Positions 1-58,049 are shown, counted from the stretch's first letter. The stretch is DNA of 58,049 bases from a virus (IMGVR_UViG_3300030090_004029:1-58049), one strand, 5' to 3'. The notes: generated by a model not told the origin, from the letters alone. A program made the numbers and translations.

Positions 1-21
1 TATTGACTCCTTATTAGTTAA

Positions 22-306
22 TTAAAGTTTTTTAAAATCTGCTATTGCTTTTGCTAGTTCATCACTTTCTGCTTTTGCTTCTGCCATATCTCTATCATAA
101 CGAGCCTTTTCTCTTTCTAAATCAGATAAAGACCATTCTCGTTTTGAATCATCTAAGGCTTCACCAGTTTCACTATCAAAGCATTTCTGAGCTAAGACAA
201 CATGAGCCTGTTTTATTACATTGTCATCGCTATCTTTTAATTCAGCAACCTTCTCAAATGCAACCTTCTTTGCAGTTTTTAATGAACTATATTTAGACCA
301 ATTCAT
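22..306 (-). CDS. Hypothetical protein downstream of tail fibre
   Basis: A 94-residue charged, helical protein, second after the long fibre gene in the leftward operon. The C-terminal half is an Asp/Glu/Lys/Ala-rich stretch suited to a coiled coil. The start is ATG, 9 bases downstream of the preceding stop. Position suggests a virion or fibre-assembly accessory, but no motif supports a function. Confidence 0.7.
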   Translation of the reverse strand: MNWSKYSSLKTAKKVAFEKVAELKDSDDNVIKQAHVVLAQKCFDSETGEALDDSKREWSLSDLEREKARYDRDMAEAKAESDELAKAIADFKKL

Positions 307-315
307 TATTTATCC

Positions 316-693
316 TTATTTACTTTCTAATGCTTTGACTTTTTCTTGCAATTCTGCTATTAATGCGGCTTGATCAACTGGTGGTTCAATATCTACCCAC
401 TCTTTCTTAGGAATTACCTCATCATCAGCATTTTTACATCCAGCAGATACCCACGCTTCAAGTTCTTTAAGTGTTCCATTATATACATCAGAACCTTTAT
501 ACATTTTTCTAAGCACTACTCTTTTATACATATCCTCATTCGCATCTAAATAGGATTGCAAATCATCTCCATTTAGATTCGCTGGTGCAGTATAAACCCA
601 TTTACAATCTTCATCTAATACAGATATTGTCATAAATACCCATTGTCTGTGGTCATTTTCGATTGGTGTTGTTTGATTTATTTTAATTGCCAT
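316..693 (-). CDS. Hypothetical protein following tail fibre
   Basis: A 125-residue protein directly downstream of the fibre gene, with an AGGAG-type SD. The first ~90 residues are mixed alpha/beta with several aromatics. The last ~25 (from about VDQAAL) form a short amphipathic helix like those at the end of fibre-associated proteins. It could be a fibre chaperone or a small fibre subunit; this rests on position only. Confidence 0.7.
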   Translation of the reverse strand: MAIKINQTTPIENDHRQWVFMTISVLDEDCKWVYTAPANLNGDDLQSYLDANEDMYKRVVLRKMYKGSDVYNGTLKELEAWVSAGCKNADDEVIPKKEWVDIEPPVDQAALIAELQEKVKALESK

Positions 694-704
694 TTTATCT
701 CCTA

Positions 705-3700
705 CTATAGCATTACGCCTTGATAATAAAAAGTAACATTAGTATAAGGTGTCTCCTCAGCAAGACTAAAGTCACCATTAGACTCAACTTGAACCCAACC
801 TGAATTAGTAGTCAGTACACCATTTACAGGGTGTCTTAATTGTAAGTGCTGACCTTGTCCTGATGCTATTGAAGTATATAATGCCCAACCAGGATTTGCT
901 GCCGCTTTTCCTTCAAGCGTTGCATATACAGCCTTTACTCCTTTAGGAACTACCGCACTGGAATCTGATGTGACTCTTACCTCTGTTGTATCTCCTACAC
1001 TTTCATTGTTAAACTTTTGAGAAGTTTTATTTACTTCAAACCATATAACCTCATTAGTTGGTTTAGTATAATTACCTGAACCTATTGAATTACCAAATAC
1101 AAGCATTGGTTGAGATGCGTAAGTTTCACCATACCCACGAATTATTGCTTGAAATTCATCAATATCACTTGCAAGAGTTTTACTAACCTCAAGCCATTCC
1201 CATCCACCGCCACCAGTATGCTGGTCGTGTAATGCCGAATCATTATCGTGGATATAAATTCCAGCCGAACTATTGTCAGACTTCATCCAACATCCAAATG
1301 CAACAGTTCGACCAGCAAATCTTTTCAAATGCGTTGGTTCACTTTTATCTTTCGGCCATTCAGTAGTCTGACCAGCAACTGTAGGTTTAATATATAAAGA
1401 ATAGAAACTACCATCCTTAGTATTACTTCCATCATGCTCTCTATAAAGGTCAGCATTTGTTGATTTACCCCACCCATCTAATGATACTGTATTAGCCGCA
1501 ATACAGGCTGGTGTGACTTCGTACATTGTTATCGTATCGTAAAAAGCATATTGTGTATCTGTACCACCGTGAGCAAATTGAACATAAGTAGTTGTCGCTG
1601 TTGCTTCAAATACATAACTATGAGCCACCCAAGAACCAGTCTCAGATAACATAATGTCTCCAGTAACCTCATTACCATATTGACTTGTTCCAGCCCTTAC
1701 AAAAGCCGCTGTTCCAGAACCTTGCTTTAAATAAAATGACACTTTATATAGTTTTCCAATAACTGTTGTTATATCTTGACTTGCATAACCAGAAGAACCT
1801 GAATTTTGCAACACCTTTAAGCAGTTGCCAGATTGACCACTACTTTCAGAACTTAATACTGCATTTTGTGAATCCCAGTCATTTGTATTACTCCCAAAAC
1901 CACCATTTGTAATTAGATCACTACCTACATTCTCCAGAGTACCATTACTCCAAACACCAAAACCAGAGTTGGTAATTAAATTCTCTTTTAAAGTTCCATC
2001 AGTAGTGGCTATATCTTTAGCGTGGACGATTGCACCAGTTACTACACCAGCCGCTGTATCTACACTATCTTGAGCCGCATAAACGTGATCTACAGATGCA
2101 TTACCAAGTGTTACTGAGTTATTTCCTACTCCTGTTGTTTCGTAACCTAATACTATTTGATTTTGACCGCTTGCAGCACTTGTAACCGCTCCATAACCGA
2201 GTAAAACATTCTGTGTTCCTGTGGTAAGGCTGTGTGCTGAAGCTCTACCTAAAGCAGTATTGTAATCGCCTTCTGTTAATGCACTCATTGAATTTTGACC
2301 AACAGCAGTATTGTAACTTGCACCGTCCAGAGCGTCATCCATTACATAATTTCCAATACCTACATTATAACTTGATGATGTGTCAGCCCATGTACCACCG
2401 CCAGAATCAACTCCAATAAATGTATTTTCGGTGCTACCCAATGAATTGTTACCAGCATTGGTATCATCCATTGCACCATAGCCGATAGCTATATTATATC
2501 CACCAGTCGTATGAACTAAACCTGCGAGGTGACCAATAAAAGTTGAATATCCAGCGGTTGTGAGAGCATTCATAGCCGCATATCCAAGTGCTGTATTACC
2601 AACTCCAGATTGTAAACTTTCACCAGCATCACGCCCCACAATAGTTGTTCCATTAGCATTATTGTGATTGATGGCTGTTCCAGCATTGCGACCTATAAGC
2701 ACACAATCAGATGTTGTAGTTATCGCATCTCCTGCGTTTACTCCAATAACTGTATTTGAACCGCCTGTACAAAGTCTTAATGCATTATATCCTACTGCAA
2801 TATTGTTATCACCAGCATTTCCTGTTTCCATTGCAAAAGCCCCGACTGCAGTATTACCTGCTCCATCATCAGTTCCACTTAAAGACCTGTCTCCTAATCC
2901 AGTATTGTTAGAGCCAGTTGTAAGAGCATCCATAGAACCATATCCCACAGCGGTATTCGCACTACCTGAAGTACAAGCAGTCAAAGCATTATATCCAATG
3001 GCAATTGTTCCTGTGTGACCATTTGTGCCTGTTGAATTTAAGCTAAAATGCCCGATAGCAATACATCCTGAAACTGAATTTGTACTACTCATTGCCCCAC
3101 CAGATAAAGCAGTATATCCGATGGCAATATTATAATCTATTGTTCCACTTGCACCCTCATCCATAGCCCCCATTGAATCTGAGCCTATTGCATAGTTATG
3201 AGATTCACCAGCATCCATTGTATTAGCCGCATCCATTCCTATCGCAATATTATGATTTCCTGATGTTAGTAAATCTAACGCACCACTACCTAAAACTGTA
3301 TTTGCAGTTCCATCAAGAATTGCCGCCCCAGAACCTGTTCCTATTGTTGTATTATGGTCGCCTGTAGTCAATGAGGTTAAAGTATTATATCCGACTGCAA
3401 CATTATATAAAGCCCCATTCATAGCGGCATCCATAGAAGAATGTCCTATAGCTATATTATGATTTGAAACTGCTGTAACCCAATTTCCGCCCATTGCGGC
3501 TTTACCAATAGCAATATTTCCTTCTGAACCATCTGCTGTAGTATCTAAATCTCCACCTAAAGCATTCATACCAATAGCAACATTGTCAAATCCTTCAACC
3601 ATATCTTTTAATGCATAAGCACCAACTGCTGTATTATCCCCAGCTGTATTTACAAGCAAAGCCTGATAACCGATTGCTGTATTTTCATTTCCACAATTTG

Positions 3701-6449
3701 CCGATAAAGATTGGTACCCTACTGCTGTATTATAATTTCCATCATCAGTTGCGTCGAGTGCTTGGTATCCGACTGCGACGTTTCCAATTCCAGATGTCAA
3801 TGATGCTAATGCTGATTCTCCAATCGCAACAGTTCCATCAATATCAGTAGAGGTACTTGCTGTGTGCATTGCATCGTGACCTATGGCTATTACACTACTA
3901 CAAGCAGTCGCACTATCTGCCGCATCTTTACCGATGAATACATTCTTATCACCTGTAGCCATTACTAATCCAGCCCTAACTCCCAATGCTGTATTTTGAC
4001 CGCCATCTGTCAAGGCTTGTAAAGCAGTAACACCCACGGCTGTATTTTCATCACCTGTTATTGTCCCACCATCAGCAACTTGATAACCTACAAATGTATT
4101 ATAACCGCCAGTTGTTAATCCGTCTGCGGCTTGAAATCCTATAGCAGTATTCTGGGTTCCAGTTACACATAACTTAAGAGCATCTTTCCCAATGGCTACT
4201 GTACCATTAACATTAGTACTTGTAGTGCTTGAATTTCCTTTTAAAGCCTCATATCCAATAGCAACACAATCAGCAACGGCAGTTGCCGCTTTAGTATCGG
4301 TCATGGCATTAAAGCCAATAGCCACATTCCTTAAAGCAGTAGTGGCTGTATAGAGAGTATTTGAACCAAGTCCGATATTATGGGTGCCAGTAGTTATGCT
4401 ACCAAGCGAAAAAGAACCAATGCCAGTATTCGCTACAGTCCCTGCTGTTCCTGCTTGATTTGCTAATGCCGCATATCCTACAGCAGTAGAATAATCTGAA
4501 TCTATAGAATCTTCTAAAGCAGAAGTTCCGATTGCTGTGTTTGCTTGTCCTGAGGTAATTGCCTTTCCTGCGTTCAGCCCCACGCAAACCGTGCCTGTTG
4601 CATCGGTATGGTTAATAGCCCCACCAGCCGCATATCCTACTAAGGTACAGTTGGTGGTTGAGGTTATAGCATCACCTGCGAATGAGCCGACTGCAGTATT
4701 TGAACTCCCTGTCGTGACAGATAATAAAGCATTATAACCTAATCCGACATTATTACTATTATTTCCAGTTCCTCCATACCCTGCTTGATACCCCAGCCAA
4801 GTATTGCCTGTGCCTGTTGAATTAGTATAACCAGATTGAAAACCGACTGCTGTATTGTAACTATAAGCATCTGAACCAATCGCTTGTGTGTATAAAGCAC
4901 CAACTCCAACAGCAATGCTACCATTACTTATAGTTTCAGTAAAAAGTGCATCAATACCGATTCCAATATTAAAATCTCCACTTGTAATATTTGGTAAGGT
5001 TCTATACCCCAAAGCGACATTCTGGCTTCCTGTCGTAATATCTAATAAGGCATTTGAGCCTACTGCAACATTGTTTGCAACTGCTCCCTGTGCTTCTAAC
5101 ATAGCATTATAGCCTATAGCCGTATTATCACTACCAGTTATATGAGCCCCCGCTGAAGCACCTAATGCATTTGAACCAACTCCTGTATTATAATCGCCAG
5201 TTGTAATTCCATAAGTAGTCTGGTTTCCAGCTTGTTTTCCTATAAGTGTATTATCTGTACCACCACTTGCGATTTTATCGCCAGCTAAATATCCGAATAT
5301 TGTGTTTGTAGCTCCACCACTACTATCATTATTACCAAGCGAGATTCGGGAGTTGGCATCGAGTTTAAATCTTACGCCAGTATCAACAATAAACTCCATT
5401 TCATTAGTGTTATGTAAATAAGCAAGATACCCTACATCGTTATCATCTACATCTCCAAAATAGATTATATTATTTGCACTATTTGGTGATAAAAATTGTA
5501 TTCCAGCGTGACTACTATTTTCAATGGTAAGTTGTGCATTTGCGTTTGAATCTACTGTACCAGCAGTAGCCTTATGGATATGAAGATTCGTGTCTGGCGT
5601 GACTCCAATTCCGACATTGCTAAGAAAATTTGTATTGGTTGAATTTATTTCTAATGGAATAGTCGCATCTACAGCATCATTTACTGCGTTTAATCTTAAA
5701 GAGGAGCTATTTGCAGTTGTTGTAAAATTAACATTGGAAGCCATTTTTACATGAAAAGTAGCTAATGGCGTGATTCCAATTCCAACATTGCCTGAAGTGT
5801 CGATACGCATAGCCTCACTATTATTAGAATAAAATGTTGGGAAGTAATTACTACCAATACCACCAATTCTTACTTCACCAGTACTACCATAAGCTTGAAA
5901 TTCCGCAACATCACCACTTGTTGCTAAAATTATGCCAGGTTTATATGGTGAGTTGCCACCAGTTTTTATTCTCATTGTTACAGTGCCGCTTGAATCCTCA
6001 ATATGTAATAGAGATGCTGGAGAATCCGTACCAATTCCAATTTTTCCATCTGATTTTAAATAGAGTTGATTAGAACTCGCTTGGTCATTATATAGCTTTA
6101 GATAAGTATCATCAGAGGGTTGTATAAATCTCCATTTATTTGTGCCACTTCTTTGAAATGCTAAAGTTGTTTCTGAACCGCTTGAAATTGTTGGATTGAT
6201 AATTAATGTATCTGAAACTGTTACATCTCTATTATCTGTGTCGACTATGAATATGTCACCACCAGAACTATCTCTCCTAACAACAAGTGCTGTTGCACTA
6301 GTTACATCTATTGTGGATGTGCCTTGTAAAACCTCATTTGTTGTTATTGCAGTACTACCAGTTACGGTAAGATCTGCATCAATGGTCAAATCTCCTGTTA
6401 CTGTACCACCAGATGCTATATGTTCGTCAGTTGTTGTTATGAAACCCAT
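705..6449 (-). CDS. Long tail fibre with YadA-head-like repeats
   Basis: A 1914-residue receptor-binding/fibre protein. The N-terminus (to ~360) has beta-rich 'GDLTIDADLTVTG' and 'GKIGIGT.SP' segments typical of phage fibre shafts. Residues ~380-1450 are dozens of imperfect repeats built on N(T/I)AIGY.AL, the left-handed beta-roll repeat of YadA/trimeric-adhesin heads. The end (~1480-1914) changes to a non-repetitive beta-rich part with 'NLITNSGF' and 'DLITNGGF' segments like carbohydrate-binding jelly rolls. The SD AGGAGATCACA precedes ATG. It probably trimerises and carries the host-recognition tip at its C-terminus. Confidence 0.85.
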   Translation of the reverse strand: MGFITTTDEHIASGGTVTGDLTIDADLTVTGSTAITTNEVLQGTSTIDVTSATALVVRRDSSGGDIFIVDTDNRDVTVSDTLIINPTISSGSETTLAFQRSGTNKWRFIQPSDDTYLKLYNDQASSNQLYLKSDGKIGIGTDSPASLLHIEDSSGTVTMRIKTGGNSPYKPGIILATSGDVAEFQAYGSTGEVRIGGIGSNYFPTFYSNNSEAMRIDTSGNVGIGITPLATFHVKMASNVNFTTTANSSSLRLNAVNDAVDATIPLEINSTNTNFLSNVGIGVTPDTNLHIHKATAGTVDSNANAQLTIENSSHAGIQFLSPNSANNIIYFGDVDDNDVGYLAYLHNTNEMEFIVDTGVRFKLDANSRISLGNNDSSGGATNTIFGYLAGDKIASGGTDNTLIGKQAGNQTTYGITTGDYNTGVGSNALGASAGAHITGSDNTAIGYNAMLEAQGAVANNVAVGSNALLDITTGSQNVALGYRTLPNITSGDFNIGIGIDALFTETISNGSIAVGVGALYTQAIGSDAYSYNTAVGFQSGYTNSTGTGNTWLGYQAGYGGTGNNSNNVGLGYNALLSVTTGSSNTAVGSFAGDAITSTTNCTLVGYAAGGAINHTDATGTVCVGLNAGKAITSGQANTAIGTSALEDSIDSDYSTAVGYAALANQAGTAGTVANTGIGSFSLGSITTGTHNIGLGSNTLYTATTALRNVAIGFNAMTDTKAATAVADCVAIGYEALKGNSSTTSTNVNGTVAIGKDALKLCVTGTQNTAIGFQAADGLTTGGYNTFVGYQVADGGTITGDENTAVGVTALQALTDGGQNTALGVRAGLVMATGDKNVFIGKDAADSATACSSVIAIGHDAMHTASTSTDIDGTVAIGESALASLTSGIGNVAVGYQALDATDDGNYNTAVGYQSLSANCGNENTAIGYQALLVNTAGDNTAVGAYALKDMVEGFDNVAIGMNALGGDLDTTADGSEGNIAIGKAAMGGNWVTAVSNHNIAIGHSSMDAAMNGALYNVAVGYNTLTSLTTGDHNTTIGTGSGAAILDGTANTVLGSGALDLLTSGNHNIAIGMDAANTMDAGESHNYAIGSDSMGAMDEGASGTIDYNIAIGYTALSGGAMSSTNSVSGCIAIGHFSLNSTGTNGHTGTIAIGYNALTACTSGSANTAVGYGSMDALTTGSNNTGLGDRSLSGTDDGAGNTAVGAFAMETGNAGDNNIAVGYNALRLCTGGSNTVIGVNAGDAITTTSDCVLIGRNAGTAINHNNANGTTIVGRDAGESLQSGVGNTALGYAAMNALTTAGYSTFIGHLAGLVHTTGGYNIAIGYGAMDDTNAGNNSLGSTENTFIGVDSGGGTWADTSSSYNVGIGNYVMDDALDGASYNTAVGQNSMSALTEGDYNTALGRASAHSLTTGTQNVLLGYGAVTSAASGQNQIVLGYETTGVGNNSVTLGNASVDHVYAAQDSVDTAAGVVTGAIVHAKDIATTDGTLKENLITNSGFGVWSNGTLENVGSDLITNGGFGSNTNDWDSQNAVLSSESSGQSGNCLKVLQNSGSSGYASQDITTVIGKLYKVSFYLKQGSGTAAFVRAGTSQYGNEVTGDIMLSETGSWVAHSYVFEATATTTYVQFAHGGTDTQYAFYDTITMYEVTPACIAANTVSLDGWGKSTNADLYREHDGSNTKDGSFYSLYIKPTVAGQTTEWPKDKSEPTHLKRFAGRTVAFGCWMKSDNSSAGIYIHDNDSALHDQHTGGGGWEWLEVSKTLASDIDEFQAIIRGYGETYASQPMLVFGNSIGSGNYTKPTNEVIWFEVNKTSQKFNNESVGDTTEVRVTSDSSAVVPKGVKAVYATLEGKAAANPGWALYTSIASGQGQHLQLRHPVNGVLTTNSGWVQVESNGDFSLAEETPYTNVTFYYQGVML
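2090..5300 (-). repeat. YadA-head-like repeat array inside fibre gene
   Basis: Tandem degenerate coding repeats giving the peptide theme N-T-A-(I/V)-G-(Y/V)-x-A-L. On the plus strand they appear as recurring forms of 'GCTGTATT' next to 'ATATCC' or 'AAAGC'. Unit length varies, most units being about 20-48 codons. The repeats are diverged in DNA while the protein theme is kept, which argues for selection on the fold rather than recent amplification. Confidence 0.8.
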
Positions 6450-6458
6450 TGTGATCTC

Positions 6459-6794
6459 CTATGCCAGGATAGTTCTAATATTTGCGTCTGAACCACCCTT
6501 TCTTTCAAGAATTAAATATACGCTATCTCCTAATCCATTAGGTATGACCAATGAATATATTGTATCACCACCTTTTAAATATAGATCCTTATTGGTATCT
6601 ATATCTGAATCTGTGCCAGTAGTATTAAATGTGAAATAAAAATCGTTGTCTGATTGTAGATGAACCTTATGATAGCCTGTAACATTAACTGCTATACCAT
6701 CGCTATCTGCCACTGTTACTGATTGTACACTCCAATCAGCAGCTGTCTCTACATTGAGGGATTCGTGAGCTCTGTGTCTCTGAAGATTTGCCAT
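6459..6794 (-). CDS. Hypothetical virion protein
   Basis: A 111-residue beta-rich protein just upstream of the fibre gene. It has alternating hydrophobic strands ('GYHKVHLQSDNDFYFTF', 'DTIYSLVIPNGLGDSVYLIL') and no membrane segment. A small baseplate, adaptor or fibre-attachment subunit fits the position and composition; I do not recognise the family. Confidence 0.65.
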   Translation of the reverse strand: MANLQRHRAHESLNVETAADWSVQSVTVADSDGIAVNVTGYHKVHLQSDNDFYFTFNTTGTDSDIDTNKDLYLKGGDTIYSLVIPNGLGDSVYLILERKGGSDANIRTILA

Positions 6795-6872
6795 TTATTC
6801 TCCTATTTGTTCAGCCCAGCTTGCGAGGCGAGAATGCTCCTTATCTGGATCTAATATTAATTTAAGACTATT

Positions 6873-7568
6873 TTATCGTATCATGCCAAAACTTTGTACT
6901 CTAAATGGGCCTCTTTGTTTACCTGCATGAAATTTTTCTGTTATAGCCCTGAATTCTCTCATAAAATATTCTTTTAATTCTATCTCACCTGCGTCTTCTG
7001 CATATTTAGCCTTAACATAGTAAACTAATGCAGTGCATAGATAATCAGGTAGATCTACAGTATCGTCCTCATCATTAAGAACATCTACATTGTAATATAC
7101 ATCTATAGTTTCTTCAAATGACTTTTGGACAGTTGCACTACCACTATACTTAGTATAAAGAGTTATATATCCTGCACCTGCTGCTTTAACCTTATGCAAA
7201 CCATTAAACTTCCCAGCTTTCCTTAATACTATATAGCTTCCATCACTTAGACTTTCAGGAGATGCAGAATAGTCATTATCTCCCTGATCTATAATTTTTA
7301 ATAACCCACCAAGAGAAACATAGGTATCTATTTCGGTATTTACATCTTCTGTTTCATTGATAAAATAATCAGGGCTATGTACATATTGTATTTCTAATCC
7401 ATCCGCAATACTTTCTTTAGGACTTTTCCATAATAAGCGTCCTGCAACTGCAAGATCATTTAATCCAGGCTGTGAAAGGGTTTGACCACTTGAGAAAACA
7501 AGGTCTTTTTGGACTAAAGAAAGTTTATTCCCTTTTAGATAATATGCATATTCCTTACTAGACGCCAT
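6873..7568 (-). CDS. Putative head-tail connector/adaptor protein, C-terminal gene
   Basis: About 231 residues from the ATG at 7568, which has AAGGAAGG at good spacing; an upstream in-frame ATG at 7574 abuts the SD. The C-terminal part is helical with a PDYL..ALVYYVKAKYAED stretch, of the kind seen in marine-phage adaptor proteins next to the capsid genes. It overlaps the preceding 93-residue gene by 11 bases in another frame. The two may correspond to one protein elsewhere (see findings). A role in capping the portal or joining head and tail is inferred. Confidence 0.7.
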   Translation of the reverse strand: MASSKEYAYYLKGNKLSLVQKDLVFSSGQTLSQPGLNDLAVAGRLLWKSPKESIADGLEIQYVHSPDYFINETEDVNTEIDTYVSLGGLLKIIDQGDNDYSASPESLSDGSYIVLRKAGKFNGLHKVKAAGAGYITLYTKYSGSATVQKSFEETIDVYYNVDVLNDEDDTVDLPDYLCTALVYYVKAKYAEDAGEIELKEYFMREFRAITEKFHAGKQRGPFRVQSFGMIR

Positions 7569-7839
7569 CAGCATCCTTCCTTAATGGTTCACCTATCATT
7601 CTAGGTATAGATCTATACTCATCATCTACATTAAGATGGTTCTTACATCTGATATCAAGTACTTTTATCATGTCTGATGGAAATTCATAGAATCTTTGAT
7701 CCTTAGTGATATCTATTCTCTCTGTATTGATATGAGTTTCAGATATCATATTGATCTCTCTAAGACCATCTTTGATATAAGCAAGTGCTCTACCAGTCTC
7801 AGAAGTACCAACTCTTTCCATTATTTCAAGTACAGTCAT
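7558..7839 (-). CDS. Putative head-tail connector protein, N-terminal gene
   Basis: A 93-residue protein whose ATG overlaps the upstream stop (TAATG). It has the helical/strand pattern 'YIKDGLREIN', 'QRFYEFPSDMIKVLDI' and 'YRSIPR', found at the N-terminus of phage adaptor proteins that dock on the portal. It ends at DADGV, just where the next frame begins ASSKEYAYY, so it may be the front part of a protein that is continuous in relatives. Confidence 0.65.
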   Translation of the reverse strand: MTVLEIMERVGTSETGRALAYIKDGLREINMISETHINTERIDITKDQRFYEFPSDMIKVLDIRCKNHLNVDDEYRSIPRMIGEPLRKDADGV

Positions 7840-8330
7840 TATACACCAGCAATCATAACATTTACTTTTGCTTCTCTTGTTCCATTACCGTAATTAGCAT
7901 CAAAAACTTCAATATTAGCAGGTGATTCTCCAGCACTTAATGGAATAACAATAGCCTCTCCAGGTGTTAATAACGCATGAACTTCTGAATTTATTTGAAC
8001 AGTAACTTCACTAGCAGCTCCAACTGATTGTTCAACATATTCTACAGCAACCACATGTGCAGTTGCAGGAATTGTACCATCAGTTACATCAGAAGCCTCA
8101 GTCCAGCCACTATCGCCTATACCATCAGCAGCAGTAGCAGAAACAACAACACCTTTCCAATAACATACATCCGCATCTGTATATGCTGTTGCTATATTAT
8201 AATTTCCACCCCATGAACGAGAATCAGCATTCCCATCTAGTATTTTATGAGTATATGCTATTCCTTGTACTGTGACATCATTATCTTGAACAATTTCACA
8301 GGCTGTATGGATTCTTATTTGATTTGCCAT
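7839..8330 (-). CDS. Hypothetical head-associated protein
   Basis: A 163-residue beta-rich protein between the 841-aa coiled-coil gene and the connector genes. It contains several short strands and a C-terminal 'GNGTREAKVNVMIAGV', and no signal or membrane segment. It is probably a virion subunit such as a decoration or tail-neck protein, from operon position only. Confidence 0.6.
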   Translation of the reverse strand: MANQIRIHTACEIVQDNDVTVQGIAYTHKILDGNADSRSWGGNYNIATAYTDADVCYWKGVVVSATAADGIGDSGWTEASDVTDGTIPATAHVVAVEYVEQSVGAASEVTVQINSEVHALLTPGEAIVIPLSAGESPANIEVFDANYGNGTREAKVNVMIAGV

Positions 8331-8340
8331 TTTTTATCCT

Positions 8341-10866
8341 TTATTTTTGTGCAGCCTGTGCTGCCATTTGCATTCCAATCATTTTTGAGTTGTTCTGTAC
8401 ATATGTTTGTACCTCAGCAACAGCCCATTGATAATATTTATTTGCTTCAGCTTCATAAAGTTGAGCCTTCTGTGAATTTAAGGCTGTTTTTTGAGTTTCT
8501 GAAGCAACTTCTCCCTGATATTTTTGTAGATCTGAAGTATAAAGACCAACTTTGCTTTGATATTCTTGAACTTCTTTTGACAAGGTTGCATTATACTCTT
8601 CTACTTCCTTACTTATATTAGACTGATATGATTGAAGTTCAGCCTGATATTTTTGAATCTTACTAGCATTATCAGCTATTAGATCTTCCATTTGTTTAGC
8701 AGCATTCTCTAAAGCCAATGCTTGATCTTGTGCTTTATTAAACTTGTTTACATCAGTTATAAGAGCTGCTTCTTGTTGAACATCTTGAGCGTCTATCTGT
8801 GCTTGAGTAAGTACTTTTTGCATATCTGACTGATGTTTAGCAAGCTCTGCTTGTACGTTAGCCTGATATCTTACATTATCTTTATTGAATTCATTTAATT
8901 CATTCTGGAGATCCATTTGAATCACTGATAATTCTTTTTGAATCTGAGAATCAAAAGATTTTAATTCATTAGCATATTTAGACATTTTAGCTTGGTTGTC
9001 TTGAATAGTGGCTTGCATTGTTTGACCAGCAGATTGTAACTCAGCAGTATAAGACTGTATCGACTTTTGAATATTTGTAGAATAATTTTGAGATTCAGCA
9101 TTGTATTTAGCAAGAGCAGCATTATTATTTTCAATAGCGTCCTTTGCTTCTTGGGTTGCATTTTGTAAAGCTATCTTATTTGCTTCCTGTGCATCTGTTA
9201 ATTTCTTTTGAAGTTCTGCTTGGAATTCTGTTGCCTTGCTTTGATATTCTGCTTGAGCATTTGATAGCTCACCTTGAAACCTAGCCAATGCATTATTATT
9301 TGTTTCTAACCAAGCAGTATAAGAGGTTGATAGCTCTAATTGATATCTTGCCAATTTTTGTCCATATTCCTGAACTTCTTTTTGAATATTTGCTTGATAT
9401 GTAGCAACTTCATTTTGATATTTTGAAAGTTTTTGTATATACTCTTTACTTTCTTTTTCTAATAATAAATTAGAATCTGCCTGATGAGCCTGTGCTTCTA
9501 TTTGAGCATTGGTAATTTTTTCTTGAATAGTTGCTTGATATTCTACATTAGCATCATTAAAAACATTTAATTGATTTTGTAACGCTGATTGATATGCCTG
9601 TATATAGGTTTGTATCTTTCCTAATTGAGAAGCAGCTAATTCAGTATCTTCTTCATCTTCGATCATATGACCTAATACTTCAAACCAATCACTAAAATCT
9701 TGAAAATCTGCATCTGTTCCTATTGTTCCAGAACTAATTGTTGCAGTTAATTCTTCAGTAGCACCAGCTACTACAGGTGCGGTATAAACAGGTGCTGTCC
9801 CAAAAGAAGCGACTGTAACATCTGTTACTGAAGGCGTACTAAAACTAGGTGCAGATGGAGGAGTAGGTGGAGCAACTGATATGCTAAAAACGCCTGGATC
9901 GTTGTCTCCAAAAGGATTTCTATCTTCCTCTGCTTCCCACCAATCTTCAAAACTTATAAAATCATCTAGTCTTTGAGATTCAAAAAGAGGTGGGACTAAA
10001 GACTCTACTGAAGTTTGAGTAGCATCACTATAATTAACAGTTGTAAGTGAAACAGCGGTTGGTTGTGTATCAAATACGGGGAATCCAGGATCAGTAAATG
10101 ATACTGTACTTATCGTTGGTACACTAGGCACTACTGCATTAATAGCGGTTGAAGGCTTTGTATAAGTTGGTACATCTCCAGATATATCAGCTTTATTAAC
10201 AGAAGAAACAGTTATCGGAAAGATTGAAGAAGCACTAGCATCTGCATTGGTTGCATCTGTATAACTTACTGTAGATATCGTTGGTACATTTGGTGCGACA
10301 GAAGTTATGGATAGATCACTACCAAAATCAGGAGCAGTAGGTGCTATAGGAGCAGTAACATCACTCCAATCTGGTATTGTATCACTGGATAACTTTGTGA
10401 ATTCTTTAGCACATGCATGAAATATAATAGCATTTCTTAGATCAGAATCATCATCTAACTTAGAAAAGTCTACATATTGAACATGAGCAGTAGTTGAATC
10501 ACTAGGTGCAGGTTTGACCTGTACCTTATTAGCAGGATCCAACCAATATTTAGGATGCTTTGAAGTAGCAAACTTTAAACTATTTGAATCTGATATATAG
10601 GGGCTATCTTCTATTGGAACTTGATTAGCAATATAACTTCCTCTTCTTACAGATATAATATTGTCTGTCCCTACTGGAAGTGTAATCGCTGTTGGACTTG
10701 AATCCCCACCATGAGAACCTGCAGTTGTCTCACTAGAAGCCCAGGTTAATAAATCTTTTGGAACGCTTGATACAACAAATTTTTGTGCAGAGATAATAAA
10801 CTGGTCGTCAGCGTCCGAAACTCCAGTTATATTCTCTATATCTAATTCTATACTTGTAGTTGCCAT
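8341..10866 (-). CDS. Large coiled-coil virion structural protein
   Basis: An 841-residue three-part protein. Residues 1-165 form a compact domain ending in a helix with DLRNAIIFHACAKEF. Residues ~165-390 are a low-complexity Pro/Thr/Ser/Val stretch with repeated 'VPTISTVSYTD' units. Residues ~400-841 are long alpha-helical coiled coil with heptad-like repeats of 'YQA.IQKEV.EY'. A rod such as a whisker, tail needle or internal tail rod is plausible. The N-terminus may seat on the connector. SD-preceded start. Confidence 0.65.
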   Translation of the reverse strand: MATTSIELDIENITGVSDADDQFIISAQKFVVSSVPKDLLTWASSETTAGSHGGDSSPTAITLPVGTDNIISVRRGSYIANQVPIEDSPYISDSNSLKFATSKHPKYWLDPANKVQVKPAPSDSTTAHVQYVDFSKLDDDSDLRNAIIFHACAKEFTKLSSDTIPDWSDVTAPIAPTAPDFGSDLSITSVAPNVPTISTVSYTDATNADASASSIFPITVSSVNKADISGDVPTYTKPSTAINAVVPSVPTISTVSFTDPGFPVFDTQPTAVSLTTVNYSDATQTSVESLVPPLFESQRLDDFISFEDWWEAEEDRNPFGDNDPGVFSISVAPPTPPSAPSFSTPSVTDVTVASFGTAPVYTAPVVAGATEELTATISSGTIGTDADFQDFSDWFEVLGHMIEDEEDTELAASQLGKIQTYIQAYQSALQNQLNVFNDANVEYQATIQEKITNAQIEAQAHQADSNLLLEKESKEYIQKLSKYQNEVATYQANIQKEVQEYGQKLARYQLELSTSYTAWLETNNNALARFQGELSNAQAEYQSKATEFQAELQKKLTDAQEANKIALQNATQEAKDAIENNNAALAKYNAESQNYSTNIQKSIQSYTAELQSAGQTMQATIQDNQAKMSKYANELKSFDSQIQKELSVIQMDLQNELNEFNKDNVRYQANVQAELAKHQSDMQKVLTQAQIDAQDVQQEAALITDVNKFNKAQDQALALENAAKQMEDLIADNASKIQKYQAELQSYQSNISKEVEEYNATLSKEVQEYQSKVGLYTSDLQKYQGEVASETQKTALNSQKAQLYEAEANKYYQWAVAEVQTYVQNNSKMIGMQMAAQAAQK

Positions 10867-10919
10867 ATTTTATAGAAGGGGGGAAATCAATCCCCCCTCC
10901 ATTTGTTTAGTTAGCTTGA

Positions 10920-11435
10920 TTAAACAAGTTCGATACTAACAGCATCTATTCTTACTTCGTTATCAGCATGAGCTGCACTCCAATCAACATTAAGAGCTAC
11001 AGCTAAAGTACCTGTAGTATCTTTTGATGTTAATGCAGTTTGACCAATAACCACAGTTGCACCTAATGCATCTGTTCTTATTTCAGAAATAGCTGTCATC
11101 GCACCAGAACTGCCTGATGCAGTTACATGAACATCAGCCCAAGCGTAGATGATATCATCATCAGCTACGTCTAGTGCTGCACCTGTTGCAATAGCAGTAC
11201 CACCAAATTTAAGAATTGGTGTTAATGTATCTGTACTATTACTATCAACAACTGTACAGAATACCTTGATCCTTACGATATCTCCAACTTCCAACTTATT
11301 AGCTGGAATCATGTAAGAGAAAAGATCTGCAGCATCTGTAGAGTTTTCATGTTCACGACCTGTGCCTGCCTCAGAGAATAACTTCTCACCAACTCTATTG
11401 TCGAACGAATTTTGTCCGTACATCGGATTAGCCAT
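10920..11435 (-). CDS. Putative capsid decoration or head-stabilising protein
   Basis: A 171-residue beta-rich protein immediately downstream of the major capsid gene, the usual place for a decoration/cement protein. The start 'MANPMYGQNSFDNRVGEKL' is polar. The rest is strands rich in Ala, Thr and Val, ending in 'VRIDAVSIELV'. Assignment rests on position and composition, not on a recognised motif. Confidence 0.55.
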   Translation of the reverse strand: MANPMYGQNSFDNRVGEKLFSEAGTGREHENSTDAADLFSYMIPANKLEVGDIVRIKVFCTVVDSNSTDTLTPILKFGGTAIATGAALDVADDDIIYAWADVHVTASGSSGAMTAISEIRTDALGATVVIGQTALTSKDTTGTLAVALNVDWSAAHADNEVRIDAVSIELV

Positions 11436-11446
11436 TATCTACCCCC

Positions 11447-13060
11447 TTATGTCCAGATAGCATGGGATTCGGCCATTGACCATTCCATGCCAGCTTCGGT
11501 TAAGATTTGATCTACCCTGCGGTCAACACCTGAGTTTTCAAGTGTTTGAACACCAACGTAGACTGAGGTGTCACGATTTAAGCCATTACCAACAAGAGGT
11601 CTGTAAGCACAATGCTTCATGTTAATACCTAACATCTTGACATTAGTTCCATCTAAATGGACATTACGTGCAACATTCATGTCACCATAAACTGTCGAGA
11701 TAGTTGTGATATCTACACCGAAGACCTTTTTGCGTCCTGTTAGACTCATGTCAGCCCTTGCTAGTGAATTTTCACCATTAGCACTTGGATTTGCAGACTG
11801 AAAAGCCTGAACTGATCCAAGGTTGTTAGCAAAGTATCCACTTAGTTTATGCAACCAATTGTATACATCTGTAGAACAGAAGAATACGGTTGCTCCACTA
11901 TTGTTGTAGCGAGGATCAAGAAGATTTGATAGATCATCTAAGAAACCATCTTGAGACTTTGTTTGTGTATCCAAGCTAAAGACATTACCATAACTTGTGA
12001 TATAATCAACAGCACCTTGAGTGTATTGAATACTATCACCATCTGTATACTGAGATCCAAATAGTAATGATGTTTCAATATCCCATTTATGTTCGATCAA
12101 CTTTTCACGCCATACACGTGCCCACTCACTAGATTCGAACTTCAATACTGTGGCACGAGCCGTATTGGTCATTGCCATTGAAGTTTTCCAGATCTGAGTA
12201 AGCCCATGATTGGATTGATAAGGTTGGTCGATCCAGGTTTCTGGAAAACCAGAACCTTCAGCATGTGCCGAACCAACTACATATGTTCTTGCTCTTTCGA
12301 GAAGAGATGCAATTGATTGATCCGCTACTACTTCATCACCAGCTGCTCCACCAGGGCCGAAGTTATTATTGTAATAACCTGCAAATCCAACATAACTGGA
12401 ATCTGGGGCTTTAACAACTTTACATTCAACCACTGCAGGATACTTACTATCCTTTGCAGAGCTTTCGTATGAAGATGCATCAACTGATGATACCCTTGCG
12501 AGAATATAACTTTCTCCCCATGACGTAGTTGCAGAAGCACCATCTGTCATAGTTGGGATCTTGATCAATTGACCTGGTAAGAAGAACTTTGGCGTAGTTC
12601 CACTTGCTCCAACATCAACTTTGTTGGATGTGTTACCGTATACATTCTGTACATTACCTTGATACTTATAATCACCTGCCATATAAAGTTTCAAAGTGTC
12701 ACCAACTGCTACAGAGGTTCCGGTACCACCATCATTATATGCTTCTATTGTAGAATCTGCAAATTCATCTGCTCCATCATTTTGCACATAACCCATAACA
12801 TAAGCATATCGTTTATTAAACGAGGGACGTTTCTCAGTATACTTGAACTGAGGATCGTCTGTCGGTTTTTTTGAAGCCAAACTCAGAAATCTGAAGAATG
12901 GATCTTGAGGAATTGCAAGCTCAGATACCCTGCTACCAAAATTATACTTTCTCCTGATATCACCAGTAGAAAGATTGGTACTTGTACCCGGGCCTCGTCC
13001 GTCAAAATCCGCCACAGTAAGATCTGTATTTGGCGTTATGACTGATACAAAATCAGACAT
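11447..13060 (-). CDS. Putative major capsid protein
   Basis: A 537-residue protein downstream of portal and scaffold-like genes. It is Gly/Thr/Ser-rich with mixed alpha/beta, a long helical stretch around 'EWARVWREKLIEHKWDIETSL', and a C-terminal region with 'VARNVHLDG' and 'NMKHCAYRPL'. Order (portal, scaffold, this gene, decoration) and size suit the coat protein of a large T=7-or-more capsid, probably HK97-fold. SD AAAGGAGTTCG precedes ATG. Confidence comes mainly from gene order. Confidence 0.75.
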   Translation of the reverse strand: MSDFVSVITPNTDLTVADFDGRGPGTSTNLSTGDIRRKYNFGSRVSELAIPQDPFFRFLSLASKKPTDDPQFKYTEKRPSFNKRYAYVMGYVQNDGADEFADSTIEAYNDGGTGTSVAVGDTLKLYMAGDYKYQGNVQNVYGNTSNKVDVGASGTTPKFFLPGQLIKIPTMTDGASATTSWGESYILARVSSVDASSYESSAKDSKYPAVVECKVVKAPDSSYVGFAGYYNNNFGPGGAAGDEVVADQSIASLLERARTYVVGSAHAEGSGFPETWIDQPYQSNHGLTQIWKTSMAMTNTARATVLKFESSEWARVWREKLIEHKWDIETSLLFGSQYTDGDSIQYTQGAVDYITSYGNVFSLDTQTKSQDGFLDDLSNLLDPRYNNSGATVFFCSTDVYNWLHKLSGYFANNLGSVQAFQSANPSANGENSLARADMSLTGRKKVFGVDITTISTVYGDMNVARNVHLDGTNVKMLGINMKHCAYRPLVGNGLNRDTSVYVGVQTLENSGVDRRVDQILTEAGMEWSMAESHAIWT

Positions 13061-13106
13061 TACGAACTCCTTTCTTTAAGTTCAGACAGACGTTATAAAA
13101 TCTTAT

Positions 13107-14024
13107 CTATCCGAACAGGTTGTCTAACTCAGAGTCAGTACCCAATAATGCGTCAAATACTGAATTATCTGCACTTTTTTCTTGAGTACGACTATTTGCT
13201 CCGCTGACTGTAGACGGCATGCTTTGTACGTTCTTCATCTGATCTAACATATCTTTTTTAGTAGCCTGTGCAACATTACCTGCAACTTTTTGCTTATTCT
13301 TCAAGTAGTTGATATCGTCAAGAGTAAGAGTATGTGTCTTTGCCCATTCCACCATTTCCATATATTCTTCATCAGACATTCCAGATTCCTTTCGAAATTT
13401 GGCCTCTTCCTGCATACGTTTATTTTCAGCTGCTTGTTTCGAAGCATTTTGCTTTTCATGTTGCAACATACTACCGACTCTTTGCTGAACGATCCTATCT
13501 ACATGAGCATTCATCACCTTAGCACTATCTGAATTTGGATCAGACATTGCTTCTTGCTCGTTGTAAATAAAATCCTCATCCAGACCAAGAGAAGATTGGA
13601 TGCTTTTTGATGGTTGCCCACCATTGACCAGATAATCACGGACATGCTCTACCAGCCCGCTATCGTTTTTCATTGCTTCAAGAACAGGAACAAAAGGTTC
13701 TACACTTTTGTACTGCTCAGCGAGCTTGACGGCTTCACGACTGCTATCAGCATATCGTTTTTTATAAGGGTTGCCATCATCGTCCCAGTCCACACTATTG
13801 GAGCCAACATTCTGTTCAGAGCGAGTTTCCTGTACGGGGTCGCCTATTTGTTGTTGGGTTGCCTCGGTGGGTTCATCTTGTATTGCCCCGTTCACTTCAT
13901 TTTCCAGAGCATCAAAAAAAGATGCTTCAGAAGAGCCAAATACAGCTTTCTCTGCTGGATCAACTGCTTGATCTTGAGAAGGTTGATCTGGGTTACTTAC
14001 TGAATCTTGAACCATTTCGTCCAT
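13107..14024 (-). CDS. Putative scaffolding protein
   Basis: A 305-residue, highly charged, Gln/Glu/Lys-rich helical protein between portal and major capsid genes. It has an acidic disordered N-terminus, central coiled-coil-like helices ('EKQNASKQAAENKRMQEEAKF') and the C-terminal 'FDALLGTDSELDNLFG', a short amphipathic end of the type that docks onto coat protein. Composition, length and position match phage capsid scaffolds. No protease domain is visible. Confidence 0.7.
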   Translation of the reverse strand: MDEMVQDSVSNPDQPSQDQAVDPAEKAVFGSSEASFFDALENEVNGAIQDEPTEATQQQIGDPVQETRSEQNVGSNSVDWDDDGNPYKKRYADSSREAVKLAEQYKSVEPFVPVLEAMKNDSGLVEHVRDYLVNGGQPSKSIQSSLGLDEDFIYNEQEAMSDPNSDSAKVMNAHVDRIVQQRVGSMLQHEKQNASKQAAENKRMQEEAKFRKESGMSDEEYMEMVEWAKTHTLTLDDINYLKNKQKVAGNVAQATKKDMLDQMKNVQSMPSTVSGANSRTQEKSADNSVFDALLGTDSELDNLFG

Positions 14025-14060
14025 TTTGTACCTCTTTTTTAGTTATACTATTGAATTATT

Positions 14061-16361
14061 TTACGAATTATTCTTATTACCTTGCAACTGGTTTCGAGCT
14101 TTTTGTATCTCTAGTTGCATTTCTTTCTTTTTCATAGCTGCTTCATTACTTAAAGCACCTTGAACAACAGCTTGTTCTGCCTGTGTTTGTCTATATGCAT
14201 CTTTGGTATCACCTTTGATCTGTTCTTTTTGTTTAGTGATCTCCATTTCTGCTTGCATGACCTTGCCTTTGATACCAGCTTGTACCAATTGCCTTTCAAG
14301 CGTTTCAATTGTTCCTTCTTTATCCTTAAGGGCTTCTTGTAGTTGAGAAAGTTGTCCTTGTAACTGAGAGTACAAACTCTTTCTTTTTGCAATAAGATCT
14401 TTCTTTTTGATATCTGTTTCTGCAAGAACCGCAAGATCGTCTACAACGCCAAGTTGTAATAACTCTTTTAGTTCAGATAGATATGCCCATCTATTGATAG
14501 GTAGTGTGGATCCAGATACAACCTTAACATCAAACCTTGCAGCTGAATAATCCATTGATTTTCCAATTGCTTCTCCCATGTCATTGAATATTGGGATATT
14601 GATCTCAAGTTCACGATCTTCTTGTATCGCAGATGGTTGTACGATCCTAAATCTTTTATTTGCAGTATATATTGCCTGAGAATACTGCATCACTATAGTT
14701 CCAAGTTGTTTTAGTGCTGGTTCTATAGAATTTTTCATCCATTGTTTTACACGTCTTGTACCATACTCATCTAATGCAAGCATACCACGAAATGTTTCAT
14801 GCTGTTGTTGAGTATCGCCCTGCATAGAAGAATAGATACCTGCAAGATACTCCATATCTCCTTTTCCTTCTTGAACAATACTAAAGAAAGCATTGGACAA
14901 TGGTGCTGGCATAACAGGAGTTGGTCTTTCTGTACCAGGTCTAACTGGAAGCAAGGCACCAGGTGCGGAAGAATATTTCTCCCACATCTCTGCATCAATA
15001 CTACCTTCTTCGAACATCCACCTTAAGCTACTTCCCAACGATGCATTATGAACCATGATCTGATGAGATTTATTTATTTCTTTCTGTTTTCCTATTAATG
15101 GACTAACAGCAGATATAGGATATGGGGTACCTGTCCACTTATAATGAAATGGCACAATAGGATACTCTGTTACATTTTCTGGAAGAATATATTCATAAAG
15201 CAATTGATCCCCAGCAAGACAACATTGTTTGATCCTTGTTCCGTAAAACTTAACAGCATCTACAACATTAACTGCAAATGTCTTATCTTTTAAAAGTATT
15301 TTATATTCTTTTTCAGATATTATCTTATTTTCGATCTTTGATTGTGCAGCCTGCAATTCACTCATGTATTCTTGTTCTGCAACTTGTAATTGTTGTTGCA
15401 TCATCTCTTGAGCTTTTTGCATCTCAAGCTCATATCTTTCGGGTATCATCTTACCCTCAGCTACAGCTTGCTCCATTTGTTGTTGCTGTTCAAGTAATTG
15501 AACTTCCATCTCAGCAGCCATCTCTTTCATTCTGACCTGAACCTGTTGCTGTATGGCTTGCAATTCTTCAGGGCTGGGAGGGATGCGATAGAATACATTC
15601 ATATATGCTATCTTTAATTTTTCATATACCTCAAAGAATTCTATTAAAGGTTCTTGTTCTCCATCCGCTGTAATACCAATATCATCCATTGAATCATCAT
15701 CGTATAGAAATGTTCTTTGGTCTCCCGTACCTAACGGTCGTCTTGTATAAGAAAAGTTTGTTTGTTCATCGCTATTCGCTTTATCTATCTTTCTCTTTTG
15801 ATCTGGGAATAGCTTTATAAGATGACTTTTAGGAAGAACCTTTCTTATCATGATATAAGATGCATCTCTGAACATGATATCCCTTGACTTTTGATCTACA
15901 TAGATATCAAATGGTTCTGGCTGAGATATCTTTACTTCTCCCATTCCATTGTCAGCATCCTTATCTATCTCTACCATTAGATATCCAAGGCTCTTTGTGA
16001 TCGCATCATTTACAGCATTCGAATAAAGTGTATCTCCATCAGAATGTCCCCAGATATAATCTGCTATATCACTGAATACTGCAGCTACATCAGAGTCACT
16101 ACCTTCAACACCAACAGCCTGCCACCTGGGATTATTAGCAGTTGCGTAGTAATTTAACATTTCCACCACAGGCAATATCCTGTTTATAGTAAATGTCGGC
16201 ATACCTTGTTCACGAAGAGAAGCAATTTCAGTTTCTTTTAACTGATCATCATGTGCAAAGTCATATCCTTCTTGATTGACATTTTGCCATTGCTCTCTTA
16301 TAAAATTATTACTATAATGAAATAGTTGCCGAACTTGGTCGGCTTTTTTCTTTTTAGCCAT
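14061..16361 (-). CDS. Portal protein
   Basis: About 766 residues. I place the start at the ATG overlapping the terminase stop (TAATG), giving MAKKKKADQ. The N-terminal ~240 residues include 'MPTFTINRILPVVEMLNYY' and 'NNPRWQAVG', typical of P22-type portals. Residues ~265-345 are an inserted Gln/Glu-rich coiled coil. The C-terminal ~130 residues are a long helical, Gln-rich barrel-like segment. It would form the dodecameric DNA channel at one capsid vertex and dock the large terminase encoded just upstream. Confidence 0.85.
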   Translation of the reverse strand: MAKKKKADQVRQLFHYSNNFIREQWQNVNQEGYDFAHDDQLKETEIASLREQGMPTFTINRILPVVEMLNYYATANNPRWQAVGVEGSDSDVAAVFSDIADYIWGHSDGDTLYSNAVNDAITKSLGYLMVEIDKDADNGMGEVKISQPEPFDIYVDQKSRDIMFRDASYIMIRKVLPKSHLIKLFPDQKRKIDKANSDEQTNFSYTRRPLGTGDQRTFLYDDDSMDDIGITADGEQEPLIEFFEVYEKLKIAYMNVFYRIPPSPEELQAIQQQVQVRMKEMAAEMEVQLLEQQQQMEQAVAEGKMIPERYELEMQKAQEMMQQQLQVAEQEYMSELQAAQSKIENKIISEKEYKILLKDKTFAVNVVDAVKFYGTRIKQCCLAGDQLLYEYILPENVTEYPIVPFHYKWTGTPYPISAVSPLIGKQKEINKSHQIMVHNASLGSSLRWMFEEGSIDAEMWEKYSSAPGALLPVRPGTERPTPVMPAPLSNAFFSIVQEGKGDMEYLAGIYSSMQGDTQQQHETFRGMLALDEYGTRRVKQWMKNSIEPALKQLGTIVMQYSQAIYTANKRFRIVQPSAIQEDRELEINIPIFNDMGEAIGKSMDYSAARFDVKVVSGSTLPINRWAYLSELKELLQLGVVDDLAVLAETDIKKKDLIAKRKSLYSQLQGQLSQLQEALKDKEGTIETLERQLVQAGIKGKVMQAEMEITKQKEQIKGDTKDAYRQTQAEQAVVQGALSNEAAMKKKEMQLEIQKARNQLQGNKNNS

Positions 16362-17917
16362 TATGCTACCACCCAATCCTTTACCTTAGGTTTACGTTTA
16401 TACCAATCTCCATCTTTATTCTTCTTGGAATTCATAGGTGGATGTGCATACTTACATGCATATGCAAGTGCATCAATGGTATCGTCATGTGCCATACGAG
16501 GCCCAAATGTTATTATTTCTCTATGTAGATCGTACATCTCTTTCTTTAAATGTATCTGCCCTACTGCAAATCTTTGTGATAATACCTCCTGTATACGATC
16601 TCGTTTACTCATGCGAGTACCAGGCTTCTCTGGTCTGCAACCTATACTAAAATCATTCCTCCTACGCATCTCTGACTGCAATGATTGAAAAATAGGTTTA
16701 CTCATACTGGTATCTTCTACTGTAAATAGTGATGGATGGTAGGTCTTTGCATAATCAAACATATAATCCACTATTCCTTTTCTTTCCTCACCAAGTATAG
16801 ACAGAACAGGTATAGACCTTTTTCGTATATAATCCAATACATAGATATTATTCTCAGGGGTTACTGCTACTACTATGAGAACTGAGAAATCACTATCCCG
16901 CCTTTGACTATCGGTGGCAGGATCAACCCCACAAAAGACATTGCAGGGCTGAGTATCCTGCCCATTAGGCGTAATGAATGATAATCCTGTTTCATCATCA
17001 TGGGTAAATATCCCATCCCAATGCTTTATATGCTCTCTCGTGAATATTGCGTCATCTGCACTCTGAACCTCCATCATATATTCTTGATAGAATTTCTGTG
17101 GCTGTCCAGAATCAGCATAAAACTTTTTCTTACGTTGCATTTCTTTATGTCCAAACCAACTAGGCCATAGAGGATTACCATCATCCATGATCGCCTTATA
17201 GGTTATGACCTTCCAACTAAATTTTTCTTTTTCTTTTTTTGCTTTATCATATCCGACCAGGATATTTTGTATAAAAGAATCAAAGTGTACAGGTGTTCCA
17301 TTAATTCTAAGCCTGCCATCCGCAGGTTCCAGAGCTGGAAAGACCACAGCTGTAACAAGATTTGATATTTTTGCTCTCGATTCTGGAGTAATGGTGTTAT
17401 TCTCATCTTCAAAATCATCCAAAACAATAAGATCGTATCTTTTGTGCAACTTAGCACCCCCACGAATGCCAGATAAGTTAGACTTCGATATAAGTTTACA
17501 ACCGTTCGATAGCTCAATGTCGTCCTCCGTCCATTTTCTTCCCTTTAGATCTCCAAAATAGTACTTCACTTTATCATTATATTCAATATGGTATTTAATA
17601 TAATCAAGATTTGGTACGGATATCTTTGAAGAAGCAGCAACCCACCCATAGAATAATGGATCTGTAGCAAAGCAGAAATCATGCATGATATTACATTTTG
17701 TAAGTACGGTTTTTCCATGTCCCCTTGGAAGAATGATAGCCAACTGTCTATGATCTTTATCCATTAAAGCATCCGTTACCTCATAATGAAAGAATGGTGT
17801 TTCTGAACGCATAAAATCCTCTGGAAGAAATAATTTCCCAAAGGCAATAAGGTCTTTTTTAGCTAATTCTAATTGTTCCTCAGCCTTCGATACAACTTTT
17901 GTATTAATATTTGCCAT
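16361..17917 (-). CDS. terL: Terminase large subunit
   Basis: DNA-packaging motor ATPase-nuclease. From the chosen start (MANINTKVV) the Walker A is PRGHGKT at residues 64-70. A Walker B follows in 'YDLIVLDDFED', and an RNase H-like nuclease domain begins near 'CGVDPATDSQRRDSD', where the first catalytic Asp is expected. An in-frame ATG at 17959 would add 14 residues but lacks an SD. Total length (~518 aa) is normal for the family. It sits between the 409-aa gene and the portal. Confidence 0.93.
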   Translation of the reverse strand: MANINTKVVSKAEEQLELAKKDLIAFGKLFLPEDFMRSETPFFHYEVTDALMDKDHRQLAIILPRGHGKTVLTKCNIMHDFCFATDPLFYGWVAASSKISVPNLDYIKYHIEYNDKVKYYFGDLKGRKWTEDDIELSNGCKLISKSNLSGIRGGAKLHKRYDLIVLDDFEDENNTITPESRAKISNLVTAVVFPALEPADGRLRINGTPVHFDSFIQNILVGYDKAKKEKEKFSWKVITYKAIMDDGNPLWPSWFGHKEMQRKKKFYADSGQPQKFYQEYMMEVQSADDAIFTREHIKHWDGIFTHDDETGLSFITPNGQDTQPCNVFCGVDPATDSQRRDSDFSVLIVVAVTPENNIYVLDYIRKRSIPVLSILGEERKGIVDYMFDYAKTYHPSLFTVEDTSMSKPIFQSLQSEMRRRNDFSIGCRPEKPGTRMSKRDRIQEVLSQRFAVGQIHLKKEMYDLHREIITFGPRMAHDDTIDALAYACKYAHPPMNSKKNKDGDWYKRKPKVKDWVVA

Positions 17918-19133
17918 ATTTTGCCAACTCTTTCTTGGTAGGAAGAGTTCCCAATCCATGATGAATGCTACCTGTATAAGTACCTTTTATATGAGGAGGT
18001 TTTATCAACATCTCTGCTATTGTTCTTAACGCTGCACTTCTTATGTCACGCTTAAGCCACGCCCCACCCTTTGCCTCGCTCCCGGGCCCCCAAGGCCTTA
18101 CGCTATACTCACTAGGCTTCATAAGCCCTCTAAAGATTTTTTTCCACTCACTTGGATGCATTTTAAAATCCCAAACATCTTCATAATCAACCTGTCCATG
18201 AAATGTGGGCTTTGGTGAAGTAAGATGGGAACGACCTACTTTTCTAGCATATCCACCCATAACGCTATGATCAGTTGGAGAAGCCTTCTCACCAACTTCC
18301 TTTAAAAGCTTTTTGCCTCTTACACTTTTAGGATTAAAGCTAAAAGTACCATCGGGATTTTCTATAAATATATTCTTTCCAGCTCGTGGTTTCAATCCAA
18401 AGGCTTTTCTATATAAAAACTCTCGTGCATCACTTGCTGCTCTTTCGGGAAAAACCTGACTTTGATATGCCTCAACTAAATCTTTTTTTCTCGTATCCAT
18501 AGCACCATATAAAGGTTCATCTTTAAGGATCGACCTTGCAACTGTTTTAGCTTTTCCTAATACACTCTTTCTATGTCCACCATATTGATTTATATTATAA
18601 GCAATTTTTCTTCGAGTTTCACCATATCCCCAAGGTTGTCTTATATTTGTAGCAACACGACCTGCAACTTGAGGTGTTTTATACAATCCGCCTACCACTC
18701 CTAAAGAACCAAGGATCCCCCTAGCACTTTCCATCCCTTCATCAACAAGTTCTTCAGGTGGATCAATAATATCAACAAAGGGAATACCAGGGAGAATGTC
18801 GGCAGCAGCTGCAGCAGTTGCCCCAACTAGACCAGATTGATAAAAATCATCAGCCTTTTTCTGTACCGCACTTCTTTTCTCTTCAGCTACCTCTCCATAT
18901 AGCTTATTTCGCATATCAAGCCATGATTTTTCTAGTGGAGTGCCCTCTACACTATCATGAGATACATTTAATAAGTATTCCTGGAGTTCTTGATCCTTAA
19001 GTAACTTATCTTTTTGTTCTTCCGATACTGCTGTTGAAGATGGTGCATAAAAAAGGTCTTCTTCTTGCGTACTATCAACCATTAGGTCGAAAATATCAGC
19101 ATCAGATAGACGGTTTGTTTCTGAATTAGCCAT
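17904..19133 (-). CDS. Hypothetical protein preceding large terminase
   Basis: A 409-residue protein of unknown function, basic in its second half. Around residues 100-140 there is an Ala/Gly/Pro-rich, moderately hydrophobic patch (AAAAADILPGIPFVDIIDPP) and then 'GILGSLGVVGGLY', which might contact membrane. It overlaps the terminase start by a few codons. It could be an injected or head protein; position alone does not decide. Confidence 0.6.
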   Translation of the reverse strand: MANSETNRLSDADIFDLMVDSTQEEDLFYAPSSTAVSEEQKDKLLKDQELQEYLLNVSHDSVEGTPLEKSWLDMRNKLYGEVAEEKRSAVQKKADDFYQSGLVGATAAAAADILPGIPFVDIIDPPEELVDEGMESARGILGSLGVVGGLYKTPQVAGRVATNIRQPWGYGETRRKIAYNINQYGGHRKSVLGKAKTVARSILKDEPLYGAMDTRKKDLVEAYQSQVFPERAASDAREFLYRKAFGLKPRAGKNIFIENPDGTFSFNPKSVRGKKLLKEVGEKASPTDHSVMGGYARKVGRSHLTSPKPTFHGQVDYEDVWDFKMHPSEWKKIFRGLMKPSEYSVRPWGPGSEAKGGAWLKRDIRSAALRTIAEMLIKPPHIKGTYTGSIHHGLGTLPTKKELAKYGKY

Positions 19134-19178
19134 TTATTGTAGCTTATTATACAAAAAATAGCAATTACAAAGCAAAAA

Positions 19179-19316
19179 CTATAACTTATCCAGTTTATTT
19201 TCTATTCTATGCAGTCTATATAGCATACTTAAGCACAAAAATAGCACCATTAGCATAGTAAACTCCCAATATGGGAAATATTCTACACTAAATAACGCTT
19301 CCCAATAATATCTCAT
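19179..19316 (-). CDS. Small single-span membrane protein
   Basis: A 45-residue ORF whose ATG overlaps the small-terminase stop (ATGA), with the GGAGATAGAGGG stretch as SD. The sequence is MRYYWEALFSVEYFPYWEF, followed by a hydrophobic helix (~20-33) and a basic tail ending RLHRIENKLDKL. The tight overlap and clear SD argue that it is real. Function unknown; a membrane-anchored short coil resembles small phage holin/spanin-type proteins. Confidence 0.6.
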   Translation of the reverse strand: MRYYWEALFSVEYFPYWEFTMLMVLFLCLSMLYRLHRIENKLDKL

Positions 19317-20077
19317 CCCTCTATCTCCTTTGGACGCTCTACTGCTTCAAGTTGATCTTCTGAAAACCCTTGAAACAAAGCTCCGGTTACTTGTGTTACC
19401 TTGGTACTGGACTTATCTTCCAGATCCAGGATATCAGATAGCTTGAATAGTGCTTTTAAACGGACATCTGCCTTATCGCTACTATCAGCCTCTGCCTTTA
19501 TCCTGTCAAGGACATACTTAGGGCTAATGCCTAATTCTTTTACAATAGGTTCTAATTCTCTTTTCATGGCTTTCACTATCCTTTCTGTTTTGATCAAACT
19601 AGCAGACTTGGTATTTGCATAATGTGGGTTATTGGTGGGGAATGCCTTGAGATATGCGTTCTGTGCTGTGAGTCCGGAGGAGAGATACTGAACAAACAAT
19701 ACCTCGTTCTTTGAGAGCGTAGTTCGGGATGAGACTCGTTCTTCCGCAGATAATTCCCCACCAATTGAGTATATATTCCTTCTTCTAGATGTATCCATCT
19801 TGGTACGTGGAAGGCATACGAACGTCCCAGTACAGGTACCTACATAACTACGTACCCTATTCTTTCCCTTGTCTCTCATCATATTACCTCTTCGGAGGAT
19901 CTGTATGACGCAATCATCATCAGCTTTGACCCAATCCCCAATACTGGAATCACGCCAGTTGGGGACTACTTCCATATCAGACGGGACTTCATCTATGGTA
20001 TCAAATACTGTATGCTGTATCTTATTTACTTTATAATGTCTCATCAAATAGCCCCCGCCAGGGGGCGTAAATATCAT
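19313..20077 (-). CDS. terS: Putative terminase small subunit
   Basis: Up to 254 residues. The C-terminal ~140 carry a small-terminase-like DNA-binding helical region ('LFVQYLSSGLTAQNAYLKAF', then helices to 'ISPKYVLDRI' and 'RLKALFKLSDILDL'), the pattern of Terminase_2 family proteins. The N-terminal ~100 residues (PNWRDSSIGDWVKADD..., VCLPRTKM) are an extra domain. The start is uncertain: 20077 overlaps the upstream stop (ATGA), but an ATG at 20044 lies just after a GC hairpin and gives MRHYKVNKIQH. Gene order supports the call. Confidence 0.75.
   Translation of the reverse strand: MIFTPPGGGYLMRHYKVNKIQHTVFDTIDEVPSDMEVVPNWRDSSIGDWVKADDDCVIQILRRGNMMRDKGKNRVRSYVGTCTGTFVCLPRTKMDTSRRRNIYSIGGELSAEERVSSRTTLSKNEVLFVQYLSSGLTAQNAYLKAFPTNNPHYANTKSASLIKTERIVKAMKRELEPIVKELGISPKYVLDRIKAEADSSDKADVRLKALFKLSDILDLEDKSSTKVTQVTGALFQGFSEDQLEAVERPKEIEG
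20051..20066. other. Perfect GC hairpin at start of small-terminase gene
   Basis: GCCCCC (20051-20056) pairs with GGGGGC (20061-20066) around a 4-base loop. It is a strikingly GC-rich stem in an AT-rich genome, between the two candidate start codons. It has no U-tract, so it is more likely to affect translation of the gene than to terminate transcription. Confidence 0.5.
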
Positions 20078-20262
20078 GCATGTCCAACAATGCTTAATTT
20101 TAGCTTTTCTAATAAACTCTCAAAGTTATCATCTGCTGTTACTTCTGCTGTTACTATAGGCTCTTCTTTGATGACCGGCTCAGTATCGTACTGCTCTTCC
20201 TGAATAAACTCAACTTGTTCATTTTCTTCATCAATACCAATAGTAAGGGTATATATCTTCAT
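20074..20262 (-). CDS. Short acidic hypothetical protein
   Basis: 62 residues from the ATG at 20262; the frame stays open to a TTG at 20331. It starts MKIYTLTIGIDEENEQVEF, has a Glu/Asp/Pro-rich middle, and ends in a helix ('FESLLEKLKLSIV'). It is the first gene of the leftward packaging operon and overlaps the small-terminase start. No SD is obvious. The acidic, disordered nature hints at a regulator or DNA mimic, but nothing specific can be claimed. Confidence 0.5.
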   Translation of the reverse strand: MKIYTLTIGIDEENEQVEFIQEEQYDTEPVIKEEPIVTAEVTADDNFESLLEKLKLSIVGHA

Positions 20263-20511
20263 ACTATAAGATAAGCATAAAACCTTATAACTAGATAGAC
20301 TTTTCCCCTGAGCATTTTGATCTTTAACCAAGAATTTCGTCCAAAGCCAGTTATTTCTCCCTTACTCAAGACTTATATCTTAGCAGTTTTCTGTAGTATC
20401 GGGGAACTCAGTTAACTATTTTGATAACCTACAACCCGACTTCTGACCCTCGAAGCAGAACCATTGCAGGGGTACTTAAAGGGTGATATTCTACGAATCT
20501 ACGGTAGCGAT

Positions 20512-20538
20512 ATTATATAAAATATATCAGAATTACAA
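20512..20538 (-). promoter_or_regulatory. Candidate leftward sigma70-like promoter
   Basis: On the minus strand TATAAT (20512-20517) lies 15 bases downstream of TTGTAA (20533-20538). The -10 is perfect consensus, the -35 is fair, and the spacing is short. It points at the leftward packaging operon. In AT-rich DNA such matches arise by chance. Confidence 0.3.
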
Positions 20539-20591
20539 AAAGGTTTAAAAATTGTGGCATTTTGGTATGTGGTGTTTCATACGGACGTACC

Positions 20592-20610
20592 CCCTTTAAC
20601 AAGGGTTTTT
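20592..20610 (+). terminator. Terminator-like hairpin in early leader
   Basis: CCCTT (20592-20596), loop TAAC, AAGGG (20601-20605), then TTTTT: a short intrinsic-terminator shape reading rightward, about 70 bases upstream of the first early gene. It may be an attenuator, stop transcription entering from the left, or be a promoter hairpin for a phage polymerase. Confidence 0.45.
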
Positions 20611-20623
20611 AATTCTACGATTA

Positions 20624-20638
20624 CGTTATTTTTCATTT
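20624..20638 (+). repeat. 15-base element, copy 1
   Basis: CGTTATTTTTCATTT, 40 bases upstream of the first early gene and 13 bases after the terminator-like hairpin. Identical to 36876-36890. Confidence 0.4.
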
Positions 20639-20678
20639 GTATTATATATGTTATTTAATTAATTAATAGGAGTTAAGA

Positions 20679-20990
20679 ATGGGTTTATTTGAAATGCCTA
20701 AGATTGTTGACCTTGCTGGTGCTCGTGTTGCACTAACTGCTATCATTGATGCATTGATACATATGCAATACAGTGGTCGTGACGAAGGTCGTAGTAACTC
20801 AGCTCGAAGAAAGAATCGAACTAAGCTGAATGCTTACGCTGATGAATTTCAAGCTATATGCAACTCAATGGCTAGACGTTATCCAGGTGATGAGGATGAA
20901 TGGGTAGCTCTTAGAGAACATATGGCTGAGGAGAAGAAATCTCTAGTCAGAGTCAAAGATCATCTTATGGATCAAGATGGTGTGTGGTAA
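20679..20990 (+). CDS. Hypothetical early protein
   Basis: A 103-residue helical, soluble protein, the first gene of the rightward operon, with SD AGGAGTTAAG. It contains a basic patch (GRSNSARRKNRTKLN) in a helix-rich context and acidic segments after it. First-gene position suggests a host-takeover or regulatory role; no family is recognised. Confidence 0.7.
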   Translation: MGLFEMPKIVDLAGARVALTAIIDALIHMQYSGRDEGRSNSARRKNRTKLNAYADEFQAICNSMARRYPGDEDEWVALREHMAEEKKSLVRVKDHLMDQDGVW

Positions 20991-21005
20991 TTAATCTTTA
21001 ACATT

Positions 21006-21031
21006 AAGGGGTAGTTTGTACAATGCCCCTT
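21006..21031 (+). terminator. Hairpin after first early gene
   Basis: AAGGGGTA (21006-21013) pairs with TGCCCCTT (21024-21031), 8 pairs with one wobble and a 10-base loop, just downstream of the first early stop. The following tract (TTTCATCCCC) is a poor U-run, so it may be a weak terminator or an mRNA-end stabiliser. Confidence 0.35.
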
Positions 21032-21122
21032 TCATCCCCTTCCTATTACTTTTACACAGTCCTACCCTACGAGACTGCAAGGCGTTATTTATTATAAACT
21101 CCTACCAAACTTTAGGGATTGT

Positions 21123-21376
21123 AGATACGTTCTCCGTATCCATTTGTTGGGTAATACATTAGTGGCAGATAGTTCATGTCGAGTTCTGTCTGTCACTCCC
21201 TATTTAAAAGATTTAATAAATTTTCCTCTCTAGTCCTTAACTTCCCAAGACGCATGGCGATATGGGAGTACAACCTCAGACTTATTCTGTAGGGGCAGAC
21301 AAAGAGATAACCGTACCATTTGACGAAATGGCGTGAGGTGAAAGAGGAATTAAGATTTAAACAAAAGGAGTAACCA
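21123..21376 (+). other. Non-coding region with several RNA stems
   Basis: No gene is visible. Stems read on the plus strand: GATACG/CGTATC (21124-21140); a 12-pair stem AGTGGCAGATAG (21161-21172) with CTGTCTGTCACT (21186-21197), two wobbles; CTCCCA/TGGGAG with one bulge (21241-21268); and ACCTCA/TGAGGT (21273-21339) enclosing CCATTT-GACG-AAATGG (21316-21331). The last ends just before the SD of the next gene. Function unknown. Confidence 0.6.
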
Positions 21377-21463
21377 ATGGAGTCTATATTTGATTACCTT
21401 ACTTTATTAGTACTATGTGCAATGGTTATTTACTCAATTAGATTTATAATACCTAAAACATAG
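21377..21463 (+). CDS. 28-residue membrane peptide
   Basis: The SD AAAGGAG precedes ATG. MESIFDYLTLLVLCAMVIYS is followed by IRFIIPKT and TAG. It is a single hydrophobic span with a short basic end. The next gene starts 9 bases later with its own SD, so it fits the operon. Function unknown; tiny early membrane peptides in phages often modulate host membrane proteins. Confidence 0.5.
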   Translation: MESIFDYLTLLVLCAMVIYSIRFIIPKT

Positions 21464-21471
21464 GAGCAATT

Positions 21472-21702
21472 ATGAAGAAACCTTATCTTCCTACTCGTGT
21501 GATAGCAGCCTTAGGACATTATCATAAAGTTGACATATGGTCATATGATAATGGTGCTTTTTGGGAGTTATTAATAAACACGGATCTTCAACAACTAAAG
21601 AAATATATGTATGTTGGAGATAAAGCTATAAAGATGACAAAACAATACATTAATGCTGAACTTGGCTATCAAAGATTTATCAACCTGGAGACACCAGAAT
21701 AA
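21472..21702 (+). CDS. Hypothetical early protein
   Basis: 76 residues, SD TAGGAGCAATT. A small mixed alpha/beta soluble protein (MKKPYLPTRVIAALGHYHKV; 'LQQLKKYMYVGDKAIKMTK'). No recognised motif. It lies between a tiny membrane peptide and a structured non-coding region. Confidence 0.6.
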   Translation: MKKPYLPTRVIAALGHYHKVDIWSYDNGAFWELLINTDLQQLKKYMYVGDKAIKMTKQYINAELGYQRFINLETPE

Positions 21703-21732
21703 AAACATAAGTAAGCGTATAGTGTAAGTGTA

Positions 21733-21838
21733 GTTGCGAGGTATGTTATGATCTAACCAATCATGCTTCTTAGTTGGTGACTAAGATGATTCAAGCAGGC
21801 TATTATTATAGTTAGTGTGAGAATACATACCTTGTTAC
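21733..21838 (+). other. Multibranched RNA element with 14-position closing stem
   Basis: GTTGCGAGGTATGT (21733-21746) pairs with ACATACCTTGTTAC (21825-21838), one mismatch. Inside is a bulged hairpin (AATCAT+CTTAGT with ACTAAG+ATGATT, 21759-21791, loop TGGTG) and CTAT/ATAG (21800-21811). The pairing is long and nested, so chance is unlikely. Function unknown. Confidence 0.6.
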
Positions 21839-21862
21839 TTAAAGATTTCAACAAAGGATTGA

Positions 21863-21947
21863 TGCAACCTTCAACCTCTAATCAGAGCTCAACGTACTAT
21901 TTTATCGTAAATAAATGGTACAGATTATGTTTTACGGATGTGTTGCA
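21863..21947 (+). other. Second structured element upstream of 44-aa gene
   Basis: TGCAAC (21863-21868) pairs with GTTGCA (21942-21947) around a 9-pair hairpin GTACTATTT (21894-21902)/AAATGGTAC (21913-21921), plus a small CTCT/AGAG hairpin. It ends about 35 bases before the next ATG. Confidence 0.5.
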
Positions 21948-21982
21948 CAGTTCTTATAATAAACATAGGTAAAGGAGCAATT

Positions 21983-22117
21983 ATGCCTAATAAAAAAGCA
22001 AAAGAACGTAAGCGTAAAAGAAGAAAGCTTAATGCATTCTTAAATGCTAATGGTCGTACTCGTAGTCAAAGAGAACGCATCAAGCGTAAGAAAGCGAGGA
22101 AACGTCGTGATTTATAA
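21983..22117 (+). CDS. Very basic 44-residue peptide
   Basis: Clear SD AAAGGAGCAATT. MPNKKAKERKRKRRKLNAFL continues to KRRDL; half of all residues are Lys or Arg. It should bind nucleic acid. It overlaps the next gene by 11 bases, which supports translation. It might bind DNA or one of the structured RNAs around it; that is inference. Confidence 0.6.
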   Translation: MPNKKAKERKRKRRKLNAFLNANGRTRSQRERIKRKKARKRRDL

Positions 22118-22295
22118 CATTGCAATTGCCATCCTTCTACTAATAAGTCTTATTAATAATTACTTAAAGAACAAAGAAATTCAGAGAGTTAGAGATAATC
22201 TTGATGAATTGAATAATGAATATGCTGTCCTTTATAATCAAAAGGCACAACATGATCTTACCTGTCCTTTAGTAAAAACGAGACAATTTAGGTAG
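22107..22295 (+). CDS. Small membrane-anchored coiled-coil protein
   Basis: The start is GTG at 22107 with GCGAGGA 6 bases upstream; the longer frame from 22044 has no SD. About 62 residues: a hydrophobic N-terminal span (IYNIAIAILLLISLI), then a polar coiled-coil-like helix (KEIQRVRDNLDELNNEYAVL) and a short tail with one Cys. The topology resembles an inner-membrane spanin or short septum/membrane effector, but its early-operon position makes lysis unlikely. Function unknown. Confidence 0.55.
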   Translation: MIYNIAIAILLLISLINNYLKNKEIQRVRDNLDELNNEYAVLYNQKAQHDLTCPLVKTRQFR

Positions 22296-22305
22296 GAGGA
22301 CACTC

Positions 22306-22314
22306 ATGGCGTAA
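22306..22314 (+). other. Two-codon start-stop unit with strong SD
   Basis: TAGGAGGA is followed by ATG GCG TAA (22306-22314). A perfect SD and spacing drive an ORF of only Met-Ala, and a pseudoknot begins 7 bases after the stop. It could load or stall a ribosome at the pseudoknot, or be a relic of a deleted gene. Confidence 0.45.
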
Positions 22315-22321
22315 CTTATAA

Positions 22322-22357
22322 TTAGAGTAAGCCTGGAACTCTAACAATAATCCAGGC
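22322..22357 (+). ncRNA. H-type RNA pseudoknot
   Basis: Stem 1 is TTAGAGT (22322-22328) with ACTCTAA (22338-22344). Stem 2 is GCCTGGA (22331-22337) with TCCAGGC (22351-22357). Both are 7 perfect Watson-Crick pairs; loops are AA, none, and CAATAA. This is the canonical topology of frameshift-stimulating or ligand-binding pseudoknots. Confidence 0.7.
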
Positions 22358-22368
22358 AAAATTTTATA

Positions 22369-22498
22369 TTTGTTTTAGTCCTAATGGTGTACGTTATTGC
22401 ATTAATATTAGGTGGCTCGAACCTTTTATGTCGTACTCCGGCATAGCACGAATCCATGCAAGGATGACCTAGAGTGAGGGCATTTGGACTAAAACAAA
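22369..22498 (+). ncRNA. Multibranched RNA element with 13-bp closing stem
   Basis: TTTGTTTTAGTCC (22369-22381) pairs perfectly with GGACTAAAACAAA (22486-22498). Inside are TATGTCG/CGGCATA (22427-22445, loop TACTC), a TAGGT/ACCTA pairing and smaller hairpins. No coding frame with an SD lies inside. Confidence 0.6.
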
Positions 22499-22506
22499 CT
22501 TTTATA

Positions 22507-22574
22507 TTTAGGCAGGCATGCAATTCTCATTTGGTCATGCTGTGGGGATGCTCGCAACTACTTGTCTGCCTAAA
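22507..22574 (+). ncRNA. Structured RNA element with 12-bp closing stem
   Basis: TTTAGGCAGGCA (22507-22518) pairs with TGTCTGCCTAAA (22563-22574), one wobble, enclosing a possible GCATG/CATGC hairpin. At 68 bases it is tRNA-sized, but D-, anticodon- and T-arm features are absent. Confidence 0.55.
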
Positions 22575-22582
22575 AATTATAC

Positions 22583-22659
22583 TTGCAGCACCTACATGAT
22601 GTACGGTTGGGTTTTGTAATTCTAGCGTCCCACGTTCCTCTGCAGGGAATGGCTGCCAA
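22583..22659 (+). ncRNA. Cloverleaf-like RNA element
   Basis: GCAGC (22585-22589) pairs with GCTGC (22652-22656), extended by TT/AA flanks across a bulge. Inside are three short hairpins (TACA/TGTA, GGG/CCC, TTCC/GGAA). It has a tRNA-like outline without conserved tRNA bases; pairing is weaker than in its neighbours. Confidence 0.4.
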
Positions 22660-22664
22660 AGTTT

Positions 22665-22733
22665 AAAGGTTGGTGAAAGTATTGTGTGGATTCATTGAAA
22701 TTATTCAACACATAATGTTAATAGCCAATCTTT
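22665..22733 (+). ncRNA. Structured RNA element
   Basis: AAAGGTTGG (22665-22673) pairs with CCAATCTTT (22725-22733), 9 pairs with one wobble. It encloses a bulged hairpin of ATTGTGT with ACACATAAT. Confidence 0.5.
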
Positions 22734-22737
22734 ATTT

Positions 22738-22790
22738 TGGACTGGTCAGTTAAGTGTACACGATCTCAACTCCGTAAGCGAGCCAGTCCA
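22738..22790 (+). promoter_or_regulatory. Leader hairpin of ParB-like gene with anti-SD in loop
   Basis: TGGACTGG (22738-22745) pairs perfectly with CCAGTCCA (22783-22790). The loop holds AACTCC (22768-22773), exactly complementary to GGAGTT (22813-22818), the SD of the gene starting at 22823. Loop-SD pairing could switch translation. Confidence 0.45.
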
Positions 22791-22822
22791 TAGTTTTTAA
22801 CAATAAACAGAAGGAGTTCACA

Positions 22823-23488
22823 ATGAAGTATAGAATTTGCACTTTAAGTGAATTAGTTAATAGTCCATATAATCCTCCACAACGAACGGATAAAGGGATT
22901 TCTGCCTTAGCAACAAATATAAGGAAGAATGGATTGTTACAACCTATCGTAGTCGCTGATGAAATGACTATTATTGATGGTCATAGACGTAGATCAGCAC
23001 TAGAAATGATAGCGAAATCTGATGGTATTAAACCAAGTAAGGTAAAAGTATCCATTATACAACATAACAGTAAATCTGAAGAGTTGTATGATGCCTTATT
23101 TATCTCATCTAACAAAGACACCATGTTATTAAATGGTCATCAATATCTTTGGAGATACATGAAAGGTGCTGAAATACCTAAAACACATCTCAGTAGGATA
23201 AAATGCCTTGAGAAATGGTTAGGTAAGAAATATGCAAGAGGTATGTTTCGTAGAATACTAGATAATGGTCATTCTGCTAATACATATCAAATGTGCATTG
23301 GTATCTACAGAACATACACTAGCAAAACTACCAGTTCTCATATGAGAAAAGTAGCATACTATTTATTAAATGTAGAGAATTGTTTCAGAGTAAAAGCAGC
23401 AATTGCCAATTTTATTCCTGTTGATACATTGGTCAAGTGTGTTAATAACAAGAAACAGATCGTTACTGAGTTCTCTGTAGGTAGTTAA
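22823..23488 (+). CDS. ParB/Srx-fold domain protein
   Basis: 221 residues. The N-terminal ~100 residues match the ParB N-terminal (ParB/sulfiredoxin) fold: 'NPPQRTDKGISALATNIRKNG' then LLQPIVV and the nucleotide-binding signature IDGHRRRSAL. ParB-family proteins of this shape bind CTP and act as DNA-spreading clamps or, in some phages, as transcription regulators or nucleases. The C-terminal half is helical and basic with no recognised HTH. It is preceded by ~500 bases of structured non-coding DNA. A regulatory role in early transcription is inference. Confidence 0.75.
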   Translation: MKYRICTLSELVNSPYNPPQRTDKGISALATNIRKNGLLQPIVVADEMTIIDGHRRRSALEMIAKSDGIKPSKVKVSIIQHNSKSEELYDALFISSNKDTMLLNGHQYLWRYMKGAEIPKTHLSRIKCLEKWLGKKYARGMFRRILDNGHSANTYQMCIGIYRTYTSKTTSSHMRKVAYYLLNVENCFRVKAAIANFIPVDTLVKCVNNKKQIVTEFSVGS

Positions 23489-23504
23489 TCTATATTTTGA
23501 TCAT

Positions 23505-23577
23505 GCTGGTGGTCTGAATGTGAAACTCCGCATGTTTTGCATCTGTTTGCTCCAACCCAAGCGGTTAGATCACCAGC
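23505..23577 (+). other. Structured RNA element with 13-bp closing stem
   Basis: GCTGGTGGTCTGA (23505-23517) pairs with TTAGATCACCAGC (23565-23577) over 13 positions with two wobbles. An inner CCGC/GCGG (23528-23564) encloses ATG/CAT. It fills nearly all of the gap between two genes. Confidence 0.6.
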
Positions 23578-23598
23578 TACATTTTAAAAGGAGATGTA
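23578..23598 (+). promoter_or_regulatory. SD inside a small hairpin
   Basis: TACAT (23578-23582) pairs with ATGTA (23594-23598), placing AAAAGGAG in the loop directly before the ATG at 23599. The stem abuts the 13-bp stem upstream. It may display or mask the SD. Confidence 0.35.
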
Positions 23599-24249
23599 AT
23601 GAGTAGAGTAGAAATACAAGAAGATGGTCAAATACCTATCTTCACAGCTGTTTATCTTGTTAACCCAGTACTTGATAGAGAAAATGGTAAAGCACTGTTT
23701 GAAATAAGTCCCTTTCATGTAACATATCACTATGAACCAGGGAGTCCATATTTTCCAGAAGATGTACAAGATGGTGATTGGACACAGATAATACATGAAG
23801 GTATTTATGATGATGGTGAAGTATTAGCTTCACAGGTAAAAATATTGCACCCAGAAATACTTGATGAAGGAAGTCAGGGATTTATGACCTATCAATGTGA
23901 TAGAAAAGTTGAAGACAATGGAGAGATACAGTATATACCTGGATATCCACTTCATATTACATGGGATTCAGGAAAATTACCACCTGCAGTAGTAGGTGAA
24001 AGACTGGAAGAGTTGGGAAGAAAGTCTAGAGAAGAACGTGATAAATGTTTTACACAAACAAATTACAAGCAAAGTTATTCTCAGAACAAGAACCCATTCA
24101 TGAAACAATCTATATTGGAAGCTAATGGTCTTGATGGTGATATCTCAGCAGATAGAGAAGTTTATATTGATAGAATAAAACCAATATTCAGTTTCTTTAA
24201 CCCAATAGGAATATGGAAAGTATTTAAGGCAGATCCTAAAGAAGATTAA
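23599..24249 (+). CDS. Hypothetical protein upstream of Ubl gene
   Basis: 216 residues. The first ~130 are beta-rich (IPIFTAVYLVNPVL, FHVTYHYEPGSPYFPED, GYPLHITWDSGKLPP). A charged helix follows (VVGERLEELGRKSREERDK), then a polar tail with 'FFNPIGIWKVF'. Not recognised. It directly precedes the ubiquitin-like gene, so it may be a target, adaptor or E3-like part of that cassette, or an unrelated early protein. Confidence 0.65.
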   Translation: MSRVEIQEDGQIPIFTAVYLVNPVLDRENGKALFEISPFHVTYHYEPGSPYFPEDVQDGDWTQIIHEGIYDDGEVLASQVKILHPEILDEGSQGFMTYQCDRKVEDNGEIQYIPGYPLHITWDSGKLPPAVVGERLEELGRKSREERDKCFTQTNYKQSYSQNKNPFMKQSILEANGLDGDISADREVYIDRIKPIFSFFNPIGIWKVFKADPKED

Positions 24250-24258
24250 AACTTGGGA

Positions 24259-24373
24259 GTGTAACCACACTTTAAAATGGACGTAATATGTAGGTGAAAC
24301 TCCTACACGCTGATCCCCGAACTGAGCTGCTTAGGTTTGGCATTAAGGATCACTGTCGAGCGGTCACTGACAG
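24259..24373 (+). other. Chain of RNA hairpins upstream of Ubl gene
   Basis: AGTGT/ACACT (24259-24272), TGTAGG/CCTACA (24289-24307), TGATCC/GGATCA (24311-24352) enclosing a 10-position stem with one mismatch (CCGAACTGAG/TTAGGTTTGG), and CTGTC/GACAG (24353-24373). The Ubl SD (AAGGAGGTATCAT) follows at 24396-24409. Confidence 0.5.
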
Positions 24374-24409
24374 AAAGTTTTTGTTAACAAACAAACAAGG
24401 AGGTATCAT

Positions 24410-24628
24410 ATGTCAGATGGTATAACCATTAATCTGTGCAGAGATACAGCTGCTTTCATCCCAACTCCAACTGGTGCATCTACTGTAGGTGAGCTAAGAA
24501 GTGAGTTGAATCTTACGGATGAAGCAATTAACGTGAATCGTGTAGTAGCAAATGATGATCACCAATTGCGTGATAATGATAATGTTGCTGTTGTAAAGAC
24601 CAATAAAAAGGGTGGCGAAGGTAAATAA
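24410..24628 (+). CDS. Ubiquitin-like (beta-grasp) protein with maskable di-Gly tail
   Basis: 72 residues. A core like MoaD/ThiS-type beta-grasp proteins: an N-terminal strand (ITINLCRDT), TVGELRSELNL as strand plus helix entry, then INVNRVVANDD, 'LRDNDNVAVVKT', and a tail KKGGEGK. The Gly-Gly lies three residues from the end, so Glu-Gly-Lys would have to be clipped to expose it, the normal maturation of ubiquitin. The JAMM peptidase encoded two genes on could do this. Neighbouring E2-like, JAMM and E1-like genes make conjugation more likely than sulphur transfer. Strong SD. Confidence 0.75.
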   Translation: MSDGITINLCRDTAAFIPTPTGASTVGELRSELNLTDEAINVNRVVANDDHQLRDNDNVAVVKTNKKGGEGK

Positions 24629-24652
24629 ACATTTATCGGTTCCGTTAAGATA

Positions 24653-24710
24653 ATAGTTGATGGGGAAATTGGTTAATAATAATCCTGTACTTTATTTCCC
24701 CTGATACTAT
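24653..24710 (+). other. Long stem with symmetric UGAU/UGAU internal loop
   Basis: ATAGT+TGAT+GGGGAAAT (24653-24669) faces ATTTCCCC+TGAT+ACTAT (24694-24710): 8 and 5 perfect pairs flanking a 4x4 loop that can form tandem sheared G-A pairs between U-U pairs. It ends 1 base before AAAGGAG of the E2-like gene. Confidence 0.6.
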
Positions 24711-24723
24711 AAAGGAGTATAAA

Positions 24724-26193
24724 ATGATAAGAGAATTTATCAAAAACATGGATTTTTCACACATACCGATCGGCCCACAAGCTGATCTTATAACTGCTGT
24801 GGAAGAACTAAACAATCAAGTACCTCATTTTCTAGGTATTCAATTGGAAGTTACCAAGAAATTTCAATGGAAACGTGGAACATATGATCAAATGGAATAC
24901 TTAAGGTCTTACTTTCTGGGAACTTTAGGTAAATATAAGAACGTATTAGAGGTATTTGAAAAACCAGAAAGAAATCGTCAAGCATATTATCTTATGAGAT
25001 TCAGACGTCAATTAAGTATGGTTGAAAGAATGCTACAGAGAAGAAGATTTAGAAATGAAATATGGATTGATGATGATGATGTTGTAGAGGATCTAAAGAA
25101 CGATGCAATTGAAAAAATTGTATCAGCCTTTGATGACTTTGAAGCATATAATAAATCTATGAATAATTGTGATATAGAATATTATGTGTACAACGAACAA
25201 AACCATAACTCTGATGATTTTCAAAAACTTTTGAATGAACTTATAAATGATTCATTTTCATTTACTGAGAACAAAACAAAGATTGTATTAAGAGAACATG
25301 GTACTAGAGTATATCTTATTCATCCATTCAAAGATATTATCATGAATGTATATGTATCAGATAGAACTACACCAATGTATAGATTTAACAATGGAAGTGT
25401 TCTAGGTATGTATAGAGTAGATGGAGCTAGACTTATAAGTCATGCATTAGGTATGACGAGAAGACGTGCTTTTGGAATAGGTGGATCTGATTTCTGGTAT
25501 AAACCTATCATACAAGGATTAAAACATCCATTTCTTCAGTATCCTGGTAGAAGTTATTCTGAGGGAGAAATAGATCCGAGTACTCATCCAGATACATGGA
25601 ATATTAGAATGAATCAAACAAGTAATTCATGTTATGGAAATTTCAACAACCTAAATACTACAGATATGAATATTGTAAAGTGGTGTGAAACTACTTATTC
25701 ATGGTTGACAACATTTAGAGTTGGCGATACTCATCCATTAAATAATATAAGAACAGGTTATTATGGGAGTCCAAGAACTCATGATAAAGATGTTCATGAT
25801 GATTATTATGACATAGTTGGCACGGATGCTGGAAGCTGTTACAATCAAATGACAAGTTATTTTGATACAGCTACAGAACGTCAATCTATTTGTCAAGCAA
25901 ATTGCTCAGAACGTCTTATGTTACTATGTAATGGATTTAAGAGAGATGAAACTACATTGAAACGAGAAAAACTTGTATTGTGGGTTAGAAAAAATGGAGC
26001 AGAATGGAATAAAGCTATAGAATACTTTAATCCAGAAGATACATATCCAGGGAATTTCAACTGGAGTTTTGAAGGTGTTGATGACAACTATCCTACAAGA
26101 TATACAAGAATAAATTCACAAGAGGATTTACAAAGTTCAATGTTAGAATGGGTTAGAAATAACAGTGATGCTGTTGTGGAAGATCTACGTTAG
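24724..26193 (+). CDS. Putative E2-like protein of the Ubl cassette
   Basis: 489 residues, much longer than a bare E2 (~150). Residues 1-170 are helical and charged. The middle is beta-rich ('TRVYLIHPFKDIIMNVYV', 'GSVLGMYRVDG'). His-Pro at 268-269 (or 288-289) is followed by SCYGNF with Cys303, resembling the HP...C(L/Y)G catalytic block of bacterial E2 proteins. A helix with KWCETTYSWL follows. The C-terminal part has clustered Cys ('SICQANCSERLMLLC'), possibly a metal site. If correct, Cys303 would carry the Ubl thioester. Adjacency to Ubl, JAMM and E1 genes is the main support; fold is unproven. Confidence 0.5.
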   Translation: MIREFIKNMDFSHIPIGPQADLITAVEELNNQVPHFLGIQLEVTKKFQWKRGTYDQMEYLRSYFLGTLGKYKNVLEVFEKPERNRQAYYLMRFRRQLSMVERMLQRRRFRNEIWIDDDDVVEDLKNDAIEKIVSAFDDFEAYNKSMNNCDIEYYVYNEQNHNSDDFQKLLNELINDSFSFTENKTKIVLREHGTRVYLIHPFKDIIMNVYVSDRTTPMYRFNNGSVLGMYRVDGARLISHALGMTRRRAFGIGGSDFWYKPIIQGLKHPFLQYPGRSYSEGEIDPSTHPDTWNIRMNQTSNSCYGNFNNLNTTDMNIVKWCETTYSWLTTFRVGDTHPLNNIRTGYYGSPRTHDKDVHDDYYDIVGTDAGSCYNQMTSYFDTATERQSICQANCSERLMLLCNGFKRDETTLKREKLVLWVRKNGAEWNKAIEYFNPEDTYPGNFNWSFEGVDDNYPTRYTRINSQEDLQSSMLEWVRNNSDAVVEDLR

Positions 26194-26206
26194 AAAAGGA
26201 GAAGGA

Positions 26207-27097
26207 ATGGATTTTTACATTTCACAAAAAGATTGGAAAAAGGTCATAGATTATGCCCAAGCATCTTATGATCAATTCAAATCTGAAGTAGGTGGTTTTA
26301 TGGTCGCAATGCCAGATAAAGATGGAAACATGATCATATCTGAGCCTGAGATCTTAAAACAAGAAGTAACAGGTGGTACAACTGAAATGGATAAGGATGC
26401 AGTAGCAGATTATTATGTCAAATGTGCTGAAAAGCATGGTGCTGGTGTAAGATTTGTATGGTGGCATTCACATGCTAATATGGATGCATTTTGGTCTGGT
26501 ACAGATACAAATACAATGGAAGAATATTCTAGCGGAGATTGGTCAGCATTTCTTGTGGTCAATATTCGTCAAGCATATAAATTCAGAGTTAGTGTTTGGA
26601 ATCCAATTAAAGCACATGAAGATATAGAGCTAAAGATACTTGATGCAAAACCCAAGAAATTGCCAAAAGGTGTTGTAGATGCTGTATCAAAATTGTGTAG
26701 TAAACCTGAATTAACTGCTAATGGAATTACTCATTGGAATGGTAGTTATAACAGATCATGGGCAAATCCACAACAAACATCATTATATGGTGGTAGCAGT
26801 TTAGACTTTACAAAAAAGACAGGAGATGATATTGATATTGATGAACCACTCTTGTCAGCCACTGTTGATGTAGTTGATGAATTTAATAGTTTGTATACTG
26901 AAGGTGAATTCACATTCAAGGATTGGTTGAACTCAATAAAATCATGGAATGCTATTCTTGAAAACAAGAAGCAAAGCTTTAATATTGTTGAACTTACAGA
27001 GAATGAATTACATGAAAAGTGTGGATATTATACTGGATATGATACACTGGATTTCTTAAATTTGGGAGAGAAGGATGAGAAGAACATCAAGGTTTGA
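26207..27097 (+). CDS. JAB/JAMM metalloprotease (deubiquitinase-like)
   Basis: About 296 residues from the ATG at 26207 (SD AAAAGGAGAAGG); an upstream in-frame ATG at 26165 overlaps the previous gene. It has the complete MPN+ signature: Glu27 in SEVGGFM, His87-Ser-His89, Ser97 and Asp100, spacing HxH-x7-SxxD. The JAMM domain spans about 1-145 and is followed by a ~150-residue domain of unknown fold, mostly helical at the end. Such enzymes cleave after the terminal Gly of Ubl proteins, processing precursors and removing conjugates. It overlaps the E1-like gene by 23 bases. Confidence 0.88.
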   Translation: MDFYISQKDWKKVIDYAQASYDQFKSEVGGFMVAMPDKDGNMIISEPEILKQEVTGGTTEMDKDAVADYYVKCAEKHGAGVRFVWWHSHANMDAFWSGTDTNTMEEYSSGDWSAFLVVNIRQAYKFRVSVWNPIKAHEDIELKILDAKPKKLPKGVVDAVSKLCSKPELTANGITHWNGSYNRSWANPQQTSLYGGSSLDFTKKTGDDIDIDEPLLSATVDVVDEFNSLYTEGEFTFKDWLNSIKSWNAILENKKQSFNIVELTENELHEKCGYYTGYDTLDFLNLGEKDEKNIKV

Positions 27098-27734
27098 AGA
27101 CATATTCAATAACTTTGATAAATTTCATTTCCATATACTTGGTTGCGGAGCTATTGGTAGTTCCGCAGCCATCCAAATAGCCAGATCAGGTGGTGAGAAG
27201 TTTACATTATATGATAATGATAAGGTTTCTCAAGAAAACATTGGTGTGAGTCAATATGGTTTCTCTGATGTTGGTAAACATAAGGTTAATGCATTAGAAG
27301 ATTATCTAAATGAAATATGTGACGATCCAATTATTATTACTGAAAAAGATAAATTCAAGAATAATTCTCAATACATACCTCATGGAAATGATATCATAGT
27401 CTTAGGATTTGATAACATGTCAAGTAGATTACAGGCTGTGGAGATAGCTTGTAGTGTAAAGAAATTAAAACCGTTAATATTAGTAGACGGACGTATGGGA
27501 GCACAAACATATCAACAGTATACATTCAAAAGACCAAGTATTGATAAGTATAAAGAATGTTGGTATGAAGATAAAGACGCAAGTAGTGAACCATGTACAG
27601 CCAAAGCAACAAGTTACTGTAGCAATATGGCTGGTTCATTTATTACAAATGCTATATCTAAAGTAGCAAACAACCATATGTATGAGAAAGAGATATTGTT
27701 TCACTTTCCATCCATGACACTAATGGCAAAATGA
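27075..27734 (+). CDS. E1/ThiF-like Ubl-activating enzyme
   Basis: 219 residues, a minimal ThiF/MoeB-type adenylating domain. It has the nucleotide loop LGCGAIGS, YDNDKVSQENIG, GKHKVNAL, the GFDNMSSR motif and EPCTAKATSYCSNMAG near the end. Cys174 in the last is where E1 enzymes place the catalytic Cys, next to the usual A-x-T-S-Y run. The E1 'NxxR' arginine is replaced (NIGVSQ). It should adenylate the Ubl tail and pass it to the E2-like Cys. Last gene of the cassette, overlapping the JAMM gene. Confidence 0.87.
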   Translation: MRRTSRFEDIFNNFDKFHFHILGCGAIGSSAAIQIARSGGEKFTLYDNDKVSQENIGVSQYGFSDVGKHKVNALEDYLNEICDDPIIITEKDKFKNNSQYIPHGNDIIVLGFDNMSSRLQAVEIACSVKKLKPLILVDGRMGAQTYQQYTFKRPSIDKYKECWYEDKDASSEPCTAKATSYCSNMAGSFITNAISKVANNHMYEKEILFHFPSMTLMAK

Positions 27735-27737
27735 TTT

Positions 27738-27845
27738 AGAGAGGGAGTTACGGCTAAAACCACCATTCGTTAAAGGTTATAGAACTGTTCAGTCTATAGT
27801 AAATACCCTGAGTATTAGTAGGTATGCCAAGCGTGGTCTCTCTCT
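27738..27845 (+). other. Multibranched RNA element after E1 gene
   Basis: AGAGAGGGA (27738-27746) pairs with TCTCTCTCT (27837-27845), one wobble, starting right after the E1 stop. Inside are TATAGA/TCTATA (27778-27798) and ATACC/GGTAT. It ends about 8 bases before the next SD. Confidence 0.55.
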
Positions 27846-27862
27846 TTAATAAAGGAAATAAA

Positions 27863-28138
27863 ATGATAAGTAAATTAGCAGAAGTAATGGATAGTAATAA
27901 GGGTAGTTTAAAAATACTAATACCATTATTTCATAGAGTATTTGGAATGATGTTTGCTGAAATGGAAAAAAATGGAGTGGATTCTGAATGGTATAGAGAT
28001 ACCTTAGGATCATTGTTGGCTGCAGCTTCTTTCATGGTATACAAAGATCCTGCAAAAGACTTCGCTAGATATGCAAATATGGTAGATGATGAATATGATG
28101 AGTTTGCTAAAGAATTTGATAAAATGCCATCAGCATAG
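27863..28138 (+). CDS. Hypothetical helical protein
   Basis: 91 residues from the ATG with AAAGGAAATAAA. The in-frame ATG at 27824 lies inside the RNA stem and is less likely. A helical protein (LFHRVFGMMFAEMEK; LGSLLAAASFMVYKD) with an acidic end. No recognised family. Confidence 0.6.
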   Translation: MISKLAEVMDSNKGSLKILIPLFHRVFGMMFAEMEKNGVDSEWYRDTLGSLLAAASFMVYKDPAKDFARYANMVDDEYDEFAKEFDKMPSA

Positions 28139-28146
28139 GAGGAGAA

Positions 28147-28296
28147 ATGTTAGTAATGGACATAGCAGAATGGATAGCAAATATGCTTATACTAGGGATA
28201 GCTGTTGTCGTATGGGCAGTAGGGATATTTCTATTAGCAATGATAGTATCCATGGCAAATAAATTTATAAAAACACATATAATAAAGGATAGCTAA
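28147..28296 (+). CDS. Small membrane protein
   Basis: 49 residues with a strong SD (AGGAGGAGAA). MLVMDIAEWIANMLILGI begins one long hydrophobic span (~11-37), and the basic tail is KFIKTHIIKDS. The stop overlaps the next ATG (TAATG), implying translational coupling to the recombination ATPase. Function unknown. Confidence 0.65.
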   Translation: MLVMDIAEWIANMLILGIAVVVWAVGIFLLAMIVSMANKFIKTHIIKDS

Positions 28297-29042
28297 TGAA
28301 ATGTTTGATGTTTGATCTTGAACGTGGTTCACAAACACTTGGAAGCACTGATGATATACAAGAGATGTTTGGATATCCAGTGCTTGCACCTACCACATTT
28401 GATCAGTTCAAAAAGATAATATCTGATCTTTATACTGTTCAAAAAGCAGTACATAAGACAAAGATAGGTGATCTTGAAATAGATCAAGAGGTCTTAGAGA
28501 CCATACCCAAGAATGGTACTCAAATAGACGCATTGATACTTGATACATTCAGTGAATTATCAAAAAAGTATCAAAGAAGCCTTGTTGATAAAACAGGTAG
28601 AATGAAGATGCAAGACTGGGGTAAACTAAAGAATACCCTTGATATGCTTCTTGAATTCATAACCAGAATACCAGGTGTTCTTGTTATGACCGTCCATGGT
28701 AAATTAAGAGACCTTGATGATGGAACTACAAAAGTATTGCCATATATAGATGGTAGCACCAAGGAAGATATAAGCAAATGGTTCGATTTTGTATTCTATA
28801 CAAGAACTGTTGAAGCTCCAAATGGTGAAACTAAATATGTTTGGCAAACAAAGCATACTGAAAAGTATGATCACGCTAAAGATAGAACAGATCTATTACC
28901 TTCTGAGATTCCCCAAGATTTTCAATTGGTATTAGATGCTGTAAAAGAAAAGAACTTCACATCTGCAAAGATCCTCATCATAGGAAGTCCAGGATCTGGT
29001 AAGACATGGAGTTTAAGAACCTTAGTTAATAAGGAGTCATAA
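28296..29042 (+). CDS. Sak4/AAA_24-like P-loop ATPase with C-terminal Walker A
   Basis: 248 residues. The order of elements is unusual. The protein starts with MKCLMFDLERG, which in Sak4-type ATPases follows the P-loop. The Walker B LILD (Asp83) and the MTVHGK strand come next, then HAKDRTDLLP. The Walker A GSPGSGKT (residues 230-237) lies 11 residues from the C-terminus. This is the arrangement of a circular permutation cut between the P-loop helix and the next strand. Sak4 proteins promote single-strand annealing/exchange in phage recombination; the SSB gene directly downstream fits. Identity to the family is by motif reading. Confidence 0.7.
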   Translation: MKCLMFDLERGSQTLGSTDDIQEMFGYPVLAPTTFDQFKKIISDLYTVQKAVHKTKIGDLEIDQEVLETIPKNGTQIDALILDTFSELSKKYQRSLVDKTGRMKMQDWGKLKNTLDMLLEFITRIPGVLVMTVHGKLRDLDDGTTKVLPYIDGSTKEDISKWFDFVFYTRTVEAPNGETKYVWQTKHTEKYDHAKDRTDLLPSEIPQDFQLVLDAVKEKNFTSAKILIIGSPGSGKTWSLRTLVNKES

Positions 29043-29626
29043 TGGCTATAAAAACAATGAGTAATTCAGGCGGTGGAGATTGGTCTATCGGCTGGAAAGA
29101 AGTTACTCTAAAGGATGCCAAGTATGGTAAATATAATGATGTTCGTTATGTTGATGCTTGGTTTGAAGAATACCCTGAAACAATAAACCTTCGTTTATAT
29201 GAAGCTCATGCTAAAGATAGTGGTGAAGAATTTGCAATAGCAAGATTGTTCAAACTAGCAAATGCTGGTATCATAGGCGAGGTTCAAAATTCCTCTGGTA
29301 AAAAGAGTCTTCAATATGATGATGAGGCTGTTAATCTTAATGGAAAGAAACTTCATGTTTTCTTCTATAAGAATGAAGAGGGATATTTTAGAGTATTAAA
29401 TCGTGTTGCTCCAGTTGTCCAAGAAGGTGAGGTTCTATCCTACACTGAAAAGGATACCGAATATTGGATGGGGCAAGGTCTAAAGTATTATGAACAATAC
29501 AAGAAACCTGCTGAATCCAATGGTGAAATGTTGGAAATGACAACCGATGAAATAAAGGAAAAAGTTGCTGAAGTTGCTAATGTTATAAATTCAACTACAA
29601 CAACTACTGATGAGCCTCCTTTCTAA
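29042..29626 (+). CDS. ssb: Single-stranded DNA-binding protein
   Basis: 194 residues. The N-terminal ~125 residues are beta-rich with aromatics (DWSIGWKEV, RYVDAWFEEYPETINLRLY, LHVFFYKNEEGYFRVLN) as in OB-type ssDNA binders. The tail is low-complexity Thr/Asn and ends DEPPF, the acidic-plus-Phe tip by which SSBs recruit partners. Start overlaps the recombinase stop (TAATG). It would coat ssDNA during replication and annealing. Confidence 0.7.
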   Translation: MAIKTMSNSGGGDWSIGWKEVTLKDAKYGKYNDVRYVDAWFEEYPETINLRLYEAHAKDSGEEFAIARLFKLANAGIIGEVQNSSGKKSLQYDDEAVNLNGKKLHVFFYKNEEGYFRVLNRVAPVVQEGEVLSYTEKDTEYWMGQGLKYYEQYKKPAESNGEMLEMTTDEIKEKVAEVANVINSTTTTTDEPPF

Positions 29627-29628
29627 TT

Positions 29629-29687
29629 AGAGTACGTCACAGGGGCTTTCTGTCTCCTTTTCTTTCTCTGTTAGAAAGCCCCACTCT
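29629..29687 (+). terminator. Long bulged hairpin after SSB gene
   Basis: GGGGCTTTCT (29642-29651) pairs perfectly with AGAAAGCCCC (29673-29682). An outer AGAGT/ACTCT (29629-29687) extends it across an 8-base bulge. No U-run follows, so mRNA stabilisation or processing is likelier than termination. Confidence 0.5.
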
Positions 29688-29701
29688 ATTAAAGGATATA
29701 T

Positions 29702-30004
29702 ATGAAATACATACAAGAAAAAACAATAGATATGATAAAACATCTATTAACAAATTATCCACATCTTAGAGACGATGATAACAAACTCCTTGCTACAGTA
29801 TGGTATCACAAAATGCCAGAAATAGAAGAAGGTGTAATGGATTTTCTACATACACTTGCAGAAGGTAAATTACCATCATCTGAATCTATAAGAAGGTGTA
29901 GACAGAAATTACAAGAGCTTAACCCATCTCTTCGTGGTGAACTCTGGGATAAAAGACATAAAATGCAAGATCAAGTAAAGAAGGAAATCAAGGAGATGGA
30001 ATGA
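29702..30004 (+). CDS. Hypothetical phage protein (LPSxESIRR type)
   Basis: 100 residues, wholly helical. It contains 'GKLPSSESIRRCRQKLQE', a pattern I associate with small unknown proteins near phage helicases and replication genes. It overlaps the primase-helicase start (ATGATT). A basic helix suggests nucleic-acid or replisome contact; function unknown. Confidence 0.65.
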   Translation: MKYIQEKTIDMIKHLLTNYPHLRDDDNKLLATVWYHKMPEIEEGVMDFLHTLAEGKLPSSESIRRCRQKLQELNPSLRGELWDKRHKMQDQVKKEIKEME

Positions 30005-31743
30005 TTAAAGAATTTGCATTATCACTATCTAACAGACATCATTTCCATGAAAGCAATAAGATGTCACAGCTCGAAGGTACACCCCAAGATACCTTTATGT
30101 CCTTATGGGACTATGATAAATATGTTATAGAATACTTTAACAAGAACAACAAGCTTGCTGGATTCGATGGATTGATATATATGCCTGATGAATTGATACT
30201 AGATGTTGATGGAAAGAATCTTGAGCAAGCAAAGCATAAAACATTAATGCTAATAGAACTACTGTATAAAAAACAAATACCATATCAAATATACTTTAGT
30301 GGTCGTGGATTTCATGTAAATATTCCATCTTCTGCATTTAAATGGGAACCCTGTAAGGATCTTCATTTGAAAGTAAAAGATAAACTTAAAGCTGTTGGAG
30401 TATATAAATATGCAGATCCATCTGTCATTGACAAGACAAGGATAATCAGAGTCCCTAATACCTTGAATACCAAGTCTGGAAAATGGAAAATACCACTAAA
30501 TGAAACAGAATTTAGAAAGTTCAATTTAAACTTCAAGAATGTTCCAAGAAGAGACTTTAAATACCCAGAAATGAAGTGTGATCCTGTATTTGATGTATTG
30601 GACAGGATAACTAAAACACCAAAAGAAACTGAGGTGGTCAAAAGTGAACTCGGTAGAGATCCGGATCCAACAAACTACACATGCATACAATTAATGCTAA
30701 AAGGTGTTAGTCAAGGAAGTAGACACATGACAGCATTAAGACTAGGTTCACATCTAAGATGGAGATACCCTGAAAGTGTTGTTAGATTGATCATGGAAGA
30801 CTGGAGACAGCGTGTAGATAAACATGATGTACCATTCACTGAAGAAGAATTAGATAAGATCATAACATCTTGTTACACTGCTAATGATGGTAGTGGGTAC
30901 AATTACGGTTGTAGTGACTCTATAAAGGATTCGTTATGTCAGCAAACATGCTTTCTATACAAATCTAAGAAAGACCAATCTGTAATGTCAGCTACTGATA
31001 TGGAAAATGTACTGATAGATTTCTATACAAGCAATGTTAAACCCATTAATTTCAATGAGTTATATGAACAAGTAGTAAGCTTTCCTATTTATCCTGGTGA
31101 AGTAGTATTGTTACAAGCACCTCCCAAAAGCATGAAAACAATGTTACTTATGAATTGGATAAATGCGTTCAAGAAGAATACTTATATGATGGAACTTGAA
31201 ATGTCCCCAAGACAAATGATGTCAAGATTTATTATGATAGAGAAAGGATGGAACGAAGAAGATCTAGAAGCACATTATTCAAGAAATAAAAATGGCATTG
31301 ATGTAGACTTTGACTGGCTACAGGTAGATTATAATTCTTGCTATCCATATGAGATAGAAAAGAGAATACAAATGCTACCTGAAAAGCCTGAAATACTTGT
31401 AGTTGACCACCTAGGTCTATTAAGAAGTAGGATGAAGGACAATAACATGAAAGTTGAAGAAGCATCTCAAGTATTAACAGAAATTGCTGTACAATACGAC
31501 CTGATAGTATTTGTTATAAGTGAGATCACAAAAAGTGCATTTCATGAAGGGATGAACATAGCATCGTCAAAAGGTTCATTTAGAGTAGCATATAATGTCA
31601 ATAAAGTATTATCCTTAGAGCCTTTATTTGATATAAAGGAGAAGAGCTTGATAAAGGGATTAAAACTTGAAAGTACAGCTAATCGTGAAAAGGAAACACT
31701 ACATGTTGACCTTTCATTAGATGGATTGAGGTTAGTAGGATGA
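30001..31743 (+). CDS. Primase-helicase (AEP primase fused to RecA/DnaB-like ATPase)
   Basis: 580 residues. The N-terminal part has archaeo-eukaryotic primase motifs: ILDVDG (Asp68, Asp70), the SGRGFHV motif at 100-106, and Asp144 in 'DPSVIDKTRIIRVPNT'. A linker with four Cys around 300-325 (YGCSDS...CQQTC) may bind zinc. The C-terminal ATPase has an atypical Walker A APPKSMKT (373-380) and Walker B ILVVDHLG (Asp469), as in RepA/DnaB-like helicases. It should prime and unwind during phage replication, with SSB as upstream partner. No polymerase is in the window. Confidence 0.85.
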   Translation: MIKEFALSLSNRHHFHESNKMSQLEGTPQDTFMSLWDYDKYVIEYFNKNNKLAGFDGLIYMPDELILDVDGKNLEQAKHKTLMLIELLYKKQIPYQIYFSGRGFHVNIPSSAFKWEPCKDLHLKVKDKLKAVGVYKYADPSVIDKTRIIRVPNTLNTKSGKWKIPLNETEFRKFNLNFKNVPRRDFKYPEMKCDPVFDVLDRITKTPKETEVVKSELGRDPDPTNYTCIQLMLKGVSQGSRHMTALRLGSHLRWRYPESVVRLIMEDWRQRVDKHDVPFTEEELDKIITSCYTANDGSGYNYGCSDSIKDSLCQQTCFLYKSKKDQSVMSATDMENVLIDFYTSNVKPINFNELYEQVVSFPIYPGEVVLLQAPPKSMKTMLLMNWINAFKKNTYMMELEMSPRQMMSRFIMIEKGWNEEDLEAHYSRNKNGIDVDFDWLQVDYNSCYPYEIEKRIQMLPEKPEILVVDHLGLLRSRMKDNNMKVEEASQVLTEIAVQYDLIVFVISEITKSAFHEGMNIASSKGSFRVAYNVNKVLSLEPLFDIKEKSLIKGLKLESTANREKETLHVDLSLDGLRLVG

Positions 31744-31940
31744 TAGCGATCATAACAACAAAAGAGCTTGAATGCCAACATCCTAAAGATGAAATGGAGT
31801 ATCAAGCAAGAGAAGAAGATACAAATGTTCCTGAAAGTCTTAGTTGTGGAATGTGTGGAAAGGATCTAGATCCAGACATATTAGAACCAGATTGGGACGC
31901 AATAGCAAAAGAGGACAATGATGAGAAGAACAATGAATGA
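31740..31940 (+). CDS. Hypothetical small Cys-containing protein
   Basis: 66 residues, overlapping the primase-helicase stop (ATGA). It contains 'LECQHPKDE' and 'SCGMCGKDLD', a spaced Cys/His and CxxC pattern that could hold one zinc, then an acidic tail. Function unknown. Confidence 0.6.
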   Translation: MIAIITTKELECQHPKDEMEYQAREEDTNVPESLSCGMCGKDLDPDILEPDWDAIAKEDNDEKNNE

Positions 31941-32415
31941 AATAACTACTGATATAATGACTCAGCAGATGAACATGGACATGGCAATGGATCCAGAACA
32001 GTTCAATGTACAGATACAAGAGTTATTTACAGAGTTATACGAAAAAGAAGATGGTATATACTGGTTCTACCGTGATAATGAATCCAAGATGCAAATGGTA
32101 GACGAGCATATAGATAAATGTAAAAAGATAAAGAAAATGCTGCACAATACAAATGAACGGGTTAAGCAGCTTGTTATCGAATCCCATGCAGAATTGAAAA
32201 CAATGCCCAAGAATTCTGTTTTCAATCCTCTTAAGATAAGAAAATCCGCTGGTGCAGTTGAAGTAATAGACGAGAATGACATACCTGATGAATACTGGAT
32301 AACCGTTCAAACAAAGAAACTTGATAAAAAAAGAATACTAGAAGAGTTAAAAGATGGATCCAAGATACCTGGAGTACGACTTCTAAGAAAGAACTTCGTA
32401 GGAGGATTCAGATAA
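31933..32415 (+). CDS. Gp157-like protein
   Basis: About 160 residues from the ATG at 31933. The central helix is coiled-coil-like. The C-terminal half 'FNPLKIRKSAGAVEVIDEND', IPDEYW, KLDKKRILEELKDG and 'IPGVRLLRKN' matches the Siphovirus Gp157 family, associated with phage recombination/replication genes and once proposed to confer phage resistance. The exact role is not established. It overlaps the next gene by one base. Confidence 0.75.
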   Translation: MNEITTDIMTQQMNMDMAMDPEQFNVQIQELFTELYEKEDGIYWFYRDNESKMQMVDEHIDKCKKIKKMLHNTNERVKQLVIESHAELKTMPKNSVFNPLKIRKSAGAVEVIDENDIPDEYWITVQTKKLDKKRILEELKDGSKIPGVRLLRKNFVGGFR

Positions 32416-32597
32416 TGGCTAAATCAATGAGAGTACCTGTTCTAGTGATCGAAAGCATACAAGAAACTGAAATATTATTAGAGGGATTGAAATTAGTAAA
32501 ATCACAAGGTGGTTCTCATAAGAAATTCCTTGTAGGAAACCTTATTGATGAGGTCTCTAAGATCAATTCAACAATAAGAATGACCAATAAAAATTAG
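32415..32597 (+). CDS. Hypothetical small protein
   Basis: 60 residues, start overlapping the Gp157-like stop (TAATG). Basic (KLVKSQGGSHKKFLV), alpha/beta. Its stop codon lies inside the 11-bp stem of the RNA element that follows. Confidence 0.55.
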   Translation: MAKSMRVPVLVIESIQETEILLEGLKLVKSQGGSHKKFLVGNLIDEVSKINSTIRMTNKN

Positions 32598-32665
32598 GGA
32601 AACTAAATATTAACATAAAATTGTGTTGATAAATGTTTCGGTTGGCTACTGAAGAGTTTCCCTAA
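32594..32665 (+). ncRNA. Three-way-junction RNA element
   Basis: TTAGGGAAACT (32594-32604) pairs perfectly over 11 bp with AGTTTCCCTAA (32655-32665). Two hairpins sit inside: ATTAACA/TGTTGAT (32609-32630) and TTTCGG/CTGAAG (32636-32654, loop TTGGCTA). The second abuts the closing stem, giving a compact Y shape. The 5' strand contains the TAG of the upstream gene. Confidence 0.65.
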
Positions 32666-32670
32666 TAAGC

Positions 32671-32768
32671 TTAAAAGTGGTGGTAATCCTCGTATACGGG
32701 ACTGTGTAAGTCAGACTCATAGAAGACATGGGACTTCATCTGTGGGAAAATATATACTACCACTTTAA
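32671..32768 (+). ncRNA. Second multibranched RNA element
   Basis: TTAAAAGTGGTGGTA (32671-32685) pairs with TACTACCACTTTAA (32755-32768), one bulge and one wobble. Inside are TCC.CG/CGGGA and other short hairpins. It ends just before TTAGGAGATCATT of the next gene. Confidence 0.6.
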
Positions 32769-32782
32769 ATTAGGAGATCATT

Positions 32783-32971
32783 ATGACACAAAAAGAAATA
32801 AAACATATTTTCAAAGAAAACAATGTACAACTTGGTAAGGATACAATTGAGTTTATTGATCATGAAGCCAAGATGATGGTAAAAAGAATGGCAATAAGAT
32901 GTAAACAAGGAAATGTAAAGAGATTAACACCGGAGCTAATGTATATTGCATTAGGTAAACTAAACCAATAA
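32783..32971 (+). CDS. Hypothetical small helical protein
   Basis: 62 residues with SD TTAGGAGATCATT. MTQKEIKHIFKENNVQLGKD, then a helix 'IDHEAKMMVKRMAIRCK' and 'RLTPELMYIALGKL'. The helix-strand-helix layout with 'LTPELMYIALG' resembles histone-fold-like helix triplets, but it is too short to assert. It may be DNA-binding. Confidence 0.55.
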   Translation: MTQKEIKHIFKENNVQLGKDTIEFIDHEAKMMVKRMAIRCKQGNVKRLTPELMYIALGKLNQ

Positions 32972-32980
32972 GGAGTTATA

Positions 32981-33154
32981 ATGGAAGAAAAACCAAGTAC
33001 ATTCAAAATGTTTCAAAAGAAAGCAAAGGATACTGAAGCAAAACCAAAAGAAAAACCTGAAGGTAAGTTATCAAAAAGAATAAGATTGGTTGAACAATCA
33101 ATCCAAGAAATGAAATCAACTATAAATATTATTAAGTCCCGTCTGGGATTATGA
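32981..33154 (+). CDS. Hypothetical basic coiled-coil peptide
   Basis: 57 residues with SD AAGGAGTTATA. Lys/Glu-rich N-terminus (MEEKPSTFKMFQKKAKD) and a helical end (RIRLVEQSIQEMKST). Overlaps the next start (ATGA). Confidence 0.6.
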   Translation: MEEKPSTFKMFQKKAKDTEAKPKEKPEGKLSKRIRLVEQSIQEMKSTINIIKSRLGL

Positions 33155-33399
33155 CCTGGAATGAGTTGCTCTTGGACGTAGAACAATATATGGAACGATA
33201 TAGACATGCATTAGAACAAATAGTGCATTCACAAAATATCAAAGATCCTGAAGTGCTAAGAGCATTAGCATTAGCAGCATTAGATGGAGAGCCTACAACT
33301 GCTGATAAATTCAATGTAAACCTAGGCGATGAAATAGAGTATAAATGGGTATCACCCCAAGATCCAGGAGACGAACATGACACACCCAAGCAAAGTTAA
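33151..33399 (+). CDS. Hypothetical acidic protein
   Basis: 82 residues. N-terminal helices (LLLDVEQYMERYRHALEQI; EVLRALALAAL), acidic C-terminus. Coupled to the genes on both sides by overlaps. Unknown; a partner of the adjacent resolvase-like nuclease is possible. Confidence 0.55.
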   Translation: MTWNELLLDVEQYMERYRHALEQIVHSQNIKDPEVLRALALAALDGEPTTADKFNVNLGDEIEYKWVSPQDPGDEHDTPKQS

Positions 33400-33694
33400 A
33401 GGAAATACATTTGAAAGAGAATGCGTAAATAAAGCGAAAAACAAGGGCATAGAGGCCAAAAGAGCCTACGGGTCTAATGGAATGTCGCTTGGACTAGAAG
33501 AAGAGGTTGATGCCGTTATTGGTCAATATAAAGTACAATGTAAAAGAAGAAAAAGAATAGCAAAATGGATCAAGCCACCAGATTGCTGTGATGTTGCATT
33601 AGTACGTGAGGATAGGGGAGAAGCTTATATTATTATGGAATATGATGAATGGCTAGATCTTATCAAAAGAGCAGAACTATATCTAGAAATGTAG
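33377..33694 (+). CDS. Holliday-junction-resolvase-like nuclease (PD-(D/E)xK)
   Basis: 105 residues. KGNTFERECVNKAKNKG supplies the N-terminal Glu helix. 'LEEEVDAVIGQYKVQCKRRKR' contains the D-x(n)-(E/Q)-x-K core (VDAVIG...VQCK), with Gln where archaeal Hjc has Glu. Then 'ALVREDRGEAYIIM'. Length and layout match Hjc/RusA-type small resolvases. It would cut branched DNA before packaging. SD CAGGAGACGAAC. Confidence 0.72.
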   Translation: MTHPSKVKGNTFERECVNKAKNKGIEAKRAYGSNGMSLGLEEEVDAVIGQYKVQCKRRKRIAKWIKPPDCCDVALVREDRGEAYIIMEYDEWLDLIKRAELYLEM

Positions 33695-33702
33695 GAGTTT
33701 GT

Positions 33703-33876
33703 ATGAGTGTAGGAAACAATATTGCAAGAATCACATTAGAAACCGACTATGTATGTTTTCAATTATTTCCTTTTTGTTTTGAAATATTGATAACAAATAT
33801 GGTATGCATATCAATACATATACTATCACTTACAACAAGATTAACATTCACAATAGATAATACATTTTTCGACTAA
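33703..33876 (+). CDS. Hypothetical hydrophobic peptide, last early gene
   Basis: 57 residues from the ATG with TAGGAGTTTGT; the upstream ATG at 33649 overlaps the nuclease gene. Strands rich in Ile/Leu/Phe with three Cys (VCFQLFPFCFEILITNM). It may be membrane-seeking or a small beta protein. Function unknown. Confidence 0.5.
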   Translation: MSVGNNIARITLETDYVCFQLFPFCFEILITNMVCISIHILSLTTRLTFTIDNTFFD

Positions 33877-33880
33877 AAAG

Positions 33881-33919
33881 AAGGGACGGGGACTAACTCC
33901 TATTAATACCCTGTCCCTT
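33881..33919. terminator. Bidirectional terminator between convergent operons
   Basis: AAGGGACGGGG (33881-33891) pairs with CCCTGTCCCTT (33909-33919), 11 pairs with one wobble. Rightward it is followed by TTTATATT. Leftward it is followed by CTTTTTAG. It closes the early operon and overlaps the stop of the last leftward gene. Confidence 0.8.
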
Positions 33920-36785
33920 TATATTCCATTTCTAACATTTGATCTAAAACACCAACAGCAGATGCGGCTTCAGGCTCCAATCCTCTTACTCTTCTTCTAG
34001 CTTGTGCCTGTTGCTTTGATTCAGATAGCCCAAAGATACTTTCATGATACTGTTTAGTCCATTTTCTTGGATATAAACCTAACCAATGTCTTACAAGATC
34101 CATACCACGTCCATCTCTAACTGCAGGCCATGTTTTATTAACAAACCTACCGTATTCAGTACTATATTGATATGCTTCGTATCTAGCAGTCTCTTCATCA
34201 TCCTTGCTATAATCAACATTACCAAATACTATTTGATTAAATAAACTATGCTCAAGATCCATTAATCCACTTGCTATGAGACCATATTTCATATGTCCTA
34301 CAGTTGGGCCAAATATTTCTGCTGAAAGACCAAAGGTACTTTTTTTCCTTCCAGATTGAATAAAATCTTGAGGAAAGAATTGTTTAGCTCCAGATACTGG
34401 TCTTTGTGTTGTCCCTGATACAGTAACTCCTGTTTTATCAGTTCTTGCAGTTTCTCTATCCCTACGATCTCTTGCTATGGCAGATACTTTCCATGTGTCT
34501 ACCTCACCCGCATCCATTTCATCAAATGATAACTCACCCATTGTAGTATAATCAGGATTTAAAAGATCCGATATTTCATATTTACCACCTACTGTTAGAT
34601 CGTCATGAATTCTTCTCATTCTACTAATAGTTTCATTTTCAAATAAATTATTGAGATCTACATTTAACAAAATTGAACCTGCCTGCAATACACCAAATAC
34701 ACCTGCATATCTAGCAGCGTACATTAATTCATCTGCATTCCATTGACCAGCTTGAATTGCTTTGCCAGCTCCCTTCAATGCACTTAAATGTGTTTCAGCA
34801 AGAGACATTGGATAATGCAATAAATGAAATGCAACTTCACTCATTCCACCAATAATAGGACGTTTCAATAATATATGTTCACCGAATTCATCTACCTTTA
34901 CCTCATGACCTGTACCACGTAAAGGTTTAGCCTTAGCATGAGGTGCATATTCATAAGCAAATGCATTTACCATTTCCAATGCATGATTTTCTGCAAATTT
35001 TTCTATCTTATCTCTAGAAAGGGTTGTAGAATTCTTTAATAACTGTTGATATTTTTGTATAAAAGCAGTTCTAAACATCCATCTGCGTTGCCAATTCTCT
35101 GTCATTCGATGAAAGGTAAGAAGTTTACCCATTGTCCATTCACCAACTTCTCCTATCTGATCTTTTAACTGGCTTCCATTATATTTTATAGTACCTTTTA
35201 TTGGATCAAACTCTATCCTACCTTGATCAAAATCAGATCTCTTTATCAAACCTTCAGAAAACAATTCAGATGCTGGATCTACGAATTTATACCCTGCCCT
35301 TTTCTCAAGATTATCTAATATATCTCGTACTCCATCTTCATTATGCCTATATGCTTTTCCTGTTCTATTAACAGCACCAAGACCTACATGAGAAAAATAA
35401 TGTACAGCACTTGCAGCATTTTTAGCTGCTCCTGTTATATTGAATCCCATTGTTCTTGCTGTTTGGAAAGCATTAACATAATATACCATATTATTTACCC
35501 AATCAGGTCTTGAACGAGTACCTTCTGTGAATACAGTATATTCCTCTACTAAGAATTTTTTCAATCCATTTAAAAATTGAGTATTATTTGTTTTTGGTAT
35601 TTGACTCATAGCTTTTAATAAAGAGTCTTGAGCAAATACAAGTTTATTAAACGCTACAGCATCCTTACCATATTGATTTAATACAAATAATGGATCTTGA
35701 TCATATACATGTTTTAAGTTTGGATTCCTTGCTTTTGCCTGATCTGGAAGATCTGGAATATTTCTTAATATATTTGATAGATTTTGTGCATTTGATATAA
35801 TACCTTCTCTATTTTTAGATTTGATCATTTTTTCCATTCCAATCTTCACATCTACAAGATTTTGAAGAAATACACCAGGCCAATATCCACCTCTATCTAT
35901 AGATGCCTTTATAGAAGCAATTGAAGTATCTATATCTCCTTTTAATCTTTTAGCAGTAGAAGTGTCATATTTATACTTTTGATCAACTACATCTTTTAAT
36001 TTTTCAAGTCCTCTAACAAAAACATTACCCATGCTATCTAAATAACTTCTACTTTTTTCAGCAGCACTTACAATATTTGGATCAAATAATGATTCTTTTT
36101 TAGTTATCGGATCAACATATTTTCCTTCTTTTCTAACTCTTTTTAGATCACTATTAGACATTTCATTTAGTATTTTAAACTGCCTAAGAAAAAAACCTTC
36201 ATCTCCATTTACAAATTTTTCTATTTGCTGTTCAAATTTTCTTTTTATTTCTGGACTTGGAGCTTCCATTGCTTGTTGCCTTAGATTTCTTAGCTCGTTT
36301 ACAGCATCAATCCCTACCTTAAAATATTTTCTATTCATACCAGCATTTGTATAAGCATCAAGAAAATGTGAAGTAATAGATGCCATTGCATTTTCTTTTT
36401 TGCCCGTATTAACACGAGTCATATTCAATATATTATTTAGATCTAGGTAAAATTTTCTAGAAGTTGGATCTTGTTTTGATATTCCCTCAGGAACTATACC
36501 GGCTATTTGAGAGAATTTACCTTTAAGATCTTTGGAATACGCATCTATTTCAACATTTAACCTGTTTATTTCCCCTTTAGATAATACATAATCCTGGTCA
36601 AATGGGAGTTTTAGCTTATATTGGGCAAAGTCAACAAGTCTTTCTCTAGCAAGATCAATATTTAAAGTACCATCTGAATTCCTATATCTATCCTTTATAC
36701 TCTTATGGCTTGTCCATTTTTTCCAAACTTCACCCATATTATCAATATGTTCATTTTTGGTTTTAGTACTGTAATTACATCCCAT
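33903..36785 (-). CDS. Large internal-type virion protein
   Basis: 960 residues, last gene of the leftward operon. Mostly alpha-helical. A central region 'RTMGFNITGAAKNAASAVHY' and after resembles the LPD38-like helical domains of phage polyvalent/injected proteins. The C-terminal ~100 residues are basic (ARRRVRGLEPEAAS). With the 2981- and 721-aa neighbours it forms a module like podoviral ejection proteins. SD AGGTGAT. No enzymatic motif seen. Confidence 0.6.
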   Translation of the reverse strand: MGCNYSTKTKNEHIDNMGEVWKKWTSHKSIKDRYRNSDGTLNIDLARERLVDFAQYKLKLPFDQDYVLSKGEINRLNVEIDAYSKDLKGKFSQIAGIVPEGISKQDPTSRKFYLDLNNILNMTRVNTGKKENAMASITSHFLDAYTNAGMNRKYFKVGIDAVNELRNLRQQAMEAPSPEIKRKFEQQIEKFVNGDEGFFLRQFKILNEMSNSDLKRVRKEGKYVDPITKKESLFDPNIVSAAEKSRSYLDSMGNVFVRGLEKLKDVVDQKYKYDTSTAKRLKGDIDTSIASIKASIDRGGYWPGVFLQNLVDVKIGMEKMIKSKNREGIISNAQNLSNILRNIPDLPDQAKARNPNLKHVYDQDPLFVLNQYGKDAVAFNKLVFAQDSLLKAMSQIPKTNNTQFLNGLKKFLVEEYTVFTEGTRSRPDWVNNMVYYVNAFQTARTMGFNITGAAKNAASAVHYFSHVGLGAVNRTGKAYRHNEDGVRDILDNLEKRAGYKFVDPASELFSEGLIKRSDFDQGRIEFDPIKGTIKYNGSQLKDQIGEVGEWTMGKLLTFHRMTENWQRRWMFRTAFIQKYQQLLKNSTTLSRDKIEKFAENHALEMVNAFAYEYAPHAKAKPLRGTGHEVKVDEFGEHILLKRPIIGGMSEVAFHLLHYPMSLAETHLSALKGAGKAIQAGQWNADELMYAARYAGVFGVLQAGSILLNVDLNNLFENETISRMRRIHDDLTVGGKYEISDLLNPDYTTMGELSFDEMDAGEVDTWKVSAIARDRRDRETARTDKTGVTVSGTTQRPVSGAKQFFPQDFIQSGRKKSTFGLSAEIFGPTVGHMKYGLIASGLMDLEHSLFNQIVFGNVDYSKDDEETARYEAYQYSTEYGRFVNKTWPAVRDGRGMDLVRHWLGLYPRKWTKQYHESIFGLSESKQQAQARRRVRGLEPEAASAVGVLDQMLEMEYKGTGY

Positions 36786-36891
36786 ATATCACCTAAGGTT
36801 TGAAAATTTAACCCGCTGGGGGGTGCCGTTTTTAATATCAAATTTCAAATTTTTATATATATACATAATGATTTTCGTTATTTTTCATTTT
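36786..36891. promoter_or_regulatory. AT-rich intergenic stretch with GC hairpin
   Basis: A 106-base gap between two giant virion genes, otherwise packed end to end. It has ACCC/GGGT with a short loop, a GTTTTTAAT tract, an AT-rich run (TATATATATA) and the 15-mer shared with the early control region. It may hold a promoter or terminator serving the 960-aa gene. Confidence 0.4.
36876..36890 (+). repeat. 15-base element, copy 2
   Basis: CGTTATTTTTCATTT, identical to 20624-20638. Both copies follow a GTTTTTAAT tract and a GC-rich hairpin. Given as a plus-strand word; the active orientation is unknown. Confidence 0.4.
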
Positions 36892-39800
36892 CTAATATAG
36901 ACAACCTTTACCGTTTGCACTTTCCTTATCAAATACATTGTCAGGTATCCTTTGTTTTATCCTAAGCTTATCTCCTGCTGCAGTTCTAACTGTGATCGGA
37001 TCTGCAAACTGTCTGTTCAGCAAGTTATGGCTTGCTTCTATTTGTGCAAAATATGGACTTGCAAACCATCCATTTGATAGTGACTTAACAGTATTGGCAA
37101 AGGCTCCAAGATTTTCCCATCTATATCCATCAGCATTCATGTATTTATATCCTTCAGACATTAGATCTTCTTCGTATCTTTCACCACGATATTGTTTTTC
37201 AACATTTTGTATCATTCTTTTTATAGCAGGTTGCATATTGATCTGTTTATTATCTAATCCCCAATTGAACATTTGATTCATTAATCTTTTATTTACTCTG
37301 TAATAAGGCATTTCTGTTGTACCATCTGATAGATATTTACCAGTCATAACCTGTGGTTGCAATACATAACGCATTAGAAGAGCAGCTTGATCCATTTCAG
37401 TTCCACCTCCAGCTATCCTATGTCTCCATTGTCCCATGAATGCATCTATCATATTTTGTTCTCTACCAGATGAATAATCCCATACATCATTAGCAAATGT
37501 TCTGTCGTTCTTTAGTGATTTGATAGTATTGCTATAAGAATTATCCAAACGCATTCTTAATTGATCGACGTCATACATAAACATCTCTCTATCTACTGGA
37601 TCTGATATTAAATTCCTAGAGCTCAACCTTCCAACACCAGTAACTTCTTTCCACGCCTCTGAGTATCTAGCTTCAATAGTTGAAGAACTTTCTCTTACCA
37701 TTGGTCTTTTATCTATTAAGTAGCTTTTATTCTTTCTTACCTCAAATTTATCACCAGCCTTAAACCATCCAATAGGTTTTAAGCTACCATAATCTACATC
37801 AATACTTTCTATTTCATGATCTATTAACCTAGGATTTCCTTCCTTAGTGCCTACCTTCTTTTTTATTCTACCGTTTATTTCATAGACAAGAGCATCTACT
37901 TTTAATTCTTTTGGATAACTTTTTGTAGCACCTTTAGATGCTTTTATAAGTTGAAGATTCTTTTTATCTATTACCATATCTTGAGCAGCTTGTTTATCAA
38001 TTATTCTAATTGCATCTGAAACATCTGCCAGTCTACTCTCTAACTTTTGTAGCTTTGTAGGATTTACAAACCTTTCTTCACTAAAAAATCTTAAGGAATC
38101 AGCAATATTCCTATGTTCTTTTTGTAGTATTGTTCTAACGTGTCCTCTTGTCAAAGCGTTTTTAACAGTATTTGGATTGCTTGTTGCGTCTGTTTCTGCA
38201 ACCAAATTAGGTATCTTGAACTCTTGCCAGTTATTTAATGGATTCATATTGAATGCTTTGTGCATTGCTACTCTATCAACCAGTCCATTAACAAGATATC
38301 CCGCAGATGTATGTTTAGATACAGCAAGATCAGGCATATCAGGGCTATTATACAATCCCTTTGTCATTACTTCATCTAAAACTTTTCCTCCAATACTATA
38401 CTCGAATGCAGTATCAGACTTTTCTTTAAAATTCCATATTTCTTTACTTGGTTTTACTCTCCCCTCTCTAAGCTTTTGTAGGAATTTACCTACTTGAGTA
38501 CTTGAACCAACATCTTGAATACGATCTTGAAAATATTCATTAATAAATTGTCTTTGAAGGTTATCTGCCTTCTTATGTTCTCCTATATATCTTAACATAG
38601 ATATTTCAGACATTATCTCTCTAGTAATAAAATCAGTAGGGTTATCTAACAGTGCTTTTATCTTTCTATGGCTTGTTTTTAATTCCCATGTTTCAGGTGA
38701 TCTGCTACCTGCATTATCCCAAGTATCATTAGCCATTTTATTAGCTTCGTTCATTGTTCTTAATATTATTTCAAAACCCAATCGTTGCACATCTTTATTC
38801 TGACCTTGCCCATAAGCTCCCTTTTGGGTACCAAATGGAGCATCGTCTCTTACAATACCATCTTTTGAATGCCTTGATTCAATAGATCCAGGTGGAAGAG
38901 TATAATCTGCGGGTACATCTCCCCATAAAAAGTAATTTCTTAAAGCATCCTTAGCCATTAATCTATTATATCCACCATGTATATCTACACTATTTTGAAA
39001 TATATCCATCATCCTATCAAGGACAAGCATATCATTTGAACTTAATTCACCTTTTTTCCCAATATCCTTTAAGAACTGCTCGCCATTATATTCTAGTCCG
39101 GCATTTTCCATCCACGATAAGGCACGCCTTGATGATATAATACTGCCAATTGCTTTTCTTGATGTAGATAAATGGTTGGAATATTCAGAAAAACCTATAG
39201 CTGATTCATTTTGTCCAGCTTTAAATTTGTTTTTGATCTCCTTTATACCAAATATATTAATATCCCCAGGTGTTATACCCTTTTCTAGCATATTATAATC
39301 TGACTTGTGACCCATATCTCTTGCATAGTCCCTAACAAGTTGATGAGGCATTTTCAAATAACTATATAAATGATCACCATCATTATCACGTTGCAATGTT
39401 GTTCTAAGATCATGTGCATTTACTTGTATTACCCCATTCATTTCATTGCTATTTATTCTATCTACACGCATGACTGGCTGATCCTTTGCTATCTTAGGAA
39501 TAGCATTAACAGATGCTCCCAATGCTGGTTTCATTGCTTGTAAAACATCTGGAGCAAGTTTTTGTAAGCGAAGTCTATTTCCCTCTATAGTTACTTCACC
39601 GCCAGAAAGCAATCTATGTGCATGAACAAAATCAAGATTGTGATCTCTTATTAAACCACCAAGCTCATTCAATGCTGTTTTTACATTTGTTTTAAAAGAT
39701 TCGCTAGTACTCATTTTATCGGCAAATGCAGTATTATCTACAGATGTGATATCATTTTGACCACTTCTATTTCTTCTAGCTATATAGTGCTGTGCTGGAT

Positions 39801-42800
39801 CATATGTTTCATAGAAAGAACTAAAAAAATTAAACCCTTCTGAACGATTAGGCCCTTTGAGATTTTTATGTGTATCAAATTGTACTACATGATCAACACC
39901 ATTTTCATCTCTGAAAACAAATATCTTTTCATTAAGATCTTTCATTTTCTTTCTTGCTGTGTTATCTGGTAATGCAACTCCTCCAAATTGTATAGCTTTA
40001 TTGTATAATTTATCTCCTAAAGCTGGTGTTCCATTTTCTACTATTTTAGATCTTAACTCAGCAAAAACTGGATTAGAAAGATTACCTTTAACATCAGGAA
40101 TAATAAAGTTATCTTCTCCATAAGTAGTAGGTACCTTTGTAAGCATTTTATAGTCTTCATTTCTTAATATCTTATCTAACTGAGCCCTGACCAATGGATT
40201 ATTGGAGGATATACCCATGTCTATCAATTCTCTGGTTAGTCCCATTGCACCTTCAGTATAGACTAAACCTTTAGATTCTCTTTCAGCGAAGACAGCTCTT
40301 ATAAAATCAGGCCCATCACCTATCATTGATTTTAAGTTCTTTCTTTCTTTTAATATTTCTGTAAGTCCCATCCACTCTGTTGCCCGTTTTACATGACCAG
40401 GGCTTTGCCAGTCAAACATGGATGATGATATATTAACACCCTGAACATTCTTTGATGTGAATTGAACACCAAGACCATCAATATTTAAATTCATTAGGTT
40501 ATCAGGCCCCATATTTTGAAATATATCTCTTGCCCAATTTCGAGCTTGTCCTGTTTGTGAATGCTCAAGAGGTATAATTGGATTACCATTTAAATTATTT
40601 CCAGTAAATGATTTAGCAGATGACTCTCCTAGTAATAAGTTGATATTACGATTGGTCATTTTCCTAGAGATTGAAGGTATATAAACAGCAAAACCTTTAC
40701 CAAGCATAGAATTATCACCAGTAGAGAACATAATGGTCTTTGCTCCATTCCATTCACCTGATCCACCTTTCTGTGCCCATAACAGTTTAGCCAATTTTTC
40801 ATCTACTATTTTTGCACCATCCAGCATAGAGGATTTAAGACTTTTATAAGAATCAGTAGAAACATCATATATTTGTTTTCCAACAATTTCATTTACAACA
40901 CTGTTATTTACATACTCGCCCTGAACTTCAGTTAATTTTTCAAAAGATATTCTCCTATTATCAAATGGAGTTCCAGTTCGTTGTTGACTTACAGTATAAT
41001 CTGCATCTCTATTGAATACTTCATCTGCGATCACACCTACTGTATACTGCATATTATTATTTAATAATAGTTCTGAAAAATCCCTTACAGTTTGATCTGG
41101 ATGGCGTTGAGCGTTCCATCTAAGTGTTTTTTCATTAAACCTTTGAGTAGTACCACCATCAGATAAATATCCACGTTTAAACATATCTGATTCTATCTTA
41201 GCAAGGTTATTCCAATCAGGAGTTGCTTTTGAATGTTCTGCCATCCATGTATCGAATTGACCCGCTCTAGTATAATCTATGTGTTGCATTAACATCTTCA
41301 ATCTAAGAGATGCATTTGTATTTCCATCGGTAAGAAGATCTCCAAACATTTCAATAAATTTATTTGCTTCTACCTCACTTCTATCTCGTAATCTATCTGC
41401 TTTATTGGCAAACCAAAGTTCAAAATCTGAATTCAATTTTTTAACATTACTATCAGTGGCTACAAATATTATTCTTGAACCAGGGGAAGGTCTCATGTAG
41501 ATCAAGGGAGATATAGGAACCTTTGTTAGGCTTTCCATATACTTTCCATTGGGATCAAACATAAATCCAGAATCTTTCAATTCTTTCACAAGGTCTGTCA
41601 TTTTTCCCAAACGTAACTGACCATTGATCAATTGTTGTATCTCTAAAGGATCACCACTTTTATAAAAATCAATAGAGAACGTTCTATTCTTTTTAAATGT
41701 CCTTGTTGTTATAGTATCATCAAGGTGCCATAGTTCATAAGGTTCGTTTCTATCACCAGTTACATGCAACCGGTCATAAAAATCATCATTAATATTTGAT
41801 CTAAATTTACCATCTGAATTAAATTCTAATACACCAGCTTTTATTCTAGCTTCTTGCCTAACTCTACCATTTATCAAAGCATTTGCAAGTATATTACTAT
41901 CCTCTTTTATAAACTTACTCCAAAGATTGTAGGCTTCAGCTGTAGGATTATTATCAAAGATCCTTTTTCTTATCTCCATAAATGCATCTTCAACACTATT
42001 GGGATTAGTACGATCACGTATCCTTTTTACAAAAGCAGGATCTATCTCGTTGGGATCTGCCCTATCTACTATCCCATAATCCCTTGCAATATCTTGAAGA
42101 GTTCTTTGGTCGTGTTGTATAGTGTTTTTATTTAATGTCTTATTCCATAACTGCTTAGCCGTTTCTGCTATAATAGGATTTCTACTATTACTTAAAACTT
42201 GACCTACAATACCTTCATTTACTGACCTGACAACATCCAATGCTTTTGTCCAACTACCTGTTTCATTGTATTCCATTACTAATTCTGAAAAGGTTTTTTC
42301 TCTGTCCATAGCATCTGGTCTAAGCTCTCTCAATTTAGCACTTAGATCTTCAACTGCTTCTCTTGCTTGAATTGACTTCAATCCACCACCACTTCTACCA
42401 AGAATGGTCATGTTAATGATCTTATTTGTTATACTCTGAAATTCTCTTTTAGCTCTTCCTTCTCGGTTTAATATATCAGCAACTACTTCTTGTACTGATA
42501 ATATTGCATTAGAATTTTCCTTAACATAGTCTTGTGACATATCACCACGTGCAATAAATTGCTTTATTGTACTAAGATTTGATTCTAAGGAGGCTACCTG
42601 ATCTTTACTTACTCCCATATCAATAAGGGTTTCTATTTGCACAGCGATCTCATCAAGATGCTTTGGCTTGAGTGAGTTTGTTTCAAATGAGTGCTGTAAA
42701 TTCTCCATTGCAGTTTTTATACTTACAAGTTTTTCTTGAAGATTACTATTTGAAAATTGTATTTCAGATGTAGCTTTTATTCCATTTTCTAACAGGTCTT

Positions 42801-45800
42801 TAACAGTTTGATTTCCAATTGCTTTATCAACTGCTAATATTTTTTCTATAGTTAAGGATGAAAATTCTGGCCTACCTGTTTCTATTACAGAATAATCTGC
42901 TCTTTCAGCATTAGGCCCAAGTATTCTACTTATTCTATCCAATGCTGCATTGACCTTTTGCTGTGCTTCTAATGATTGAGTTGGTGGAAGATCTCTAGCT
43001 AGGTCTGAAACAAATTTTCTACTTGGTAATTGAGTTTTTCCCTCGTGTTGAAATCCAAGTCCTTCAGTACTTACAGCTTTTGCTACATAAACTGCTCTTG
43101 GATCAGCATTCTCCAAACCATAAGTTGTTTCTACAAGGTCTACCATACCTTCAGCATAGAAATTTTCTCTATACTGCTCAGGTAGTGAATTAAATCTTTT
43201 TGCAAATAAACCTGCAGCTGTTTCTATTTGTTCTATAGTTATTTCAGTATTCTGTCTTTTAGGATCCTTTGTTTTACCCCTATCAGGATGAGATTTCATT
43301 AATTCAAATAAAGGTCTTAATGTTTCTTTTGCCTCACTTAATCTAGCAGCATCTTTTTCTCCAACCGGTTTTTCAAATAAATAATCATCAATAGAATCCC
43401 TGAATTTTGATTTACTATCAACAAGATCAATTGTATTGAACATTTCAAGCATGGATCTTGATAGATTACCAGCATCTATGTCAGATGTATCTCCTATCAA
43501 TACCTTTCTTAAAAAATTCTTTGCACCAATTTGAGATGCTCTCCCCATAAAGTCCATATAGGCATTATCCCAAGGACTGTTATACAATCTCTTACCACCA
43601 TATTCTATATCTATGGTTTCCATCCATTTATCTGCTATCCTATTTAAACCTGAACTAAGTTCATCAATATTTTTTACTTTTAATGTACTTACATCTTGAA
43701 CATCAGCAGCATCTGCCCTACTCATGGAATTCAATCTTTGCATAACTCTATTATAAGTAAATACACCATCCATCTCCATCATATCTGGGCCTTGTATTAA
43801 TTTCCCAACTATCTTATTTCTACCTTTAATTGCTGGATCGTAAGAAACTTCAATACCAGCAAAGTCTGCCATTTCTTGTATCATCTTACCATATATATCA
43901 ACAATTCTATCGGCAGGTCTTTCAGAAAGAACAGCCAGTGTACCCTCCCAACCTACTTGCTTTATAGTTCTACCGTTTTCTACTTCTATATTATCTATAC
44001 TTTTTGATAATTCATCAAGTGCTTTCTTATTCATGAACCTAGGATCTATCAATTCCTCTGGTTTCATCTCTGGATTACGCATCCTTTTTATCATATTATA
44101 TACATTTGCAAATTCAGAAACTTTTTTATGGTTGGTTGGACTAAAGTCACCAGCCTTATACGCTCTATTGCTTTTATCAGATAGTACAGTATCAAATGTT
44201 TTTTCTATTTGCTGACCTACAGGATCAGTTGCGAATGACGTTCCAAAAGTACCTTCAATTTCATCTCTTGTATAAGTTGCCATTCTTTGTTGAAGGATAT
44301 CAGGCTTTGCTCCTAATAGCTTCAATGCTTCGAAATATGGGGTGAATTCAGCCATATAAGTACGTTGGGTATCTCTACCCCAGGCTCCCCTACCTTTTGT
44401 CATTATAGCAGACATAAAGATATGAGATGCTAATTCTGGCCCTTCCATGTCATTGAACATTCCAGTAGCAAACATACCATGATTCATTGCAAGTACACCT
44501 AATCCCATTCTAGGAGCAGATGCAGCAATGTCCATTATATAATTCTTACCCCATTTACTCCTTAATTCTTGACCTACTGCTCCCTTATACTTTTCCAATA
44601 TCTCATAGACATGCTCCATAGGCATTCTATGTTTTATATTTTTTGCAAATAATGCATTCTCAACAGCATCAGCACCTAAGTATTGAGTACCATCTCTCAT
44701 ATTTATAGTACGATTACCCATACCTTTATTAATTATATCTTTAAAAGAACCTCTTGTCATTATATTTGCCATCCCCCTGACAACATCTTCACCATGTTCT
44801 TTTGCTATTTTTTGATAATTTGTACCCTTATATGAATTCCAATAAGCTTTTATACCATTTCCAAGGTTTTCTTTACCACCACCTGGGAAAAATCTTATTG
44901 CAGGAAAGGCAAGAGACATCATTGCTGAATGACTTAATGCTGTTTCAGTATCAAACGCTTCCCCTCTTAAATGTTCTGCTATCTTTCCAGCACCAACAGA
45001 ATGAATACCCATTATCAACATATCTTGAGCAGCCATACCAAGGTATTTAGATACACCTTCTGGTAGTCCCCCAGAAATGCCTCTTTCTACCCATTCAGCA
45101 ACATCATTTACATACCTTCCATCTGCTAGACCATCTACAAATCTACCAGCTATAAGATCTGCATCTCTCTGAGCTATTTCACGAAGCCCTGCATCTTTGA
45201 ATGCTTGTTTAACTGCAGTACTACTAGACATAGTAAGCAGTTTTTGTGCATTTGCTGCAGTAGTGCCACCTATTCCTAATTCATTTATCCATCGTATTCC
45301 AAGATCATCATCAACTACTTCTCTCAACCCTCTTTGTACATTTCGATCTAATCCTGATACTATTTCATCTGTACTCTTACCAGTCTTTTTCGCAGCAGCG
45401 TTAATACCTTTTAATATCTCATTTGTATCTTTAGTAGTGAACTTACCAGCCTGTTTAGCAAGGTCATCAATAAAATTATTACCAAGTCCTCTGGCAACCA
45501 TTCTTGATCCTCTGCCTAGTAAACCAAATGGCCCTACCGGTAAGAACAAGGATGCACCTTCACCAAGTATCCACCCAGTTCTTTCCATGGTATTCATTTG
45601 TTCCCAGTCCTCACCTTGTAGATCAATAGCAGACCATGTAACACCATGTACTGCACCTGCTCCAAAACTTTTAGCAAGGTCTTCAAATGTACCTCTTTCT
45701 ACAGGTTCTGGTTCTTCTGCTATCAAACCCTCGTATGTAGGGTATTCTATACCTGGAGGAGAAAAGTTAGGAAATGTAGTGACGCCCTGACGAGCACCCT

Positions 45801-45837
45801 GATTTAATATATTATAATATTCTTCTGGTAAAGGCAT
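36892..45837 (-). CDS. Giant virion protein with two-barrel RNA-polymerase signatures
   Basis: 2981 residues, the largest gene here. The N-terminal ~130 residues include a Gly-rich hydrophobic patch (GASLFLPVGPFGLLG) and long helical tracts follow. Two stretches resemble double-psi-beta-barrel RNA polymerases of the QDE-1/YonO/crAss-phage type. One is Asp1673-Gly with LAKLL followed by GKGFAVYIPS (Lys1714), like the KG....P barrel-1 motif. The other is 2121-2155, 'PVMRVDRI', GVIQV and then RDNDGDH with Asp2151, 2153 and 2155 as the metal-binding DxDGD. It sits among internal virion genes, so it may be injected and transcribe early DNA. The start overlaps the upstream stop (TAATG). Confidence 0.55.
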   Translation of the reverse strand: MPLPEEYYNILNQGARQGVTTFPNFSPPGIEYPTYEGLIAEEPEPVERGTFEDLAKSFGAGAVHGVTWSAIDLQGEDWEQMNTMERTGWILGEGASLFLPVGPFGLLGRGSRMVARGLGNNFIDDLAKQAGKFTTKDTNEILKGINAAAKKTGKSTDEIVSGLDRNVQRGLREVVDDDLGIRWINELGIGGTTAANAQKLLTMSSSTAVKQAFKDAGLREIAQRDADLIAGRFVDGLADGRYVNDVAEWVERGISGGLPEGVSKYLGMAAQDMLIMGIHSVGAGKIAEHLRGEAFDTETALSHSAMMSLAFPAIRFFPGGGKENLGNGIKAYWNSYKGTNYQKIAKEHGEDVVRGMANIMTRGSFKDIINKGMGNRTINMRDGTQYLGADAVENALFAKNIKHRMPMEHVYEILEKYKGAVGQELRSKWGKNYIMDIAASAPRMGLGVLAMNHGMFATGMFNDMEGPELASHIFMSAIMTKGRGAWGRDTQRTYMAEFTPYFEALKLLGAKPDILQQRMATYTRDEIEGTFGTSFATDPVGQQIEKTFDTVLSDKSNRAYKAGDFSPTNHKKVSEFANVYNMIKRMRNPEMKPEELIDPRFMNKKALDELSKSIDNIEVENGRTIKQVGWEGTLAVLSERPADRIVDIYGKMIQEMADFAGIEVSYDPAIKGRNKIVGKLIQGPDMMEMDGVFTYNRVMQRLNSMSRADAADVQDVSTLKVKNIDELSSGLNRIADKWMETIDIEYGGKRLYNSPWDNAYMDFMGRASQIGAKNFLRKVLIGDTSDIDAGNLSRSMLEMFNTIDLVDSKSKFRDSIDDYLFEKPVGEKDAARLSEAKETLRPLFELMKSHPDRGKTKDPKRQNTEITIEQIETAAGLFAKRFNSLPEQYRENFYAEGMVDLVETTYGLENADPRAVYVAKAVSTEGLGFQHEGKTQLPSRKFVSDLARDLPPTQSLEAQQKVNAALDRISRILGPNAERADYSVIETGRPEFSSLTIEKILAVDKAIGNQTVKDLLENGIKATSEIQFSNSNLQEKLVSIKTAMENLQHSFETNSLKPKHLDEIAVQIETLIDMGVSKDQVASLESNLSTIKQFIARGDMSQDYVKENSNAILSVQEVVADILNREGRAKREFQSITNKIINMTILGRSGGGLKSIQAREAVEDLSAKLRELRPDAMDREKTFSELVMEYNETGSWTKALDVVRSVNEGIVGQVLSNSRNPIIAETAKQLWNKTLNKNTIQHDQRTLQDIARDYGIVDRADPNEIDPAFVKRIRDRTNPNSVEDAFMEIRKRIFDNNPTAEAYNLWSKFIKEDSNILANALINGRVRQEARIKAGVLEFNSDGKFRSNINDDFYDRLHVTGDRNEPYELWHLDDTITTRTFKKNRTFSIDFYKSGDPLEIQQLINGQLRLGKMTDLVKELKDSGFMFDPNGKYMESLTKVPISPLIYMRPSPGSRIIFVATDSNVKKLNSDFELWFANKADRLRDRSEVEANKFIEMFGDLLTDGNTNASLRLKMLMQHIDYTRAGQFDTWMAEHSKATPDWNNLAKIESDMFKRGYLSDGGTTQRFNEKTLRWNAQRHPDQTVRDFSELLLNNNMQYTVGVIADEVFNRDADYTVSQQRTGTPFDNRRISFEKLTEVQGEYVNNSVVNEIVGKQIYDVSTDSYKSLKSSMLDGAKIVDEKLAKLLWAQKGGSGEWNGAKTIMFSTGDNSMLGKGFAVYIPSISRKMTNRNINLLLGESSAKSFTGNNLNGNPIIPLEHSQTGQARNWARDIFQNMGPDNLMNLNIDGLGVQFTSKNVQGVNISSSMFDWQSPGHVKRATEWMGLTEILKERKNLKSMIGDGPDFIRAVFAERESKGLVYTEGAMGLTRELIDMGISSNNPLVRAQLDKILRNEDYKMLTKVPTTYGEDNFIIPDVKGNLSNPVFAELRSKIVENGTPALGDKLYNKAIQFGGVALPDNTARKKMKDLNEKIFVFRDENGVDHVVQFDTHKNLKGPNRSEGFNFFSSFYETYDPAQHYIARRNRSGQNDITSVDNTAFADKMSTSESFKTNVKTALNELGGLIRDHNLDFVHAHRLLSGGEVTIEGNRLRLQKLAPDVLQAMKPALGASVNAIPKIAKDQPVMRVDRINSNEMNGVIQVNAHDLRTTLQRDNDGDHLYSYLKMPHQLVRDYARDMGHKSDYNMLEKGITPGDINIFGIKEIKNKFKAGQNESAIGFSEYSNHLSTSRKAIGSIISSRRALSWMENAGLEYNGEQFLKDIGKKGELSSNDMLVLDRMMDIFQNSVDIHGGYNRLMAKDALRNYFLWGDVPADYTLPPGSIESRHSKDGIVRDDAPFGTQKGAYGQGQNKDVQRLGFEIILRTMNEANKMANDTWDNAGSRSPETWELKTSHRKIKALLDNPTDFITREIMSEISMLRYIGEHKKADNLQRQFINEYFQDRIQDVGSSTQVGKFLQKLREGRVKPSKEIWNFKEKSDTAFEYSIGGKVLDEVMTKGLYNSPDMPDLAVSKHTSAGYLVNGLVDRVAMHKAFNMNPLNNWQEFKIPNLVAETDATSNPNTVKNALTRGHVRTILQKEHRNIADSLRFFSEERFVNPTKLQKLESRLADVSDAIRIIDKQAAQDMVIDKKNLQLIKASKGATKSYPKELKVDALVYEINGRIKKKVGTKEGNPRLIDHEIESIDVDYGSLKPIGWFKAGDKFEVRKNKSYLIDKRPMVRESSSTIEARYSEAWKEVTGVGRLSSRNLISDPVDREMFMYDVDQLRMRLDNSYSNTIKSLKNDRTFANDVWDYSSGREQNMIDAFMGQWRHRIAGGGTEMDQAALLMRYVLQPQVMTGKYLSDGTTEMPYYRVNKRLMNQMFNWGLDNKQINMQPAIKRMIQNVEKQYRGERYEEDLMSEGYKYMNADGYRWENLGAFANTVKSLSNGWFASPYFAQIEASHNLLNRQFADPITVRTAAGDKLRIKQRIPDNVFDKESANGKGCLY

Positions 45838-48002
45838 TATTCATCAGCAGGTTCAAATGGATTTCTAGGGCCCATACGTGGATCCCATATCGGACTAGAC
45901 TTATCATAAAATGCCCAAGGAGTTGGCTGTCCAGGAAACATCTCTTCCCAATCTGATTTAAATTCAGGATCCCAAAATCCTGTTTCAGATGGTGTTTGAG
46001 AATATAATTCGACACTTGCAGGATCATAGGGTATATCATCTGAATCATATACTGTTTTCAATGTTAAAGCATCTAAACTTGCTAATGTACTAGGATCTAT
46101 ATCCATTGCAAGAGTTAATGAACCTTGATCAACAGATCTTCCTCCCGTATTTCTTGTCCAGTCCTTTTCTCCTTCCCCTACGGGCTCAGTAGCAGGTTCT
46201 TTCCAAGCAGTAGGTATGCCTATACCATATTTCTCCATCAATTCCTTAACCTCAGGAGAGAATTCAGGTCTTTCTTGTGTCATGGCTTTATATTCAGAAT
46301 ATTGTTTTAATAAAGATAAAGCAGAACTTTTACCTGTTTTTAGCATATCTCTTGCAACATCTTCATCACCTATACCTACTTTTGATAAAAGTATTCCTCC
46401 TGCCCCATATCCTACTTCTTCAAGACCTGGTGCTGGTTGTTGTAACATTGTACTTACTGTCAATGCCACTTGATTATCAAGATCCAACCATTGTTCATCT
46501 GTTAGATCTGATCCCTTAGTTCCTGTAAATTTCATAGCATGCTTTTGTGCACGCTGTTGATCTATTGGAGCAGAAGCTACAATGGTTTCAAATTTAGGGC
46601 CAATAACTCTATCGAATACAGACTGCAATGAAGAAGGTGCTCTTGAGTATAATTGATTATATTTGCTATTAACATTCTTAGACCAATCTTTTTTCTTTTT
46701 TTGCTCTCCAGTTATTTTACCTCTTTCAGTTTCCGTTTGAGTATAATCTGCGATTAATTGATCCAAAGCAGTAAGTTCAGAAACACTTCCTCCACCAGCG
46801 ACTTCTCCAGCTTCAGTTTTACCAAAGCCTTCTGGATCATCCATCCAAGCTTTAAAATCAGGGCCAAGATCTTCTCCATATTTATCTTCAAGCATTGCAA
46901 ACATGCTATCAACAGTTGCTTTATCCGTTATGCCCCTGCCAGATATAAAATTTGTATATGCTTCAAAAGCAGATGCCTTACCACCTCCTGGTAGATCAGC
47001 CATTGATACTATAGTTTCATATTCTTCTAAAAAATTACCCTTTGGAGCAGTAGGGGTATATGTCTGCCCCATCAATTCAGCATCTAATGCATATGCTTTT
47101 GCAGCATTTGCTTCTATATTACCAAGTTGAACATTAAATCCTGGATGAGTTTGAAAAACTTTCTTAAGTGACTCATTACCAGGCATATTAAGATGTGCTA
47201 AAAATCTAGAATAATCTGATGATGTAAATGCTTGTTTAGCCGCATTGCCCATTTCTTCTGATCCAAATTGCTCAGCCCAATCAAAATCTGGTGAAGCAGT
47301 ATATGTTTGCATAGCCGAGTATTGTGCTGTAGCCCTATCCTTTGATTCTTTATTCATTTTGTTAGTAACATCCATAGATAAAGCTTGTCTACGCCATGCA
47401 GGCATTTCTTTTGTAAAGGCTGCTCTAAAACCTGCACCAAAGTCTGCTTCATCTACAAAACCTTCGAACTGGGGTAATTGTTTAGCATCCTCTACTAAGG
47501 TTTCAAATTCATGCTCTTGTAGTATTTGATTTAAACCAGAATAACGTGCTGCAGCATCAGCGTAATACCTTTCTTCAGCCTGTAAACCACCGATCTGAGT
47601 ACTTATATCACCTAATTGTGTATCTAATACATTAATGTACTCACCAACACCAGATATCTTATCATCCATAGAGCCAGATAACATTCTTGTTATATCCCCA
47701 AGTCCTGAAGTACTATATTGAGGAGCAACATTATAAGTAGTTTGTAATATCTTTTCTTGTGCTCTTTTCTCTGCTTGAAGATCGCTTTTCATACCAAGCA
47801 TCAAATTCAATTCACCTAATTTTTCAGTTGATTCAATCTTTCTCTCAGCAATACCTATCTGTCTTTCTTGTAAAGCTCTATTAGCAATAGCCTCTTCTCT
47901 TTGGATCATAAATTGACTTTCTGCTAGATCTAGTGCTTTAGATTTGGTATAAAGATCTGCTAGTTCAGATAAACCTGCTAATATAAGATCTGATTTAGCC
48001 AT
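45837..48002 (-). CDS. Internal-type virion protein
   Basis: 721 residues. The N-terminus is a long helix rich in Glu/Arg/Gln (LDLAESQFMIQREEAIANRA). The rest is helical, Ala/Gly-rich, with an acidic Pro-rich C-terminus (PGQPTPWAFYDKSSPIWDPR). It lies directly before the 2981-aa gene with overlapping codons, so it is probably part of the same ejected complex. No catalytic motif recognised. Confidence 0.6.
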   Translation of the reverse strand: MAKSDLILAGLSELADLYTKSKALDLAESQFMIQREEAIANRALQERQIGIAERKIESTEKLGELNLMLGMKSDLQAEKRAQEKILQTTYNVAPQYSTSGLGDITRMLSGSMDDKISGVGEYINVLDTQLGDISTQIGGLQAEERYYADAAARYSGLNQILQEHEFETLVEDAKQLPQFEGFVDEADFGAGFRAAFTKEMPAWRRQALSMDVTNKMNKESKDRATAQYSAMQTYTASPDFDWAEQFGSEEMGNAAKQAFTSSDYSRFLAHLNMPGNESLKKVFQTHPGFNVQLGNIEANAAKAYALDAELMGQTYTPTAPKGNFLEEYETIVSMADLPGGGKASAFEAYTNFISGRGITDKATVDSMFAMLEDKYGEDLGPDFKAWMDDPEGFGKTEAGEVAGGGSVSELTALDQLIADYTQTETERGKITGEQKKKKDWSKNVNSKYNQLYSRAPSSLQSVFDRVIGPKFETIVASAPIDQQRAQKHAMKFTGTKGSDLTDEQWLDLDNQVALTVSTMLQQPAPGLEEVGYGAGGILLSKVGIGDEDVARDMLKTGKSSALSLLKQYSEYKAMTQERPEFSPEVKELMEKYGIGIPTAWKEPATEPVGEGEKDWTRNTGGRSVDQGSLTLAMDIDPSTLASLDALTLKTVYDSDDIPYDPASVELYSQTPSETGFWDPEFKSDWEEMFPGQPTPWAFYDKSSPIWDPRMGPRNPFEPADE

Positions 48003-48013
48003 ATAAATACTCC

Positions 48014-49012
48014 TTATACCCTATCATCACTATATATATTACCGGATCTAAGTAGTTCCTCAAGATCCTCATCTCCATAGAATCCTCCCGGGGATTGAGG
48101 TAAATTAGGATTAGGATTAATAGTAACATCATTGTCCTGCATGTATTCTGAGAATAATGTCATTTGTTCATCACTAATTGTTTCGCCAGTAGCAGCCATG
48201 TAATCACTATAGATTTGAGCAAGTGCTGACTGAGCCTGTTGTTTAGATTTATATATATCCATCTCTGCTTGTGTTTCAGCACCTTCCATACCAGCCCAAA
48301 TATTTTCTCTAGCACCAGTAATACCCTTCATTTGTGAAACACCAATATCTTCAGTTCTTCTTATATTTGGAGCATCAGAAGTAATAAGACCAGTTTTGGT
48401 TTGTATATTTTGTCCTGCTTGGTATTGAGTACCGAGACCTCTCTGAAGTGCAGTGGTCTTTGTATCTAAAACATTTTCCTGCCTACCAAAACCTGCTAAT
48501 GTTTGTTGTAATTGATCTCCTATAAATTCTTCAGTTTTCTTTTGCCCTTCTATAATATTTTCTTGAGAGGTACCCAACATTGTCTTCAATTGACCTTTTT
48601 GTTCTTTTTCTTGTATTATATCAGGATCATAATCTGCACTAACACCAAATAATTTTTGCAAAGGATCACTTATATATTTATCTGCAATAGATTCAGAACC
48701 AAAAAGCCAATCTGTAGTTTTATCCCACCAATTGTCATCATCACCATACTGTGCATAACCAGTTATTTCATTTCTAGGAACATCACTTAATGAAGGATAT
48801 CCTTTTCTTTGAGCAAGTATGTATTCACCCTTTGCTCCATGTGTTTTCATTATATCTGTTTCAATACCACCTTGTATATGTATCTTCCCAGTAACGCCTT
48901 TAACAACCTTACCACCTTCAGACTTATGATCCCCACTACCAAATTTCCCATATTGAGCACCATTGGTATATGCTTTATATGCCTTGCTACCTCTCATGTT
49001 AAAAGATCCCAA
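48014..49012 (-). CDS. Hypothetical virion protein
   Basis: 332 residues (a second ATG at 49000 gives MRGSKAYKAY). Gly/Lys-rich N-terminal ~70 residues (GAQYGKFGSGDHKSEGGKVV), 'WWDKTTDWLFGSES', then a long Gln/Glu helical region with coiled-coil potential. It overlaps the 619-aa gene by 19 bases. Internal head or ejection protein by position. Confidence 0.6.
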   Translation of the reverse strand: MGSFNMRGSKAYKAYTNGAQYGKFGSGDHKSEGGKVVKGVTGKIHIQGGIETDIMKTHGAKGEYILAQRKGYPSLSDVPRNEITGYAQYGDDDNWWDKTTDWLFGSESIADKYISDPLQKLFGVSADYDPDIIQEKEQKGQLKTMLGTSQENIIEGQKKTEEFIGDQLQQTLAGFGRQENVLDTKTTALQRGLGTQYQAGQNIQTKTGLITSDAPNIRRTEDIGVSQMKGITGARENIWAGMEGAETQAEMDIYKSKQQAQSALAQIYSDYMAATGETISDEQMTLFSEYMQDNDVTINPNPNLPQSPGGFYGDEDLEELLRSGNIYSDDRV

Positions 49013-50853
49013 GCAGTTTTGCCTACTTTATATAAACCACCTGCAGCCATAGCCCAAGGATTTCCTGATCCAATAGCATACGTAGATGCAAGATCACCAG
49101 CAGTCTCTACAGTAGCACCAACTTTTTGAGTTTGAGTGCCCTCTCCACCCCATGCACTATACAGATTTGCTGCAGCCATAGCCTCACCAAGACCTGGTGC
49201 TGATTTACCAGCAGTTTCAGCGGCTGTTACAGCTGCTACATCTTCACCAACATCAACTGCTTCTACTGCGGACGCAAGATCTTGAGCTGTTTCTGTTGTT
49301 TTTCTTATATCAGATGCAGTGTCTAATGTTCCAAATGCTTTTTCAGCACCTTCATATGTTCCACCACCTCTTTTGTATAATTGATTTATCTGGCTTTGAA
49401 GACCTTTATATAGACCACTTCCTTTTTCAGCTGCATCCCTTGCTTTCACTAATTCACCAAAGCTATCATATGAAGGTAGGGTCATAGTATCTTCAAGAAT
49501 AGCTTTATCAACTAGCTCTTTACCCATTCTATTTCTAAGTGACTCAGGAAGATCTGCTTGTGGAGTATCTACTGCATAGTTGCCTTTCAAGATCTGTTGC
49601 GTTTCGTAAGCCTCCCTACCATAAATTGAGGGATCAGTTCTTTTGTATGGAGGAGTAAGGTCAGATGTATCTGAACCAACATTTGTATCTTTTGTTGTTA
49701 TTACTTTATCATCAACCATAGGAGTAGGAGAAACTTGACCTTCTCTTGTATATCCAGAAGGTGCTTGAGGATAATTTATACCTTCAGTTTCTCCACCAAA
49801 CATCTGCTCTAAGGCATACTCACCGTAGCTATCATCAACATTTGCAACAACATTATTATCTACTCCAGCTTTTAACATATTTCTACTTGGGCCAGGAGAT
49901 TCAAGATCATAATCTTTTAATTTTGCTCCTTTCAATCTTTCTTCCCATCCAGGAAAAATTTCATCTATAGTTGGAGAATCAGGTCTTTGCCATCCTTCTT
50001 GAGAAAGATCCTGACCAGGAGCAGAAATAACCTTAGACGGATCTAGTTCTCTATATATATTTTGAGCTATTCTCCCTCTAGGGTCTCTATATCTTTCAAG
50101 TGCTTGGCTATAAAGATCTCTTTCTTCTTTGAACTGACCTTTTTGAATAGCTCTTTGCTCCATAGCCCTTCTTTCTAAATTCTTTTGAAGTTGACCTGGA
50201 TCAAATTTACCATGCCTAAAATCAGGATCACTAAGCTGACTTATTTGTTGTTTTTCAAATATTTCATTTGACCTCATAGCCCTTTGATCCATAGCTTTTC
50301 GCCTTAGATCTTTTTGAAGTCTTTCCAGTGTTGGAGGAGCACCAAGTCGTGTGTCTGGATCTGATAATACATCAATTAATTGTTGATCAGGACTTCTTAA
50401 ACCTTCAGATGCATAAGCTTTCTTTTCTACTTTTTTCATAAAACTTTCATTACCAGCAGGTGTGATCATTTTGCGTTCTAATAAATCATCAGACAGTATT
50501 TCTGATTTAGTTACATCCTTAGGTCTCGATATAGCTTTTTCAACCACTCTATCTTCAGCTTTTCTACTTGCCAACCATCCCTTCAATCCTTTCTTTCTTG
50601 GCTTTAGATCATATTTCATACCCGTATCCGAATAAGGATCACGTTGACTTAATAGCAATTGAGTTTCAGCTCTTTCTCCAGCTTCGTACGCTTGAAGCAT
50701 TTTAGGTACTTGAAAAGCATAACCAATATTTCTTTCCGCCTTTGCTGTTGCTTCCCTTTCTTCTTCTTCTCTTTCACGCTCTTGAGTCTGATATGCTTTT
50801 GCATAGACACTAAAAACTGTAGATGCTTCTCTTGGATCGTAGTATGTTGCCAT
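48994..50853 (-). CDS. Hypothetical virion protein
   Basis: 619 residues. The N-terminus has a charged helix (TQEREREEEEREATAKAERN). The middle contains an imperfectly repeated motif: 'LSDPDTRLGAPP...LQKDLRRKAMDQRAMRS' recurs as 'LSDPDFRHGKFD...LQKNLERRAMEQRAIQK'. The C-terminal ~90 residues are Ala/Gly-rich and mildly hydrophobic. No enzyme motif. Likely an internal virion protein. Confidence 0.6.
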   Translation of the reverse strand: MATYYDPREASTVFSVYAKAYQTQEREREEEEREATAKAERNIGYAFQVPKMLQAYEAGERAETQLLLSQRDPYSDTGMKYDLKPRKKGLKGWLASRKAEDRVVEKAISRPKDVTKSEILSDDLLERKMITPAGNESFMKKVEKKAYASEGLRSPDQQLIDVLSDPDTRLGAPPTLERLQKDLRRKAMDQRAMRSNEIFEKQQISQLSDPDFRHGKFDPGQLQKNLERRAMEQRAIQKGQFKEERDLYSQALERYRDPRGRIAQNIYRELDPSKVISAPGQDLSQEGWQRPDSPTIDEIFPGWEERLKGAKLKDYDLESPGPSRNMLKAGVDNNVVANVDDSYGEYALEQMFGGETEGINYPQAPSGYTREGQVSPTPMVDDKVITTKDTNVGSDTSDLTPPYKRTDPSIYGREAYETQQILKGNYAVDTPQADLPESLRNRMGKELVDKAILEDTMTLPSYDSFGELVKARDAAEKGSGLYKGLQSQINQLYKRGGGTYEGAEKAFGTLDTASDIRKTTETAQDLASAVEAVDVGEDVAAVTAAETAGKSAPGLGEAMAAANLYSAWGGEGTQTQKVGATVETAGDLASTYAIGSGNPWAMAAGGLYKVGKTAWDLLT

Positions 50854-50900
50854 TAGGAAATTTTATTTGGGCATAAATTAATCATAATCAATACAATGCT

Positions 50901-51506
50901 TCAAGTAGATATTGGGGGATTGGTTATTAACCATGCAAGTATTCTTATCTTACCAGCAGTAGCTGCTGTATTCACAACAACATCTACTGTATCTATGCTT
51001 TTAAAATACTTACCTAGCTTTACTCCAGTCTCAGTAGCTGTTGATCCTCTACCAAATGCATTAATAGTGTCTACTCCATGACTCCCAGCAGTACCATCCC
51101 AACCATCAATAAAGACATCAGGATTAGCACTTATACCAACATCCACATCCATTGAACCTGCAGTAATAGCTTCTGTAACTATTATCCGAACATCCATTAA
51201 ATAAGTACCTTTAGCACATATAATAGCTCTTGATGTTCCAGTAGAGCTTATATCTATTTCATCACTTGAATACCACTGAGATGTATATCCATCAACAGCA
51301 TTGGAGAGATCTTCAAACCTTGACCTTAATATCTTTGATCCGCTTTTAACATATTGAACAACATCTTGCTTGCCAGTTGCTTGGTTAAAGAATGTTCTTA
51401 TTTCTGGAACACCATCAGTCATTTCATTGATACTTGGCTCTATTGACTTGATACCAGTTTTTCTTTTACGAAGGTTTAGTCTATCCTGCCTTGTAAGGTC
51501 TGACAT
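50901..51506 (-). CDS. Hypothetical tail/virion protein
   Basis: 201 residues. A basic N-terminus (LTRQDRLNLRKRKTGIK) is followed by a beta-rich C-terminal domain of Thr/Ala/Val strands. It overlaps the nozzle-like gene by one base (TAATG-type). Probably a small tail or nozzle-associated subunit. Confidence 0.6.
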   Translation of the reverse strand: MSDLTRQDRLNLRKRKTGIKSIEPSINEMTDGVPEIRTFFNQATGKQDVVQYVKSGSKILRSRFEDLSNAVDGYTSQWYSSDEIDISSTGTSRAIICAKGTYLMDVRIIVTEAITAGSMDVDVGISANPDVFIDGWDGTAGSHGVDTINAFGRGSTATETGVKLGKYFKSIDTVDVVVNTAATAGKIRILAWLITNPPIST

Positions 51507-54073
51507 TATTTAATACCTTTCATCCTATATACAATAGTTATATCATTGATCTCAATATCTGCAGCGGGAGTACCTAATGCAGCATCTAATTTTAATCTAA
51601 AACTTTTTACATTATTTATTGAAGTAGTAGGCTTTAATTCTGCATTTACCCAATCATTTGTACCGACACTACCTTGATAAAAACAATTATAATTCCCTAC
51701 ATGAGAACCTGTTGTTGAGCCATCTGCATTTATTCTATGAAATGCACCAGACATTGTAGTATTACCATCTGTACCATAACTAGCTGTTAAATAAGTAGCA
51801 TCTCCTTTATAAGAAACATAAACCTTGTATATCTTTTTTCTTCTTGAGGGATCTCCAAAATCAATATCTTTTGTTATTAGAGATATATTTGCTGAAGCAA
51901 CAGCAGTATCATTCCATTTTTTTACTGCACCTGCTTCTTCATGATAGACCAGATCTCCATTGATATCATTTACAAAATTTGATTGTAGGTCTGTATCGGT
52001 TACTTTCGAATCTCCGTATACCCAACTTTGAGTAACCATATCAAATAAATATATATCTCCAGCAGGTGTTGCATCAGCACTCATTGTAAAGATAACCTGC
52101 CTATGTTTTGGTATATAACCTACTTGAGGATTAGAACCTACGAAACTTGACCAGTCTGAAATAACCTGTTTGCTTCTTTTTTCTAATAAATTCTTTACAG
52201 TTTTTCCATCATAAAAATAAGCACCCACTTCATTAGCCCAAACAATTCCAAAATCAGTTTTACATACAGCACCCGGACATAGTACACCTTTATGGGTAAA
52301 TGTATCCTCTAAAAATTCCATATCCTGAGAAACATTAATAAGATGCATTTTTGTTTTTTTAAATTGAAGTATTCTATCTGCATATTCTTCAAGCTTAACT
52401 ATCTCATCTCCGTCTTGAATACTTGCTTCTATCTTCCTAGAGATAGGAAATACATCAAACTTACCAGGCATTGATTTATACATTGCATCACCTTGCGTAA
52501 CTGTCCCAATATTTGGAAGTTCACGTCTAACATTACCAACGTATACTTGCCTATTTGCAACTACTGCTGTTTTAAATCCTTCTCCTGCTGCTCCTATATC
52601 TATAGATTCATCTGCTTCATATCCATTTATTGCTTCATATGTCCAAGGACTTGGATCTTCTATTTCAATATTTCCTACATAGCAATAAACATTATCTACA
52701 AGAGCACCTATTCCAGTTGCATTTTGAAGTGACCAAGCAGTATGCGTTGAAGTTAAATTTTTTCTAACACCATCCTTTAAGTCAATATCAAGTAGCAATG
52801 TCCAAGGATCGTCACTGTCCTTTTTTCTTATATAAGTTCTACCACCAATAATAAATGGATCAAATGGAGAAGTACATTGAACATATACAGACCATCCCTT
52901 ACCAGCATCCATTGATACTCCATTACCTACATTTTCAAATATGTTTGACTCCTGATTCCCCTGGTATATAAATGTTGTTCCTACTTCATAATCAGCCTCT
53001 CTCCATGTACCATTAGAACTTGTTTCTATTGATATATTAAATCCTTTTCCTGCTGGTGGATATAATCTCATTGCTTCACCAGACCAGTTTCCTGAATTTG
53101 TAGCAGTTGTAAGAACATCATCAGTTGCAGTGCTAATTAAAGCAGCCGAATTGCTTCCAGTAGACGATAGGGCTATATAATCATTATTATCATCTATCTC
53201 ATCATGCATTCCTGTAAATGCAGTTGAAGTTGGATGGTCAGTAGTAGTTGTATTACCACCGCTATCAGTCCATTGAAGATCTCCGTATAAACCTCTAGTT
53301 GGTTTAGCAATATCAACATTTTTACTATACCAAAAATCATAATCATCAGCCAATCCACCTGGGGCTATGCCATTAAAATGAGTATTCTTTATATAACCAT
53401 ACCATTTTGATCTATTTGCTGCTCCAAAATTTCCATCAGATATTCTAACATTACCATCTGCAATATAATAAGTAGGCTTCATTCCAGTAGTAGTACCAAG
53501 ATCAATAACTTCAGTTACCCAAGCATCAGATGAATATGTATAAATATCTATGTTTGCAGCACCATCTGTATCTGCCATTAATAGATACTGTTCTCCAGTA
53601 TCATTCATTCCAGTTATTGTATATACATCATTTGTATCCCAATCATCATCAGTTCCACCACTTAATGTTCCTGATATTGTAGTAGCAGTATTATCTGAAA
53701 TTGTTACACTACTACCATCAGTAATATTATTAACGGTAAAACCTATTAATGCATCTTCTTTCCATGTTCCACTTGAATCAACTAAAACATTTACATTATT
53801 AGAACCAGTATGTGTACCTGTAAAATTACCAGAACTTATCTGTGCACCTTTACGGTCATGTGAAAAGTAAAATAATCCATATCCAGCATTTGTTTGAGTG
53901 CTATTTGTCCCTGCGGCATGAGCTTCAAATGCTCCCATCAAACGTACCTTACCTGTATTGTGAACAACCATATCAGTACAAGTAGTTAATTCTGTATCGT
54001 CAATATCCCTTGGATCGGAAAAGGTATCTAATCCACCTTCAAATCGTTCTATCTTCCAAACTTGCTTAGGCAT
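51506..54073 (-). CDS. Tail nozzle/tubular protein B-like
   Basis: 855 residues. The opening 'WKIERFEGGLDTFSDPRDID' followed by 'NTGKVRLMGAF' is the pattern of podoviral tail stabilisation/nozzle proteins (T7 gp12, P22 gp10-like). The body is beta-rich with a propeller-like run of strands (NVRISDGNFGAANRSKWYGY; 'YADRILQFKKTKMHLINV'; 'GIVWANEVGAYFYDGKT') and a jelly-roll-like C-terminus. It would form the distal tail tube. Its presence, with no tape measure, is the main reason to think podovirus. Confidence 0.7.
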   Translation of the reverse strand: MPKQVWKIERFEGGLDTFSDPRDIDDTELTTCTDMVVHNTGKVRLMGAFEAHAAGTNSTQTNAGYGLFYFSHDRKGAQISSGNFTGTHTGSNNVNVLVDSSGTWKEDALIGFTVNNITDGSSVTISDNTATTISGTLSGGTDDDWDTNDVYTITGMNDTGEQYLLMADTDGAANIDIYTYSSDAWVTEVIDLGTTTGMKPTYYIADGNVRISDGNFGAANRSKWYGYIKNTHFNGIAPGGLADDYDFWYSKNVDIAKPTRGLYGDLQWTDSGGNTTTTDHPTSTAFTGMHDEIDDNNDYIALSSTGSNSAALISTATDDVLTTATNSGNWSGEAMRLYPPAGKGFNISIETSSNGTWREADYEVGTTFIYQGNQESNIFENVGNGVSMDAGKGWSVYVQCTSPFDPFIIGGRTYIRKKDSDDPWTLLLDIDLKDGVRKNLTSTHTAWSLQNATGIGALVDNVYCYVGNIEIEDPSPWTYEAINGYEADESIDIGAAGEGFKTAVVANRQVYVGNVRRELPNIGTVTQGDAMYKSMPGKFDVFPISRKIEASIQDGDEIVKLEEYADRILQFKKTKMHLINVSQDMEFLEDTFTHKGVLCPGAVCKTDFGIVWANEVGAYFYDGKTVKNLLEKRSKQVISDWSSFVGSNPQVGYIPKHRQVIFTMSADATPAGDIYLFDMVTQSWVYGDSKVTDTDLQSNFVNDINGDLVYHEEAGAVKKWNDTAVASANISLITKDIDFGDPSRRKKIYKVYVSYKGDATYLTASYGTDGNTTMSGAFHRINADGSTTGSHVGNYNCFYQGSVGTNDWVNAELKPTTSINNVKSFRLKLDAALGTPAADIEINDITIVYRMKGIK

Positions 54074-54075
54074 TG

Positions 54076-55143
54076 TTATTTTTTACTTGATTTTTTCCAT
54101 TTTTTTCGCTTATAAGTTAAATACTCTGAAGCTTCAATGGGATTAAAAATTGTCGTTATAAGTCGGTTATCATCATGATCATATTGTGGATCAACTATTG
54201 TAACAGGACAGTTGAATATATTCTTATCATCTAGTCCTAATTTGTCTGCATAATTATCCATTATCTTGAATGATGCTACTTGCAATGCGTGACTTATAAG
54301 ACCTGATGCTGGATCTTTCAATACTTGATATCCTGAAACATGAGTATGACCACAAGTAAGAATGTGGTCTTTCCAACCCATTTGAGCAGCTTTAGCTACA
54401 CCATGAGCAGTATTCCACATAGAGTTACCCTTGAAAGTGTGCCTTGCATTTATTCTTATTTCTTGACCATTTGGGAACCTTAGGTTCATCCTTGCCCCCC
54501 AACGCTCATATAGCCCTTTATGATCACGCATTATGAATTCTAGGGGATCACCATCGCCTGACCAGACATCGTGGTTTCCTGCTACCAAATAGAGCCAATT
54601 AAGCTTATTTACAAAGTATTCAGTAAGTCTCCAGGATTCTTTAGCAGAGGTGGATTGCTGTCCATATAATGCAGCTAATCTTCCTATCCAATTATTCTGT
54701 ATATCGCCAAGATTACCAGCATACATACCTTCTGTATTGTTTATAACATCCATGAACATTATGATCTGAGATAGATCTGTCCCATCATCATCAACATGAG
54801 GATCGCCAAAATGAGCTATACCTATTGGCCCATCTGACTCTATATTTATATTGACTAACCTTCTTGTTTCTTTAGATGACTTCTTATAATCATACTTTTT
54901 CTTCCTATGAGCAATAAGCTCTTCAATAGGCATGTCATCTGGATCTTTATCCTCAACCGTAAAAGGAGAGGATTCTATTATTTCAGGTTTTAGTGTTTTT
55001 CTATAGCAAGTATTGCAATACCATTGCTGTTTTTTGCTGTTCTTATAATAACTCCACCCATCTCGTCTAAGAGATCTCCCCTTGCACCTAGGGCATGCGA
55101 TGAGATTGTCATCGTTGTCCCTGGTGAAATCTTCTCCAGGCAT
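54076..55143 (-). CDS. Calcineurin-like phosphoesterase with N-terminal zinc finger
   Basis: 355 residues. A zinc ribbon (Cys17-x2-Cys20 ... Cys43-x2-Cys46) precedes a metallophosphatase domain with its motifs in order: HFGDPHVDD (Asp114, His116), GNLGDIQ, AGNHDVW and CGHTHVSGY. The catalytic set for two metals looks complete. Such enzymes cleave phosphodiesters, and the finger suggests nucleic acid as substrate. It overlaps the peptidase gene by one base and sits between lysis and tail genes, so it may be expressed late. Confidence 0.88.
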   Translation of the reverse strand: MPGEDFTRDNDDNLIACPRCKGRSLRRDGWSYYKNSKKQQWYCNTCYRKTLKPEIIESSPFTVEDKDPDDMPIEELIAHRKKKYDYKKSSKETRRLVNINIESDGPIGIAHFGDPHVDDDGTDLSQIIMFMDVINNTEGMYAGNLGDIQNNWIGRLAALYGQQSTSAKESWRLTEYFVNKLNWLYLVAGNHDVWSGDGDPLEFIMRDHKGLYERWGARMNLRFPNGQEIRINARHTFKGNSMWNTAHGVAKAAQMGWKDHILTCGHTHVSGYQVLKDPASGLISHALQVASFKIMDNYADKLGLDDKNIFNCPVTIVDPQYDHDDNRLITTIFNPIEASEYLTYKRKKWKKSSKK

Positions 55144-55523
55144 TAATCTCGTATCTCTACATGGACTAGATCATCAAACTTATTATCTTTTATTTCTCCA
55201 TCAGAATCCCAGTCTCCACCCCAACGGATCTTTAAACCTAGTGCATGTCCTATACCTCTTACCATGCCACCCATGTAATGAAAGCGTTCTCTATCGTTCC
55301 AGTCTATCGGGTAAGGAGCGAGATCAACAGCTTTTCCTTCCATGTGTTTGGAATACTTTACTTTAGTTTTCCCTTGTGCTAATAATTCCTGCTGCCGCTC
55401 CTTACTCCGTAACCCTTCAATAATAGTTACATCCATTATCTTTATTAACTCATTCAATACATTAACTAATCTAGCGTCTACGCCTTTTAGTCTTGTTCGA
55501 CTTCTTTTTCCGAACCTTGGCAT
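55143..55523 (-). CDS. Endolysin, peptidase M15 (D-Ala/L-Ala-D-Glu type)
   Basis: 126 residues, the normal length of phage T5-like M15 endolysins. It has the zinc motif S-x-H-x-x-G-x-A-x-D (KYSKHMEGKAVDLAPY) and a second His in LVHVEI. It cleaves peptide cross-links in peptidoglycan at the end of infection. No signal peptide, so it depends on a holin; several small membrane proteins follow upstream in the operon. Confidence 0.88.
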   Translation of the reverse strand: MPRFGKRSRTRLKGVDARLVNVLNELIKIMDVTIIEGLRSKERQQELLAQGKTKVKYSKHMEGKAVDLAPYPIDWNDRERFHYMGGMVRGIGHALGLKIRWGGDWDSDGEIKDNKFDDLVHVEIRD

Positions 55524-55587
55524 TTGAACTCCTTTTTTTTGATGGCCTACCTACTTGGGATCCGTATGTACCTTTACCTTGTGGCAT
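55471..55587 (-). CDS. Small basic protein (MPQGKGTYGS type)
   Basis: 38 residues, in another frame across the endolysin start. MPQGKGTYGSQVGRPSKKRS then a Lys/Arg tail. The ATG overlaps the upstream stop (TAATG). The 'MP.GKGTYGS..GRP' opening is one I associate with small phage proteins of unknown role. Probably real: good overlap, recognisable start, nucleic-acid-like charge. Confidence 0.6.
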   Translation of the reverse strand: MPQGKGTYGSQVGRPSKKRSSNAKVRKKKSNKTKRRRR

Positions 55588-55814
55588 TATTTACCTTTAA
55601 ACAACCCTTCAAGAACATCTGTTACCACGTCAACTACCTTTTCAAAGAAGATCTGTTCTTTATCTTCACTAACAAATGGTATGTCAACTCTTTTATTGAT
55701 CGCAGTAGCAATCTTTTCTGTCATTTCTTCAGAACCTAAATGCTTTACAGCTTCTTCTTGCATTTTTTCTGCTTGTTCCTCAGCTAATCTAACCAACATT
55801 GATTTAATATCCAT
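55587..55814 (-). CDS. Hypothetical acidic helical protein
   Basis: 75 residues with SD AAGGAGAAAAC. 'LAEEQAEKMQEEAVKHLG' and a C-terminal amphipathic helix (FFEKVVDVVTDVLEGLF). No membrane span. Between holin-like and endolysin genes; perhaps a lysis regulator. Confidence 0.55.
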   Translation of the reverse strand: MDIKSMLVRLAEEQAEKMQEEAVKHLGSEEMTEKIATAINKRVDIPFVSEDKEQIFFEKVVDVVTDVLEGLFKGK

Positions 55815-55823
55815 GTTTTCTCC

Positions 55824-56027
55824 TTATTTTATAATTCCAAATAAAACCGTTAATAAAGCCATACCACCTAGCATATAACTACGCCAGTTCTCTAATGCCC
55901 TTGTTCTACCATTTGATATCTTTAATTGTTCTTTTATATCAGGTAATTCCCTATTTAGAATTGATTCTATTCTAGCAAGTCTTTCCTTGACATCATATCT
56001 ATATTTATCTATGGGATCATAATCCAT
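55824..56027 (-). CDS. XhlA-like holin/haemolysin candidate
   Basis: About 67 residues from the ATG at 56027; a GTG at 56036 is possible. N-terminal coiled coil (YDVKERLARIESILNREL) then 'NGRTRALENWRSYMLGG' and one C-terminal membrane helix. This topology matches XhlA-type lysis proteins, which act with a holin and endolysin. The endolysin gene is close by. Confidence 0.6.
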   Translation of the reverse strand: MDYDPIDKYRYDVKERLARIESILNRELPDIKEQLKISNGRTRALENWRSYMLGGMALLTVLFGIIK

Positions 56028-56205
56028 CTTTAACACTCTTTATTTCCATTATTTCATCTCTAAGTTTAGCCATCTTTTCATTATGCTCTATCTTCATTTC
56101 TAAAGCTTGTACTCTTAATTCCATCTGATACCAGCCCCAAGCGACTGCTCCAAGTACGCTAATAATATTAAAAATAAACTTTGCATCTAACTTAATGCCG
56201 CCCAT
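56017..56205 (-). CDS. Small membrane-anchored coiled-coil protein
   Basis: 62 residues. An N-terminal membrane helix (FIFNIISVLGAVAWGWY), then a charged coiled coil (LRVQALEMKIEHNEKMAKL). One of several such proteins in the lysis block; possible inner-membrane spanin or holin partner. Confidence 0.6.
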   Translation of the reverse strand: MGGIKLDAKFIFNIISVLGAVAWGWYQMELRVQALEMKIEHNEKMAKLRDEIMEIKSVKDGL

Positions 56206-56509
56206 TGATTCTGCTCATAGAGCCTTTTAATTCTGATACTTGGTTATCAAGGTCATTGATCTCTTTAGTAATAGCATCAAACTTACGATCTAATTTATCA
56301 TCAGATTGATTCCATCTATTAATTAATTTAATAACCATACCTTCCATATTCTCTAGAGTTTCAGACTGACCTTTATTCTCAATCTTTAAATTTTCCAATG
56401 CTTGTTGTTGAGATTCTGATTTTTTAGATAAAGACATTACAAGATAAACAAACATGACTCCAACCACGCCTATCATACCTGCTTCGCCATATACTGCCAT
56501 AAAATCCAT
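56192..56509 (-). CDS. Membrane-anchored coiled-coil protein (holin/spanin-like)
   Basis: 105 residues. An N-terminal hydrophobic helix (MIGVVGVMFVYLVMSL), then an ~80-residue polar coiled coil with regular heptads (AITKEINDLDNQVSELKG). The layout is that of an i-spanin or a lysis regulator. It overlaps the 62-aa gene. Confidence 0.6.
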   Translation of the reverse strand: MDFMAVYGEAGMIGVVGVMFVYLVMSLSKKSESQQQALENLKIENKGQSETLENMEGMVIKLINRWNQSDDKLDRKFDAITKEINDLDNQVSELKGSMSRINGRH

Positions 56510-56510
56510 T

Positions 56511-56810
56511 TTATTTCTTCTTCTTTTTATTAGTTAGTTTTTGATACCACTTTAACTCTTCTTCCATTTCGATATATCTTTGTTGCTCTTCTACAATATG
56601 CTTTTCCACCAACTCTGTAATAGTTGTATTAGCTTCATCAAAATTTCTTTCAAGGTTCTTAATGCGAGTTTCAATTTGCCAATACCCATAGACCAACATT
56701 CCAATAAGAACTGCAATTTGACCGAGCCACTTAAGGTTAATGCTAACAATGGCATTATCATCAAGAACAGTAGCACGATAACTTCTGGCGGTATCAGGTT
56801 TTTCACTCAC
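56511..56810 (-). CDS. Membrane-anchored coiled-coil protein
   Basis: 99 residues from a GTG start that overlaps the upstream lipoprotein stop. A polar N-terminus, a membrane helix near 28-45 (LGQIAVLIGMLVYGYW), then a coiled coil ending in polylysine. An i-spanin partner for the tiny lipoprotein is plausible: the two genes are adjacent and overlapping, as Rz/Rz1 pairs often are. Confidence 0.6.
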   Translation of the reverse strand: MSEKPDTARSYRATVLDDNAIVSINLKWLGQIAVLIGMLVYGYWQIETRIKNLERNFDEANTTITELVEKHIVEEQQRYIEMEEELKWYQKLTNKKKKK

Positions 56811-56923
56811 TTAACTTCCCAGCCACAAACTGACCAACCAGAATCACATCCAGTAATACTAATCAATATAAACATAATTAATAGGTATGTTATAGCTCGT
56901 ATTAACAACTTCAAAATCTCCAT
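56807..56923 (-). CDS. Tiny lipoprotein (possible o-spanin)
   Basis: 38 residues: MEILKLLIRAITYLLIMFIL, then ISITGC-D and a 12-residue tail with a second Cys. ITGC is a good lipobox with Asp after Cys. The tail is short for an o-spanin. It overlaps the next membrane coiled-coil gene by 4 bases. No SD is visible in the AT-rich leader. Confidence 0.5.
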   Translation of the reverse strand: MEILKLLIRAITYLLIMFILISITGCDSGWSVCGWEVK

Positions 56924-56947
56924 TATTTAATTTTTTTATTGTATAAA

Positions 56948-57070
56948 TCACTTAGAACTCCAAAATATTGATTTAAACCAATTCTTAATTCTTTGAATCA
57001 AAGTAGGCTTTTTATAGCCCAACTTTCTCTTCAATCTTTCTATCCTTCTCACCCTCTGTAAGCTATGCAT
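56948..57070 (-). CDS. Possible small basic peptide
   Basis: 40 residues overlapping the end of the 106-aa gene in another frame: MHSLQRVRRIERLKRKLGYK and an aromatic end. No convincing SD. It is reported because it fills the only sizeable gap in the block. Confidence 0.3.
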   Translation of the reverse strand: MHSLQRVRRIERLKRKLGYKKPTLIQRIKNWFKSIFWSSK

Positions 57071-57369
57071 GTCGCTGTAGAATTTGTATGATTGATTATA
57101 CCACTAAAATTACCATATAATATTTCACCTGGAACCATATAGAACCAAGCTGAACTAAGACTATCACCAATATTAGATGTAACCTTTAATTGTAAATACT
57201 CAACAGCTGCATCACCACCACCCTTACCAAGTGCCTGTATCGCTATCCATGCTCCCTTATCTGGTTCTGATGTATTTGTATTATGCTCTGCGATAAGATC
57301 AAAACCATTTTGACCTATAGCAAGCGATGTCGCTTCAGCTGAGGTATATTCTCTTAATCCTTTAGCCAT
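57049..57369 (-). CDS. Hypothetical virion-type protein
   Basis: 106 residues with SD TAGGAGTAAAG. Beta-rich with Gly/Ser/Thr (DLIAEHNTNTSEPDKGAWIA; GDSLSSAWFYMVPGEI). It resembles small trimming or decoration proteins near phage fibres. Function unknown. Confidence 0.6.
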   Translation of the reverse strand: MAKGLREYTSAEATSLAIGQNGFDLIAEHNTNTSEPDKGAWIAIQALGKGGGDAAVEYLQLKVTSNIGDSLSSAWFYMVPGEILYGNFSGIINHTNSTATCIAYRG

Positions 57370-57381
57370 TCTTTACTCCTA

Positions 57382-57831
57382 TTAAACCTTTAAATGCTTA
57401 GACACTTCTTTATTCACATGTAATTTAGGAACAATTCTTGAAAGAAGTTCTGCTTTAGTTTCACTAGAACCGTAAGAGATCCCACGTTTATCATAAAAAT
57501 CTTGTATCTGTGATTTAGTATTAGAATTTGTAGGGTAATCTTCTTGGGATGTAGCAACACCATTTATCAAATGATGCTTGCCTATGATCACCCTACCATG
57601 TCCATCACTATGTTTTTTTGCACATTCAGATACATAAAATTCTTCTACTACCTTAAAGCTATTACTCTTCTTTTTAACCTCACCATCTACATCTACAAAG
57701 TATGAATAAGCCGAAGGATAAGCCAGGGTTTCCGTAGTTCCATCAGGATAAGTTTTTACACGGGTAGTACCCGGAGTCGTATTTTTATGGACTCTAACGT
57801 GATGTCCCTGGCTACACCTTCTTATGATCAT
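57382..57831 (-). CDS. Hypothetical protein with HeH/SAP-like C-terminal helices
   Basis: 149 residues. The N-terminal ~105 are beta-rich with a 'VDVDGEVKKKSNSFKVV' segment. The last ~40 ('TKSQIQDFYDKRGISYGSS', then ETKAELLSRI) match a HeH/SAP/LEM-type helix-extension-helix, usually a nucleic-acid or protein-binding module in phages. It overlaps the next upstream gene by 4 bases. Confidence 0.6.
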   Translation of the reverse strand: MIIRRCSQGHHVRVHKNTTPGTTRVKTYPDGTTETLAYPSAYSYFVDVDGEVKKKSNSFKVVEEFYVSECAKKHSDGHGRVIIGKHHLINGVATSQEDYPTNSNTKSQIQDFYDKRGISYGSSETKAELLSRIVPKLHVNKEVSKHLKV

Positions 57832-58049
57832 TCTACTACTTTAACCTCTTCTTCTAATGATGCACGAAGCATATTAATAAATGCTTCTTTACCAACTTGT
57901 AACTGATCAGCCATAAAAGTATTAGTATTCTGCTTGTTTTGCAGATCATTTATATGATTTACCATCATTTTTTGCTCATCAGTCATATCCTCAATAACAT
58001 ACTCTTTGTCATCAAGATTCAAGACTGGCTTCTGTTCTTTTTCTTTTTT
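57828..58049 (-). CDS. Hypothetical protein, 5' end at window edge
   Basis: The frame is open to the window end. A TTG at 58022 gives 64 residues, but the frame continues upstream as Lys/Glu-rich codons. If the ends are joined, an SD (AAGGAG, near positions 8-13 on the minus strand) lies just before it, so the true start is probably there. Helical (LQVGKEAFINMLRASLEEE). Function unknown. Confidence 0.55.
   Translation of the reverse strand, partial: KKEKEQKPVLNLDDKEYVIEDMTDEQKMMVNHINDLQNKQNTNTFMADQLQVGKEAFINMLRASLEEEVKVVE

Follow-up and report, generated by a model that had tools for sequence, protein, structure and literature searches.

A four-gene cassette for probable reversible ubiquitin-like conjugation among the replication genes of tailed phages

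We found that a marine phage carries, next to replication and recombination genes, four adjacent genes for a ubiquitin-like modifier (Ubl), an E2-like protein, a JAMM peptidase and an E1-like enzyme, and that the same gene order with conserved catalytic residues recurs in its relatives and in distant phage groups. The cassette is probably a phage-encoded, reversible ubiquitin-like conjugation system that is expressed together with the replication genes. What is known of Ubl conjugation in prokaryotes mainly concerns the defence of bacteria against phages (CBASS, Bil). In the present case the complete set belongs to phages and sits among their replication genes, and the presence of this four-gene kit suggests that some viruses of bacteria perform reversible protein tagging of their own.

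The cassette of the marine phage and its four proteins

The DNA analysed is the virus record IMGVR_UViG_3300030090_004029:1-58049, a stretch of 58,049 nt from a marine phage that we refer to as the window. Capsid, portal and terminase genes attest to its viral nature. An earlier note made from the sequence had placed four adjacent rightward open reading frames at 24410-27734, beside recombination genes. Place and strand were borne out, a purine-rich ribosome-binding site lies ahead of each of the four frames, and genes for a Sak4-like protein, a primase-helicase and a Gam-like protein follow downstream. Scans for promoters and terminators gave results no better than chance. The features are, in window coordinates:

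24250..24409 (+), intergenic leader 5' of the Ubl gene, a probable structured non-coding RNA
24410..24628 (+), Ubl, a 72-aa beta-grasp modifier whose core ends in KKGG, followed by the tail EGK
24611..24616 (+), codons of Gly68-Gly69, the predicted processing and conjugation end, invariant
24724..26193 (+), E2-like protein of 489 aa with a predicted UBC-like core at about residues 160-352
25525..25530 (+), His268-Pro269 of the HP motif; Pro invariant; a minority of relatives have Phe or Tyr in place of His
25630..25632 (+), Cys303, the predicted E2 catalytic cysteine, 58/58
26207..27097 (+), JAMM/JAB peptidase of 296 aa, starting at ATG, with GTG 26165 as an alternative
26465..26506 (+), HxH-x7-S-x2-D motif of the JAMM peptidase, H87 to D100, invariant, with E27 at 26285-26287
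27075..27734 (+), E1-like (ThiF/UBA) adenylating enzyme of 219 aa
27594..27596 (+), Cys174, the predicted E1 catalytic cysteine, 74/74
28296..29042 (+), neighbouring gene for a Sak4-like AAA recombination protein (phrog_124, 6.5e-25)
30001..31743 (+), neighbouring gene for a primase-helicase (phrog_19 and phrog_16345)

The first protein had been described as a beta-grasp protein with a near-terminal Gly-Gly, with a structure prediction lacking this fold named as refutation. The fold was found: the AlphaFold2 model of the Ubl is a beta-grasp with a mean pLDDT of 84, and its best PDB matches in Foldseek, none of them below E = 0.001, are ubiquitin-like, SUMO, MoaD and ThiS folds, with Caldiarchaeum ubiquitin among the structural matches. 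Pfam assigns the protein to ThiS (9.6e-5; 23.3 bits, above the cut-off of 22.5). Gly68-Gly69 is present and invariant in relatives, and all 48 distinct Ubls of the window's group carry K-x-G-G. The Ubl ends exactly at GG in 17/48 and has one to three extra residues in 21/48, while four of the 48 have tails of 31-117 aa that resemble precursor fusions (overall tail range 0-117 aa).

The JAMM site read in the third protein (E27, H87, H89, S97 and D100) is exact and invariant across the family, and the other catalytic residues named in the earlier note were correct as well. Pfam gives Prok-JAB at 1e-4, just below the cut-off, and the best PDB matches of the JAMM profile are Rpn11-type deubiquitinases, headed by a Caldiarchaeum Rpn11 homologue. 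ATG 26207, which has a good ribosome-binding site, is the most likely start of the gene; GTG 26165 lies inside the E2-like gene. The peptidase is intact in all 17 relatives whose Ubl already ends at GG. Tail trimming is therefore not its sole job, and the sequences suggest that it may also remove conjugated Ubl from proteins.

The fourth protein had been given a ThiF/E1 domain with Cys174 as its cysteine, and this reading is supported by the Pfam match (ThiF, 4.5e-19) and by the invariance of Cys174 together with the GCGAIG nucleotide motif, D47, D49 and N55. Its profile matched MccB, UBA5, UBA6, ThiF and Cap2 in the PDB, and ThiF is the closest NCBIfam model, far below cut-offs. A genome scan for a bacterial origin of the E1 turned up no more than two matches, both of them weak and in Bradyrhizobium.

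The E2-like protein is the weakest part of the four-gene case. The HP...SCYGNF block noticed in the large protein at the outset stands as a real and conserved motif that includes the Cys, whereas a significant match to the UBC fold was not obtained. The family motif reads HP[YF]I, a variable loop and G-x-V-C-[LF]-[DG]; in the window's group Cys303 is invariant (58/58), as is Pro269 (57/57), and Pro338 and Cys394 are kept in every member having letters there. Of 60 family members, 54 have a relaxed HP...C motif, compared with none of 394 other open reading frames of at least 200 aa and 6 of 1200 shuffles, so the motif does not arise by chance. The predicted model (mean pLDDT 80.6) runs from a helix through a beta meander and the HP segment to Cys303 and a further helix, with the strand order expected of an E2. 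An N-P-x-N or G-P-L-N motif after the helix that follows the Cys sits at what we take to be the position of the PNP..PLN loop in UBC. Foldseek of the full-length model against the PDB gave no significant match, and histidine-kinase-like hits (E > 0.05) were discarded as noise; against a viral library, the model had six strong matches to viral proteins. Searches with the protein in Pfam, NCBIfam, PHROGs, PADLOC and PDB sequences returned nothing meaningful, its profiles matched no E2 family in Pfam and the PDB, and Megablast and tblastn against named phages produced no match. Judged by its motif and its model, the 489-aa protein is a probable E2.

The leader ahead of the Ubl gene is 95.5% identical in relative L003, where the Ubl and E2-like proteins have diverged strongly, and it is also present in L004, L006 and L014. 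Covariation is weak and Rfam contains no match; we regard the leader as a probable structured non-coding RNA.

Conservation in related phages

Searching viral contigs of IMG/VR with an E1 profile gave 229 relatives. The best 80 of the 229 were kept, and iterated HMMs on their open reading frames yielded 82 E1, 75 JAMM, 62 E2-like and 54 Ubl loci. A neighbourhood search in other phages had been proposed as a check. Wherever more than 5 kb was available ahead of the E1 gene, the order Ubl–E2-like–JAMM–E1 on one strand did recur (40/40 loci). This figure overstates independence, since the loci were picked for the similarity of their E1 and some of the contigs overlap or are nearly identical. A primase-helicase gene is close to the cassette in 37 of these 40 loci. 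We also used a less biased test that starts from the primase-helicase and covers the 19 loci in which 8 kb or more lies upstream. All four genes were found beside it in 11 loci, none was detected by the profiles in the other eight, and there was no partial cassette. This complete-or-undetected pattern indicates that the cassette behaves as an accessory unit. Purifying selection, estimated by NG86 from one pair with dS near 1, acts most strongly on the E1 (dN/dS 0.10) and least on the E2-like protein (0.49), and the fast-evolving E2-like protein might be the part that recognises targets.

Related cassettes in distant phage groups

The E1 search also led to phages of Flavobacterium and Bacteroides. 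In crAss001 (gp79-gp76) and Fpv1 (gp58-gp53) the same order is seen, with a Ubl-like domain ending in KSG, a protein with an HSH...C-x-G motif, a JAMM protein and a ThiF protein. For this second group we collected 85 loci, 77 from a profile scan plus eight named ones, with some phages counted twice; 77 of the 85 have the four genes in order and the other eight are cut by contig ends. The His (70/70) and Cys (71/71) of the E2-like protein, the Cys of the E1 (75/75) and the JAMM site are all kept, and the Ubl ends in SG, not GG. Homology between the two groups is clear for the E1s (hhalign E 1.4e-31) and weak for the Ubls; the E2-like profiles of the two groups, when compared, gave no alignment. 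The cassette lies with primase and UDG genes in Crassvirales and with UDG and exonuclease VIII genes in Fpv1.

Jumbo phages of Xanthomonas and Erwinia have a third version, which consists of a Ubl-like protein ending in KASGG, a large protein (892 aa) containing HPHM...HGSLCLG, and a ThiF protein; JAMM was not located in this version. In the jumbo phage the set lies near topoisomerase genes. Tailed phages of several unrelated lineages (the marine group, crAss-like Steigviridae with Flavobacterium phages, and jumbo Xanthomonas phages) might share an old, virus-specific Ubl system whose reversible tagging controls phage DNA replication or host takeover, an idea that we put forward tentatively and rate somewhat below an even chance. 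If true, tagging by a shared virus-specific system would be a regulatory layer undescribed for phages. The arrangement has gone unrecognised in crAss001 (Bacteroides intestinalis), DAC15 (B. thetaiotaomicron) and Flavobacterium phage Fpv1, all cultured members of the second group, which makes protein tagging by phages directly testable.

Known systems and possible functions

The earlier note had likened the composition of the cassette to the Bil and CBASS defence systems and to the bacterial operons of Iyer, Burroughs and Aravind. The comparison holds for the gene content of Bil and for one of those operons, 6d, which comes near, whereas the protein architectures of Bil and CBASS were not found in the phage set. 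Type II CBASS (Cap2/Cap3) has E1, E2 and JAMM in common with the cassette; its Cap2 is an E1-E2 fusion and it includes a CD-NTase and an effector, whereas the phage E1, E2-like protein and Ubl are separate proteins, and no CD-NTase was found among the conserved neighbours. The PRTRC plasmid cassette, which likewise has a ThiF-family protein, also has a JAB protein, a small Ubl and an E2-like protein. The PRTRC_ThiF model scored 32.4 bits on the phage E1 (cut-off 144.75), and NCBIfam had no match for the other three proteins. In JAMM profile and Ubl structure the phage proteins resemble Rpn11 and the ubiquitin cluster of Caldiarchaeum, which is archaeal.

As in the phage cassette, the four genes of BilABCD encode Ubl, E2, JAMM and E1, the letters A to D giving the same order. 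Opening of the Ubl C-terminus falls to the JAMM in Bil, BilA comprises two Ubl domains, a CEHH motif is found in BilB, and BilD combines inactive and active adenylation domains with a Cys domain (PMC11354881). The phage Ubl, in contrast, is a single domain rather than an ISG15-like pair, the 219-aa E1 has one ThiF domain without such an adenylation pair plus Cys domain, and the E2-like protein shows an HP..C motif, the CEHH motif not being seen in the cassette; moreover, the phage set resides in phage replication modules and Bil in bacterial defence loci. Among the bacterial operons 6a-6e (Iyer, Burroughs and Aravind 2006; PMC1779556), 6d is nearest to the phage cassette, with a small stand-alone Ubl ending in Gly, an E2-like protein, a JAB and an E1. 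Operon 6d differs in its additional alpha-helical enzyme and JAB-N domain and in its bacterial distribution. The only phage Ubls in that study are those of tail assembly (PMC1779556). Our search, which covered mainly the open literature, found no phage Ubl conjugation system, and novelty is thus provisional; a check of crAss phage papers for ThiF and ubiquitin turned up no mention of these genes.

Gene content and order, the domain identity of Ubl, JAMM and E1 and the conservation of the catalytic residues are established; beyond these we infer a series of reactions, the identity of the E2 and the likely targets. The JAMM peptidase would trim the Ubl tail to expose Gly69, a step unneeded where the Ubl ends at GG. 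The E1 would adenylate the Ubl C-terminus and take the Ubl on Cys174, from where it would pass to Cys303 of the E2-like protein. This protein would attach the Ubl to target proteins at their amino groups, from which the JAMM peptidase would later remove it. We identified no E3 for the cassette, nor did we see a small RING E3. The placement with replication genes, constant in three lineages, suggests that the cassette acts early in infection, and its presence in only some related phages speaks against an essential function in replication. As targets we slightly favour proteins of the host or its defences that the phage meets early on over phage replication or recombination proteins, a choice that may well be wrong.

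One alternative is that the 489-aa protein is an unrelated enzyme or adaptor and that the E1 conjugates directly, as in SAMP/Urm1. The lack of a significant fold or profile match to UBC fits this idea. We nevertheless consider it unlikely, given the invariant Cys in HP[YF]I...G.VC[LF][DG] behind a predicted beta meander and before a helix, the motif at the place of the UBC loop after that helix and the clearer HPH...GSLCLG of the jumbo phages. More radically, the Ubl could be a thiocarboxylate donor of the ThiS/MoaD/CysO kind, served by a ThiF/MoeB-type E1 and a tail-trimming JAMM, that thiolates a nucleotide, tRNA or small molecule during replication. The Pfam assignment of the Ubl to ThiS, the closeness of the E1 to the NCBIfam ThiF model and the position amid replication genes all agree with a sulfur carrier. 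Such a carrier is very unlikely, however, in view of the E2-type Cys motif that the remaining gene of the set always carries, the 17 of 48 Ubls that need no trimming although their JAMM is intact, and the proximity of the JAMM profile to Rpn11; furthermore, no rhodanese, sulfurtransferase or biosynthetic gene was noticed among conserved neighbours.

The cassette could also serve to jam host immunity instead of tagging, with its JAMM stripping host CBASS or Bil conjugates or its Ubl competing with them. Its gene content is the same as that of BilABCD (PMC11354881), it was found in some relatives and not in others, and its E2-like protein evolves fastest, all of which speaks for this reading. 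One protein would be enough for jamming, but the phages retain E1, E2-like protein and Ubl together, catalytic residues included, and sequence closeness to Bil or Cap proteins does not go beyond the superfamily; we thus hold this reading to be quite unlikely. Within the conjugation reading, the phage may tag its own primase-helicase, Sak4 and single-strand binding protein, similar to SUMO or ubiquitin on PCNA. The location in replication modules of the window's group, Crassvirales and Fpv1 and the topoisomerase genes nearby in the jumbo phage make self-tagging possible, if doubtful: with no cassette found by 8 of 19 related primase-helicases, it is not required for replication as such.

Reversible conjugation remains our preferred reading, under which the label 'thiamine biosynthesis protein', widespread in the genomes of gut phages, would be corrected. 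The annotations that we encountered for phage E1s read 'thiamine biosynthesis protein' or hypothetical, and one recent record is named 'E1 enzyme family protein'.

Leader element and upstream genes

The cassette is preceded by a short non-coding element that recurs in loci L003, L004, L006 and L014.

Window 22823-23488: gene for a ParB-like protein, ahead of the cassette
Window 23599-24249: 216-aa protein, just upstream of the leader element
Window 24250-24409: non-coding leader element, 160 bp, upstream of the Ubl gene
Copies of the leader element: L003:6644-6799, L004:6655-6813, L006:6319-6445, L014:9073-9176

The window and L003 copies share 95.5% identity despite strong divergence of the adjoining proteins. 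The element had no match in Rfam. Its hairpins were accompanied by a few compensatory changes, and it is likely to represent a structured RNA. The 216-aa protein is kept in only 7 of the 40 loci of the group with more than 5 kb upstream of E1. In L006, a ParB-like gene directly precedes Ubl, and the leader copy lies ahead of this gene instead of adjoining Ubl.

Cysteine-rich end of the E2-like protein

Window 24724-26193, residues about 375-400 of the encoded protein: C-terminal Cys-rich stretch

Within the E2-like family, Cys394 is nearly invariant and three clustered cysteines are often present, a composition that would possibly allow metal binding. Cys-rich ends also occur in the 892-aa E2-like protein of the Xanthomonas/Erwinia jumbo phages.

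Interrupted JAMM genes in distant phages

Interruptions of the JAMM gene recur among crAss-like and Flavobacterium phages, falling on the codons of the HSH active site or close to them.

Interruptions: L108:3715-4764, L122:4319-4611, L011:2943-3938; also L129, L159 and L172

In L108 and L122, Rfam identified group I introns. A long ORF is present within five of the six gaps, and the one in Fpv1 is annotated as an endonuclease. This repeated interruption, with its introns and gap ORFs, marks the JAMM active site as a conserved homing target.

Other genes of the window

Window 705-6449: very large ORF, 1914 aa
Window 36892-45837: very large ORF, 2981 aa; no match in PHROG
Window 31918-32415: Mu Gam-like end-protection protein (phrog_253, 2e-24)

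The Mu Gam-like protein forms part of the replication module.
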